Source: Actinomycetota bacterium (GTDB lineage Bacteria; Actinomycetota; Acidimicrobiia; Acidimicrobiales; Ilumatobacteraceae). From it: a stretch of DNA of 46,714 bases. A program made the position numbers and the translations under genes. Under the pieces are notes generated by a model. It was not told the origin of the DNA. It did not search any database and saw only the letters and a list, made by a program, of their open reading frames with translations. Where the stretch lies: NCBI GenBank assembly GCA_017853685.1, contig JAFMJD010000002.1, positions 1 through 46,714 on the forward strand. The letters run 5' to 3'. Shown one piece after another: positions 1 through 46,714 of this stretch. Positions within the stretch are counted from its first letter, which is position 1; each line of letters starts with the position of its first letter.

Positions 1-503
1 GTGCCCTGATAGTCCTGCTTGTCGGGACGCAGGATGAGCAACAGCACATCGCTGATGGTGATGGACAGCAGCGTCTCTTCGTTCAGACCGGGGTGGGTGT
101 CGATGATGAGCACATCGAGCTTGAGTTCCTTCACCAGCGTGCGGAAGCCCTCGTTGAGCAACTCGACGTCGTATCCCTGCCGCAGCACCTTGGCGATGTC
201 TGCCGCCTTGATGCTCGACGGCACGAGGTACAGCGCGCCGCCGGGCGCCACCGTACCGAGACGATCGGTGACCTCATGGGCAGCCTCGGTGATGCCGCAG
301 TTGCCGTAGAGGTAGTCATTCAGCATCTTGCCGTTCATCTGCTCGTCGAAGCCGAACAGCACATGGATACCGGGCGACTGCACGTCGGTGTCCACCACCG
401 CGACCCGCTTACCGGACTTGGCGAGCTGGGCAGCGATGTTCGCGCTGTTGTTGCTCTTGCCTGTGCCCCCACGGAAAGAGTGGACGGAAACGATCTTGCT
501 CAC
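1..503 (-). CDS. ParA/MinD-family P-loop ATPase (3' end outside window)
   Basis: Partial gene of 167 visible codons; the C-terminus lies beyond base 1. It starts at GTG (501-503) with a GGAGG ribosome site 7 bases upstream. The N-terminus carries a deviant Walker A, RGGTGKSNNSA (residues 11-21), then VVDTDVQSPG (Walker A', about residue 36) and LIIDTHPG (Walker B). These are hallmarks of ParA/MinD ATPases, which dimerise on ATP and position or activate partners on DNA or membrane. The usual signature lysine of KGGxGK is Arg11 here, while the P-loop Lys16 is kept. It is divergent from the gene at 607, with a palindrome between them. From its neighbours I infer a partner role in the Cache/HAMP/MFS locus rather than plasmid partition, since no ParB or parS is seen. 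The family call is firm; the role is unknown. Confidence 0.88.
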   Translation of the reverse strand, partial: MSKIVSVHSFRGGTGKSNNSANIAAQLAKSGKRVAVVDTDVQSPGIHVLFGFDEQMNGKMLNDYLYGNCGITEAAHEVTDRLGTVAPGGALYLVPSSIKAADIAKVLRQGYDVELLNEGFRTLVKELKLDVLIIDTHPGLNEETLLSITISDVLLLILRPDKQDYQG

Positions 504-544
504 GGTGCGGCCTCCGGGTGTATGCACGAAATGCGCAGGCTATG

Positions 545-560
545 AAACCTGTACTGGTTT
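545..560. promoter_or_regulatory. Palindrome between divergent promoters (operator candidate)
   Basis: AAACCTGTACTGGTTT pairs with itself at 14 of 16 positions (only the T-T pair fails). It sits between the divergent ATPase gene and the gene at 607, next to a leftward -10-like TAGCCT (complement of 537-542) and a rightward TACCAT (564-569). It is likely a binding site for a dimeric regulator. The winged-helix fusion at 1162 is a possible reader, by inference only. Confidence 0.45.
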
Positions 561-563
561 GGC

Positions 564-569
564 TACCAT
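564..569 (+). promoter_or_regulatory. -10-like box TACCAT
   Basis: TACCAT lies 37 bases before the TTG start at 607, directly after the palindrome at 545-560. No clear -35 is seen. It is the best visible -10 for the 607-2906 gene run. Confidence 0.3.
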
Positions 570-606
570 ACCGCAGGGCGCTAACGCCATGCACAAGGAG
601 GCTCGG

Positions 607-1152
607 TTGAGCGACGAACTGTTCAGCCGCGAGGAGATCCAAGGCGGAGGACTCTCGAGGGTCCGTCGTGCCCGGGCACTGCTGTACCTCATCGAGCAAG
701 AGGCGCGCCGGGTGAAGGACCGCCGGGCGGCCATGGTCACCGCTGCTCCCGAGGCCGGCCTCATGCTGAACATGCTCTGGAGCACCGATGCTGAACTGAT
801 GCGTCGGGACCTCCCCGGTGAGGCAGATGCGGCATTCATCGAGTCGTTCCGGAACGCTCGCCGCGGCACCGGTGGCGGCGAGACCAAGGCACTCGACAGC
901 ACGGCGTCGGCGTGGAAGGTGCTCTTGCCCGCTGAGATGCCGTTGCGGGCCGAGGTGCTGCGCCAGATGTCGCTGCGCCACGAGATGCCGCGCAACAAGT
1001 CCAAGCACATTGCCGAGGCATTTGGTGTGGGCGACCCCGCCTTCGAGGCCGCTTACCAGAAGGCCACCGGGCAGCCGGCAAGTTCGGCGTTCGCCCCCGA
1101 ACAGGGCCTCTTTGCCTCGCTGCGGGGCGGAAAACGCTCGTCGAAAGGCTGA
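607..1152 (+). CDS. Conserved-looking hypothetical protein of the ParA locus
   Basis: Protein of 181 residues that I do not recognise. I chose TTG at 607 because AAGGAGG (595-601) lies 5 bases upstream; an in-frame ATG at 589 would place that ribosome site inside the gene. The sequence is soluble, charged and mostly helical, with an Arg/Glu-rich stretch RRARALLYLIEQEARRVKDRR near residues 20-41 (cited in part: ARALLYLIEQEARR), a Gly-rich turn GTGGGE in the middle and a basic tail. There is no signal peptide or membrane segment. It starts a co-directional run with the acetolactate-decarboxylase-like gene 9 bases downstream and the GNAT-like gene after that, and it is divergent from the ATPase gene. 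Function is unknown; a link to the ATPase is inferred from position. Confidence 0.7.
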   Translation: MSDELFSREEIQGGGLSRVRRARALLYLIEQEARRVKDRRAAMVTAAPEAGLMLNMLWSTDAELMRRDLPGEADAAFIESFRNARRGTGGGETKALDSTASAWKVLLPAEMPLRAEVLRQMSLRHEMPRNKSKHIAEAFGVGDPAFEAAYQKATGQPASSAFAPEQGLFASLRGGKRSSKG

Positions 1153-1161
1153 CACCCCGCC

Positions 1162-2151
1162 GTGGGTATCGATGCGGGACTCGCTGCGGCGGTCACGCTG
1201 CAGCGACAGCGACTCGACGGTGCTGCTTGTGCGGCGCATGACTCGATCTTCCAGTTGACCCTCGCCAACGTGCTGCTCGACGGCGGTTACGACGGCATGG
1301 TCACCATCGGCGAGGTGATGCCCGCCGGCGATCACGGACTCGGGACAGTAGATCGACTCGACGGCGAACTCGTCGTGGTCGATGGCGTGCCCTGGCGCGT
1401 GGACTCGACGGGAGCGACCAACGTGGTGACCCCCGAGACCAAGACACCGTTCGTCGTCCTCACGAGCATGGAGTCACCGACCAGCACTCGGGTTCGCGAC
1501 GTCGACCGGGACGGCCTCACCGCCCGGATCGAGCAACTCGTCGACGACCCCAACGCGGTCGTTGCGGTACGCGTCGAAGGACGCTTCTCCCGGGTGCTCG
1601 TGCGCAGCGTTCCTGCTCAGACCCCGCCCTACCGGCCCTATGTCGAGGTGTGTGCCTCCGACGAGGTGCGTTGGGAGCACCACGACTTCGAGGGTGTCTT
1701 CGTCGGCTTCCGCTTTCCCGCACTCGACGGCGGCGCAACCATTGGCGGTCTGCACCTGCACGGACTCGACAGTGGACGTACCACCGGCGGACACAATCAC
1801 GAACTCGCCGTCTCCGATGCCGAACTGCGCGTGTCCTCCACACACGACATCGCCATTGCGCTGCCCGACCGCTCGATGATCGAGTTGCTCGAGATGCCTC
1901 CGGAGCTTCGCTCCCTCCAACGGCTCCTCCTGCGTCGCGGCGCGCTCACTGCTCAGCAGTTGGCCACCCAACTCGCCGTCGACGAGACGGAAGCATTGGC
2001 GCGACTCACATGGCTTGCCGATCGGGGGTTCGTCGAGGAACTCAGCGGCGGAGTGGCCGGACTGGGCGGCGAACCACGATGGCGCATCACATTGCGCGCG
2101 CGTGGACAGCGGATACCAACCCGCGCCGCAGCCCTGCTCGGTGATCTGTGA
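1162..2151 (+). CDS. Alpha-acetolactate-decarboxylase-like domain fused to a winged helix
   Basis: Protein of 329 residues starting at GTG. Residues about 25-245 match the acetolactate decarboxylase (BudA/AlsD) fold: YDGMVTIGEVMPAGDHGLGT, KTPF, AVRVEGRF, VRSVPAQ, VGFRFPALDGG and GLHLHGLDSGRTTGGH. The zinc histidines H198, H200 and H211 have the same spacing as in characterised enzymes, and the active-site E51 and R148 equivalents are present. The enzyme normally ends in a catalytic C-terminal glutamate segment. Here that end is replaced by about 80 residues predicted as a winged helix (LTAQQLATQLAVDETEALARL, then LADRGFVEEL). The known enzyme makes acetoin from acetolactate; this protein may instead sense a ligand and bind DNA. 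It sits between two other genes of the ParA locus and its stop overlaps the next start (GTGA). Domain assignment is firm; enzymatic activity is open. Confidence 0.85.
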   Translation: MGIDAGLAAAVTLQRQRLDGAACAAHDSIFQLTLANVLLDGGYDGMVTIGEVMPAGDHGLGTVDRLDGELVVVDGVPWRVDSTGATNVVTPETKTPFVVLTSMESPTSTRVRDVDRDGLTARIEQLVDDPNAVVAVRVEGRFSRVLVRSVPAQTPPYRPYVEVCASDEVRWEHHDFEGVFVGFRFPALDGGATIGGLHLHGLDSGRTTGGHNHELAVSDAELRVSSTHDIAIALPDRSMIELLEMPPELRSLQRLLLRRGALTAQQLATQLAVDETEALARLTWLADRGFVEELSGGVAGLGGEPRWRITLRARGQRIPTRAAALLGDL

Positions 2152-2906
2152 GCCGCCATCGCTTCGGCAGTCCGGCGCTCGAGACGCGCACCGATGAGGG
2201 CGCCGTCGTCGAGTTGTTCGACATCGTGGGGGGCGCCCCTACCGAAGTCGTGGAGACCCTCTGCTCCATCCATGTCGGCGCGTTTCCCGAGCACCTCTTC
2301 GCGGTCGACCTCATTCGCGAAGATGCCCGACTGCCCAACGTCCGAGACGGCATCATCGTGCATCAGTGGCTGCTCACCGTCGACGGCGAACCCGTCGGGT
2401 ACTCACTCGCCGACTCGAACCTGGTTCGCCGAATCGCTCCGCTGCACTTCTTCTCGGTGCTCCCCGCCTCGCGCACTCACACCGTGGATGGTGTGCGCCT
2501 CGGCACGTGGCTCATGACCGACCTCCGACGCCAGTACCTCACCGACGCAGGAGAACCCGGACTCGGCGCCGCGGCCGAGACACCCGAATACAAGTTGCGG
2601 ATCTTCGAACCGAACGGCTGGCTGCGCTGTCCAGTGAGGTATCTCGAACCCATCCACGGCTGGAACTGGCGAACCGAAGGACTCGAAGTGCGCGAGATCG
2701 CGCTCTTGTGGCTTCCCCCGACCACGGGTTCGGCCGGGGCGACGAATGAACTCGCATCGGCCGCACTGGAGCCGGCCGCAGCGTCGTTCCTCATCGACAT
2801 GTACCACTTGGACGCGTCCGTTCCGTGGCTCGCAAACCTGTGCGGAACGGAGATCGACCGTCCTGCACCGTCCCGGGAAACCGTCGCGGGCGATTCCGGC
2901 CGCTGA
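2148..2906 (+). CDS. GNAT-like acetyltransferase-type protein (tentative)
   Basis: Protein of 252 residues translated from a GTG that overlaps the previous stop (GTGA), so translation is probably coupled. The strand pattern QWLLTVDGEPVGYSLADSN (about 75-95), a basic turn and a helix VDGVRLGTWLMTDLRRQYL (about 115-133) look like the beta4/acetyl-CoA-binding region of GNAT N-acetyltransferases, but the classic Q/RxxGxG/A loop is not clean. No signal peptide or membrane segment is seen. A low-complexity Ala-rich linker (about 195-215) precedes a short C-terminal part. Its co-transcription with the acetolactate-decarboxylase-like fusion is the main functional hint. It could be another small-molecule-binding fold. 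Confidence 0.5.
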   Translation: MSRHRFGSPALETRTDEGAVVELFDIVGGAPTEVVETLCSIHVGAFPEHLFAVDLIREDARLPNVRDGIIVHQWLLTVDGEPVGYSLADSNLVRRIAPLHFFSVLPASRTHTVDGVRLGTWLMTDLRRQYLTDAGEPGLGAAAETPEYKLRIFEPNGWLRCPVRYLEPIHGWNWRTEGLEVREIALLWLPPTTGSAGATNELASAALEPAAASFLIDMYHLDASVPWLANLCGTEIDRPAPSRETVAGDSGR

Positions 2907-2938
2907 CACCGTCGGCGCGGTTCGTACGTTGTGTCAGC
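2902..2938. terminator. Bidirectional hairpin between convergent genes
   Basis: GCTGACAC (2902-2909) and GTGTCAGC (2931-2938) are perfect 8-base inverted arms around a 21-base loop. Each arm contains the stop codon of one of the two convergent genes (TGA at 2904-2906 and its complement at 2934-2936). There is no U-tract, so termination strength is uncertain. Confidence 0.4.
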
Positions 2939-4388
2939 CGAGGCGCTTGCGGCGCTTGAGGCGATACGACAACTGAGTGTCGTCCCACGTCTTTTGCACT
3001 CGGAGACCAGCGAGCACTGCACCCACTGCGAGCAACGCCGCAATGGCGGGAGCGAGCCAATGGTTACCGGCGAGACGGGTGAGTCCGATCGGGCCAGCGA
3101 CAACCATGTACGCCACGGCAACCGGCACGAGGTTGATGAGATTCGACAGCCGTGCGCGCTGCGCGTCGGGGATGGTGGCCATGGCCAACTGTCGGGCGTT
3201 GTTGTCGAGACTCACCCTCGGAAGTTTCCAGAACACCGAGGAGATGATGGCGAGCACCATCACCTCGGTTGCGCCGCCCACCACGAGCACCAGTGCACCG
3301 ACCAATGTGAACACGGGAAGCAGGAGCAACACCCGGCCGGCGCCCACACGATTGAGCAATGGTCCTGCCACACGGGCCTGCAGGATCCAACCGAGCACGA
3401 TGACCCCAAGGAACATGCCGGCGTAGATCGCTTGGAGCGACCCCGGTCGGGTGGTGTCCAGTTCGACAACGTCGAAGAAACCGAACTCGATGATGGCTCC
3501 AGCGGCCATCACACCGAACGAGCCCACCAACAACCACCGGAACGCCGGGAGATCGCGCAGCAGGCTCACGGACTCACGGAACGCTTGGCGTGAGGTCTCG
3601 TCGCGACCGTGACCCTCCGACATGGTGGAGTCACGCAGGGCCCGAGGCGTGAGCACCGCCACAGCGACACACACCACCGGGGGGACCACCAGCAGCCATG
3701 CGAGCGAGAAGTCGGTCTCGTTCGCGAGGATCGCCAACCCCGTCGATGCGGCGAGTCCCAGCACTTGACCGCCGTACAGCCAGCGAGACATCACCGGGAA
3801 CACCGTGACGGTCTGACCCGCGGTGAACACGTCGCCGGCGAGGGTCCAGATGAGCAGTGGCAGCATGAAGTTCAACTGGTCGGCGAGCAACAGCGCGAGC
3901 GCCGCAGGAATCTTGGTGGGCACGTCCGTGGCGAACAGCACCAGCACCACTGCGAAACTCACGGCGTAGATCCCGCAGAGACTCGACAGCACGTTCTTGC
4001 GCGCGAAGCGGTCGATGTAACGATTCTGGAAGATCGCAATGAGCAGCAATCCCACCCCGCCGATGGGGTACACCGCGGCAAGTGAGGTGGCGCTGCTCTT
4101 GGAGACCAACTGGGTCACGGCAACAGCGTCGGCCATCATGCCGCCGAACCCGAGGGCGCCGAGTGCGAGCGACAGCGCAAGTGTCCATCGCTTCCGGGCT
4201 GCCGCTCGATCCACCGGATCCTCGCCCCGGGGCCGGGCGCCTGCGGACTCGATCAGTGCATCGAGTGCGTCACCTGCGTTCTTGGTGGAGTTTGCAGCCT
4301 GAATCATGTCGTCGAGCGCGTCGCTCGCCGCACGCCGCGGCTTACGAGCCCCGAGCAGATCGTCGAGCGCATCGTTCCCGTCAGTCAT
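2934..4388 (-). CDS. MFS-type multi-pass carrier with N-terminal peptide repeats
   Basis: Protein of 484 residues. I chose ATG at 4386-4388, which overlaps the stop of the upstream HAMP gene by 8 bases; a longer reading from 4427 would run deeper into that gene. After a 65-residue soluble N-terminus come about 12 hydrophobic segments, with signatures such as WTLAGDVFTAGQTVTVFPVM and a central charged loop, fitting an MFS or nucleotide-translocase-like carrier. The N-terminus contains DALDDLL (6-12), DALDDMI (23-29) and DALDALI (40-46), exactly 17 residues apart, which looks like repeated docking peptides. It is co-transcribed with the Cache/HAMP protein, whose reading frame ends inside its start. 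The substrate is unknown. Confidence 0.75.
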   Translation of the reverse strand: MTDGNDALDDLLGARKPRRAASDALDDMIQAANSTKNAGDALDALIESAGARPRGEDPVDRAAARKRWTLALSLALGALGFGGMMADAVAVTQLVSKSSATSLAAVYPIGGVGLLLIAIFQNRYIDRFARKNVLSSLCGIYAVSFAVVLVLFATDVPTKIPAALALLLADQLNFMLPLLIWTLAGDVFTAGQTVTVFPVMSRWLYGGQVLGLAASTGLAILANETDFSLAWLLVVPPVVCVAVAVLTPRALRDSTMSEGHGRDETSRQAFRESVSLLRDLPAFRWLLVGSFGVMAAGAIIEFGFFDVVELDTTRPGSLQAIYAGMFLGVIVLGWILQARVAGPLLNRVGAGRVLLLLPVFTLVGALVLVVGGATEVMVLAIISSVFWKLPRVSLDNNARQLAMATIPDAQRARLSNLINLVPVAVAYMVVAGPIGLTRLAGNHWLAPAIAALLAVGAVLAGLRVQKTWDDTQLSYRLKRRKRLG

Positions 4389-5553
4389 CGCCCGCCACCG
4401 CCTCGGACTTGTTGGCGCGTTCGGCACTGGCTTCGATGATCTCGAGGCCCTTCACCTTCGCCCGCATCGCGCCGGCCTTCTTGGTGAGATCGTTGAAGAA
4501 GTCGCTGTCCACGATCTCGCTGACGGCATCCTTCCGCTTCGCCTCGTCGATCTCCACGCGCATGACCTGAACCGCCTGGGTCAGGGTTCGCTCACGGTCT
4601 CCGACCTTCTGGGTCATCACGAGGAACGAATTCGCCAACTCGGTCATCTCGTCGGCGAACACCGCCGAAGCGCTGGAACTGATGTCCACGTCGTAGTTGC
4701 CATCGGCAACCTTGCGGGTCACCGAGTTGAGCCGGGCGATTCGCTTGGCGAACTGACCCGAGAGCACGAAGAGCAGTCCGAGCAGGAGTACGTAGGCCAC
4801 CGCGAAGACCGGATAGAGCGAGCGCTGCACATCGCTGCGCACCTTGTCGACGTAGGCCACGTCGTAATCCACACCGATGGCCCCCACCACGTTGCCCGCC
4901 CTGTCCTTGATGGGCGCATACACCGAGATCCAGCGACTGAGTGCGTCGGTGTATGCAGGCTGGAACGTCGTCTCGGCAAAGCCCAACTTGAAGTAGCCGA
5001 GTGTGGTCTGGTCGATGATCTCGGTGACGTCCTGCTGGAAACGGAACCCTGCCGGTTCGTCCACCCCGATATTGGGATACCCGAGTGAGGCCCACGAGCC
5101 AACGGCGCGCACCACGCCATCGGGTGCGAGGTAGAAGGTGTAGGGCGAGGCCTCGGGATTGGTCCGACGCACGTTCGCCAACTCCTGGTTGTGTCGCCAA
5201 TAGGCCTCCGAGGCCGGGTAGACGCTCTGAGCGGTGACCTTGGTGCCAGCGAGTTTGCCGGCGATGGCCGGATAGGTCTCCCCGGGGACGATGGCGAGAT
5301 CAGCCTGACTCAATGCAACAAAGGCATCGAGGTCGAGGCTCTCCGCAGCGCCGGTGCAGAGATCACGGAGCGTGGACTTGAGACGCGAGTTCGCCGAATT
5401 CGTGGAGAAGCTCAGGATCCAGATTGCAAGCACCACGAAGAACACCGTGAACACGAGGCCGAAGGCCAACAGCAGTTTCCATCTCATGCCGAGGCGGCGG
5501 GTGCGCCGCTTGGCTACAGCACTGACGGGCGCATCGAGATTTACAGCAGTCAC
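4381..5553 (-). CDS. Cache-type sensor with HAMP domain and short C-terminal module
   Basis: Protein of 390 residues. It has transmembrane helix 1 at about 25-47, an extracytoplasmic ligand-binding region of about 195 residues resembling Cache/PAS sensors (WISVYAPIKDRAGNVVGAIGVDYD), transmembrane helix 2 near 245-265, a HAMP linker (RIARLNSVTRKVADGNYDVDI), a coiled coil, and a tail VEIDEAKRKDAVSEIVDSDF at 333-352. There is no kinase, cyclase or methyl-accepting domain, so signal output must be through partners. The same tail ends the divergent HAMP protein at 5635. I chose GTG at 5551-5553 because a -10-like TACAGT ends 7 bases before it; ATGs at 5592 and 5625 are alternatives without ribosome sites. 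It probably controls or accompanies the downstream MFS carrier. Confidence 0.8.
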   Translation of the reverse strand: MTAVNLDAPVSAVAKRRTRRLGMRWKLLLAFGLVFTVFFVVLAIWILSFSTNSANSRLKSTLRDLCTGAAESLDLDAFVALSQADLAIVPGETYPAIAGKLAGTKVTAQSVYPASEAYWRHNQELANVRRTNPEASPYTFYLAPDGVVRAVGSWASLGYPNIGVDEPAGFRFQQDVTEIIDQTTLGYFKLGFAETTFQPAYTDALSRWISVYAPIKDRAGNVVGAIGVDYDVAYVDKVRSDVQRSLYPVFAVAYVLLLGLLFVLSGQFAKRIARLNSVTRKVADGNYDVDISSSASAVFADEMTELANSFLVMTQKVGDRERTLTQAVQVMRVEIDEAKRKDAVSEIVDSDFFNDLTKKAGAMRAKVKGLEIIEASAERANKSEAVAGDD

Positions 5554-5560
5554 GGGCGAG

Positions 5561-5566
5561 ACTGTA
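5561..5566 (-). promoter_or_regulatory. -10 box TACAGT, leaderless-type
   Basis: On the minus strand TACAGT is followed by CTCGCCC and then GTG at 5553. The same TAC-N-GT-CTCGCCC arrangement precedes the start at 14693. It supports the chosen start. Confidence 0.5.
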
Positions 5567-5613
5567 CTCAGAACGCGTCCCGCGCTGTTCATGCTGCGCG
5601 ACCCAGTCCTTGT

Positions 5614-5619
5614 TACGCT
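5614..5619 (+). promoter_or_regulatory. -10-like box TACGCT
   Basis: TACGCT lies 15 bases before the GTG start at 5635, with a GGGGGA ribosome-type stretch between. A four-codon ATG-TGG-GGG-ATG-TGA frame (5624-5638) overlaps the gene start. Whether it is on the mRNA is unclear. Confidence 0.3.
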
Positions 5620-5634
5620 CGCCATGTGGGGGAT

Positions 5635-6882
5635 GTGAGCGTGCGCCGTCTCCTCGACCCGCGCAGGTGGAGCCTCGGCGCCAAGATCGGTGTCACCCTC
5701 GTGGTGGCAGCACTGGTGCCCATGGCACTGCTCTCGGTTGCCGCCACGCGTTCGGGTCAGGACGCCGTGGAACAGTCGGAATTGTCGGCAGCCGAGGGGC
5801 GCGCCGTGGTGGGGGCATCATCGGTCCAGCAATACCTCCTCGGGGTCGTGGGCCGCGCCAACCAACTGGGCACTACCTCTGACGTGGTGGCGTTCTTGAA
5901 GAATTCGGGCTCCACCAGCATCCCCGCTATCGGCGCAACTGCATCGCAGTTCGACGTCGAGGCGGTGATCCTCGCCGATCTCCGAGGTGCAACGCGAGCT
6001 GCGGTGCCATCGTCCTACGAGGGTCGCAACGTCGCCGGCGAGGACTGGTTCGTGGATGCTGCAGCGGGTCAGACCGCCGTGGGCCGCATCGCCTTCGATC
6101 CCAGAACGAACCGGTCGTCGGTGATCGTTGCCGCACCGGCACGTGATCCCAGTGCTGCAGTGGTCGGAGTTGCGGCCCTGCAAGTAAGCGGACAAGACGT
6201 GCTCTTCGCGCTCAACCAGGCACCACTCGGCCCCGGCGGACAAGCCGTGCTCGTGGATCCCGACGGACGCATCGTGCTGACGCGGGACTCGCGCCTGCTC
6301 GGCAAGCAGCTCAGCGATCTCGGTCTTCAGGACCTCGCAGATTCGATCGCCGACGAGCCGTCGGGAACACGATCGAAAGTCCCGCTGCCCGGACGCGGCG
6401 TGCAGGTGGTGGCCTGGTCGGCCACCACCGGGGGCAACATCGCCGTGGTGTTCCAGCCCCGAGCAGCGTTCCTCGCCCCGATCGATCGACTCGCACGCAC
6501 CACGCGTATCGCGCTCGCCATCGTGGCGGCAGTGGCGCTGCTGCTTGCGCTGTTCGTGGCGCGTCGTCTCTCCAAGCCCGTCTCGGCGCTCACTAATGCG
6601 GCGAGTGCACTCGAGGCGAACACCGAGCTCGACATCGACCGGCTCGAGAACATCGCACGCTCACGCGATGACATCGGTCGCCTTGCCCGGGTGTTCTCCA
6701 GCATGGCAGCCGAAGTCGCCGAGCGCGAGCGCCGGCTGCGCGCACAGGTGGAGGCACTCAAGGTGGAGATCGACGAAGATCGCCGACGGCTCACCGTGAC
6801 CGAACTGACCGACACAGAGTTCTTCAGGAATCTCATCGAGCGGGCGGCCGAGATCCGCCGACGCGCACGGGGCGAGAGTTGA
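5635..6882 (+). CDS. Double-Cache-like sensor with HAMP domain and short C-terminal module
   Basis: Protein of 415 residues starting at GTG 5635. It has transmembrane helix 1 at about 15-35, a large extracytoplasmic region (about 36-285) with double-Cache features (AVILADLRGATRAAVPSSYEG, GEDWFVDAA, GQAVLVDPDGRIVLTRD), transmembrane helix 2 at about 290-312, HAMP (RRLSKPVSALTNAASALE...DDIGRLARVF), a coiled coil, and the tail VEIDEDRRRLTVTELTDTEF at 377-396, aligned without gaps to the tail of the HAMP protein at 4381. It has no output enzyme domain. Its stop overlaps the start of the substrate-binding lipoprotein gene (TGATG), so the pair is translationally coupled and may form a ligand-relay sensor. 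It is divergent from the other HAMP gene. Confidence 0.82.
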   Translation: MSVRRLLDPRRWSLGAKIGVTLVVAALVPMALLSVAATRSGQDAVEQSELSAAEGRAVVGASSVQQYLLGVVGRANQLGTTSDVVAFLKNSGSTSIPAIGATASQFDVEAVILADLRGATRAAVPSSYEGRNVAGEDWFVDAAAGQTAVGRIAFDPRTNRSSVIVAAPARDPSAAVVGVAALQVSGQDVLFALNQAPLGPGGQAVLVDPDGRIVLTRDSRLLGKQLSDLGLQDLADSIADEPSGTRSKVPLPGRGVQVVAWSATTGGNIAVVFQPRAAFLAPIDRLARTTRIALAIVAAVALLLALFVARRLSKPVSALTNAASALEANTELDIDRLENIARSRDDIGRLARVFSSMAAEVAERERRLRAQVEALKVEIDEDRRRLTVTELTDTEFFRNLIERAAEIRRRARGES

Positions 6883-8048
6883 TGTCGACACGACGAAGCG
6901 TCGCGATGACCTGCGCAGGGGCACTGGCCGCTGCCTCGTTTGCGATGGGGTGCTCATCCGATGACACCTCCAGCGGATGCACCCAACGCGCCATCGCCTT
7001 CGTCGGTCCGCTCACCGGCCAGTACCGACGACCCCCCATGCAGAACGGTGCCGAACTGGCGGTTGCGCAGTACAACAAGGAACATCCCGACTGTCCGATC
7101 GGTTATCTGCCCTACGACTCGCAGGGCGATCCGGATCTCGCCGCGCGGCTCGCAGAGCAGATCGTCGACGACCCACAGATCCTCGCCGTGCTCGGTCCGA
7201 GTTATTCCGGCGAGACCGCTGCAGTCATGCCCGTGTTCGAACAGGTTTCGCTCGCCAACGTCACCGCATCCGCAACAAACCCCACGCTCTCGCAACAAGG
7301 ATGGACCACGTTCCATCGGGCGGTCGGCACCGACGACGCCCAGGGCCCTGCCGCTGCCGCCTTCCTGAGCGACGAGCTCAAGGTGCGCCGTGTCGCTGTT
7401 ATCGATGACAGCGGTCTGTACGGCAAGACACTCGCCGATCTCGTTGCTGCTGATCTCGGCAAGCGCGGTGTGGTGATCGCACCCCGGGCGTCGCTGGATC
7501 CCAAAGTGCTCGACTACACCTCTACCGTTGGTTCACTCGCCGAGATCGGCGTGGATGCCGTCTACTACGGAGGTGTGACCGAACCGGGCGTCCGGCTGCT
7601 CAAACAAATGCGCGACGCCGGGATCACCGTGCCGTTCATGGGCGGCGACGGCATCTTCGACCCCTCGCTCATCTCGGGCGTGGGTGAGGGTGCCCAGGGC
7701 GCGTTCATCACCTGCCCGTGCGTGGACCCGACCGATGAGTCCTCGCCCGATCGCAAGGCCTTCGCAGCCGCCTACCGCGCATACTTCGGTTACGAACCTG
7801 TCGGGTTCGTCATGGAGTACTTCGATGTGGCGAGACTCGTGATTGCCGCACTCGAAGACGGCGCAGGCACCCGCGCCGAGGTGGACCGTTGGCTCGACAC
7901 CGCTCGATTCGTCGGCATGACCAAAGCGATCGAGTTCGACGACTCGGGCGACATCACTGCAGGGCCGATCTTCGTGCTCCGAGTCGAGGGCGACCGCTTC
8001 GCGCAGTTCGCGACGATCCTCGACGGACGCGTGCAGAAGAATCAGTGA
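6882..8048 (+). CDS. ABC-type branched-chain amino acid/amide substrate-binding lipoprotein
   Basis: Protein of 388 residues from ATG 6882, overlapping the previous stop by one base. An N-terminal lipoprotein signal (twin-Arg-like basic start, lipobox ...FAMGC with Cys24) is followed by a periplasmic-binding fold of the LivJ/Peripla_BP_6 type: IAFVGPLTG, NGAELAVAQYN, VLGPSYSGETAAVMPVF and VAVIDDSGLYGKTLADLV. In ABC uptake systems such proteins hand amino acids or amides to permeases. No ABC permease or ATPase is nearby, and the gene is fused translationally to a Cache/HAMP sensor gene. A receptor role in signalling is therefore more likely than transport, by inference. It ends 7 bases from a convergent TetR gene. 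Confidence 0.85.
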   Translation: MSTRRSVAMTCAGALAAASFAMGCSSDDTSSGCTQRAIAFVGPLTGQYRRPPMQNGAELAVAQYNKEHPDCPIGYLPYDSQGDPDLAARLAEQIVDDPQILAVLGPSYSGETAAVMPVFEQVSLANVTASATNPTLSQQGWTTFHRAVGTDDAQGPAAAAFLSDELKVRRVAVIDDSGLYGKTLADLVAADLGKRGVVIAPRASLDPKVLDYTSTVGSLAEIGVDAVYYGGVTEPGVRLLKQMRDAGITVPFMGGDGIFDPSLISGVGEGAQGAFITCPCVDPTDESSPDRKAFAAAYRAYFGYEPVGFVMEYFDVARLVIAALEDGAGTRAEVDRWLDTARFVGMTKAIEFDDSGDITAGPIFVLRVEGDRFAQFATILDGRVQKNQ

Positions 8049-8055
8049 GCGGCAG

Positions 8056-8706
8056 TCACCGTTCGATCATGGCGCGGATCTCGGCGCGCATGTGATTGCG
8101 GGCGACGGTGAGCGCTGTTCCGCTGTTGAGCCCCTGCGTGGGCAGGTGGTTGCCCGCCTTCCACACCGACAGCCCGAGGGTCATCCATCCGATGATGGCG
8201 CTGTCGAGTCCGACCTCCACAGCGTCGGGCCGACCGCGCCGCTTCTTCTTCGAGACTGCGTCCTTGGCCACTGAGACCAGTTGCTGCAGATTGCTGAAGT
8301 TGCGGGCGCCCGCAGCGGTGAGGCGCTCTACTGCGGAGCCGTCGAGATCGACCGGCAGACCGGAGGCGAAGAACGGAAAGTTCAGGGCTGCGGCGAGACC
8401 AGCGTTGGCCGACGTCCACTCCACCTGAGCGTCCACCCATGCCATGAGTCGGTCGAGTGGGTCGGCGCCCGCCGACTCGACGGCCTCCCAGAGGGTCTCC
8501 ACATACCGTTCGTAACCGAGCACCATGGCCTCGGTGATCAAGGCGTCGCGCCCGCCGAAGTGGTAGTTCACCAGTGCCTTGGACAGACCGAGTTCGGCGC
8601 AGACATCCTTGGGCTGCACATTGGCGGGCCCCTTGGCGGCGAGGTGCGTGAGGGTGCACTCCAGCAACGCCTGGCGCGCCTCGTTTCGGGGTACGTTCTT
8701 TGCCAC
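8056..8706 (-). CDS. TetR-family transcriptional regulator
   Basis: Protein of 216 residues. The N-terminal helix-turn-helix is clear: ALLECTLTHLAAKGPANVQPKDVCAELGLSKALVNYHFGG (about 13-52; key residues AELGLSKALVNYHF). The rest is a helical ligand domain with a basic patch KKKRRGR in the middle. It starts at GTG (8704-8706), six bases after a TACCCT box, so it is probably leaderless. It is divergent from the cupin lipoprotein gene with 52 bases between, which contain a dyad (8723-8743). It likely represses itself and the cupin/hydrolase pair; the ligand is unknown. Confidence 0.88.
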   Translation of the reverse strand: MAKNVPRNEARQALLECTLTHLAAKGPANVQPKDVCAELGLSKALVNYHFGGRDALITEAMVLGYERYVETLWEAVESAGADPLDRLMAWVDAQVEWTSANAGLAAALNFPFFASGLPVDLDGSAVERLTAAGARNFSNLQQLVSVAKDAVSKKKRRGRPDAVEVGLDSAIIGWMTLGLSVWKAGNHLPTQGLNSGTALTVARNHMRAEIRAMIER

Positions 8707-8712
8707 GGGGTC

Positions 8713-8718
8713 AGGGTA
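8713..8718 (-). promoter_or_regulatory. -10 box TACCCT, leaderless-type
   Basis: On the minus strand TACCCT is followed by GACCCC and the GTG start of the TetR gene at 8706. Confidence 0.45.
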
Positions 8719-8722
8719 CCAC

Positions 8723-8743
8723 CTGCTGAATCGAGTTCAGTAG
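8723..8743. promoter_or_regulatory. Imperfect dyad, TetR operator candidate
   Basis: The 21-base element has arms CTGCTGAA and TTCAGTAG around TCGAG; 7 of 10 pairs match, with core CTGAA-N5-TTCAG. It lies between the divergent TetR and cupin genes and touches the -10 boxes of both, a usual position for an autoregulatory operator. Confidence 0.45.
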
Positions 8744-8749
8744 TACGAT
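8744..8749 (+). promoter_or_regulatory. -10 box TACGAT
   Basis: TACGAT ends 9 bases before the ATG at 8759 and abuts the dyad at 8723-8743. It gives a very short or absent leader for the cupin gene. Confidence 0.4.
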
Positions 8750-8758
8750 GCGTGTTGC

Positions 8759-9226
8759 ATGAACATTTCTCGCTCCCGCTCCGGCCTGCGCCGCCTGCCA
8801 CTCGCCCTCACCGTGCTCGCTGCCGGTCTCGCCATGGCCGCCTGCGCCGCCAGCGCCCCCGGGGCCTCGCCGGATGTGCCGGTGCGCACGCCATTGCTCA
8901 CCGATGCCCAGCGCACGATCCTCGACCAACCCGTGGCGTACCCCACCGATGCTCCGGCCAAGGTGTCGTCGGGCATCGTCCAACTGCAGCCCGGGCACGA
9001 GACCGGCTGGCACCGCCATGACACCCCGCTGTACGTACACGTGCTGGCCGGAACCATCACGGTGCACTACGACGGTGACGTCGTGAAGTCGTACTCCACC
9101 GGTGACACCTTCATCGAGGCCATCGGCACGTATCACAACGGCCGCAACGAATCAGGCGCACCGGTACGCCTACTCACCGTCAGCATGGGAGCCGAGGGGT
9201 ACCAAGACACCGCTGCGCGGCCGTGA
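8759..9226 (+). CDS. Cupin-domain lipoprotein
   Basis: Protein of 155 residues with a basic start, a hydrophobic stretch and the lipobox AMAAC (Cys29), so it is exported and lipid-anchored. The rest is one cupin barrel: GHETGWHRHDTPLYVHVLAG (about 78-97) keeps both histidines of motif 1 but not its usual glutamate, and GDTFIEAIGTYHNGRN supplies motif 2 with its histidine. Small cupins bind metals and either catalyse or sense. The stop overlaps the GTG of the next gene (GTGA), so it is made together with the kynurenine-formamidase-like hydrolase, probably under the divergent TetR. The substrate is not predictable. Confidence 0.8.
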   Translation: MNISRSRSGLRRLPLALTVLAAGLAMAACAASAPGASPDVPVRTPLLTDAQRTILDQPVAYPTDAPAKVSSGIVQLQPGHETGWHRHDTPLYVHVLAGTITVHYDGDVVKSYSTGDTFIEAIGTYHNGRNESGAPVRLLTVSMGAEGYQDTAARP

Positions 9227-10062
9227 CGCCTGTCTACCGAGATCTCACCGCTGAACAGGTCCTCTCGGAGTACCAGCCTGCACTGCACGTTCCGTCGCTC
9301 GCAGCAATCATCGAGCAGTACCGAGCCGATGGTGAGCACGCGCGCAACCACCGTGAACATCGGCGCGTTCCGTATGGACCGCATCCCGACGAATGGCTGT
9401 GGTTCGTCCCGGCACCGCGAAGCGATGCGCCGCTGCTCATCTTTCTGCACGGCGGCTACTGGCGCCGATTATCCGCTGACGATGGCTGTCTGCTGAGCAT
9501 CGGCGCCAACGACCAGGGCTGGGCATTTGCGTCGGTGAACTATTCCCTGTGCCCCAGTCGCCCGCTCGGCGATCTGGTGGACCAGTGCCGCCGCGCAGTA
9601 GACCACCTCGCCGGGAACGCCCTCGCGTTCGGTATCGATCCGCTGCGCATCCACGTGTCGGGTCACTCGGCCGGCGGTCACCTGGCGGCCATGGTCTCCC
9701 TCACGGACCCGCGCCCGGCGTCGTATGTGATGGTCTCGGGTGTGTTCGACATCACGCCCATCGTGCACACGCCGATCAACGACGATGTTCGCCTCTCGCT
9801 TGCTGATGCCGAACGACTCAGTCCCATGACTCGCGTGCCCCAACGTCCGCACGCGCAATGCCTCACCACGTGGGGAGCGCTCGAGACAGCTGAATTTCGC
9901 CGCCAATCGCTCGAGTGGGCCCAACGGTGGGGATCAGTGACCGGCAACCGCGCAGCGCAGAGCATCGAAGCCGCCGGACGGAATCACTTCGACGTGATCT
10001 ACGACCTCGTGAACCCGTCGACCGAACTCGGCAGAGCAGTAACCGCCATCATCAACGACTGA
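9223..10062 (+). CDS. Alpha/beta hydrolase, kynurenine-formamidase-like
   Basis: Protein of 279 residues starting at a GTG overlapping the cupin stop. It shows the oxyanion motif FLHGGYWRRL (about 74-83), the nucleophile elbow HVSGHSAGGHLAA (Ser near 148) and a C-terminal NHFDVIYDL with the catalytic histidine. HGGYW with GHSAGGH is typical of the esterase/lipase-type arylformamidases (second step of tryptophan to kynurenine catabolism) and close relatives. No other kynurenine gene is nearby, so the substrate may be another small ester or amide. There is no signal peptide; it is cytoplasmic unless it uses the cupin partner. Confidence 0.8.
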   Translation: MTPVYRDLTAEQVLSEYQPALHVPSLAAIIEQYRADGEHARNHREHRRVPYGPHPDEWLWFVPAPRSDAPLLIFLHGGYWRRLSADDGCLLSIGANDQGWAFASVNYSLCPSRPLGDLVDQCRRAVDHLAGNALAFGIDPLRIHVSGHSAGGHLAAMVSLTDPRPASYVMVSGVFDITPIVHTPINDDVRLSLADAERLSPMTRVPQRPHAQCLTTWGALETAEFRRQSLEWAQRWGSVTGNRAAQSIEAAGRNHFDVIYDLVNPSTELGRAVTAIIND

Positions 10063-10110
10063 TTCGACACGTCGGCAAGCGAGGCGTGCAGGAACGCGTA
10101 AGGCGATCGC

Positions 10111-11016
10111 TCACCCGAACTCGAACGACGTCACACCGAAGATGCCCTCCACGGGAAGCACCGGTGCTGCGCCGAGGTACATGCGGGCGCAGCCGAATGA
10201 CTCGTGGAGACCGAAGCGCTGTGCGATCGCCAGTGCTGCAGCATTCGGTTCGGGTACATCCAGCTGCACACGAGCGCCGCTCACACAGCCCATCAGGTGT
10301 TCGATGACCCGCGTTGCATCGCTCGGTCGGTCGGCAAAGACCGGACCGAACTTGTACCCCACACGGCAGGGTCGCACCATGCCATACGCAGTGACTCGAT
10401 CGCCCTCGAGCACCGCAGCACCGTGCACCCCATCTTGGGTCACCCATCGACGCAGGAACGCAGGTCGTGCAACAGGCACGAACCGTCGATCGAATTGTTC
10501 GATCACGCCGAAGTCGAGCGCTGACAGGTCCACCAGGTCCGTGCTCGGTGTTCCTGATGCCGAACCCTCGAACCTGAGCGTGCGGTACGCAAACCGAAAC
10601 CCGCCCCGCTCGTAGAACGGCACCATGGCAAACACTCCATCCATGCCGATGGAGGCACCCGGATCGAGGCGCGCCTGCAATCGGTCCCTGCGCAGGGTCC
10701 AGAGCCGCGTGCCCAGGCCGGCACCACGCCGATCGGGCCGCACGATGAACAGCCCCATGAACCCGAACGCTCCGTCGTACGAGAGAATCGTGCCGCCCGC
10801 AATGAGCGAGCCCTGTTCGCGAACCGCCACAAATGCTTCGGGGTCGAGATCCCACACGAGACGTACATCGGCGAGACCGGGATTCCAGCCCTCCGCGGCC
10901 GCCCATTCATCGAGTGTGCGCACTTCGTCTGCACGCATCGCCCCGGCAACAATTCCTGGGGCCAACGCGACACCACCTGCGGGCCAGGATGCGCCCGATC
11001 CCATCGACCCCGCCAT
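10111..11016 (-). CDS. GNAT N-acetyltransferase with YitH/HolE-type C-terminal domain
   Basis: Protein of 301 residues from ATG 11014-11016, overlapping the stop of the upstream tandem TetR gene (ATGA). The first half is a GNAT fold: GLFIVRPDRRGAGLGTRLW (about 93-111) is the acetyl-CoA loop (R-R-G-A-G-L-G), followed by MVPFYERGGF. The second half (about 150-301) resembles the YitH/HolE-type acetyltransferase domain (FDRRFVPVARPAFLRRWV, GMVRPCRVGYKFGPVFAD, LDVPEPN). Such proteins acylate small amines or protein lysines; the substrate is unknown. A later start at the Met of MRADEV is possible. Coupling to the TetR suggests they are regulated together. Confidence 0.83.
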   Translation of the reverse strand: MAGSMGSGASWPAGGVALAPGIVAGAMRADEVRTLDEWAAAEGWNPGLADVRLVWDLDPEAFVAVREQGSLIAGGTILSYDGAFGFMGLFIVRPDRRGAGLGTRLWTLRRDRLQARLDPGASIGMDGVFAMVPFYERGGFRFAYRTLRFEGSASGTPSTDLVDLSALDFGVIEQFDRRFVPVARPAFLRRWVTQDGVHGAAVLEGDRVTAYGMVRPCRVGYKFGPVFADRPSDATRVIEHLMGCVSGARVQLDVPEPNAAALAIAQRFGLHESFGCARMYLGAAPVLPVEGIFGVTSFEFG

Positions 11017-12236
11017 CAACTCGCGACCGGATCGACCTCGTCGGATCCCGTGCGCTCCAGTTGATCGATCTCGACGAACGCCGCCTCGATCATGGGCGCA
11101 AGCCCGTATCGCCAGTCGATGCCGTGAAACACCCTCGACGTCTCGGGCAGCACGAATGCACCGGTAGCCAGAATGCCGATGAACGCAAGAAGCGAGCGCA
11201 GGCTCTCTCGAGCGGATGCACTCTGCATCTCCTCATCGGCCAGCACTGCGTCGACGATCGACTGCTCTCGCTCCATGATGCCGAGCGCAAGACTCCGGTT
11301 GCTGATGCCGGCGAGGAAGAACTCGACACGTCGGCGACGCACCCATCTGCTCGCCGGGTCCAGGTAGTGGTGGGCGGCACGGGCAATGCCCATCGGGCCC
11401 AGTTCCATCAGCGCGCGGCGCGATTCGAACGATCGTCCCCACGAGCTTCGCGCGGCAGCAGCAACTACGAGTTCATCACGCGAGTCGAAGTGCGAATACA
11501 GCGCGGAACGCGGTAGCCCGGCGCGTCGAGCGATCCGCGTGATCGTGGTACCGCTCACGCCTGCACGCGCAACCACATCGGCGGTTGCCGAGAGCAAGAC
11601 ATCGAGTTCGTCCTCGTTCGACACATGATCAGCGATCGGCAGGAGATTCGACGGCAGTGCGTCGGCAAAGTGGGGTGACACCTTGCGCGCCGACTCCCAC
11701 CATCCGAGGCAGTGCACCCAGTCAGGCAGGAGCGCATCGTCAATGCCGCCGGTGAGCATCGCACCGAAGTACGCCGCTATCGCCACCGCACGGGACGACC
11801 GCCGATGCATCGCCATCTGAGGCCCCAGTCCGAGATCGTGGAACCATTGGTCCACCTCGGGCAGCACCACTTCGGCGAGCACTTCGTTGCGAGGTGACAT
11901 GGCAATCACATACGCGCCAAGACGTTCGGCTACAGGGTCGTAGGACTCGGGAATCTCGAGGCGCTCGGCCTCGGCCGACCCCTCCGCCATGCTGATGGAA
12001 CGCTCGAGGCCGGCCCGCACCACATGGCGGAAACGCTGCAGCCACGCTTCGATCAACATCTCGTCGGTGTTCTCGAAGCGTCCGTACACCGCACCTGTAC
12101 TCAGACCGGCCTCGTCGGCGACGCGCCGGGCGGTCGCACCGTCCACACCGTGGCGATCCAGAACGGCCACCACCGCATCGAGTACCCGTGCGTCGTTCTT
12201 CGCTACGCCGCGACTGCGCGAGGCCGACTTACCCAT
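11016..12236 (-). CDS. Tandem TetR-type regulator (two TetR units in one chain)
   Basis: Protein of 406 residues, twice the usual TetR length (about 200). The first helix-turn-helix is at about 19-64 (GATARRVADEAGLSTGAVYG); the second is at about 208-255 (GTTITRIARRAGLPRSALYS). Each is followed by a helical ligand-binding half. One chain could thus mimic a TetR dimer and bind one operator as a pseudo-dimer. I chose ATG 12234-12236 (MGKSASRSRG), with GAGG 10 bases upstream; a GTG at 12254 is possible. It is followed by the GNAT gene in ATGA overlap. It is downstream of, and in line with, the Rieske and TrpB genes, but 45 bases separate them. A second tandem TetR lies at 32959. Confidence 0.87.
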   Translation of the reverse strand: MGKSASRSRGVAKNDARVLDAVVAVLDRHGVDGATARRVADEAGLSTGAVYGRFENTDEMLIEAWLQRFRHVVRAGLERSISMAEGSAEAERLEIPESYDPVAERLGAYVIAMSPRNEVLAEVVLPEVDQWFHDLGLGPQMAMHRRSSRAVAIAAYFGAMLTGGIDDALLPDWVHCLGWWESARKVSPHFADALPSNLLPIADHVSNEDELDVLLSATADVVARAGVSGTTITRIARRAGLPRSALYSHFDSRDELVVAAAARSSWGRSFESRRALMELGPMGIARAAHHYLDPASRWVRRRRVEFFLAGISNRSLALGIMEREQSIVDAVLADEEMQSASARESLRSLLAFIGILATGAFVLPETSRVFHGIDWRYGLAPMIEAAFVEIDQLERTGSDEVDPVAS

Positions 12237-12281
12237 CGGTGACAATCCTCGCACACCGACGCGTGCCCGCCAGCGCAGGGC

Positions 12282-13280
12282 TCAACAGGTGCCGTAGCGG
12301 GCCCCCCGGTCGGCGAGCCAACGGCGGTAGGCGAGGCTCAACCGGTCCGCTCGCTGGTGCACCTCGGCGGCCGGGTCCAACGGCAGTCGCTGAGGACGTT
12401 GCGATTCCACGATCGGGGTGTCCTGGGCGAAGATCACCTCGTTGAAGGCTCGGTAGCCCTCGAGGTCACCCGCAGGGTCCCGGATGGTGGTGAGCATCCA
12501 CACTCGGCACGACGTCTCGGTCACCGGACTGGTCACGATCATCATCGAAAAGCCGTGCAGTTCTCCCCCGTTGGCCTCGGACGGCACTTTGGTGAGCACG
12601 GCACACGCCGGATGCGTCACCGAATACACATACGCCACGTCGCCGCCCTCGGTTGCAGTCGGACCCGGGCGCGGCTGCCACGCAACCACGTTCGTGGCCT
12701 CCAGGCCCGATGCGTCGACAGTGACCTCGTAGTCACGCACCTCGGTGTGCGGCCACTCACCCAGGTAGGTGTCGTGCACGAACGGGAAGTGCGCCACATC
12801 CAAGAAGTTCTCGACGGCACGAGGGCCACTGGTGGACAGCGTTTGGGGTCCGAACGCCACGGTGAGGCCGGGATGACGCTCGAATGCGTCGTACACCGGG
12901 AGGTTGCGCGGCTCGGAGCCCACGCACACCCACCAAAGACCGAATGCGGCCCGCACGGCCACCGTGTGAAGCGCACATGCCGCAGGCACAGCCACATCAG
13001 GGTGTGCCGGGCGATGCACGCACGTGCCAGAGGTGTCGAACTGCCAACCGTGGTACGGGCACTGCAGCCGGGCACCATCGAATGTGCCCAGCGAGAGTTG
13101 TGCCCCGCGGTGCGGACACGTGTCGGCTGCGGCAATGACGGTGCCGTCGGCACCAGCCACCAAGACATAGCGCTCGCCCAGCAACTCGAACGGGTACAAG
13201 GTGGCGGGCCGCACATCCGCCACCGACGCCACCGCGAACCATTCGTTGCGAATTTGGTCACTGCGACTTTGGTCACCCAT
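12282..13280 (-). CDS. Rieske non-haem iron oxygenase, alpha-subunit type
   Basis: Protein of 332 residues. The N-terminal Rieske [2Fe-2S] domain has C55-x-H57 (CPHRGA) and C74-x2-H77 (CPYHGW). The catalytic domain has N158, D161, H164 and H169 in ENFLDVAHFPFVHDTYLG, the mononuclear iron site with bridging Asp. Length and motifs fit vanillate O-demethylase or phenoxybenzoate-dioxygenase-type oxygenases, which hydroxylate or O-demethylate aromatic or related substrates using electrons from a separate reductase. No reductase or ferredoxin gene is adjacent. It lies 42 bases after the TrpB-like gene on the same strand. Codons 2-11 contain a 15-base tandem repeat. Confidence 0.88.
   Translation of the reverse strand: MGDQSRSDQIRNEWFAVASVADVRPATLYPFELLGERYVLVAGADGTVIAAADTCPHRGAQLSLGTFDGARLQCPYHGWQFDTSGTCVHRPAHPDVAVPAACALHTVAVRAAFGLWWVCVGSEPRNLPVYDAFERHPGLTVAFGPQTLSTSGPRAVENFLDVAHFPFVHDTYLGEWPHTEVRDYEVTVDASGLEATNVVAWQPRPGPTATEGGDVAYVYSVTHPACAVLTKVPSEANGGELHGFSMMIVTSPVTETSCRVWMLTTIRDPAGDLEGYRAFNEVIFAQDTPIVESQRPQRLPLDPAAEVHQRADRLSLAYRRWLADRGARYGTC
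13247..13276. repeat. 15-base tandem repeat at the start of the Rieske gene
   Basis: TGCGAATTTGGTCAC (13247-13261) is followed directly by TGCGACTTTGGTCAC (13262-13276), with one mismatch, ending one base before the start codon. It encodes the duplicated peptide pattern S/G-D-Q-x-R in the protein. It may be a slippage product or a paired binding site. Confidence 0.6.
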
Positions 13281-13322
13281 TGCACAGACCTACCGGTGAG
13301 CACGCCATCGTCGACGTGGCCC

Positions 13323-14693
13323 TCAGCCCGCCACCACCGGCACCTGAGCCATCGCTGCAGCCACGGCCTCGTCGCTCAGATCGAAATCCACCATCTCGCC
13401 CGACAGGAACTTCTCGTATGCGGCGAGATCCAGATGGCCATGCCCGCAGAGTGCGGTGAGGATCACCTTCTCCTCGCCGGTCTGCTTGCACCGCAACGCC
13501 TCACGCACCGCGGCAGCAATCGCATGGGTGGGCTCCGGCGCCGGCACGATGCCCTCGGTGCGGGCGAACTGCAGTGCTGCGGTGAAGCACTCCACCTGTC
13601 CGATGGCCTCCGCCTCGGCGAGACCGAGCTCATAGATGTGACTCACGAGCGGTGACATGCCGTGATAGCGCAGGCCACCGGCATGAATCGGATCAGGGAT
13701 GAACGAGTGGCCGAGGGTATGCATCTTCATCAGCGGCGTCATTCCTGCGGTGTCGCCGAAGTCGTAGCGGTACTCGCCCTTGGTGAGACTCGGACAGGCC
13801 GCCGGCTCCACGCAGCGGATGGTGGGATTCATCTTTCCTGCGAGCTTCTCCCGCAGGAACGGGAACGCAAGACCGCCGAAATTCGAACCGCCGCCCGTGC
13901 ACCCCACCAAGAGGTCCGGCTTCTCGCCGACCTTCGCCAACTGCAGCAGAGCCTCCTCGCCGATGATGGTCTGGTGCATCAACACGTGGTTGAGCACGCT
14001 GCCCAGCGCGTACCTCGTCTTGGGGTCGGCCACTGCCATCGCCACCGCTTCGGAGATCGCAATACCCAGGCTTCCGGGATGATCCGGATCCTGCGCCAAC
14101 AACGAGCGTCCGTATTCGGTGACGTTCGACGGGCTCGGGTGCACGGTCGCCCCCCAGAGCTGCATCATGGTCTTGCGATACGGCTTGGTGCGGTACGAAG
14201 CCGCCACCTGCCAGACCTCGCACTCCATCCCGTACTGCGCAGTGGCGAACGCCAACGAAGTGCCCCACTGTCCGGCGCCCGTCTCGGTCGTGAGTTTCGT
14301 GATGCCTTCTTGGTGGTTGTAGTAGGCCTGCGGCACTGCCGTGTTGGGCTTGTGCGAACCCGCCGGGCTGACACCCTCGTACTTGTAATAGATGCGCGCG
14401 GGCGTGCCGAGGAGTTGCTCGAGGCGATGCGCGCGAAACAGCGGGCTCGGTCGCCAGACGCGGTAGATGTCGAGCACGCCGCCGGGGATGTCCACGTAGC
14501 GCTGCGACGTGACCTCCTGCTCGATGAGGGCCATCGGGAACAACGGCGCGAAATCGTCAGGGCCAGCGGGCTGCAGCGTGCCGGGGTGCAACGGGGGCGG
14601 CGGCGGTGCCGGCAGGTCCGGGATGACGTTGTACCACTGCGTGGGCATCTCGTCTTCGGTGAGCAGGATCTTGTGCGGGGTCTTCGCTGCCAT
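13323..14693 (-). CDS. Tryptophan synthase beta-like PLP enzyme, TrpB2 type
   Basis: Protein of 456 residues, longer than canonical TrpB (about 400) as in the stand-alone TrpB2 group, with a proline-rich N-terminus (PAPPPPPLHPG). PLP Lys115 lies in AGSHKPNTA, the catalytic Glu in TETGAGQWG (E137), and the phosphate loop is GGGSN (267-271). The family condenses indole with serine to tryptophan; TrpB2 often lacks a TrpA partner, and none is here. It starts at ATG 14691-14693, 7 bases after a TACGGT box, and faces the F420-type enzyme across a 108-base gap with a 10-base dyad. With the Rieske gene after it, an indole- or aromatic-linked role is possible, by inference. Confidence 0.9.
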   Translation of the reverse strand: MAAKTPHKILLTEDEMPTQWYNVIPDLPAPPPPPLHPGTLQPAGPDDFAPLFPMALIEQEVTSQRYVDIPGGVLDIYRVWRPSPLFRAHRLEQLLGTPARIYYKYEGVSPAGSHKPNTAVPQAYYNHQEGITKLTTETGAGQWGTSLAFATAQYGMECEVWQVAASYRTKPYRKTMMQLWGATVHPSPSNVTEYGRSLLAQDPDHPGSLGIAISEAVAMAVADPKTRYALGSVLNHVLMHQTIIGEEALLQLAKVGEKPDLLVGCTGGGSNFGGLAFPFLREKLAGKMNPTIRCVEPAACPSLTKGEYRYDFGDTAGMTPLMKMHTLGHSFIPDPIHAGGLRYHGMSPLVSHIYELGLAEAEAIGQVECFTAALQFARTEGIVPAPEPTHAIAAAVREALRCKQTGEEKVILTALCGHGHLDLAAYEKFLSGEMVDFDLSDEAVAAAMAQVPVVAG

Positions 14694-14700
14694 GGGCGAG

Positions 14701-14706
14701 ACCGTA
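14701..14706 (-). promoter_or_regulatory. -10 box TACGGT, leaderless-type
   Basis: On the minus strand TACGGT is followed by CTCGCCC and the ATG at 14693, the same layout as upstream of 5553. Confidence 0.5.
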
Positions 14707-14741
14707 GTGCTCGTCGGGCGCGTGTGCCCAAGGGGCTAACA

Positions 14742-14772
14742 CGGCGCTCACGGCCGGTCTCGGTGAGCGCCG
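14742..14772. promoter_or_regulatory. 10-base dyad in a divergent promoter region
   Basis: CGGCGCTCAC (14742-14751) and GTGAGCGCCG (14763-14772) are perfect inverted arms with an 11-base spacer. The right arm covers the expected -35 position of the rightward TACGGT box. It is either an operator for both genes or a hairpin; the divergent context favours an operator. Confidence 0.45.
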
Positions 14773-14789
14773 ACGCCGCGGTCGATTGG

Positions 14790-14795
14790 TACGGT
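14790..14795 (+). promoter_or_regulatory. -10 box TACGGT, leaderless-type
   Basis: TACGGT is followed by TCGCCC and the ATG at 14802. Confidence 0.5.
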
Positions 14796-14801
14796 TCGCC
14801 C

Positions 14802-15191
14802 ATGGACTTCGAGTCGGTTCGCTATGTCTCGATCACCACGCGCAAGCGCAACGGCGACACCGTGTCGTCGCCGGTCTGGATCGCACCCCTCGGCGACGGT
14901 CGACTCTGCTTCACCACGAGCGGCGACTCCGCCAAGGTCAAACGAATCAGGAACTTCCCCGACGTCGAGATCCGACCGTGCGACGTGCGCGGGCGAGTGC
15001 AGCCGGGCGCACCGGTTCGGCTCGCAACGGCGCGCGTGGTGACCGGAGAGGCCTTTGCCCCGGTACGTGCTGCCGTGCGCAAGAAGTACGGCCTCCAGTT
15101 CTGGATGGTCGAGGCTGCCGGCACGGTGCGCGGATGGTTCAGTAGGTCCACCGTGGCCGACTGCGGCATCGTGCTGCAGTTGCAGGACTGA
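14802..15191 (+). CDS. PPOX-class (F420-type) flavin-binding split-barrel enzyme
   Basis: Protein of 129 residues, one split-barrel domain. YVSITTRKRNGDTVSSPVWI (about 8-27), GRLCFTTSGDSAKVKRIRNF and VRPC/GRVQPG strands match the Rv-type F420-dependent or pyridoxamine-oxidase-like group abundant in actinobacteria, which use F420, FMN or biliverdin to reduce small molecules. The basic stretch SAKVKRIRN is where F420 phosphate usually binds. The ATG at 14802 follows a TACGGT box by 6 bases. The exonuclease III gene follows 22 bases downstream. The exact cofactor cannot be decided from sequence. Confidence 0.82.
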   Translation: MDFESVRYVSITTRKRNGDTVSSPVWIAPLGDGRLCFTTSGDSAKVKRIRNFPDVEIRPCDVRGRVQPGAPVRLATARVVTGEAFAPVRAAVRKKYGLQFWMVEAAGTVRGWFSRSTVADCGIVLQLQD

Positions 15192-15213
15192 CGGAACACC
15201 GGGAGCACCCCTC

Positions 15214-16059
15214 GTGACCACCCGCCGCACGACCGCGCGCCGCGCAGTCTCGATCGCCACCGTCAACGTGAACGGCCTCCGTGCCGCAAGTGCCAACGGC
15301 ATGGCCTCGTGGTTCGCCGAACGCCAACCCGACATCGTCACGATGCAAGAAGTGCGCGCTCCCGATGCGCTCGTGCCCGATCTCGTCGCCGGACTAGGTG
15401 CTCCCGATTGGCACGTGGTGCACGCCGAGTGTCGCGCCAAGGGGCGTGCTGGCGTGGCCGTGGCCAGTCGACTGCCGATTGTTTCGAGCCGCCCATCGGT
15501 CACGGCGAAGCCGAGCGCACAATTCGACGATTCGGGACGCTGGGTGGAGGCCGACATCGCCACCGCCGACGGGCGCGGCCTCACCGTGGTGTCGTGCTAC
15601 GTCCACACGGGCGATGCCGAGAGTCCCGAGCGCATGAGCGAGAAACTTGCGTTCTTCGACGCGATGACCCGACGACTCGAACGCCTCCGATCCGACGGTC
15701 GACACGTGCTGCTCACCGGCGATCTCAACGTGGCCCACCGCGAGGTGGACATCAAGAACTGGAAGGGAAACCTCAAACGTGCGGGCTTCCTCCCGGACGA
15801 GCGCGCATGGTTCGACCGGATGACCGCGCTGGGTTGGGTCGACGTCGGCCGTGTGCTCGGTGGTGACGGTCCCGGCCCCTACACGTGGTGGTCATGGCGA
15901 GGGCAGGCCTTCGACACCGACGCCGGTTGGCGGATCGACTACCACATCGCCACACCAGAACTCGCGGCCTGCGCCACCGAGGCAATCGTCGACCGCGCCC
16001 CTTCCTATGCAGCGCGTTGGTCCGATCATGCGCCGGTGGTGGTCTCGTACCGCATCTGA
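15214..16059 (+). CDS. xth: Exodeoxyribonuclease III (AP endonuclease, ExoA/XthA family)
   Basis: Protein of 281 residues of the endonuclease/exonuclease/phosphatase fold. Motifs in order: ATVNVNGLRAA (about 16-26), TMQEVRAPDALVPD (metal Glu), VVSCYVHTGDAESPERM, LTGDLNVAHREVDIKNWKGN (catalytic Asp and Asn), AGWRIDYHIATPEL and the terminal WSDHAPVVV (catalytic Asp-His). It cleaves DNA at abasic sites and trims 3' ends in base excision repair. The GTG start has GGGAG 8 bases upstream. The residual basic N-terminus (TTRRTTARR) is longer than in E. coli. Neighbours give no extra information. Confidence 0.93.
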   Translation: MTTRRTTARRAVSIATVNVNGLRAASANGMASWFAERQPDIVTMQEVRAPDALVPDLVAGLGAPDWHVVHAECRAKGRAGVAVASRLPIVSSRPSVTAKPSAQFDDSGRWVEADIATADGRGLTVVSCYVHTGDAESPERMSEKLAFFDAMTRRLERLRSDGRHVLLTGDLNVAHREVDIKNWKGNLKRAGFLPDERAWFDRMTALGWVDVGRVLGGDGPGPYTWWSWRGQAFDTDAGWRIDYHIATPELAACATEAIVDRAPSYAARWSDHAPVVVSYRI

Positions 16060-16083
16060 GTCCTCGAGGTCAACGGGCCGACG

Positions 16084-16098
16084 GCCCCATGACGGGGC
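16084..16098. terminator. Small GC hairpin after exonuclease III gene
   Basis: GCCCC-ATGAC-GGGGC forms a 5-pair stem 25 bases after the stop, without a U-tract. A second small stem GGGCC-GAC-GGCCC overlaps it. It is a weak terminator candidate. Confidence 0.3.
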
Positions 16099-16169
16099 AC
16101 CATGGTCGAACACGCCCTTTCGAGCGATCCGGTACCGTGCCGAACATCGGTCGTACAGGAGGAATCGTG

Positions 16170-18122
16170 ATGAGGCGGATCGCTGGAGCTCTGTCGGTGG
16201 CGGCGTTGTTGGCAGTAGCCGGATGCAGTAGCGGCAACGGCGACAGCAAGCCCGCAACGACCGACGGCGCTACGACTACCACGGTCGAGGGCACCGACAC
16301 CGCCGCCGGCGGCACGGACTCCACCGCTCCCGCAGGGCCATCGTCGGTGGTGATCCGACCCATGTACTACGACGAGTCCACCGGGCAGGGTGGACTGGCC
16401 AAGTTCACGATGTCGCTGCGTCCATCACCCGATGGCGCACTGCGCGTCGACTTCAGCGAGGACGAGGTCGGCGGTATGGGTGACCAATACCGTGCCTCTG
16501 TCTGGAATGCCGTCACCGTGGCCACGTTGCTCACGGGCAAACCGTTGTCGGGCGAGTACCGGGCCGAGATCAGCGGCGTCATCGACGGTCCGAGCGCCGG
16601 AGCGCTCACCACGGTTGCCGTGTTGGCACTGCTGCAGGGCACCACGCTCGACGAGACAGTCACCATGACCGGCACCATCAACCCCGACGGCACCGTGGGG
16701 CCGGTGGGAGGCATCCCCGAGAAGGTGCGTGGCCTCGCCGACCAAGGCATCAAGACCGTGCTCATCCCCGTGGGTCAGCGCAACTCCGACGGCGTCGATG
16801 TCGTGCAACTCGGCAAGGACAACGGCGTAGATATCCGCGAGGTCGCAACCATCTATGAGGTGTACGAAGCGTTCACGGGCCAGCAACTCCCGCAGGCACC
16901 GGGTTCCACCCCCCAGTTGGACAACACCACGTACCAACGGCTGAACGCTCAGGCGAATTCGGCGCTCGCCGAGTTCGACGAAGCGATGGGCAAGATGAAC
17001 GCGATCGATCCGGCGATCGTGACCGAATTGGGCAGCCTCCTCGAACAGGCCCAGGAAGCCGCGACGAGCGCACGCAATCTGCAGCAACAGGGACTGCAGG
17101 CAGGAGCCTTCAGCGACGCGTACGAAGCCGCAGCGGTTGCACAATCTGCGCTCGCACTCGGCGAGAACTTGCAGGTGCTGTTCACCCAGGGTGTCGATGC
17201 GTACTTCAGCCGGGTGCTGGCCGGTCAGTCACACCGTGACAAGACGATCGCACTGTTCGACACACTGAAGACCTTCAACCCCAAGACCCTCGCCGATGCA
17301 TCGGTGCTCATGAGCGCCTACGGCACGGCCCTCGACGCCTACACCGTTGCGCAGTCCGGAATCGATCAGCTCACGAGTCTGCAGTCGGCGTTCCTCGATG
17401 GATCCATCGAACTCACCGACCTCGTCGGTGCTGTCGTTGTTCCCACCTTCTATCTCGAGATCGCCTCATCGCTCGTGGACTACGCGGGAGCGATCTTCGA
17501 CGTGGGCCGTGACCTCGAGGGTGCACCGGTGTCGTCATCGGTGGACCTCGAGGCGGTTGCGGAATTCTTCCGCAAGGCCTCCGATGCCAACTTCGCCTCG
17601 TTCCGCACCACGGTGGTGAAGTCGTACGCCGATCAGCTCGGCGTCAGCGAGAACGTGATGATGGGGCGTTTCGCCGATTACGACATCAACATCGCACTGT
17701 CGTTGTCGGCCCGTAACACCGTCGAGGCGCTCGTCGATTACATCGGCGAGGGCGAGACGAACGCGCAGTACGCCCGACTCGGGTTTGCCATCACGAACTA
17801 CGCCCGCAACGCCAATTTGTTGAACAAGTTCTATTCGAACGGTCAGCTCGACGAGAACGGCCAGGTGGTGGGAGTGCGCTCCACGGCGGCCCTCACGGCC
17901 AGCCTCGACCTCGCCAAGGACCAGTTGGGTGCCGCAATCGGTGTACTCCTGAACCAGGACACCGCAGCAGCACTCCAGGTGGCCGGCTTCGAGTCGGCCG
18001 GCGTGGAGCGCGAAGGCAGCACCGACGACAAGTTCAACGCCCTCACCACCTACTGGGAGTCGTTCGTGGCAGCCCGGGTGCTCGCCTACCTCGGTGGCTT
18101 CGAGTCCGCCGGGCTCTCCTGA
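16170..18122 (+). CDS. Exported lipoprotein with Lon-type (S16) protease domain
   Basis: Protein of 650 residues. ATG 16170 follows AGGAGG (16157-16162) by 7 bases. It has a lipoprotein signal with lipobox AVAGC (Cys19), then a Thr/Gly-rich linker (about 20-58), then a domain matching the Lon proteolytic domain: IDGPSAGALTT with Ser142, TMTGTINPDGTVGPVGGIPEK with Lys185, and KTVLIP. Ser and Lys are 43 residues apart, exactly as in E. coli Lon (Ser679/Lys722). There is no AAA+ domain. About 400 further residues are mostly helical, with long amphipathic stretches and YDEST-like secreted features. I infer a cell-surface Ser-Lys peptidase with a helical partner-binding or substrate domain. Two hairpins follow the stop. 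Family known; substrate unknown. Confidence 0.85.
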   Translation: MRRIAGALSVAALLAVAGCSSGNGDSKPATTDGATTTTVEGTDTAAGGTDSTAPAGPSSVVIRPMYYDESTGQGGLAKFTMSLRPSPDGALRVDFSEDEVGGMGDQYRASVWNAVTVATLLTGKPLSGEYRAEISGVIDGPSAGALTTVAVLALLQGTTLDETVTMTGTINPDGTVGPVGGIPEKVRGLADQGIKTVLIPVGQRNSDGVDVVQLGKDNGVDIREVATIYEVYEAFTGQQLPQAPGSTPQLDNTTYQRLNAQANSALAEFDEAMGKMNAIDPAIVTELGSLLEQAQEAATSARNLQQQGLQAGAFSDAYEAAAVAQSALALGENLQVLFTQGVDAYFSRVLAGQSHRDKTIALFDTLKTFNPKTLADASVLMSAYGTALDAYTVAQSGIDQLTSLQSAFLDGSIELTDLVGAVVVPTFYLEIASSLVDYAGAIFDVGRDLEGAPVSSSVDLEAVAEFFRKASDANFASFRTTVVKSYADQLGVSENVMMGRFADYDINIALSLSARNTVEALVDYIGEGETNAQYARLGFAITNYARNANLLNKFYSNGQLDENGQVVGVRSTAALTASLDLAKDQLGAAIGVLLNQDTAAALQVAGFESAGVEREGSTDDKFNALTTYWESFVAARVLAYLGGFESAGLS

Positions 18123-18131
18123 CCCGGCGAG

Positions 18132-18175
18132 CGTGGTCGTCCACCACGGAGAGTGAGGGATTGGTGTCCTCACTC
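18132..18175 (+). terminator. Tandem hairpins after the Lon-domain lipoprotein gene
   Basis: CGTGGT-CGTCC-ACCACG (18132-18148) and GAGTGAGG-N9-CCTCACTC (18151-18175) are perfect 6- and 8-pair stems directly after the stop at 18122. The second is followed by a pyrimidine-rich stretch. They likely terminate transcription and separate this gene from the next promoter. Confidence 0.55.
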
Positions 18176-18176
18176 C

Positions 18177-18205
18177 TTGTGACTTTCCCACGCTGCGTGT
18201 AGAGT
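18177..18205 (+). promoter_or_regulatory. Promoter, -35 TTGTGA and -10 TAGAGT, leaderless-type
   Basis: TTGTGA (18177-18182) and TAGAGT (18200-18205) are 17 bases apart. The -10 ends 7 bases before the ATG at 18213, so transcription should start at or near the A of ATG. This is the clearest full promoter in the window. Confidence 0.6.
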
Positions 18206-18212
18206 TCCTTCC

Positions 18213-18677
18213 ATGAAGTGGCGGAGTGTTCTGGCAGCAACGGCAGTTGCATCGCTGGCATTCACACTGGGCACGCCCAGTGCCTTCGCGGCGAAGTCTG
18301 CAAGCTCGGGTACCACGACCTGCACGGTGGAAGCGTTGGCTCCAGTAATGAAGTCGACCTCCAAGGGCAAGGTACTCACCGGTAGCGCGCGTGTGTGGTG
18401 CACGGCTGCCACCACCGTCACCATCCGTGTGTACGTGGGCGAGTTGGACGTGGCGATCGAACAAGTAGTGATCGCCGAAATATCCCGAAGTGTTGCGGTC
18501 TCCAAGACCACGCAAACGTCGAGGCCTGCGTATGTGGTCGTCACGACGAGCACGGTCACATGCCCGAACACCGAGATCGGCAACGAAGAGTTCCGCACGA
18601 ACGCAAAGTTGTCGTTCGGTACCGCATCGACTGACTACGACCGCACGATCCCGCTCATCGATCAGTACGCCTGCTGA
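18213..18677 (+). CDS. Small secreted protein of unknown function
   Basis: Protein of 154 residues with a classic signal peptide (MKWRSVLAATAVASLAFTLG, cleavage probably after AFA near residue 26). The mature part is about 128 residues, Thr/Val/Ser-rich with alternating hydrophobic residues (TVTIRVYVGELDVAIEQVVIAEI), pointing to a beta-sandwich, and has four cysteines (CTVEAL, WCTA, TCPN and the final YAC) that could form two disulphides. No known domain is recognised. It has its own leaderless-type promoter and lies 14 bases before a hybrid sensor kinase gene in the same direction, so it could be a ligand-binding or accessory protein for that kinase. Confidence 0.75.
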   Translation: MKWRSVLAATAVASLAFTLGTPSAFAAKSASSGTTTCTVEALAPVMKSTSKGKVLTGSARVWCTAATTVTIRVYVGELDVAIEQVVIAEISRSVAVSKTTQTSRPAYVVVTTSTVTCPNTEIGNEEFRTNAKLSFGTASTDYDRTIPLIDQYAC

Positions 18678-18691
18678 GCATCCGCTCGCGG

Positions 18692-21643
18692 GTGTCAACC
18701 GACGTCGACGTTGACCTGATGGACGGCAACACCGAACCGGGCAAGTCCCGTCGTCGGCTCCGGATTGCAGCGGCAACCGTTGCGCTCGCTGTGCCGGCGG
18801 GCATCATCGGCATCGATCGATGGGCGCCGCGCTGGGACTTCGCCCTCCTCATCCTCGGATTCGTGTTGGGTTGGATCCCCGGCCTCGTGGTGTTCGTCTC
18901 GCACATCGTGCCGCACCTCGTCGAGCACCACGACACCTGGGACCACGTACTGCAGTTGGCGATCTCGCTCGTCACCGGTGCGCTGTGCGGCGCAATCCTG
19001 CGCCGCCGACAGCAGTCATCCGCACTCCCGAGGCGACGCGCCGCCAACCTGATTCCGATCACAGCCATCGCGCTGCTCGTGGCCCTCGTGGAATCGGCAC
19101 GAGTCGCGCCGCTCACGTGGCACGAATGGCTCCGCGAGGTCACTCACGTGTCAGTGGGACTGTTGCTCGCCGTCGCAGTGGCCTCGTTGCCGTGGCGACG
19201 CAGCCAGTCCTCGACGCTCTGGCTCCCGGTGGGGTCGTTGTTCGTTGCATTCCTCGTGGCCACGCTCACCGTGGGCAACTGGGATCGCAATGACGAGCGA
19301 AACCTGCTGCGCATCGCAGAATCGAGGTCGGTCGGCTTCCTGACCGACCTCGCCCAGGAACTCAATGTGCTCACCACCAAGGCCGACACCTCGGCAACGA
19401 CGGAGTTCACGTTCGAAGCCTTCCCCGAACTGATGCAGACCGTGGTGTTCGGGCACGAACAGATCAGTGCTGCTGCGCTCGTCACCGTTGACCCGCTCAC
19501 GGGAATCTCGAGGGCAGAGGCCGTCGCGGATCTGGGCCCGGGGTTCGAAGAAGCCACACAGGACTGGATCCTCGGTGAGGGTCGAGCCACACTCGAACGC
19601 CTTGCCACCGTGGGTGACCTCATCTTCCTCGGTATTGCTCGAATCGAGAACCCCGTGACGTCACGGGCTGAACCTCAACTGATGTATGCCGCCCCGCTCC
19701 GACCGCGTGGCACCTTCGACCCGAAAGCCCCGTGCTACCTCGTGGGCGTCATCTCGGTTCCGGTCCTGCTCGACAGCACAACCGCCCAATCGCTGACGGC
19801 TGGATCGGCAGCAACCGTGAGTCTGGTGAACACCACTGGCGACACCGCGAACGTCGTGTGGGTCAGCGGATCTTCCGGTGACGACGAGCTCGTCACATCA
19901 CTCGAATCCGGCGCAGTAGAAAACATCCGAACCCCGAGCCGTGCGAGCACTGCGGCAACCGTGGCCGATCTCGAGTTCGCCTTCGTTGCCGATCGCACCA
20001 GCGAATTCGGCACACCGCTCACCACGCGCCGCCTCCTGTTGTTCGTGGAGTTCCTTGCCGGATTTGGCATGTTTGCGCTCACGCTTCAGTTGTCCCACAG
20101 CCGAGTACGCCGCGAGATCGAGCGCCAGCATCGCGAGGCGCTGCTGGCTGCGGCCCTGTCGGGAACCCCGGGGTGGACCGCAGTGATCGACGAGGACGAC
20201 CGTGTGGTGGTGGGAAATGACCACCCTTCGGGCACCACCGTGGGGAGCAGGATCGACACCGCTGCCATCCTGCAGCACGATCCAGCCGCATCGAGCAGAG
20301 TGCTCGATCTCGTGCGGTCAGCACGACGCGGCGAACCCGGGTCCATCACTGTCACCGCACAGCACGATGACGATGCCGATCACCAGTTCCGCATCTACGA
20401 GGTTGCGGCACATGCGATCGCCGACTCGGCCGAGGAAGCACTCGTGTTCTTCCAGTGCGTCGATGTCACCGAAAAGCGCGAGCGAGCAATGCGAACAGCT
20501 CAGTCGGAGCGCATGGAATCGATCGGCGTGCTTGCCGGGAGCCTTGCGCACGATTTCAACAATCTGCTGTTCATCACCCTCGGTTATCTCCAGATGATGG
20601 AGCGCCAGCCCAGCGTCTCCAACGACCCCCAACTGAGCCGGTTCGTCGGTCGGGCCACCGAAGCGGTGCAACGTGGTGCCGCCATCGCGAAGTCGCTGCT
20701 GAACGTCGCCCGGAGCCAACCAATGGCAGCAGTCCCCGTGAACATGCGCCAGTTCATGACCGATCTCGATCCGCTGCTGCAGCAATCGCTCGCTGCAGCC
20801 ACACAAGTCCGCCTGCACGTCGAGGTGACGGCCGACGATCTCGACGTGATGGCGGATCCCGGCCGATTCTCGAGCGCTGTGCTGAACCTCGTGTTCAATG
20901 CGCGCTACGCCATGGACGAAGGCGGTGACCTCACCATTCGGGTGGAACGAGTGACCGCCGAGAACCCCGACGGCGACTCGGTCGACGCCGTGGCGCTCTC
21001 GGTGCGTGACTCCGGACGGGGCATGAGCCCCGAGGTAGCCGCTCGCGCATTCGAACCCTTCTTCACCACGAACAAGGTGGGCAAGGGCACCGGGCTCGGC
21101 CTTGCGGCCGTCTACTCGTTTGCCCAGCAGACGGGCGGGTGGTCCACCATCGAGAGTCGTGAGGGAGTTGGCACCACGGTGTCGATCTTCCTGCCACCAC
21201 ACACGGCTGATCAACCACTCACCGAGACCGCGCTGACTGCGCACAGTGAGCGCCTGCGCGCACTCGTGCTCGATGACGAGGTGGCCCTCGGCGAATTGGT
21301 GGCCGGATGGCTCAACGATCTGGGTTTCGAGACCAAGACCGCCCACAACAGCGCACAAGCATTCGAGATCGCGTCGACGTTCCGACCGGACCTGTTGTTG
21401 TCCGACTCCAACCTGGGTGAGGACATCAATGGCGCCGAGGTGGCTACACGGATGACCGCCGATCTGCCTACCTTGGTGGTCGTGTTCATGACCGGATTCA
21501 GCGATCGCCTGCGCGCCCTCGACACCGTGGGGGCGATGACACTCGCCAAGCCATTCTCCCGGGACGACCTGAGCGCAACGCTCATCAAGGTGCTCGGTAG
21601 CCGTCGGAGCAGCACCACGCCCAACGGCGGGAATCAGCAGTGA
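18692..21643 (+). CDS. Hybrid sensor histidine kinase (multi-TM, CHASE-like, PAS-like, HisKA, HATPase, REC)
   Basis: Protein of 983 residues. About six transmembrane helices (about 25-200) are followed by a CHASE-like extracytoplasmic region (about 205-445; FLTDLAQELNVLTT, EFTFEAFPELMQTV) and one more helix (LLLFVEFLAGFGMFALTLQL). Then come a PAS-like segment (TAVIDEDDRVVVGND), HisKA with phospho-acceptor His620 in LAHDFNNLL, HATPase with N-box NLVFNARYAM, G1 DSGRGMS and G2 GKGTGLGLA, and a receiver domain with LDDE, acceptor Asp905 and the Lys in LAKPF. HDFNNLL places it in the group of kinases that often signal through their own receiver. GTG 18692 is used; ATG 18719 is possible. The stop overlaps the start of the EAL regulator gene (GTGA), so the kinase very probably phosphorylates that regulator. 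Confidence 0.9.
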   Translation: MSTDVDVDLMDGNTEPGKSRRRLRIAAATVALAVPAGIIGIDRWAPRWDFALLILGFVLGWIPGLVVFVSHIVPHLVEHHDTWDHVLQLAISLVTGALCGAILRRRQQSSALPRRRAANLIPITAIALLVALVESARVAPLTWHEWLREVTHVSVGLLLAVAVASLPWRRSQSSTLWLPVGSLFVAFLVATLTVGNWDRNDERNLLRIAESRSVGFLTDLAQELNVLTTKADTSATTEFTFEAFPELMQTVVFGHEQISAAALVTVDPLTGISRAEAVADLGPGFEEATQDWILGEGRATLERLATVGDLIFLGIARIENPVTSRAEPQLMYAAPLRPRGTFDPKAPCYLVGVISVPVLLDSTTAQSLTAGSAATVSLVNTTGDTANVVWVSGSSGDDELVTSLESGAVENIRTPSRASTAATVADLEFAFVADRTSEFGTPLTTRRLLLFVEFLAGFGMFALTLQLSHSRVRREIERQHREALLAAALSGTPGWTAVIDEDDRVVVGNDHPSGTTVGSRIDTAAILQHDPAASSRVLDLVRSARRGEPGSITVTAQHDDDADHQFRIYEVAAHAIADSAEEALVFFQCVDVTEKRERAMRTAQSERMESIGVLAGSLAHDFNNLLFITLGYLQMMERQPSVSNDPQLSRFVGRATEAVQRGAAIAKSLLNVARSQPMAAVPVNMRQFMTDLDPLLQQSLAAATQVRLHVEVTADDLDVMADPGRFSSAVLNLVFNARYAMDEGGDLTIRVERVTAENPDGDSVDAVALSVRDSGRGMSPEVAARAFEPFFTTNKVGKGTGLGLAAVYSFAQQTGGWSTIESREGVGTTVSIFLPPHTADQPLTETALTAHSERLRALVLDDEVALGELVAGWLNDLGFETKTAHNSAQAFEIASTFRPDLLLSDSNLGEDINGAEVATRMTADLPTLVVVFMTGFSDRLRALDTVGAMTLAKPFSRDDLSATLIKVLGSRRSSTTPNGGNQQ

Positions 21644-22851
21644 CGTCTGCGTCCACCGCATCGCCCGGCGACGGGCACCGACTGCTCATCATCGACGACG
21701 ACCCGATGGTGGCCGAGTTGCTGGCCGACATTGCGATGCTCCACAACTTCTCGGTGGACATGGCGCACACGAACGCCGACATCGAACGACTCGCCGGCTC
21801 CGGGCATGACCTCGTGGTGCTGGATCTCACACTGGGCGATACCGACGGACTGCAGGTGATGCGCCTCATGCGGACGCGGCAACCCGGTGTTGCGCTCATC
21901 TTGCTGACGGGCGCAGACCGCACCGTGATCAGCTCGGCTCAGCGCGTGGCCGAACTCAGCGGCTTTCGCGTCATCGGGGCCTGGTCGAAGCCGGTCGACA
22001 TCGATGCACTCGGCGCACTGTTCGAGGCGTCGAAGCAGGCGGTCGTAAAAGACGACACCGGGGCGATCCGCCGTCTCAGTGATGTGGCGCTCAGCGCCGT
22101 TCGAGATGGTCAGGTCCATCTGCTGTATCAGCCCAAGGTGGATCTCACGACACGACGGGTGACCGGTGCTGAGGCACTCGTGCGCCTCAGCGTTCCCGGG
22201 TTCGAGCATGTGTCACCCGGCGCGTGGGTTCCCTTCGTGGAGGCCGCCGGTCGCAGTCGAGAACTGCTCGATGCGGTGCTGCGATGCGCAGCGCGAGATC
22301 GACGTGAACACGCTGCACTGGCTGCGCTGGCCGAGGTGTCGATCAACCTCTCGGTGCTGGACCTCGACGACCTCGAACTGCCCGATCACATCCGCTCGGT
22401 GCTGGGCGACGCCGTGGCACCAGACCGCTGGACCCTCGAGGTGACCGAGTCCGCCGAGACCGGACGGCTCGCCGAGGCACTCGATGTGCTGACTCGCTTC
22501 CGGCTGCTCGGTTTCCGGCTCGCGATGGACGACTTCGGCACGGGCACCTCCACCTTCGAGCGGCTTCGGATCTACCCGTTCAACGAACTCAAGATCAACC
22601 GGCTGTTCGTGCACACCGACCGGCGTGGGATCGCCCACACCCGCGCCATGTTGCGTACCGCTGTGGACCTCGGCGAGGCGCTCGAGCTCAAAGTGGTGGT
22701 CGAGGGCGTGGAGTCGAGCCCGGAACTCGCCTTGGTGGACGAAGTCGGGTGCGATGCGATCCAGGGCTATCTCGTGAGCCGACCGGTACCGCCGGAGCAA
22801 TTCGGCGAGGTCTCGGACCAATGGGACCGCCGACAGGCTCTGCCTGCCTGA
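21640..22851 (+). CDS. Response regulator with EAL c-di-GMP phosphodiesterase output
   Basis: Protein of 403 residues. The receiver domain (about 13-128) has IIDDDPMVAE, acceptor Asp62 in LVVLDLTLGDTDG, and a Lys in WSKPVD. The EAL domain (about 148-395) has GAEALVRL (Glu178), SINLSVLD (metal Asn), TLEVTESAE, DDFGTGTSTFERL (loop 6), ELKINR (the active-site Lys; the usual IKID is IN here), VVVEGVE and IQGYLVSRP. All main catalytic residues are present, so c-di-GMP hydrolysis to pGpG is expected, controlled by phosphorylation. Translation is coupled to the upstream hybrid kinase. No GGDEF cyclase is in the window. Confidence 0.93.
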   Translation: MTSASTASPGDGHRLLIIDDDPMVAELLADIAMLHNFSVDMAHTNADIERLAGSGHDLVVLDLTLGDTDGLQVMRLMRTRQPGVALILLTGADRTVISSAQRVAELSGFRVIGAWSKPVDIDALGALFEASKQAVVKDDTGAIRRLSDVALSAVRDGQVHLLYQPKVDLTTRRVTGAEALVRLSVPGFEHVSPGAWVPFVEAAGRSRELLDAVLRCAARDRREHAALAALAEVSINLSVLDLDDLELPDHIRSVLGDAVAPDRWTLEVTESAETGRLAEALDVLTRFRLLGFRLAMDDFGTGTSTFERLRIYPFNELKINRLFVHTDRRGIAHTRAMLRTAVDLGEALELKVVVEGVESSPELALVDEVGCDAIQGYLVSRPVPPEQFGEVSDQWDRRQALPA

Positions 22852-22897
22852 ACACGGGCCCGAAGGGTTCCATGGGAGTCCACGGCGCGCCGTTCAC

Positions 22898-22903
22898 TAC
22901 GAT
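22898..22903 (+). promoter_or_regulatory. -10-like box TACGAT
   Basis: TACGAT lies 29 bases before the ATG at 22933, leaving a short leader that contains AAAGGAG. No clear -35 is seen. Confidence 0.35.
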
Positions 22904-22932
22904 CGGGTCATCTGCTACCCGAAAGGAGCGCA

Positions 22933-24255
22933 ATGGTTGGGGGCGCATTGAAGATGGCCAGCATGGACGACCTCGATCTGAGGATGTCCGAGAAGGTGCG
23001 GCCGCTGTACGACGCCGTGAAGGCGTTCATCCGTAACGAGGTCGATCCGATCACCGAGGAGTTCTACCGACTCGGCGAAACGCGTGCCGAGCGCTGGAGC
23101 TGGGCTCCGGGGCAGCTCGAACTGCTCGACGGCGCGAAGCGCAAGGCGAAGTCGCAGGGACTGTGGAACTTCTTCCTGCCGAACGCCGAGACCGGCGAGG
23201 GTCTGAGCAACCTCGACTACGCCTACATCGCAAACGAGTTGGGCAAGAACCGTTTGGCATCGGAGTGCCTGAACTGCTCGGCACCCGACACCGGCAACAT
23301 GGAGGTGCTCGAGCGTGTCGGCACCCCCGAGCAGAAGAAGCGCTGGCTCGAGCCGCTGCTGAACGGCGAGATTCGTTCCGCGTACGCCATGACCGAGCCC
23401 GGCGTGATGAGTTCTGACGCGAAGCAGATCTCCACCGCCGCAGTGCTCGACGGAGACGAGTGGGTGATCAACGGCGAGAAGTTCTACATCTCGGGTGCAG
23501 GCGATCCGCGCTGCAAGGTGATGATCACCATGGTGAAGACCAACCCGAATGCTGACACCTACAAGCAGCAGTCGCAGATCCTCGTGCCGATCGACACCCC
23601 AGGCGTGGAGATCGTTGGCCCGATGCACGTGTTCGGCGCCGACGATGCACCGCACGGCCACATGCACATCCGCTTCAACGATGTGCGTGTCCCGAAGGAC
23701 AACATCCTGTGGGGTGAAGGACGTGGATTCGAGATCTCCCAGGTCCGCCTCGGGCCGGGCCGTATCCACCACTGCATGCGATCCATCGGTGCCGCCGAGC
23801 GTGCCATCGAGATGATGGTGGACCGCGGCCTTACGCGAGAGGCCTTCGGCAAGAAGCTGATCAACCTCGGCAAGAACATGGAGGTCGTGTCCCGGGCCCG
23901 CATCGAGGTGGAGGCCATGCGACTCATGGTGCTCCGCGCCGCAAAGGCCATGGACACGCTCGGCAATGCCGAGGCACGCGTGTGGGTCAGCGCCGTCAAG
24001 GCCATGGTCCCCGAGAAGTGCTGCGACATCATCAACGAAGCCATCCAGATGCACGGCGCTGCCGGCATCTCGCAATGGTTCCCGCTCGCCGAGATGTGGC
24101 ACAGCCAGCGCACACTGCGCCTGGCCGATGGCCCCGACGAGGTGCACCACCAAGTGGTGGGCCGCGCCGAGGTGAAGAACCGCGAGGCTGATCGCCTCAG
24201 CGGCGCCGCGGCCAGCCACGCACACAAGGGATCGCTGTTCACCGGATCGAGCTGA
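22933..24255 (+). CDS. Acyl-CoA dehydrogenase (ACAD10/11-like)
   Basis: Protein of 440 residues from ATG 22933, with AAAGGAG just upstream. N-terminal helices (MSEKVRPLYDAVKAFIRNEV), the AYAMTEPGVMSSDAKQISTA middle sheet (about 145-165), FDVRVPKDNILWGEGRGFEISQVRLGPGRIHHCMR (key residues GEGRGFEI, GPGRIHH) and the final helices (QMHGAAGISQWFPLAEMW) match the FAD acyl-CoA dehydrogenase family, nearest to the ACAD10/11-like branch that often handles long or branched chains. It oxidises acyl-CoA to 2-enoyl-CoA with ETF as acceptor. A very strong hairpin follows the stop, so it is probably a single-gene unit. Confidence 0.92.
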   Translation: MVGGALKMASMDDLDLRMSEKVRPLYDAVKAFIRNEVDPITEEFYRLGETRAERWSWAPGQLELLDGAKRKAKSQGLWNFFLPNAETGEGLSNLDYAYIANELGKNRLASECLNCSAPDTGNMEVLERVGTPEQKKRWLEPLLNGEIRSAYAMTEPGVMSSDAKQISTAAVLDGDEWVINGEKFYISGAGDPRCKVMITMVKTNPNADTYKQQSQILVPIDTPGVEIVGPMHVFGADDAPHGHMHIRFNDVRVPKDNILWGEGRGFEISQVRLGPGRIHHCMRSIGAAERAIEMMVDRGLTREAFGKKLINLGKNMEVVSRARIEVEAMRLMVLRAAKAMDTLGNAEARVWVSAVKAMVPEKCCDIINEAIQMHGAAGISQWFPLAEMWHSQRTLRLADGPDEVHHQVVGRAEVKNREADRLSGAAASHAHKGSLFTGSS

Positions 24256-24276
24256 ACCGAACCCGTATGACGAGGG

Positions 24277-24315
24277 CACGGGCCACCTGAACGCGAGTCG
24301 TTCGGGTGGCCCGTG
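24277..24315 (+). terminator. Long perfect hairpin (17-pair stem)
   Basis: Left arm 24277-24293 pairs with right arm 24299-24315 around CGAGT; all 17 positions pair (one U-G). It sits 21 bases after the acyl-CoA dehydrogenase stop and ends 33 bases before the next start. There is no U-tract. It is the strongest secondary structure in the window and is likely a terminator or mRNA-end stabiliser. Confidence 0.7.
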
Positions 24316-24348
24316 TCGATTCTGGCGAAGCCCGCGAAGGAGTACCCG

Positions 24349-26304
24349 ATGTACGACAACTTGTTCGAGCCGCTGCAGATCGCATCGGCCACCATCCCCA
24401 ACCGCATCGCACGCACGGCCCACACCACCGGCGCTGCGTGGGTGGACTCGGGTGACGACCTCATTGCGTACCACGAGGCCCGCGCCCGGGGCGGTGTGGG
24501 TCTGTCGATTCTCGAGATCGCCGGAGTCATGCCCAACACGGCGACGGCAATCCCGGTGTACGACGATCGGGTGATCGGTCACTACGAGAAGTTCGCGAGC
24601 CGAATCCACCCCCATGGGATGAAACTGTTCCAGCAGCTGTGGCACGGCGGCAGTGCACGCGTGATCCCCGGAACGGCCCCATGGTCCGCCAGCGATGTAC
24701 CCAACCCCACGGCCGGTGTCGTGCCGCGTCCGATGACCCGAGCAATGATCGACGAGGTGGTGGGTGCGTTCGCGTCCGCCGCACGTCGCGTTCGTGACGG
24801 TGGTCTCGACGGCGTGGAGATCCATGCAGCGCATGGCTACCTCGTCGGCCAGTTCCTCTCACCGGCGACGAATCACCGTGAGGACGAGTACGGAGGCACG
24901 CTCGAGAACCGGGTGCGGTTCCTGCGCGACGTGCTGCGCGCCGTGCGCTCCGAGGTGGGGCCGACATTTCCGGTTGGTATCCGACTGAGCGCCGATGAGG
25001 AGATCGAGGGCGGACTCACGCCCACCGACACCGCCGACATCGTGCGACTCGTGGAGAACGACGTGGACTTCGTCGACGTGTCGTACGGGAGTTACTACCG
25101 GTTCTACAAGATGCTCGCCACGCTCGAGGAGCCCCTCGGCTACGAGGTGCCCAAGAGTTCGGTGGTGACCCGGGCGACGCACAAGCCCACGATCGTCACG
25201 GGCCGGATCATGACGCTCGACCATGCAAGTCACATCGTCGAGACCGGCGACGCCGACATGGTGTCCATGGTGCGCGCACTCATCGCCGACCCTGACCTCA
25301 TCGTGAAGGCCCGCACCGGGCGGGCCGATGAGGTGCGTCCCTGCATCGGCACCAGTCAGGGTTGCGTGGGCATGTTGTTGTCCACCGGGAAGATCCAGTG
25401 CGTCGTCAACGTGGCGGCGGGCAACGAGACCAGGGTTCCGTTCGAGACACCCGCACCGGCCGCAGAGCGCAAGAAGGTGCTCGTGGTGGGCGGAGGCCCT
25501 GCCGGACTCGAGGCTGCACGCACGCTGGCGCTGCGAGGACACCGTGTTTCGCTGTACGAGATGGCCCGCCAGCTCGGGGGCCAGGTGGCCATCGCAGCAT
25601 CAGCGCCCTACCGCTCGGACCTGGGTGCACTCACCACGTGGCTCGCAGACGAGATCCGCCGACTCGATGTTCGTGTGCACCTGCAGACCCCGGTGGATCC
25701 CGATCTCATCCTGTCCGAGGCACCGGATGCCGTGATCATCGCAACCGGCTCCACCCCGCGCCGTGACGGCTTCCAGGCGGGACGTCCTGCCCATCCGGCC
25801 CGAGGTGCTGACCTCCCCCACGTGTACACCTCGTGGGATGTGTTCGGTTTCGGCGGTCGGGCCACGATCGGCAAACGAGCGGTGGTGTTCGACGACACCG
25901 GCGGATTCGACGCGATCTCCGTGGCCGAAGCGCTCGTAGCCGCAGGAGCACAGGTCACCGTGGTGACGCGGCACGAACAGCTCGGTGCACGCGTGCCGTT
26001 CCCGCCGGCGACCGTGCTCGCTGCGCGCGAGCACCTCATGGCGGGCGGTGCAGAGTTCATCCCGATGTACAGCGTGCGCGAGATCACGCCAACTGCCGTG
26101 GAGTTCGTCGGTGCGAGCGACACCAACACCCTCACCATCGAGGCAGACACCGTGGTACTGGTGGGCCACAACCACCCGAACCGCGAGCTCGCCGATGCGC
26201 TGGAAGGAGCACCGTTCCCGGTCCACCTCATCGGCGATGCAGCAAGTGGGCACACCATTCAGCAGGCGGTGGCTCAGGCGACTCAGGTCGCGCGGGCCAT
26301 CTGA
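24349..26304 (+). CDS. Old-yellow-enzyme/FadH-like NAD(P)H:flavin oxidoreductase
   Basis: Protein of 651 residues. ATG 24349 follows AAGGAG (24337-24342) by 6 bases; an earlier GTG at 24313 lies inside the terminator hairpin and is rejected. The FMN TIM barrel (about 1-330) has IPNRIARTAHTTG, QLWHGGSARV, DGVEIHAAHGYLVGQFLSP and YGGTLENR. The FAD/NAD(P) part has KKVLVVGGGPAGLEAARTLA (about 378-397) and RAVVFDDTGGF. The linking iron-sulphur motif is C332-I-G-T335-S-Q-G-C339...C351: the cysteine expected at 335 is Thr. Relatives include 2,4-dienoyl-CoA reductase and N-demethylases. The acetoacetyl-CoA synthetase gene follows 6 bases later. Function within this broad family is undecided. Confidence 0.87.
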   Translation: MYDNLFEPLQIASATIPNRIARTAHTTGAAWVDSGDDLIAYHEARARGGVGLSILEIAGVMPNTATAIPVYDDRVIGHYEKFASRIHPHGMKLFQQLWHGGSARVIPGTAPWSASDVPNPTAGVVPRPMTRAMIDEVVGAFASAARRVRDGGLDGVEIHAAHGYLVGQFLSPATNHREDEYGGTLENRVRFLRDVLRAVRSEVGPTFPVGIRLSADEEIEGGLTPTDTADIVRLVENDVDFVDVSYGSYYRFYKMLATLEEPLGYEVPKSSVVTRATHKPTIVTGRIMTLDHASHIVETGDADMVSMVRALIADPDLIVKARTGRADEVRPCIGTSQGCVGMLLSTGKIQCVVNVAAGNETRVPFETPAPAAERKKVLVVGGGPAGLEAARTLALRGHRVSLYEMARQLGGQVAIAASAPYRSDLGALTTWLADEIRRLDVRVHLQTPVDPDLILSEAPDAVIIATGSTPRRDGFQAGRPAHPARGADLPHVYTSWDVFGFGGRATIGKRAVVFDDTGGFDAISVAEALVAAGAQVTVVTRHEQLGARVPFPPATVLAAREHLMAGGAEFIPMYSVREITPTAVEFVGASDTNTLTIEADTVVLVGHNHPNRELADALEGAPFPVHLIGDAASGHTIQQAVAQATQVARAI

Positions 26305-26310
26305 TCGAAC

Positions 26311-28215
26311 ATGACCGCATCCGCATCGTTGCCGCGCGCACAGGGGTCGGCGATCGGCCGGTTCGCTGGAACGCTCGGCATCGAGACGTACTCGGCACTG
26401 CACGCGTGGTCGATCTCCGATCTCGATCGATTCTGGGACGCAGCAAGCCGGTTTCTCGGAGTGCGCTGGCACGATCAGCCCTCGGCTGCACTGGCCGACC
26501 GGGCGATGCCCTCTCGTGCCTGGTTCCCCGGAGGCACGCTGAACTACGCAGAACATGCGTTGCTGCGCGCGGCGGTGGCACCGAATGAGACAGCAGTGGT
26601 GGAGCAGAGCCAGACGCGGGCGCCACGCACACTCACGTGGTCGCAACTGCAGGATCAGGTGCAGCGGTGTGCGGGAGGCCTGCGCGCCATGGGCCTCGAC
26701 CGCAACGACCGGGTCGCCGTGTACCTCCCGAACATCTGCGAGACGCTCATCACGTTTCTCGCCTGCGCACAACTCGGCATCACGTGGTCGAGTTGTGCAC
26801 CGGAATTCGGCCCCAAGGCGGTGATCGATCGTCTCGCCCAGTTCGAGCCCACGGTGCTGCTGCACATCGATGGATACCGATACGGGACCAAGGTGGTCGA
26901 CCGACGCGACGAATCCGCACAGATCCACGCTGCACTCCCTTCGGTGCGTCATTCGATCGCCGTGCAGTATCTCGGCACCGGGCCGGACGAATGGTCGTCA
27001 CTGCTGGAGGCCGGGCGTTGCACCGAGTTCTGCTCGGCCCGGTACGACGATCCGCTCTACGTGTTGTACTCGTCGGGAACCACCGGACTGCCGAAACCGA
27101 TCGTGCACAGCCATGTGGGCATCACGGTGGAACATCTCGTCAGCCAGGTGCTCCACTTCGATCACACACCGGCCGACCGACTGTTCTGGTTCACCACCAC
27201 CGGGTGGATGATGTGGAACTTTCTGGTGTCGGCGTTGCTGGCCGGAACGTCGATCGTGCTGTTCGACGGCGATCCCGCCACCCCGAGCCTCGACACCCTG
27301 TGGGAGGTCGCTCACCAATCGCAGTGCACCGTGTTCGGTGCCTCTGCAGGGTTCTTCATGAACTGCCGGAAGGCGGGCACCACTCCCCGACGCGGCTCGA
27401 TCTGGCAGGTGGGCTCCACCGGGGCACCACTGCCGGGCGAGGGGTTCGAATGGATTGCGTCGGCCCTCGGCGATGACGTGATCATCAACTCGACCTCCGG
27501 TGGGACCGACGTGTGCAGTTCGTTCGTGGGCTGGAACCCGTTGGTGCCGGTGATCAGCGGCGAGATCAGCGGCTGCATGCTCGGCCGGGAGGCTGCGGCC
27601 TTCGACGAATCGGGGGCGCGCTGTCCGCTGGACGAACAGGGTGAACTCGTGCTCACCACCCCCATGCCGTCCATGCCGCTCGGATTCCTCGGCGACCCGG
27701 ACGGGAGTCGCTACCGACGCGCCTACTTCGACCGGTTCCCCGGTGTGTGGTGCCACGGCGACTGGATCACCTTCACCCACCACGGCGGCTGTGTCATCTC
27801 AGGCCGCTCGGACGCCACACTCAACCGAGGCGGGGTACGTCTCGGATCCGCCGACTTCTATTCGGTGGTGGAGAGCTACCCGGAAGTCGTCGACAGCCTC
27901 GTCGTGCACCTCGACGACGGCACCCGCGACCAACTCTGCCTCTTCGTGCAGTTGCGTGACGGTGCCGTACTCGATGACGCACTCATCGCTCGCATCCGAT
28001 CGGGGCTGCGAACCACGCTGTCGCCCCGGCATGTGCCCGACCTCATCGAGGCCGTACCGGCCGTGCCGCGCACGCTTTCGGGCAAGAAGCTCGAGGTGCC
28101 CGTGAAGAAGATCCTCACCGGTCAGCCGGCTGAGCGTGTGCTGAGCACCGAATCACTCGCCAACCCCGCAGCCATCGAGTGGTTCATCCGTCACGCTGGA
28201 ACCAGCGCCGACTGA
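26311..28215 (+). CDS. Acetoacetyl-CoA synthetase (ANL adenylate-forming ligase)
   Basis: Protein of 634 residues, the usual length for acetoacetate-CoA ligase. The N-terminal ACAS extension has the characteristic RWFPGGTLNYAEHAL-like motif (WFPGGTLNYAEH, about 71-82). The P-loop is VLYSSGTTGLPKPIVHSHVG (about 251-270), with TTTGWMMWNF, TSGGTDVCSSFVG (A5), HGDWITFTHHGGCVISGRSD (A7/A8) and the C-terminal GKKLEVPVKKIL with the acylation-site Lys. It activates acetoacetate to acetoacetyl-CoA with ATP. With the reductase upstream and acyl-CoA genes downstream, it fits ketone-body or leucine/lipid catabolism. The ligand specificity call rests on overall motif match; a related 3-oxoacyl substrate is possible. 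Confidence 0.88.
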   Translation: MTASASLPRAQGSAIGRFAGTLGIETYSALHAWSISDLDRFWDAASRFLGVRWHDQPSAALADRAMPSRAWFPGGTLNYAEHALLRAAVAPNETAVVEQSQTRAPRTLTWSQLQDQVQRCAGGLRAMGLDRNDRVAVYLPNICETLITFLACAQLGITWSSCAPEFGPKAVIDRLAQFEPTVLLHIDGYRYGTKVVDRRDESAQIHAALPSVRHSIAVQYLGTGPDEWSSLLEAGRCTEFCSARYDDPLYVLYSSGTTGLPKPIVHSHVGITVEHLVSQVLHFDHTPADRLFWFTTTGWMMWNFLVSALLAGTSIVLFDGDPATPSLDTLWEVAHQSQCTVFGASAGFFMNCRKAGTTPRRGSIWQVGSTGAPLPGEGFEWIASALGDDVIINSTSGGTDVCSSFVGWNPLVPVISGEISGCMLGREAAAFDESGARCPLDEQGELVLTTPMPSMPLGFLGDPDGSRYRRAYFDRFPGVWCHGDWITFTHHGGCVISGRSDATLNRGGVRLGSADFYSVVESYPEVVDSLVVHLDDGTRDQLCLFVQLRDGAVLDDALIARIRSGLRTTLSPRHVPDLIEAVPAVPRTLSGKKLEVPVKKILTGQPAERVLSTESLANPAAIEWFIRHAGTSAD

Positions 28216-28260
28216 GCGGGGCGCGCTGCTCCGGGGTTGGGGCCATCCCGGCTGCCCAAC

Positions 28261-28266
28261 TACAGT
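28261..28266 (+). promoter_or_regulatory. -10 box TACAGT, leaderless-type
   Basis: TACAGT is followed by CAGCCACC (8 bases) and the ATG at 28275. Confidence 0.45.
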
Positions 28267-28274
28267 CAGCCACC

Positions 28275-30149
28275 ATGTCCTCGGCCAGCACCAGAACGGT
28301 GAGTCCGGCGCGCCAGAACGCCGTACTGGTACTGATGTGCCTCGCGGTGATCGTGGTGATCGCCAACGTGTCGAGCCTCAACGTGGCGGTACCCGCCATC
28401 GGTACTGCGTTCAAGGCCGACCAGTCGAAACTGCAGTGGGTCGTCGACGCCTATGCCCTCCTGCTTGCCGCCCTGCTGCTGCCGGCTGGCGCCATCGGAG
28501 ATCGCTTCAGTCGCAAAGGCACGTTGCTGTTCGGGTTCGTCGTGATGACGGCGGCCTCTGCATGGTCTGCCGAAGCCAACACCATCACCGAACTCATCCT
28601 GGCCCGCGGTGGAGCAGGACTGGGCGCTGCATTCGTGTTCCCATCGACACTGTCGACGTTGACCGCCATCATGTCGGCCGAGCGGCGCAGCCGTGCCGTG
28701 GCGCTGTGGTCGGCGTGCGCAGCAGGCGGCGGCATCGTGGGCATCATCGGTGCCGGCGCGATCCTCGAGCGCTACGAATGGACCTGGATCTTCCGGGGCA
28801 ACGCCATCTTGTGCGGTGCATTCCTCGTGCTCGCCGTCCTGCTTGCCGTGGACACCAAGGATCCTGATCATGCACACATCGACCCGCTGGGCACGGTGCT
28901 CTCGGTGATCGCCATCGGCGGCATCGTGTTGGCGGTCACCGAGGGTCCGGTGCGCGGCTGGACCGACACCATCACCGTGATCGGCGGTGCCGCTGGCCTG
29001 GCCGGTCTCGTGGCGTTCGTGGCCTGGGAACTCGCAGCGAAGCGACCGCTGCTCGATGTGCGCCTCTTCGGGCGGCCGCGCTTTGGTACCACGGCGCTCG
29101 CCATCTTCTTGTTGTTCCTCGTGACGTTCGGGTTGTTCTTCCTCTGCGTGCAGTTCGTGGCCTACATCTTCGATTACGGCCCGCTCGACAGCGGACTGGC
29201 GTTGATCCCGGCTGCCATCGCACTGGCACCCGCATCATTGCTCGGTGTCGTTCTCGCCAAGCGGTCGTCGATTTTCGCCGTGGCGTGCATCGGGATGCTC
29301 ATCGCCGGTGGTTCGTTCCTGTACCTCTCACAACTCACCGAGACCAACACCTTCTGGGCCTTCGCGGGCGGGCTCGTGGTGTTCGGTTTCGGCATCGGAA
29401 TCGTGCAGGGCCCGGCCACCGAGGTGATCGTCTCGTCGCTCCCCGCCGCCAAACAGGGCGTGGCGTCGGCGGTCAACGACACCACACGCGAACTCGGCGG
29501 TGCACTCGGCATCGCCATCATCGGGTCGGTGTTCAACATCGGTTACCGCGCCGGGGTGAACGACGAAGTAAGAGTGCTCGGCGATCTCTTCGGAGCAGTT
29601 CGCTCGTCGCCGGCGGCCGGACTGGTGGCCAGCGAGGGCAAGCCCGAGGTAGTGGACGCCGTCCGCAGATCGTTCATCGACGGCTGGCACCTAGGGACCC
29701 TGGTGTGCGCCGCCATCGCCGTGGGTGGCGCACTGATCGTGGGCGTGGTGGGCCTTGCGCGACGCGGGCGCACCGACGACACCTTCGAGGATCTCGACGC
29801 CACGACCGACCTCTCATCGCCGACGGCGGACGTCCCCGCGGACGCCGCCGCACTCGGTATCAGTGCCGGCGTCGCCGCCCCCGAACCCGACCCGCTCACG
29901 GCCGCACGCGAGCACGCTGCAGCAACCGAGGCCGTGAGCCGACAGGCTGGCGAGGTACTGGCCTCGCTCCAATCCCTCGTGTCCCAGCAACAGCAGACCT
30001 TGGACTTCCTCGATGACGAGAAGCGCAAGGTGCTCCAGAGTCGGGAACGCGCGGCCGACATCATCGACCGGGCCGCCGATGAGCTCCAACGTCTGGCGAG
30101 CACGCTGCGCGAGGCTCCCACTCCCACCCGACCCGACGAGTCCGACTGA
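28275..30149 (+). CDS. MFS exporter of the DHA2/EmrB-QacA type with C-terminal coiled coil
   Basis: Protein of 624 residues. About 14 transmembrane helices cover residues 15-500, with the DHA2 signatures NVAVPAIGTAF, LQWVVDAYALLLAALLLPAGAIGDRFSRKG (motif A, GDRFSRKG) and LILARGGAGLGAAFVFPSTL. These proton-driven pumps expel drugs or lipophilic compounds. Unusually, about 115 cytoplasmic residues follow: an acidic linker (DDTFEDLDATTDLSS), an Ala-rich stretch and a predicted coiled coil (VLASLQSLVSQQQQTLDFLD, then KVLQSRERAADIIDRAADEL). The tail is rare in this family and suggests oligomerisation or partner docking. ATG 28275 follows a TACAGT box by 8 bases. It is set among acyl-CoA genes, so a lipid or fatty-acid cargo is possible. 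Confidence 0.88.
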   Translation: MSSASTRTVSPARQNAVLVLMCLAVIVVIANVSSLNVAVPAIGTAFKADQSKLQWVVDAYALLLAALLLPAGAIGDRFSRKGTLLFGFVVMTAASAWSAEANTITELILARGGAGLGAAFVFPSTLSTLTAIMSAERRSRAVALWSACAAGGGIVGIIGAGAILERYEWTWIFRGNAILCGAFLVLAVLLAVDTKDPDHAHIDPLGTVLSVIAIGGIVLAVTEGPVRGWTDTITVIGGAAGLAGLVAFVAWELAAKRPLLDVRLFGRPRFGTTALAIFLLFLVTFGLFFLCVQFVAYIFDYGPLDSGLALIPAAIALAPASLLGVVLAKRSSIFAVACIGMLIAGGSFLYLSQLTETNTFWAFAGGLVVFGFGIGIVQGPATEVIVSSLPAAKQGVASAVNDTTRELGGALGIAIIGSVFNIGYRAGVNDEVRVLGDLFGAVRSSPAAGLVASEGKPEVVDAVRRSFIDGWHLGTLVCAAIAVGGALIVGVVGLARRGRTDDTFEDLDATTDLSSPTADVPADAAALGISAGVAAPEPDPLTAAREHAAATEAVSRQAGEVLASLQSLVSQQQQTLDFLDDEKRKVLQSRERAADIIDRAADELQRLASTLREAPTPTRPDESD

Positions 30150-30178
30150 CGGCCGGTGGCATCGGGCGCGCCGCGAAT

Positions 30179-30184
30179 TACGCT
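30179..30184 (+). promoter_or_regulatory. -10 box TACGCT, leaderless-type
   Basis: TACGCT is followed by CGCCCC and the GTG at 30191. Confidence 0.5.
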
Positions 30185-30190
30185 CGCCCC

Positions 30191-31336
30191 GTGCGCTCAC
30201 TCTTCACCGACGAACACGAAGCCTTCCGGGAGTCCTTCGCCGCATTCATCGCGAAAGAACTCAGCCCCCACTACCTCGATTGGGAACGTGCCGGCATCGC
30301 CCCGCGCGAGATTTTCGCCCTGGCCGGGCAGTACGGGTTCACCGGCATGGCAGTGCCCGAGGAGTACGGCGGGGGCGGTTCCAACGACTTCCGTTTCAAC
30401 GTGGTGATCGCCGAGGAGCTGGCGGCAGCCGGCATCGGCGGCGCAGGGCTCGGCATCACCCTGCACAACGACATCACCACCCCGTACTTCGTCGAGTACT
30501 GCACCGACGAGCAGAAGCGTCGCTGGCTCCCGGGCATCGCGTCGGGCGAACTCATCACTGCTGTCGCCATGACCGAGCCCGGCACCGGCTCGGACCTCGC
30601 CAGCATCGCCACGACCGCGGTGCGCGACGGCGATCAGTATGTGCTGAACGGTTCGAAGACCTTCATCACCAATGGCATCAATTCGGATCTCGTCATCGTG
30701 GCGTGCAAATCCGACCCCTCCCAGCGCCACACCGGCATGACCCTGCTGGTGGTGGAGCGCGGGATGTCGGGCTTCGAGCGGGGCCGCAATCTCGAGAAGG
30801 TGGGCATGCACTCGCAGGACACTGCAGAGTTGTTTTTCAACGATGTGCGTGTACCGGTCTCGAATCGCTTGGGCGACGAGGGCAAGGCGTTCAACTACCT
30901 CACCTTCAATCTGGCCCAGGAGCGCCTGTCCATCGCGGTCAGCGGTGTTGCCACGGCGCGCGCTGCGCTCGGCTGGACCGTCGACTACGTGAAGGAGCGC
31001 AAGGCGTTCGGGCAGTCCATCTCGAACTTCCAGAACACCAAGTTCGTCCTTGCCGAGGTCAAGACCAGCATCGACGTAGCACAGGCCTATGTTGACCAGT
31101 GCATCGTGAAACTCAACGATGGGGAACTCTCCGCTGCCGAGGCCGCAGAGGCGAAGTACTGGTGCACCGAACTGCAGAAGACCGCAGTGGATCGCTGTCT
31201 GCAACTGTTCGGAGGGTACGGATACATGCTGGAGTACCCCATTGCACGCGCCTACGCCGATGCCCGCATCACGTCGATCTACGGCGGCACCACCGAGGTC
31301 ATGAAGACCATCATCGCCAAGTCACTCGGCCTCTGA
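30191..31336 (+). CDS. Acyl-CoA dehydrogenase (FadE/BCD-type)
   Basis: Protein of 381 residues, the standard length for short/medium-chain acyl-CoA dehydrogenases. It shows AVAMTEPGTGSDLASIATTA (about 119-138; FAD/substrate strand), YVLNGSKTFITNGINSDL, LFFNDVRVPVSNRLGDEGKAF, QNTKFVLAEVKT, QLFGGYGYMLEYPIARAYAD and YGGTTEVMK, whose Glu is the usual catalytic base. The GTG start is supported by a TACGCT box 6 bases upstream. It would supply enoyl-CoA for the two hydratases that follow on the same strand. Chain-length specificity cannot be read from sequence. Confidence 0.94.
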   Translation: MRSLFTDEHEAFRESFAAFIAKELSPHYLDWERAGIAPREIFALAGQYGFTGMAVPEEYGGGGSNDFRFNVVIAEELAAAGIGGAGLGITLHNDITTPYFVEYCTDEQKRRWLPGIASGELITAVAMTEPGTGSDLASIATTAVRDGDQYVLNGSKTFITNGINSDLVIVACKSDPSQRHTGMTLLVVERGMSGFERGRNLEKVGMHSQDTAELFFNDVRVPVSNRLGDEGKAFNYLTFNLAQERLSIAVSGVATARAALGWTVDYVKERKAFGQSISNFQNTKFVLAEVKTSIDVAQAYVDQCIVKLNDGELSAAEAAEAKYWCTELQKTAVDRCLQLFGGYGYMLEYPIARAYADARITSIYGGTTEVMKTIIAKSLGL

Positions 31337-31370
31337 CACATCGCCGTTCGCCAGGACGGCCGCCGTCGGC

Positions 31371-31376
31371 AACAAT
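31371..31376 (+). promoter_or_regulatory. -10-like AACAAT, leaderless-type spacing
   Basis: AACAAT is followed by GACGCC and the ATG at 31383. The same GACGCC-start spacing is seen upstream of 36460. It is weaker than the TANNNT boxes. Confidence 0.3.
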
Positions 31377-31382
31377 GACGCC

Positions 31383-32183
31383 ATGAGCGATTGGATCCTC
31401 CGCGAAACACGCGGTGCAGCGGCCATCATCACCCTCAACCGTCCCGGCGCACTCAACGCCTTCCCACTCCCGATGGTGCGAGACCTTCGTGCAGCGGTAA
31501 TCGATGCGGTACGTGACCCCGGCGTGGTGGGCATCATCATCACGGGCGCGGGCCGCGGCTTTTGCGCAGGACTCGACATGACCAGCCTCACCGAGGTTTC
31601 CGCAACCGGTTCGGCGGCGCGAGAACCCGACGACGGTCCCGATCTCGCAGGTCTCTTCAGCTTTCTCGTCGAACAGCCCAAGCCCGTGATCGCAGCGGTG
31701 AACGGTGTGGCGGCCGGTGGTGGATTCGTGCTGGCCACGAAGTGCGATCTGCGCTTTGCATCCACCGATGCATCATTCGTCACGGTGTTCTCCAAACGCG
31801 GGCTGATCGCCGAGCACGGCATGACCTGGGTACTACCCAAACTCATCGGCATCGGCGCGGCACTCGATCTGCTGTGGTCGTCACGCAAGGTGGACGCCCA
31901 CGAGGCACTGCATCTGGGTCTCGTGCAGCGCGTGACCCACCCCGACGAACTCCTCGATGAGGCGGTCGCCTACGTGGAGCTTCTCGCCTCCACGGTGTCG
32001 CCTGCGTCGATGGCCGACACCAAACGCTTGGTGTACGAGGGCGCCGGCCAGGAGATCCGCCAGGCCTTCGCAGCAGCCGACGACGCCACGTGGTCCGCTA
32101 TGGACCGACCTGACCCCGCCGAGGGTGCCGCATCGTACGTGGAGCGGCGCGCGCCCCGATTCCCGCGGATCGGGGCGTCGTGA
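31383..32183 (+). CDS. Enoyl-CoA hydratase/isomerase (crotonase family), first copy
   Basis: Protein of 266 residues. Crotonase motifs: ITLNRPGALNAF (about 17-28), IIITGAGRGFCAGLDM (oxyanion hole, about 54-69), KPVIAAVNGVAAGGGFVLATKCDLRFA (key residues AAVNGVAAGGGF) and FSKRGLIAEHGMTWVLPKLIG, where EHG keeps the second catalytic Glu. The family adds water to 2-enoyl-CoA or isomerises double bonds. The stop overlaps the start of a second hydratase (TGATG), so both are co-translated. Together with the acyl-CoA dehydrogenase they form a partial beta-oxidation unit without thiolase or 3-hydroxyacyl-CoA dehydrogenase in the window. Confidence 0.92.
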   Translation: MSDWILRETRGAAAIITLNRPGALNAFPLPMVRDLRAAVIDAVRDPGVVGIIITGAGRGFCAGLDMTSLTEVSATGSAAREPDDGPDLAGLFSFLVEQPKPVIAAVNGVAAGGGFVLATKCDLRFASTDASFVTVFSKRGLIAEHGMTWVLPKLIGIGAALDLLWSSRKVDAHEALHLGLVQRVTHPDELLDEAVAYVELLASTVSPASMADTKRLVYEGAGQEIRQAFAAADDATWSAMDRPDPAEGAASYVERRAPRFPRIGAS

Positions 32184-32962
32184 TGCACCGCGAACTCAGC
32201 ACGATCTCGTGGGAGGTGCACGGCGCCGTGGGAACGCTCTGGCTCGACCGGCCCGAGCACCTCAACGGCATGACCAACACCATGGCGCGCGAGTGCTACG
32301 AGACGCTCAGCCGCATCGCCGACGATCCCTCCGTCGCGGTGGTGATCCTCACCGGCCGAGGTCGAGCGTTCTGCCCTGGCGCCGACCTGAAGCACTACTC
32401 GGCACAGGGCGTCGACGAACCCCTCCGACCGGAGTACTTCCATGTTCCGGTGTTGCTGCACGAGATGCCCCAGGTGACCATCGCAGCCATCAACGGTGCG
32501 TGCGCGGGAGCAGGGCTCGGCTACGCACTCGGCTGCGACCTGCGCTACGCAGCGCGCGGCGCACGCCTCAACACTGCGTTCCTCGATGTGGCGGTGGCAG
32601 GCGACATGGGTGTTCCTTGGACGCTGCCGCGCATCGTCGGCGCCGGTCGCGCACGCGAACTCTCGCTGCTTCCCCGCAAGCTCGAGGCCGACGAGGCCGC
32701 TTCGATCGGCATGGTGAACGATGTGTTCGAGCCCGAGGCCCTGCTTCCCGAGACCATGCGGCGCGCCGAGCGCATTGCGGCGACATCGCCCACTGCACGA
32801 CGAACCATGAAGGCGCACTACGTGGCAGCCGAGCGAATTGGCTTCGCCGAATTCGTCGACATCGAGACCGCCGCCCACATGCGCATCAGCGCATCGGCCG
32901 ATACCCGCGAAGCCTTTCGGGCCTTTGTCGAGAAGCGACCACCGCGCTTCAGCGGCGACTAG
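32183..32962 (+). CDS. Enoyl-CoA hydratase/isomerase (crotonase family), second copy
   Basis: Protein of 259 residues; ATG 32183 overlaps the previous stop by one base. Motifs: LWLDRPEHLNGMTN (about 17-30), VILTGRGRAFCPGADLKHYS (oxyanion hole), AAINGACAGAGLGYALGCDLRYA and LDVAVAGDMGVPWTLPRIVG. The position of the second catalytic Glu is Asp here (AGDMG), as in several isomerase-type members, so it may not be a plain hydratase. It shares about the family-level pattern, not close identity, with the copy just upstream, so the two probably act on different substrates. It ends on a CTAG that also ends the convergent TetR gene. Confidence 0.9.
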   Translation: MHRELSTISWEVHGAVGTLWLDRPEHLNGMTNTMARECYETLSRIADDPSVAVVILTGRGRAFCPGADLKHYSAQGVDEPLRPEYFHVPVLLHEMPQVTIAAINGACAGAGLGYALGCDLRYAARGARLNTAFLDVAVAGDMGVPWTLPRIVGAGRARELSLLPRKLEADEAASIGMVNDVFEPEALLPETMRRAERIAATSPTARRTMKAHYVAAERIGFAEFVDIETAAHMRISASADTREAFRAFVEKRPPRFSGD

Positions 32963-34350
32963 GCACCGTTGCCGGGTTGCTGGGCACCGGCCATCATGAC
33001 CGCCCACACATAATCGGCGCACCAACGGGCGTGCTGCTCCACCGAACGACCTGCGGGCAGCGACTCGCCGGCGCTGACGTGCAGCAACTGGTTGCGCAGA
33101 CTGCGGGCGAACAGATGGTTGTGGTCGGTGGTGACTGCGCTGTTTCGAATGGTTGGTGCGCGGAACGAACCAGAAGAGGTTGCATCGTCGAGCAAGCGGT
33201 CGAGCAGCGTAGCCAGAGGTTCGCGGCGACTGTCACCCGTTCCGGGATGCTCGTGGGCGATCTCGCTCATGAGCAGTGCGCGGGTGAGCGCGGGGTGCTC
33301 GATCGCCCGGGCGGCGATCTGGGTCATCACGCGATAGAGCACGGCGGCGGAGTCCGGAGCCGTTTGTGAGCGACGCTCCCGCTCGGCAGCCTCTTCGAAC
33401 TCGGGCAACCATTCGTGCCACGCAGCATGCACCACTCCCACCACCCCGCCGAACAGCGAGCGGATGGTCTGGTCAGTGCATCCGGCCGCAACAGCGAGTT
33501 CGGTGATGGTGGGCATGCTGGTGCGCGAGCCATGGAACAGCCGAGCGAGCGCCTCGATGATGGACGCCCGTGTGGGCGGCTGACCGAGCGACCCGGGGTC
33601 CACCGACCGAGCAACGACCTCATGGGACTCGTGCGACGGCACGACGAGTGCCGTTACGAGTGCACCCACTGCCACACCGAAATACGCACTGTCGATGTCG
33701 TCATCGCCCATCCGCCGCATGGCGAGGCCATCGGCCAACGCCAGCACGAGCACCACCAGATCGCGTTCGGTGAGCGGCGACCGCACCCCGTACCCGCGCG
33801 ATGCCAGCACCGAGCGGGCCATCTCGGTGTAGCTCGCCGTGATCGAGTCGTAGTAGTCAGCCAATGAGGTCGCCACGGCCTCCGACGAAGGCGCCAGCGC
33901 GGCCGAGAGCAGTTCCACCAAGAACGGCGCCTCGTCGGCGAAATCGAACCGTGACGTGGAGATCTGGTGGATCGCCGAGGATGCCGAGTCGATGTCCACC
34001 TCGGGCCGCAGCGCCTCGGCTACTGCACCGGCCGATGCGGCAGCATCGGCGGCACCCGCTCGCAGCACGCGACCCAATGCCTCCTCGAGCGCAGCCCGAC
34101 GAGCCTCGTTGTTGTGGGTGACGCTGGAGGGAAAGCCGTCGGTGCGGTAGTAACTCGCACGGCTCTTGCCGGCACGAGCCGCCACATCTTCGGGTTTGAG
34201 TGCATCAGCCACGACGTCGGCGCCACGCTCGACCAGCAGGCACACGATGGCCCCAAAGAGTCGATCTGCGCCGGACCGATTGCGGTTCTGGGGATCGGGC
34301 AGGCCGAGGAGGCGGCGAGACTGCATGGGTTGCGCCACCGGGTCACTCAT
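32959..34350 (-). CDS. Tandem TetR-type regulator, second in window
   Basis: Protein of 463 residues with two TetR-like units. The first helix-turn-helix is at about 28-75 (PEDVAARAGKSRASYYRTDG) and the second at about 262-310 (MPTITELAVAAGCTDQTIRS, then LFGG). Each is followed by a helical domain. The first unit is more divergent from the consensus than the second. I chose ATG 34348-34350 because TACCGT lies 8 bases upstream; ATGs at 34326, 34380 and 34410 are alternatives. Its stop TAG shares CTAG (32959-32962) with the convergent hydratase gene. A dyad at 34415-34433 lies upstream, after the SDR gene, and suggests self-control. It probably regulates the neighbouring acyl-CoA or AhpD/SDR genes. 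Confidence 0.8.
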   Translation of the reverse strand: MSDPVAQPMQSRRLLGLPDPQNRNRSGADRLFGAIVCLLVERGADVVADALKPEDVAARAGKSRASYYRTDGFPSSVTHNNEARRAALEEALGRVLRAGAADAAASAGAVAEALRPEVDIDSASSAIHQISTSRFDFADEAPFLVELLSAALAPSSEAVATSLADYYDSITASYTEMARSVLASRGYGVRSPLTERDLVVLVLALADGLAMRRMGDDDIDSAYFGVAVGALVTALVVPSHESHEVVARSVDPGSLGQPPTRASIIEALARLFHGSRTSMPTITELAVAAGCTDQTIRSLFGGVVGVVHAAWHEWLPEFEEAAERERRSQTAPDSAAVLYRVMTQIAARAIEHPALTRALLMSEIAHEHPGTGDSRREPLATLLDRLLDDATSSGSFRAPTIRNSAVTTDHNHLFARSLRNQLLHVSAGESLPAGRSVEQHARWCADYVWAVMMAGAQQPGNGA

Positions 34351-34358
34351 TGTTTCCG

Positions 34359-34364
34359 ACGGTA
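34359..34364 (-). promoter_or_regulatory. -10 box TACCGT, leaderless-type
   Basis: On the minus strand TACCGT is followed by CGGAAACA (8 bases) and the ATG at 34350. Confidence 0.4.
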
Positions 34365-34414
34365 CTCCACGGGTCGCCATAGATTCACTAATGACGACCT
34401 TCCCGCTCATCTAT

Positions 34415-34433
34415 TGTCCCGAATAGTGGGACA
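34415..34433. promoter_or_regulatory. Inverted repeat TGTCCC-N7-GGGACA (operator candidate)
   Basis: Perfect 6-base arms around GAATAGT, overlapped by a second dyad CTATT-N6-AATAG (34411-34426). It lies in the gap between the SDR gene and the tandem TetR gene, upstream of the TetR start. It fits an operator for that regulator. Confidence 0.45.
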
Positions 34434-34472
34434 CTCGGCGGTGCGACCTGCAGAACTGGCGACCGGCACGCG

Positions 34473-35294
34473 TCATGACCGCTCGGCGAGGAAAGGACGC
34501 AGGTCCGGGTACGCCGTCTGTTCCCAACCCCCGTCGACGAACAGGTTCACCCCCGTGATGTATGCCGCATCGCTGCTCGCCAGGAAGAGTGCCGCCGCTG
34601 CGATATCGCTCGGTTGTGCCGCACGCCGCATCGGAATCCGTTCGAGATAGGCCTGACGGATCGATTCCTGATCCGTCAATGGCGCCACCAGTGGCGTGTC
34701 GGTAAGGCCCGGCGACACCGTGGCCACACGGATCCCCTCATCGGCCAGTTCGATCGCGGCGGTTTGGCCGAGGCTCACAACGCCCGCCTTCGAGGCGCTG
34801 TAGGCGCCACCGAAAAACATCGGCACCCGCGAATTCAGCGAAGCGATATTGACGATGACCCCGCCGCGGCCACCTCGGCTTCGCGCCATGCGTTGGGCCG
34901 CATGCTTGATGCCGAAGAACACACCCTTCAGACACAGGTCCACGGTGAAGTCCCAGTCCGACGCCGACAGATCGATGAGCGGCGCACCCCGCGTGCCGCC
35001 CGCCACATTGAACATGAGGTCGAGGTGCGTGTCAGCCGAATTCACGAGCGATTGCACATCGTCTTCGTTGGTCACATCGCAGGCCCGGGTGAGGAGCAGT
35101 TCGGGGGCACGACCCTCACGGACGAGTTCATCGCGCAGACTGCGCAGTCCTACCTCGTTGAGGTCGCCGGCGATCACCGTTGCGCCCTCTGCCACCAGTC
35201 GATGAGCGATGGCCCGACCGATGCCGGATGCCGCACCCGTGACGGCCGCGGTGCGACCCGCGAACCGAGCGGTGCCCGTTGTGTCTGTGCTCAT
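34473..35294 (-). CDS. Short-chain dehydrogenase/reductase (SDR)
   Basis: Protein of 273 residues, classical SDR. The Rossmann motif TGAASGIGRAIA (about 19-30) and the D of GDLNEVG suggest NAD preference; then NVAGG, IVNIASLNSR (Ser) and YSASKAGV (catalytic Tyr and Lys), and SPGLTDTPLV. It oxidises or reduces a hydroxyl/keto group; the substrate is unknown. The ATG overlaps the stop of the AhpD-like gene (ATGA), so the two are co-translated and may act in sequence or share control with the tandem TetR downstream. Confidence 0.92.
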   Translation of the reverse strand: MSTDTTGTARFAGRTAAVTGAASGIGRAIAHRLVAEGATVIAGDLNEVGLRSLRDELVREGRAPELLLTRACDVTNEDDVQSLVNSADTHLDLMFNVAGGTRGAPLIDLSASDWDFTVDLCLKGVFFGIKHAAQRMARSRGGRGGVIVNIASLNSRVPMFFGGAYSASKAGVVSLGQTAAIELADEGIRVATVSPGLTDTPLVAPLTDQESIRQAYLERIPMRRAAQPSDIAAAALFLASSDAAYITGVNLFVDGGWEQTAYPDLRPFLAERS

Positions 35295-35929
35295 TCGTCC
35301 ACCATCCGCATCACGTCGAGGCCGGCAAATCGGCCGTTTGCATCGGGGTGTTCCACCACGGGGTCGTCCACGTCGTCGTACTCGAGGCGCAGGGCTCGGC
35401 TCATCGTGGCGTGCATGGCGTAGGTCGCCGTCACGTAGGTGAACTCCAGAATCGCTTCGTCAGAGAGGTGGCGCTGCAGTTCGGCGAACAATGCATCGGG
35501 TACTCGGCCGTGCTGCAGGGTGAGACAGTCGGTGTAGGCCAGCAACACGCGCTCGACTGGCTCCCAGCAATCGTGCACGGACCACGACGGGATGGCCGCC
35601 ACCTGCTCATCGCTGAACCCGACATCGCGACACGCCTTGCAGTGCTGGCTGAAGACGAACTGGCTCCCGACGTTCCAACCCGCTCGCACCTGACCGAGTT
35701 CTCGCAGCCGCGCCGGCAACTGCCGATTCGGCGACCGATAGAACTGGAAGCCGGCGGTGGTGTGGTCGAACGCATCGGGTACGAGTGCGAACACGGTCCA
35801 CCAGTTTCCGGGTGTGCCCGTGGCAGTTCCCGGCTGGGCGACTGGATCACGATCACCGAACAGTGATGCGTACACACGTTGGGCGAACGGGTGCGCATGC
35901 TCCCGGTCGACTTGTTGCAGTCTCGGCAT
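35291..35929 (-). CDS. Carboxymuconolactone decarboxylase/AhpD-like protein
   Basis: Protein of 212 residues. A helical CMD domain contains LRELGQVRAGWNVGSQFVFS (about 75-94) followed by QHCKACRDVGFSDEQVAAI, in which Cys and His lie near the CxxC/H position of AhpD-like proteins (HCKAC gives a CxxC pair). The later half has ERVLLAYTDCLTLQHGRV, as in double-length CMD members. Family roles are gamma-carboxymuconolactone decarboxylation or peroxide reduction; the CxxC pair favours a thiol role, not proven. The ATG at 35929 has TACCGT 6 bases upstream, so it is leaderless-type. It heads the SDR pair. Confidence 0.82.
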   Translation of the reverse strand: MPRLQQVDREHAHPFAQRVYASLFGDRDPVAQPGTATGTPGNWWTVFALVPDAFDHTTAGFQFYRSPNRQLPARLRELGQVRAGWNVGSQFVFSQHCKACRDVGFSDEQVAAIPSWSVHDCWEPVERVLLAYTDCLTLQHGRVPDALFAELQRHLSDEAILEFTYVTATYAMHATMSRALRLEYDDVDDPVVEHPDANGRFAGLDVMRMVDE

Positions 35930-35935
35930 GTGCGA

Positions 35936-35941
35936 ACGGTA
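35936..35941 (-). promoter_or_regulatory. -10 box TACCGT, leaderless-type
   Basis: On the minus strand TACCGT is followed by TCGCAC and the ATG at 35929. Confidence 0.5.
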
Positions 35942-35978
35942 CTGCGCACCGCCGCATGGCGCCCGCGGACCCCTCGCT

Positions 35979-36006
35979 GCGATCAGCTCGCAGCGATCAC
36001 CTCGCA
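35979..36006. repeat. Two 14-base tandem dyads
   Basis: GCGATCAGCTCGCA (35979-35992) and GCGATCACCTCGCA (35993-36006) are adjacent direct repeats with one mismatch. Each contains GCGA-N5-TCGC, a dyad. They lie upstream of the AhpD-like gene promoter and just after the DUF3237 stop. They may be paired protein sites or a transcript end. Confidence 0.55.
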
Positions 36007-36010
36007 GTGC

Positions 36011-36412
36011 TCAGCGGAGTTCGTACATCTCGTACACGAGGGTGCTGGGCGGCGTGAAGGTTCCCTTGGCAACCGCCTGCACGCTGTTGAGCCACGCATA
36101 CCGCTCGTCGCCGGTGTGGAACAGCGGTGTGGAGTACGCGATTCCCGTGGCGAACTGGAGTCGCCCCTTGTAGGACACGTACACGATGGCGCCATCGTGG
36201 GTCTCCATGGTGAGTCGGACATCGAGTTCGCCGTACCCGCCGGCCCCGACCGTGAGCCAGTCGGCTGCAGCCTTGCCCTTGAGGCGACCCGATAGCCGTT
36301 CGCCCTCGAACACCATGTCGTCCACCTCGCCCACCATCATCGACGGCGAGACCTGGATGGGGGCTGCGAGGGTGACGGTTGCCGAGCAGAGCGGTACGAG
36401 TTCGAGCGACAT
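36011..36412 (-). CDS. DUF3237 family protein
   Basis: Protein of 133 residues with the DUF3237 beta-barrel pattern: LVPLCSATVTLAAP (about 5-18), EGERLSGRLKGKAAADWLTVG, ELDVRLTMETHDGAIVYVSYKGR (key residues METHDGA) and YAWLNSVQAVAKGTF (the LN position typical near the end). The biochemical role of the family is not established; members sit near aromatic and lipid catabolism genes. I chose ATG 36410-36412 because TACCTT ends 7 bases upstream; a longer start at 36430 would put that box inside the gene. It stands alone between YqhA and the AhpD/SDR pair. Confidence 0.85.
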   Translation of the reverse strand: MSLELVPLCSATVTLAAPIQVSPSMMVGEVDDMVFEGERLSGRLKGKAAADWLTVGAGGYGELDVRLTMETHDGAIVYVSYKGRLQFATGIAYSTPLFHTGDERYAWLNSVQAVAKGTFTPPSTLVYEMYELR

Positions 36413-36419
36413 GGCCCCA

Positions 36420-36425
36420 AAGGTA
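36420..36425 (-). promoter_or_regulatory. -10 box TACCTT, leaderless-type
   Basis: On the minus strand TACCTT is followed by TGGGGCC and the ATG at 36412. It decides the start. Confidence 0.45.
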
Positions 36426-36459
36426 TCCATGGCAGCCTCGCTGTCGGCACTATGACGCC

Positions 36460-36810
36460 GTGAAACGTCTCGTGGGGTACAGCCGGTTCATCGTGTTCAT
36501 CGCCGTGGTGCAGATGATCGTCGCGCTCGGTCTCTACGAGTTGTTCATCGGCAGGCTCGACCTGCCGGACTGGCTAATCATCGAGTCGCTCGACGACCTC
36601 AAGAAGAAAGTGGTCGACGTCCTCGTGGTGTTCGTTGCCGTCAAAGGGGTGGAGGAGTTGTTCTCCGGCCACTCATCAGCCGACGTACTGCGGACGGTGG
36701 GTGCAGTTGCGATCCTCATCGCTGCACTCACGTTCTTCAAGTGGAATGCGCCGTCGAAGTCGCTGCGTCGCCCGACTGGTGACCCCGACGCGATGGACTC
36801 CATCGAATAA
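36460..36810 (+). CDS. YqhA/UPF0114-family membrane protein
   Basis: Protein of 116 residues starting at GTG 36460. Two or three hydrophobic segments (FIVFIAVVQMIVALGLYELF, VVDVLVVFVAVKGVEELF and VLRTVGAVAILIAALTFF) with the amphipathic LDDLKKKV between them match the small YqhA/UPF0114 inner-membrane family, whose function is unknown. The tail is polar (KSLRRPTGDPDAMDSIE). The last 74 bases overlap the 3' end of the convergent nhaA gene. A CACTAT hexamer 6 bases before the start resembles a leaderless -10. The pair with an ion antiporter may be meaningful. Confidence 0.8.
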   Translation: MKRLVGYSRFIVFIAVVQMIVALGLYELFIGRLDLPDWLIIESLDDLKKKVVDVLVVFVAVKGVEELFSGHSSADVLRTVGAVAILIAALTFFKWNAPSKSLRRPTGDPDAMDSIE

Positions 36811-38038
36811 CCGCAACGCTCAACAATGCCGAGGCCACACTGGCCAACAGGATCGCAAGCTTCGCGTCGTTGCGCTGTTGCTCCGCTGTGAAGGCGAGTT
36901 CGCTGATGAACAGCGCCACGGTGAAGCCGATGCCAGCGGCATGACCGACCCCCAGCAGTGTTCTTCGTGAGGTGCCCTCCGGCAGTTCGCCCGCACCCAC
37001 TCGCGCGCCGACGAGTGTGAACAGCATGACGCCCAAGGGTTTTCCGACGACGAGACCGCAGAACACACCCCAGGCCACCACCGAGCCCAACGCATCACGC
37101 AGTGAGTCCGTGGACACCTCGAGACCGGCGTTGGCAAAGGCGAACAAAGGCACGATCACGAAACTGCTCCACGGATGGAGTACATGCTCGAGCCACTCCA
37201 ACACCGACACCGACCGATCCGGGGCGACGTGGGGTTCCGCAGCAAGTTGCTCCACATCGACCAGACCCCGCTCGGGCGCAACCATCGCCGGGGTCAGCAG
37301 GCCCATCACCACGCCCGCCATGGTGGGGTGCACGCCTGCCTCGTGGAGGCCGAACCACGCCAACAATCCGAGTGGAACGAAGGCGACCACACGGTGCACA
37401 CCCACAGTGCGCATGACCACCGTTGCCGCCACCGCTGCACAGGCGAGCAGGAACCACCCGAGCGTGAATCCCTTCGAGTAGAAGATCGCAATCACGACAA
37501 TGGCGCCGATGTCGTCCACCACGGCCAGGCCGAGCAGAAATGCACGCGCGCTGGGCGGCACGCGCCGCGCCATGAGCGACAGCAGGCCCACCGCCAGTGC
37601 GATGTCGGTGGCCATCGGCACGCCCCATCCTCGGGCCGCCTCGCCGCCAGCGATCGAGAGGTAGATCACCGCAGGCACTGCCATCCCACCGAGTGCAGCA
37701 AGCATCGGCATTACGAGGGTGCGGCGCGTCGCCAGATGACCCGAGGTGGCCTCGCGCTTGATCTCGAGGCCCACCACGAAGAAGAACAGCGTCATCAGGC
37801 CGTCGTTCACCCAATGATGCAGATCCATCCCGAACGAGTACCGCCCGAGACTCAGGTGCAGGTCGGTCGACCAGATGGCGTGGTACGCCGCCTTCCACGG
37901 GGTGTTCGCCCACACCAGTGCCGCCACGGTGGCAGCCACGAGCACGACTCCACCGGCGGACTCGGTACGCAGAAAGTCACGCAAGGGGGCGAGTGCCCGG
38001 AACCCACGGCGCGCTGTTACACGGGCATCAACCGCCAC
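36737..38038 (-). CDS. nhaA: Na+/H+ antiporter NhaA
   Basis: Protein of 433 residues starting at GTG, with GGGAG 8 bases upstream. Family marks: FLRTESAGGVVLVAATVAALVWANTPW (key residues ESAGG, WANTPW), FFFVVGLEIKREATSGHL, MATDIALAVG and AVVDDIGAI, which holds the two adjacent ion-binding aspartates, then GKPLGV and GIGFTVALFISELAF. It exchanges sodium for protons at the membrane for pH and salt balance. It is a complete copy; the C-terminal 25 residues are read from the strand opposite the yqhA end. The upstream gap (38039-38151) holds a TAGAGT box and a GTTCGC-N5-GCGAAC hairpin. Confidence 0.95.
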   Translation of the reverse strand: MAVDARVTARRGFRALAPLRDFLRTESAGGVVLVAATVAALVWANTPWKAAYHAIWSTDLHLSLGRYSFGMDLHHWVNDGLMTLFFFVVGLEIKREATSGHLATRRTLVMPMLAALGGMAVPAVIYLSIAGGEAARGWGVPMATDIALAVGLLSLMARRVPPSARAFLLGLAVVDDIGAIVVIAIFYSKGFTLGWFLLACAAVAATVVMRTVGVHRVVAFVPLGLLAWFGLHEAGVHPTMAGVVMGLLTPAMVAPERGLVDVEQLAAEPHVAPDRSVSVLEWLEHVLHPWSSFVIVPLFAFANAGLEVSTDSLRDALGSVVAWGVFCGLVVGKPLGVMLFTLVGARVGAGELPEGTSRRTLLGVGHAAGIGFTVALFISELAFTAEQQRNDAKLAILLASVASALLSVAVIRWSPSRRGHQSGDAATSTAHST

Positions 38039-38074
38039 GCATCATCTCCCGCCGACCAGACTTCCCGGCACACC

Positions 38075-38091
38075 GTTCGCTGCGGGCGAAC
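38075..38091 (-). promoter_or_regulatory. Hairpin in the nhaA leader region
   Basis: GTTCGC-TGCGG-GCGAAC is a perfect 6-pair stem between the putative promoter (38109-38114) and the nhaA start at 38038. It might be a leader structure or the upstream gene's terminator. Confidence 0.35.
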
Positions 38092-38108
38092 CCGCAATCC
38101 GGATCCCG

Positions 38109-38114
38109 ACTCTA
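38109..38114 (-). promoter_or_regulatory. -10-like box TAGAGT for nhaA
   Basis: TAGAGT on the minus strand lies 70 bases before the nhaA start and is identical to the -10 at 18200. No good -35 is seen. Confidence 0.3.
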
Positions 38115-38151
38115 GCGAGGCACCGCTGCAGTGAGCGGCACGAACGCGACG

Positions 38152-38532
38152 TCAGGCGACGCAGTTGGCGATCGGTGACACGGCGATGATCGATCCCGAG
38201 GATCGGATCGCCTTCACCCACGCCTTGGTCTGGGTGCCGGTGAATGCGTTGTCGAGTTTCACGTCGGGGCTCGTGGAGCCTGCGGTCACGGTGAACGAGG
38301 TGAAGGTGGAGGCGTTCACCACGGTGACCTGGTAGCGGGCGGGCTTGGTGGCGGACTTGCCCCATTGGTAGGTGAAGTCCACATCGCCGCCGCCACCGCT
38401 CAGCGAGCAGCTGACTCCCGAGAACGACGCTGCCGGACGAGTGGCCGCCCCAGCGGCGAGGGGTGCCGTGGTGGCTGCGGCTGCGCTCAACATGGCGATG
38501 CCAGAAACGGCGATGGCACGACGGATATTCAC
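38152..38532 (-). CDS. Small secreted protein of unknown function
   Basis: Protein of 126 residues starting at GTG (38530-38532) with AGGAGG 7 bases upstream. The signal peptide is MNIRRAIAVSGIAMLSAAAA with probable cleavage after AGA (about residue 29). The mature part is about 97 residues and beta-rich (FSGVSCSLSG, VDFTYQWGKSATKPARYQVT, FTVTAGSTSPDVKL), with two cysteines (VSCS and ANCV) likely joined by a disulphide. The alternation and the DVDFTYQW segment resemble a fibronectin- or Ig-like sheet. No known domain is recognised. It is similar in style, not visibly in sequence, to the secreted protein at 18213. Confidence 0.72.
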   Translation of the reverse strand: MNIRRAIAVSGIAMLSAAAATTAPLAAGAATRPAASFSGVSCSLSGGGGDVDFTYQWGKSATKPARYQVTVVNASTFTSFTVTAGSTSPDVKLDNAFTGTQTKAWVKAIRSSGSIIAVSPIANCVA

Positions 38533-38552
38533 CCTGATTCCTCCTGCTCGGT

Positions 38553-38571
38553 CAGCCGCTGACGTCGGCTG
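38553..38571 (-). promoter_or_regulatory. Leader hairpin before the secreted-protein gene
   Basis: CAGCCG-CTGACGT-CGGCTG is a perfect 6-pair stem between a TAGCGT -10-like box (complement of 38586-38591) and the AGGAGG ribosome site. Confidence 0.35.
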
Positions 38572-38604
38572 CCCGTGTGATACTCACGCTACCCGAAACA
38601 GCAC

Positions 38605-38618
38605 GGTACGTGCGTACC
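38605..38618 (-). terminator. Palindrome GGTACGTGCGTACC after the SDR gene
   Basis: A stem GGTAC-GCAC-GTACC (minus strand) starts 7 bases after the SDR stop and is followed by a T-containing stretch GTGCTGTTTCG. It lies inside a larger inverted repeat CTCACGCT (38583-38590)/AGCGTGAG (38628-38635). It is a possible terminator. Confidence 0.4.
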
Positions 38619-38625
38619 TTCCCAC

Positions 38626-39531
38626 TCAGCGTGAGGAGTCCTCCGGCCGGATGGGGACCCCGAAGAGCGCTTCGAAACGGTCGTAATACTCGGCGTCGTC
38701 GCCGATGGCACCCAGACCCACCCACTCCTCGTCAGACATGTTCCTCCGGCCCTCGATCGACTCCACACCCGCCCACGAGCACGGATAGCGCAACTGCGCC
38801 GACGGGTCGCCGATCGCACGATGCACCTCGGCGGCAACCACCATCGGGTCAGTGGGCACGGCGAGACCCGCGAGGTAGAAGCGGAACATCCGCCGGTAGT
38901 GAGCCGTGTAGGCACCGCTCTCGTTGGGGGTCTCGCTGTTCTTGGCCTGGATCGCCGACTTGGTAACACCGGCCTGGATCAGTTTCACCCGGATGCCGAA
39001 TGCGGCAACCTCCTGCGCCAACCCGTCGGTCCAGCCCTCGAGCGCGAACTTCGATGCGGCATAGGGCGACTGCGCACTCGCTGCCACCACGCCGGTGATG
39101 GAACCGATGTTCACGATGCAACCGCTGCGCGCGGCTCGCATGGCCGGCAGCACCGCTTGTGTGCACCGCACTGCACCGCACAGATTCACGTTGAGGGTGT
39201 CCAGGTACACACTCGTCGGACAGTGCTCGGCCACTGCGATGGGCCCGACGCCTGCGTTGTTCACCAGCACATCGACGCGCCCGACGCGGTCGAGCACCGA
39301 CCCGAGGGCATGTCGTACCGAGTCGTCGTCGGCCACATCGAGTTCCACCAACCGGACCGTGACGCCGAGATCATCGGCCATCGAGCGCAACTTGTCGGCT
39401 TTGGACGTCGAGCGAACCGTGCCAAAGACATCGAAGCCGTGGCCCGCGAGGTGCAACGCCGTGGCCCGCCCGATGCCCGAGTTCACCCCCGTCACCACAG
39501 CGATCGGAGCGGGGGCCGCAGTGCTGCTCAT
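38626..39531 (-). CDS. Short-chain dehydrogenase/reductase (SDR)
   Basis: Protein of 301 residues, classical SDR: TGVNSGIGRATA (about 14-25), VDVLVNNAGVG (NNAG), CIVNIGSITG (Ser), YAASKFALEG (Tyr/Lys). The Arg in VRSTSKADK suggests NADP. A C-terminal extension of about 50 residues (WAGVESIEGRRNMSDEEWVG) is longer than usual. Oxidoreductases of this shape act on steroids, sugars or fatty alcohols; the substrate is unknown. The ATG at 39531 follows TAGATT by 6 bases, and this box overlaps the rightward TACGAT of the divergent PanB-like gene. Confidence 0.9.
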   Translation of the reverse strand: MSSTAAPAPIAVVTGVNSGIGRATALHLAGHGFDVFGTVRSTSKADKLRSMADDLGVTVRLVELDVADDDSVRHALGSVLDRVGRVDVLVNNAGVGPIAVAEHCPTSVYLDTLNVNLCGAVRCTQAVLPAMRAARSGCIVNIGSITGVVAASAQSPYAASKFALEGWTDGLAQEVAAFGIRVKLIQAGVTKSAIQAKNSETPNESGAYTAHYRRMFRFYLAGLAVPTDPMVVAAEVHRAIGDPSAQLRYPCSWAGVESIEGRRNMSDEEWVGLGAIGDDAEYYDRFEALFGVPIRPEDSSR

Positions 39532-39537
39532 GTCGGC

Positions 39538-39547
39538 AATCTACGAT
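39538..39547. promoter_or_regulatory. Overlapping back-to-back -10 boxes
   Basis: The leftward TAGATT (complement of 39538-39543) and the rightward TACGAT (39542-39547) share two bases. The leftward one is 6 bases from the SDR start. Polymerase can hardly occupy both at once. Confidence 0.4.
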
Positions 39548-39603
39548 GCAGCCACCGGGGGAACAGGGGCTCGCACATGCTGGCGAGCGCGAAAGGAACG
39601 GCC

Positions 39604-40404
39604 ATGGCACGGCTCACGGTGAAAGAACTGCTCGACACACGCGGCCAGCGACGCCTCACCCAGGTGTTCGTACGCACGCCCAGAGAGGCTGCTGCATGCG
39701 AGGCGGCCGGCATCGAGATGCTCGTGGCTGCGGAGTCCCAGGAGGGCCGCATCAGCGATCTCGCCGGCATTCGTGCGGCCGCTCCGGGTGCGTTCATCAC
39801 CTTCGGGCTGCCGCTGGGCGGACTCGCCGACGACGCCGAGATCCTGCGCGAGTCCTACCGACTCCTCGACTTCGGCGCCGACGCGATCTACTGCCCGTTC
39901 GGGTTCCGCGCGGTGGAGGCCATGGCTAACCGCTTCATCCCCACGGTGGGCCACGTGGGACTCGTCCCCTACCTCAGCAGTTGGTTCGGCGGGTTCCGCG
40001 CTGTGGGCAAGACCGCCAGCACTGCACTCGAGGTGTGGGAGCGCACGCGTCGGTACGAAGAGGCCGGCGCCATGGCCGTGGAGATGGAAGTGGTGCCCAA
40101 GGAGGTGGCGGCCGCCATCTGTGAGCGGACCAAGATGCTGGTGATTGGCATGGGGTCGGGGCAGGCGTGCCACGTGCAGTACCTGTTCGCCACCGATGTA
40201 CTCGGCGACAACGAGGGTCATATCCCGCGCCATGCCAAGCAGTACCGGGATTTCAAGAGCGAGTACGCGCGTTTGCACCGGGAGTCCATCGAGGCGTTCC
40301 GCGAGCTGCGCTCCGATGTGCAGTCGGGCACCTATCCGGCGCCCAACAACGACCTGACCATCGCGCCCGACGAGTTCGAACGTTTCCTCGAGGCCCTGGG
40401 CTGA
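39604..40404 (+). CDS. PanB-like (ketopantoate hydroxymethyltransferase fold) protein lacking PanB active-site residues
   Basis: Protein of 266 residues, the PanB length, from ATG 39604 with GAAAGGAA upstream. RLTVKELLDTRGQRRL at the N-terminus, PTVGHVGLVPYLSSWFGGFRAVGK (about 113-136; key residues GHVGL, GGFRAVGK), AVEMEVVPKEVA and VIGMGSGQACHVQ match PanB, a TIM barrel that makes ketopantoate for coenzyme A. The metal aspartate of VGDS is replaced (AAES, 42-45), the DMPF aspartate is Gly68, and the catalytic KLEGG region reads IYCPFGF. Only Glu162 (LExVP) is kept. So it is probably not a PanB enzyme but a related barrel with another role, or another lyase. It is upstream of the GMC flavoprotein gene on the same strand. 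Confidence 0.78.
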   Translation: MARLTVKELLDTRGQRRLTQVFVRTPREAAACEAAGIEMLVAAESQEGRISDLAGIRAAAPGAFITFGLPLGGLADDAEILRESYRLLDFGADAIYCPFGFRAVEAMANRFIPTVGHVGLVPYLSSWFGGFRAVGKTASTALEVWERTRRYEEAGAMAVEMEVVPKEVAAAICERTKMLVIGMGSGQACHVQYLFATDVLGDNEGHIPRHAKQYRDFKSEYARLHRESIEAFRELRSDVQSGTYPAPNNDLTIAPDEFERFLEALG

Positions 40405-40427
40405 TCATCGGCACGGTGGGGCGCGAT

Positions 40428-40433
40428 TACACT
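40428..40433 (+). promoter_or_regulatory. -10 box TACACT, leaderless-type
   Basis: TACACT is followed by TCGCCGCA (8 bases) and the ATG at 40442. Confidence 0.45.
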
Positions 40434-40441
40434 TCGCCGCA

Positions 40442-41914
40442 ATGATTCGCCAGCTCACCGACATCCCCACGAGTGAGTCGCTCGACTACGACATCGTGGT
40501 GGTGGGGGCAGGCGCGGCCGGCATCACCATTGCACTCGAACTCATGCAGTCGGGCCTGCGCATCGCCGTGCTCGAGGGTGGCCAGCGCGAGCAGACCAAG
40601 AAGTCGCAGAACCGCTACCGGGGCAAGCTCACCGCCACGCCGGGGCTCGAGTACCCGGCGCTGCAGGACTGGCGCCTCCGCTTCCTCGGTGGCACCACGA
40701 ATCATTGGTCCGGCTGGTGCCGCCCGCTCGACGAGAACGTGTTCGCACCGCGAGCCGGTGTGAACGACGACGGATGGCCCTGGCCGCGCACCGAGCTCGA
40801 GAGCGCCTACGCGCGGGCGCACGAACTCTGCGAGATCGGCCCGGTGCAGTACGACCCGGCTGCCCTGTGCGCAGAAGCGGGCCTGCCCGTGCCCATCGTG
40901 GCCACCGACACACTCGCCACGCCGGTCTGGCGTTACTCACCACCCACGAAGTTCGGCGAGAAGTACGCATCGCAACTCGAAGACGGTCCGGTTGACGTAC
41001 TGCTGGGCGCGAACTGTGTGGGTTTCGAGACCTCGGGCCGGCGGATCAGTGCCGTACTGGTGAAAGCCGACAACAAGGACTCCTACCGTTTCACCACCAA
41101 GCACGCGGTGCTGGCCTGCGGCGGCATCGAGAACGCACGACAACTGCTGATGCTCGCCCAGACCGTGCCATCGCTGAATGCGAACGGACTCATCGGTGTG
41201 GGCTTCTCCGAGCACCCACACCTCCCGGCAGGTCTCATCATCACGGAGGCTGCCGACCTCGAGGAGGGTGCGCGGTTGTGGGCGATGCGCGAGCGCCCCA
41301 AGGACTCCTCCGGCACCGAGTTCAAGATCGGCATGGGACTCACGCCCGAGGCACTCGCCGAGCGCGGTTCGGCAAACCTGTCGTTCTCGCTGCGACCCCT
41401 GTCGAAGAACGCGAAGCTCCCCGACCTGACCAAGCCCGTTCGCGCGCTCTGGAAGGCGAGCACCAGTGGTGACAACGTGCTGTACCGCCTCTACGCGCGC
41501 GCCGAACAGCGCGTGAACCCCGACAGTCGCATCACGCTCAGCGCCGAACAGGACGACTTCGGACTCCCGCGCGCTGCGCTCGACTGGCGCATCTCACGCC
41601 AGGACCTCACCGATGTGGACCAAGGAGTCCGTGTAGTGGCACGCGAGTTGGCGGCGCAGGGAATCGGCCCGTTCGTGCCGTACGAAGCCCCGGGCGAGCG
41701 CGAGATCACCGGCGGCGGGCACCACATGGGCGGCGCACGGATGCACGAGAGCGCCGAACGTGGTGTGGTGAATCCCGATCAGCGCTGTCATGCGCTCGAC
41801 AACCTCTACGTGACCGGCTCGGGAGTGTTTCCCGCAACCTGCTTCTCGAACCCGACGCTGACGGTCACGGCGCTCGCGGTTCGCCTCGCTGCAACACTGC
41901 GGACGGCATCATGA
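40442..41914 (+). CDS. GMC-family FAD-dependent dehydrogenase
   Basis: Protein of 490 residues. The FAD motif GAGAAG (22-27 in DIVVVGAGAAGITIALEL), GGTTNHWSGWCRP (about 81-93), VLACGGIENARQLL, EHPHLPAG, GGGHHMGGARM (the active-site histidine region) and FPATCFSNPTLTVTALAVR (the C-terminal NPT) are those of the GMC group related to gluconate- and fructose-dehydrogenase large subunits. It oxidises a hydroxyl group; the sugar or alcohol is unknown. It has no signal peptide itself, but the next gene, overlapping by ATGA, encodes a Tat lipoprotein that could carry it out. No cytochrome c subunit is present. Confidence 0.9.
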   Translation: MIRQLTDIPTSESLDYDIVVVGAGAAGITIALELMQSGLRIAVLEGGQREQTKKSQNRYRGKLTATPGLEYPALQDWRLRFLGGTTNHWSGWCRPLDENVFAPRAGVNDDGWPWPRTELESAYARAHELCEIGPVQYDPAALCAEAGLPVPIVATDTLATPVWRYSPPTKFGEKYASQLEDGPVDVLLGANCVGFETSGRRISAVLVKADNKDSYRFTTKHAVLACGGIENARQLLMLAQTVPSLNANGLIGVGFSEHPHLPAGLIITEAADLEEGARLWAMRERPKDSSGTEFKIGMGLTPEALAERGSANLSFSLRPLSKNAKLPDLTKPVRALWKASTSGDNVLYRLYARAEQRVNPDSRITLSAEQDDFGLPRAALDWRISRQDLTDVDQGVRVVARELAAQGIGPFVPYEAPGEREITGGGHHMGGARMHESAERGVVNPDQRCHALDNLYVTGSGVFPATCFSNPTLTVTALAVRLAATLRTAS

Positions 41915-42381
41915 ACAAGCAGCCACTGTCACGACGCCAGCTGATCGCTGCGGTTGCCACACTCGGGGCCGGCAGTGCAGTGGTCACCGCATGCTTCGGC
42001 AACGACAGCGGATCGGACGGGTCCGATGGAGCAGTGACTGCCGGCAACGGCGAGACCATCGACACCGCTACGGCTGTCACCACGGCCACGACATCGAACA
42101 CCGAGGTCGTGGACCCGGCGTTTGCAGCACCCTGGCGATCACTGGCGAACGCCGACATGACAGCACTCGGCCGGGCTGTACGGGCACAGGCACCATCCGC
42201 ACTTGCTCATGCCCAGCAGCGGCTCACCTCCGGCGATGTGTCCGACACGCGCAAGGTGCTCGCCGATGCGTATCTGCAAGATGCCCGTGAGGGTGCGTTC
42301 GTCGACGTGGACACCTGGCAACTCCCTGCAACCCTCGCCGGACTTGCCGCCGGTCTCTCGCTGCTCGCCGAACAGTCCTGA
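41911..42381 (+). CDS. Tat-signal lipoprotein, probable small subunit of the GMC dehydrogenase
   Basis: Protein of 156 residues. The N-terminus SRRQLIAAVATLGAGSAVV (7-25) carries a twin-arginine motif, and VVTAC is a lipobox (Cys28), so it is a Tat-exported lipoprotein. A linker rich in Gly/Ser/Thr (about 30-70) is followed by a helical domain (MTALGRAVRAQAPSALAHAQ; TRKVLADAYLQDAREGAF). Fructose- and gluconate-dehydrogenase small subunits likewise bring a Tat signal for their flavoprotein. Sequence similarity to them is weak here, so the role is inferred from the ATGA overlap with the GMC gene and its lack of a signal. Confidence 0.65.
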   Translation: MNKQPLSRRQLIAAVATLGAGSAVVTACFGNDSGSDGSDGAVTAGNGETIDTATAVTTATTSNTEVVDPAFAAPWRSLANADMTALGRAVRAQAPSALAHAQQRLTSGDVSDTRKVLADAYLQDAREGAFVDVDTWQLPATLAGLAAGLSLLAEQS

Positions 42382-42384
42382 GCG

Positions 42385-43542
42385 TCAGTTCGGACGCGCA
42401 ACGGCCTCGATGAGGCTGCGGTGATAGTGATGCAGACCCTGCTCGTTGCGTCCGAAGGTCACGACATCCTGTGCGCCCGAAGTGGTTCCGGCCTGGATCG
42501 ACGCAGTCATCCAGTAGTCGTCGTCGGTCACCACTGCCTTCACGAGGTCGGCACGCTGTTGCATCGCCGCACGTTCGGCCTCGGAGCGAATCGGCTCGCG
42601 CGTGTAGTGCGTCTGCACCGTGACCGACTCGTCGAACCGAGCGCCCGGATACACCGCGTTGATGAGGATCCCCTCGGGTGACACCGTGAACGCAACATTC
42701 GGGAACACCTGATGCACACACGTGAGGTGATGGTGTACCTCCCAGTTCTGCTCGGGGAGTGCAAGCAGGTCGAGCAGGTTCTTGCGGGGAAAGCCCTGAC
42801 GCGAGTGCGGACCGTAGGCATCGAACACCATCGAGTTGTCGTAGTTGATGAGGTTGATGGTGTTCGGATGCAGCGAGGCAAAGTGGTAGCCCTCGAGATA
42901 GGTGTCTACGGCGAGTTTCCAGTTCGTGGCGGGAAGTTCGTTGGCCGTGAACCGCTCCGCTCGTTCGAAGCCGTACGCCGCAAGCAGCGGGGCGAGTGGG
43001 CCGAGGTGTGACTCGAGATCCACCGTGGCTCCCGCTGTGGGAACCACCCACACCATGCCGTTCCATTCACGGCACCCCACCTGGGTGAGCGAGTGGGTGC
43101 ACTCATCCACACCCGGGAAGCCCTCCTTGAAGGGCAAACCGGCGAGCGCGCCGGTGGTGCGGTAGGTCCATGCATGGAAGGGGCACCGGAAGCGTGCGGT
43201 GGTGCCCGCTGACTCGTGCACCACCCGTGCGCCACGGTGCCGACACACATTCAGGAATGCCCGCAGCACACCGTCGTCGCCCCGGGCGATCACCAGGGGG
43301 CGCTCGGGGATGTGATCGAACGTGGTGTACGACCCGGGGGTCGGCCAGTCGCACGAGAGTCCGAGCAGCAGCGGAGTCTGGTGGAACAGCACCTCGATCT
43401 CCCGCTCGTGGCGCGGTTGATCTGCGTAGTTCGCCACGGGCTCGAGCCACACATCGGGGGCGAGGTCGGTGGTTCGCGCCTGCACGTTGGCGATGGCCCG
43501 TCGGGCGACCCCGGCTAGATCGGTTCTCAGGTCGTAGGTCAT
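42385..43542 (-). CDS. Rieske non-haem iron oxygenase, alpha-subunit type
   Basis: Protein of 385 residues from ATG 43540-43542; longer frames reach back over the neighbouring gene and are not real. The Rieske domain has C100-x-H102 (CRHRGA) and C120-x2-H123 (CPFHAW). The iron site lies in NWKLAVDTYLEGYHFASLHP (H220 and H225, with an acidic residue upstream). Length and motifs fit the ring-hydroxylating or carnitine-monooxygenase-like alpha subunits. No reductase is adjacent. It is convergent with the GMC/lipoprotein pair and divergent from isocitrate dehydrogenase. It differs in size and motifs from the Rieske protein at 12282, so it is not a recent duplicate. Confidence 0.88.
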   Translation of the reverse strand: MTYDLRTDLAGVARRAIANVQARTTDLAPDVWLEPVANYADQPRHEREIEVLFHQTPLLLGLSCDWPTPGSYTTFDHIPERPLVIARGDDGVLRAFLNVCRHRGARVVHESAGTTARFRCPFHAWTYRTTGALAGLPFKEGFPGVDECTHSLTQVGCREWNGMVWVVPTAGATVDLESHLGPLAPLLAAYGFERAERFTANELPATNWKLAVDTYLEGYHFASLHPNTINLINYDNSMVFDAYGPHSRQGFPRKNLLDLLALPEQNWEVHHHLTCVHQVFPNVAFTVSPEGILINAVYPGARFDESVTVQTHYTREPIRSEAERAAMQQRADLVKAVVTDDDYWMTASIQAGTTSGAQDVVTFGRNEQGLHHYHRSLIEAVARPN

Positions 43543-43592
43543 CGACTCGGCGCCCCTGCGGGCGAACCATAGCCGTGGATGGGTGGACTGAC

Positions 43593-43598
43593 TAGCCT
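43593..43598 (+). promoter_or_regulatory. -10-like box TAGCCT upstream of icd
   Basis: TAGCCT lies 55 bases before the isocitrate dehydrogenase start; the predicted leader contains a hairpin (43602-43628). No strong -35 is visible. Confidence 0.35.
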
Positions 43599-43601
43599 CG
43601 C

Positions 43602-43628
43602 GTCCGTCGCCGGCTCGGCGACGCGGAC
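43602..43628 (+). promoter_or_regulatory. Hairpin in the icd leader
   Basis: TCGCCG-GCT-CGGCGA forms a 6-pair stem extended by GTCCG/CGGAC with a 2-base bulge. It begins at about the expected transcription start and ends 25 bases before the ATG, leaving AAGAGA free. It may stabilise or control the mRNA. Confidence 0.4.
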
Positions 43629-43653
43629 CACCGAACGCCAAAAGAGATGAACC

Positions 43654-45885
<2,232 letters not shown>

Positions 45886-45905
45886 CCCGAGGCAAACGGG
45901 GCGGT

Positions 45906-46619
45906 CTAGCCGGCGGTGAGGGTTCGCCGCAGGGTCACCATGTCACGCAGCGTTCGCCCGATGAAGTTCGTGCGCTGCTTGGCACCGATGTAGCCGTAGT
46001 GGTAGCCGTCACGCGCGTGCCAGTGACGGTTTCGTCTGGCGAGGCTTGCCCAGTCGACGATGTGCAGGTTCGGCCACTCGGGTACCAGCGAGGCGAGCGC
46101 AGCATTGAACACCGTGGACCGGGTGCGGCGAACCGAATACAGGTTGAAGATCGCAACGAGCCGGTCGGTTCCGATCTCGGTCAGCAACGGGATGATGAGT
46201 TGCCGGATGGCCTCCACGGTTCGTGCCGGATTCGGATTTCCCTCCCATCCGAGGATGTCGGGGTATCCGAGCGCCACCACATACACCTCGGGATCGAAGC
46301 TGGCGGCTCGAGCCATGCGAACGGCGTCGATCGCCGACGGGCGCCCCCGCCGGGTACGGGCGAGCGAACGGCCGGGTTGGAGGTCGAGCCGGAACGGTCC
46401 GATGCCGTACGCCGCTATCTCTCGCTTCATCGTGCGATAACGCAGGCTGGATGTGGAGTCGCCGATGAACATCACAGGGCCGTAGGTACGGGGTGTCGAG
46501 TCGCTGATGATGATCGGGTAGCGAACGGCCTCGGCCGGGGATGCGGCAGCAGTCACTGCGGCACCGGCGACCGCAGGCACCACACCGGCCCGCACGAGGA
46601 GTTGACGACGCGTCAGCAC
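45906..46619 (-). CDS. Tat-exported SGNH/GDSL-type hydrolase
   Basis: Protein of 237 residues starting at GTG (46617-46619). N-terminal TRRQLLVRAG with hydrophobic run VVPAVAGAAVTAAASPAEA is a twin-arginine signal with AxA cleavage (about residue 31). The mature part follows the SGNH hydrolase order: block I VMFIGDSTSSLRYR (Ser in GDST), a middle Gly (VALGYPDILGWEGNPN) and block V RDGYHYGYIGAKQR (Asp and His). Such enzymes deacylate or hydrolyse esters of polysaccharides or lipids at the surface. The gene is convergent with icd (20 bases apart). A TAGACA hexamer lies 6 bases before the start. Confidence 0.82.
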   Translation of the reverse strand: MLTRRQLLVRAGVVPAVAGAAVTAAASPAEAVRYPIIISDSTPRTYGPVMFIGDSTSSLRYRTMKREIAAYGIGPFRLDLQPGRSLARTRRGRPSAIDAVRMARAASFDPEVYVVALGYPDILGWEGNPNPARTVEAIRQLIIPLLTEIGTDRLVAIFNLYSVRRTRSTVFNAALASLVPEWPNLHIVDWASLARRNRHWHARDGYHYGYIGAKQRTNFIGRTLRDMVTLRRTLTAG

Positions 46620-46685
46620 ACGAGGTGTCTACCTGACCAATGCGGCCGTAGCCAACACCATCCGACAACGCACGATCAACGCGAA

Positions 46686-46709
46686 ACGGCCACCCGTCTG
46701 GGTGGCCGT
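46686..46709 (-). terminator. Strong hairpin at the right window edge
   Basis: ACGGCCACCC-GTCT-GGGTGGCCGT is a perfect 10-pair stem. On the minus strand it is followed by TTCGC, so it probably ends a leftward gene beyond the window. Confidence 0.6.
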
Positions 46710-46714
46710 CCTGC

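Follow-up and report, generated by a model that had tools for sequence, protein, structure and literature searches.

A MinD/ParA-like ATPase carrying the motif HSFRGGTGKSN, HAMP sensors that share a conserved C-terminal tail, carrier-like membrane proteins, an all-helical protein (P607) and a GNAT-fold protein recur together in distant bacterial phyla. The gene families, the tail common to the sensors, a specific linkage that holds across phyla and the natural fusions between P607, permease-like and winged-helix domains are all established here, and they support the idea, first put forward from sequence alone, that these genes belong to one system. That they form a modular signalling system, in which a signal would pass from sensor to HAMP, tail, ATPase and carrier, is as likely to be wrong as right, in the absence of contact or activity data.

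The locus, its ATPase and its tailed sensors

The window is a 46,714-nucleotide stretch of a contig from an actinomycetotal bacterium (Ilumatobacteraceae). All the genes named in the original prediction were found where it had placed them (ORF list, Pfam scan), and the gene set held as listed, with two genes overlooked: a GNAT-fold gene and, past the contig edge, a HATPase/GNAT-like gene (Table 1). The three predicted couplings were also confirmed: a GTGA start/stop coupling between the acetolactate-decarboxylase fusion and the GNAT-fold gene (2148-2151), a TGATG coupling between the dCache-HAMP-tail gene and the lipoprotein gene (6880-6884), and an 8-base overlap between the MFS gene and the adjacent Cache/HAMP gene (4381-4388). 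The predicted ATPase was present with its motif, truncated by the contig end; contig C150 (locus L004) has an exact 55-base overlap with the start of the window and supplies the missing C-terminal part (L004 13584-13894). No Rfam RNAs or tRNAs were found in the window, and PADLOC gave only weak generic ATPase matches, with no known defence model met.

Table 1. Features of the locus (positions are those of the window unless a locus is named)
Feature	Position	Strand	Remarks
MinD/ParA-like ATPase	503..<1 in window, rest on C150	-	GTG start at 503; 252 aa whole
P607, all-helical, fold unknown	607-1152	+	AlphaFold2 model; fusions of homologues
Acetolactate-decarboxylase domain (residues 29-237) with C-terminal winged helix (about residues 245-329)	1162-2151	+	PF03306, E 7e-54
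GNAT-fold protein GNAT252	2148-2906	+	AlphaFold2 model, pLDDT 77
MFS-type carrier-like membrane protein	2934-4388	-	PF07690, E 3e-10
Cache-type extracytoplasmic region, HAMP and tail (sCache)	4381-5625; tail 4447-4653	-	HAMP match; tail profile E 3e-28
dCache-HAMP protein with the same tail	5641-6882; tail 6667-6876	+	PF02743, PF00672; tail profile E 9e-28
Peripla_BP_6 ligand-binding lipoprotein	6882-8048	+	PF13458, E 2e-40; TGATG coupling
HATPase/GNAT-like gene	L004 12072-13562, past the window's contig edge		next to ATPase

The ATPase matches AAA_31/ParA in Pfam, and its closest solved structure is archaeal MinD-1 (1hyq; profile search, E 2.8e-18). It resembles the MinD/ParA SIMIBI ATPases in its fold family, in a full-length profile alignment and in a deviant Walker A region, but has FRGGTGKSN where they have GKGGTGKTT, the signature lysine of MinD-type ATPases being replaced by arginine, and its linkage is with sensors and carriers, not with MinC/MinE, ParB or division genes. 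The motif HSFRGGTGKSN was present in 101 of 119 copies and HSYRGGTGKSN in two, the remainder being degraded neighbouring copies; a second conserved motif, DTHPGLNEE, is invariant. It fails to qualify for the cell-division MinD family, given the lysine replacement and a score of only 36 bits with NCBIfam minD_bact (cut-off 213), and for the partition ParA family, scoring 50.5 bits with ParA_partition (cut-off 180); no ParB was noted at the loci read. The subfamily has more than 557 relatives, mainly in Chloroflexota but also in Actinomycetota, and is present in 22 of 146 sampled cyanobacteria. Its presence in cyanobacteria is inferred from this sample and not from the "Pleurocapsa" (L083) or "Bacteroidetes" (L133) bin, either of which could be contaminated. 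The ATPase tree has deep branches that group by phylum, and the linkage described below is therefore not the product of one recent transfer.

Both Cache/HAMP proteins of the window terminate in a conserved tail of about 70 residues. The claim that they lack any output enzyme held, no output domain having been matched by Pfam in either. Neither protein qualifies for a two-component system (Pfam finds HisKA, HATPase and receiver domains in neither) or for a chemotaxis system (MCPsignal is absent by Pfam, and reading the ORF lists of related loci brought none to light). Like histidine kinases, chemoreceptors and SiaA/RsbU-type phosphatases, these proteins have an extracytoplasmic Cache region, membrane helices and HAMP, but HAMP is followed here by the short tail, without a kinase, cyclase, phosphatase, GGDEF or MCP domain. 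The tail, which matched only chance coiled coils in the PDB, is also C-terminal in response-regulator (RR)-HAMP, GAF, PAS and CHASE2 proteins, and receiver or kinase proteins lead into it at four loci (L053, L057, L062 and L091). The input thus varies, from Cache, GAF, PAS or CHASE2 to RR-HAMP after hybrid kinases, and the tail is constant, as would be expected if the tail were an output module with one partner. ParA-like ATPases are known to cooperate with receptors in PpfA/TlpT and ParC/ParP, where they position chemoreceptor arrays. Work with receptors is common to the system described here, but its block lacks CheA, CheW and any MCP signalling domain, and has the conserved tail and carriers instead.

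Linkage across genomes and phyla

Among 20 genomes selected for carrying the ATPase, which made up the main reverse test, 19 had the tail, in one to four copies each, and 22 of their 37 tail genes lay no more than 10 kb from the ATPase, where 0.31 would be expected. GNAT252 adjoined the ATPase or a tail gene in all 11 cases and the MFS family did so in all 16. An evenly drawn sample of 151 genomes from the phylum of Herpetosiphon contained 13 with GNAT252, and every one of them had the order MFS-GNAT-tail, at loci of which eight had not previously been collected. In cyanobacteria, a tail gene was found within 10 kb at 13 of 20 ATPase loci, one arrangement being dCache-HAMP-tail, P607-permease and ATPase. 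Loci without any partner, some of them on short contigs, accounted for 11 of 72 mostly chloroflexotal loci and five of the 20 cyanobacterial ones. The carrier is missing at some ATPase loci, and may therefore be one target among several.

The neighbourhood check proposed with the original prediction, using the ATPase, the protein at 607-1152 and the HAMP tails, thus returned the expected co-occurrence in distant phyla, including Chloroflexota and cyanobacteria. One result that would have refuted the prediction, namely no co-occurrence beyond close relatives, is contradicted by this recurrence.

Partner and accessory genes

The lipoprotein had been described as a receptor without ABC partners, and this is supported: no permease or ATPase of an ABC uptake system was noted beside it (ORFs, 1-12 kb), and in its nine closest in-class homologues, its own copy included, the gene always comes immediately after a dCache-HAMP-tail gene (9/9). 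It is likely to be the partner of this receptor, which it probably loads, physical contact between the two being inferred.

The docking-like repeats ascribed to the carrier were confirmed, the N-terminus of the MFS protein having three (DALDDLL, DALDDMI and DALDALI); its cytosolic C-terminus is conserved (RLKRRKRLG in the alignment). The family profile matches the ADP/ATP carrier 9j3n (E 3.2e-7), making it a distant relative of the NTT carriers, and the window protein itself matches Pfam MFS_1, but the conserved cytosolic docking-like termini and the linkage to sensors and the ATPase set it apart from NTT and MFS carriers. An LDxLEF-like motif was found in 57% of MFS C-termini, versus 0.4%, and a hydrophobic-Wxx-hydrophobic motif in 89% of winged-helix (wHTH) extensions, versus 7% in shuffles; shared ancestry among the wHTH genes accounts for part of this enrichment. 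P607 has no Pfam or NCBIfam match, and its model (pLDDT 73) has no fold match in the PDB. Its homologues are the N-terminal domains of amino-acid-permease-like proteins adjoining the ATPase in Thermoleophilia, Chloroflexota and cyanobacteria, and a natural P607-permease-wHTH fusion was found.

The gene predicted to join a metabolic domain to a DNA-binding module was confirmed, with its roles corrected. The HxH...H, DGE and arginine of the fusion align with those of the solved decarboxylases 6inb and 4bt2, and membership of the acetolactate decarboxylases is met by the metal-binding histidine triad, glutamate and arginine, enzymatic activity being inferred. These catalytic residues are shared with BudA/AlsD, from which the fusion differs in scoring below the NCBIfam equivalog cut-off (167.1 bits against 180.65), in its winged helix and in the lack of a butanediol operon. 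A plasmid search with the fusion gave only ordinary BudA-type matches, none covering 80% of the query. Only in three genomes, all from a single family, was the domain found together with the ATPase; it is therefore accessory and lineage-specific. The winged helix is the recurring part: its profile also matches stand-alone wHTH genes beside the ATPase, which it adjoins at 43 of 72 mostly chloroflexotal loci, and elsewhere it stands alone or is joined to membrane proteins, as in a natural ABC exporter-cNMP-wHTH fusion. It is therefore as likely to be an adaptor as a DNA-binding regulator; its similarity to TrmB and HTH_20 is weak (Pfam).

The GNAT252 model matches GCN5/PCAF/Pat folds (152 PDB matches at E<=0.001), and Foldseek confirms the GNAT acetyltransferase fold (E about 2e-6 to GCN5/PCAF), acetyl-CoA binding being inferred. 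In the genomes searched, GNAT252 always adjoins MFS/tail genes or the ATPase and occurs at most once per genome, except in one with two loci (G001). The HATPase/GNAT-like gene adjoins the ATPase in three genomes, is lineage-specific and was absent from a profile search of chloroflexotal and cyanobacterial loci. It was rejected as a core component, its spread in Actinomycetota being independent of the ATPase.

Proposed mechanism, rival explanations and significance

In the proposed mechanism, the MinD/ParA-like ATPase would be the receiver of a modular signalling system. Sensors without catalytic output (sCache- and dCache-HAMP here, with the lipoprotein probably loading the dCache-HAMP protein) would relay their signal through HAMP into the coiled-coil-like tail, which would dock on the ATPase and alter either the nucleotide state of the ATPase or its binding to the membrane. 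In turn, the ATPase would act on a carrier-like membrane protein, of the MFS type at this locus and permease- or NTT-like at others, and may be tethered to it by winged-helix domains, P607 and short hydrophobic-WxxLD or ALDxLL motifs, and the GNAT protein would probably modify one of the parts. All physical contacts, the order of events, the outcome (carrier gating or positioning), the biochemistry and the biological role are inferred, as are the roles of receptor, relay, ATPase and regulator assigned in the original prediction; only the gene linkage is shown.

The ATPase could instead serve positioning only, like MinD, ParA, PpfA and TadZ, placing or clustering receptors and carrier, with the tailed proteins as cargo adaptors and signalling secondary. 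This remains possible: MinD is its nearest solved relative, carrier and sensors have adaptor-like motifs and tails in common, and receptor arrays are commonly positioned by ParA-type ATPases. However, the many input domains found on the tail (response-regulator, PAS, GAF) suggest information flow rather than mere placement of cargo, and the signature lysine is lost. A transcription switch, in which winged-helix proteins would bind DNA under the control of the ATPase or the decarboxylase domain upon sensor input, would account for the frequent position of the winged helix beside the ATPase and for its weak similarity to TrmB and HTH_20. It seems unlikely, because fusions to permease-like membrane proteins and an ABC exporter, and terminal peptide motifs similar to the carrier's, are better explained by an adaptor.

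There is still less to be said for an RsbW-type partner switch based on the HATPase/GNAT-like gene. In three genomes this gene does adjoin the ATPase, and its distant relatives lie beside a Cache-HAMP-SpoIIE phosphatase in another (L043), but it has no significant Pfam HATPase match of its own, it was not recovered by profile in Chloroflexota or cyanobacterial loci, and RsbU/W/V membership was not met, no SpoIIE or STAS match being found by Pfam in the window proteins scanned. Some parts are missing at some loci, as chance neighbourhood of unrelated genes would predict, but the specific linkage in the reverse searches and the evenly drawn sample is so far above chance that this explanation can be virtually discarded.

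A bolder version of the signalling reading, towards which we are slightly more sceptical than favourable, is that of a separate kind of transmembrane signalling, in which output-less HAMP sensors would act through the common tail on a MinD-like ATPase driving or gating carrier-like membrane proteins, with interchangeable Cache, GAF, PAS, CHASE2 and response-regulator inputs, and which would be ancient in Chloroflexota, Cyanobacteriota and Actinomycetota. In the literature searched, the signal-passing route is apparently undescribed, and the original claim that no system with this set had been described met with no contrary report. The tail goes unmentioned in the eLife conflict-system surveys examined, one of which does mention MinD/ParA-like effector domains but predicts that they are inactive, and in the relevant sections of the S-helix paper.

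The output enzyme is the usual basis for classifying bacterial sensors. Sensors with the 70-residue tail as their sole output, beside a MinD-like ATPase, are apparently present in hundreds of genomes. If the signalling reading is true, a MinD-type ATPase would have a signalling role. If the tail is indeed the output, the role of output-less HAMP proteins would become open to direct tests, with a motif for which any genome can be searched, and a partner would be gained by many of the "sensor proteins without output" known from cyanobacteria and Chloroflexota.

Genes of the window and its completed ATPase

Positions 1–8048 had been proposed as an undescribed sensor/ATPase locus. All the genes named in the original prediction were confirmed in place (Table), as were the coupled starts (GTGA at 2148–2151, TGATG at 6880–6884 and an 8-base overlap at 4381–4388); its gene list was incomplete, having overlooked a GNAT-fold protein, GNAT252, the structure model of which (pLDDT 77) matched GCN5, PCAF and Pat structures. 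The genome consists of 234 contigs, the window being contig C133, and its ATPase is truncated by the contig end. The last 55 bases of contig C150 are identical to the first 55 of the window, and the ATPase read across this junction has 252 residues, starting at GTG 503. The sole Pfam match of the HATPase/GNAT-like gene behind it is a weak GNAT; in distant relatives, both a HATPase_c and a GNAT domain are clear.

Table. Coordinates of the genes of the window and of other loci
Feature	Stretch	Position	Strand or place	Length
ATPase (truncated)	window	1–503	−	
P607 (all-helical)	window	607–1152	+	
Decarboxylase-winged helix	window	1162–2151	+	
GNAT252	window	2148–2906	+	
MFS carrier	window	2934–4388	−	
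Cache1	window	4381–5625	−	
Cache2 (dCache)	window	5641–6882	+	
Lipoprotein	window	6882–8048	+	
HATPase/GNAT-like gene	L004 (C150)	12072–13562	same strand as ATPase, behind it	496 aa
Large membrane protein, response-regulator-like gene	window	18692–22851		983 aa (membrane protein)
ABC exporter fusion	L016	6961–9879		
Neighbours of the L017 homologue	L017	1999–7783		
Decarboxylase-winged-helix homologue	L017	9856–10836		
HATPase-GNAT fusions and neighbours	L043	4311–9346		
NTT-like carrier	L061	10870–14709		
Degraded second ATPase	L121	10755–11543		

The nearest solved relative of the ATPase is archaeal MinD, from which it differs in having an arginine at the signature-lysine position; the P-loop lysine is kept. 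The motif HSFRGGTGKSN was invariant in the main copies compared. In Chloroflexota, a second, degraded copy often adjoins the main one, a hint of a heterodimer in which one subunit is inactive. Such a copy (e.g. HSFRPGTGKSQ) follows the main ATPase at locus L121, with similar copies at many Chloroflexota loci.

Recurrence and linkage of the families

The HATPase/GNAT-like gene, ATPase, P607, decarboxylase-winged helix, GNAT252, MFS and Cache1 recur together in G001 and G012, relatives at the genus and family level, in an order and on strands differing from those of the window, the G001 block being split over two contigs. The ATPase, winged-helix gene, GNAT252, MFS and Cache1-tail are also grouped in G076 (same class, different family), with Cache2-tail and the lipoprotein about 8 kb away. 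Recurrence in distant phyla had been predicted. An alignment search detected at least 557 ATPase relatives in GTDB genomes; the best 79 loci are mostly from Chloroflexota, with others from Thermoleophilia, Pseudonocardia, Desulfobacteraceae and a Leptolyngbya bin. These best loci were scanned with profiles made from the families of the window and their first relatives. At least one partner was found at 61 of 72 ATPase loci (mostly Chloroflexota): the tail at 42, the winged helix at 43 and the MFS at 18. Herpetosiphon aurantiacus DSM 785 carries, on one strand and in this order, the ATPase, a degraded second ATPase, MFS, GNAT252, Cache-HAMP-tail, a hydrolase and the winged helix. The ATPase is present in 22 of 146 sampled genomes from the phylum of the Leptolyngbya bin, with a tail gene within 10 kb at 13 of the 20 loci read there; the order at L195 and L196 is dCache-HAMP-tail, P607-permease, ATPase.

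In a reverse test on 20 genomes selected as ATPase carriers, tail matches numbered one to four per genome (zero in one), and 22 of 37 lay within 10 kb of the ATPase, against 0.31 expected; GNAT252 and the MFS family adjoined an ATPase or tail gene in 11/11 and 16/16 cases, respectively. To offset this pre-selection, GNAT252 alone was used as the query against 151 genomes drawn evenly from Herpetosiphon's phylum, and the order MFS-GNAT252-tail was found in all 13 positive genomes. Ten of these lay outside the first set; two of them, from the length and content of their contigs, repeat loci already covered, leaving eight new, and five of the ten had an ATPase within 10 kb. The ATPase tree has deep branches that group by phylum, so a single recent transfer does not account for the linkage.

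In a class-level search of 247 genomes, each of the nine best lipoprotein homologues (E below 1e-70, own copy counted) lay directly 3' of a dCache-HAMP-tail gene, so the binding protein truly belongs to the set; weaker homologues in this search did not directly follow such a gene. From this linkage, the lipoprotein is probably, on the simplest view, the partner that loads ligand onto the dCache receptor.

Sensor tail, carriers and accessory parts

Both Cache/HAMP proteins end in the tail (RE..L..QV..L.IEID..+R...V.EI..(T/S)(D/E)(F/Y)F..L...A...R), which is common to the C-termini of Cache-HAMP, receiver-HAMP, GAF, PAS and CHASE2 proteins. At L057 and L091, a receiver-HAMP-tail gene lies near a hybrid histidine kinase gene, and both loci also encode the ATPase and a P607-permease protein. 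An unchanging tail behind varied inputs resembles an output module.

The MFS family matches NTT ADP/ATP carriers, and its cytosolic C-terminus is conserved in alignment. Fusions of P607 with amino-acid-permease-like proteins occur in Actinomycetota, Chloroflexota and cyanobacteria; at two loci, a winged helix is part of the same chain. WxxLD-type motifs end 89% of stand-alone winged-helix proteins, versus 7% in shuffles. Chloroflexota MFS proteins have C-terminal LDxLEF-like peptides, whereas the window MFS has three N-terminal DALDDLL-type repeats instead. The likeness of these motifs might reflect one shared docking surface, perhaps on the ATPase, although this is only inferred. Directly downstream of the ATPase at L061 is an NTT-like carrier that contains HEAT-like repeats; its long tail has repeated PADLLGA(I/L)-type motifs resembling those in the N-terminus of the window MFS. 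In G012, a winged helix also forms part of an ABC exporter that carries a cNMP-binding domain. At L016, such a fusion ends in GVLDTLFGD, adjoins the decarboxylase-winged-helix gene and hints that other transporters could use the same adaptor.

The catalytic residues of the decarboxylase domain are conserved, but this domain was found together with the ATPase in three genomes only (G000, G001 and G012). These are also the only ones in which the HATPase/GNAT-like gene adjoins the ATPase; in G076 the two are about 266 kb apart. At L017 in G006, what is apparently a RiPP export cluster combines two ABC exporters and a probable leader peptide gene of the Nif11/NHLP type with an adjacent decarboxylase-winged-helix homologue; this stretch has no ATPase. 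Two HATPase-GNAT fusion genes at L043 adjoin genes for an ABC-type binding protein and a Cache-HAMP-SpoIIE phosphatase, an arrangement resembling a partner switch in which the kinase carries GNAT domains. Elsewhere in the window, a large membrane protein gene is followed by an overlapping response-regulator-like gene; no result ties either to the tail system.

A putative relay and its chief rival

The set matches no curated family in Pfam, NCBIfam or PADLOC, and is undescribed in the open-access literature searched (subscription papers lay outside the search, so novelty is claimed with this qualification). Each part belongs to a known superfamily; neither their combination nor the use of a sensor tail as the only output has a match in these databases or that literature.

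The gene linkages among the sensor/tail, ATPase and carrier families are shown. The chief rival reading, that the ATPase serves only for positioning, is given clearly lower confidence than the relay and is held to be rather unlikely. The best-supported reading, in which we have roughly equal confidence and doubt, is a relay with inferred contacts, nucleotide effects and outcome: the signal would pass from the sensor through the HAMP domain and tail to the ATPase, which would then act upon a carrier-like membrane protein.
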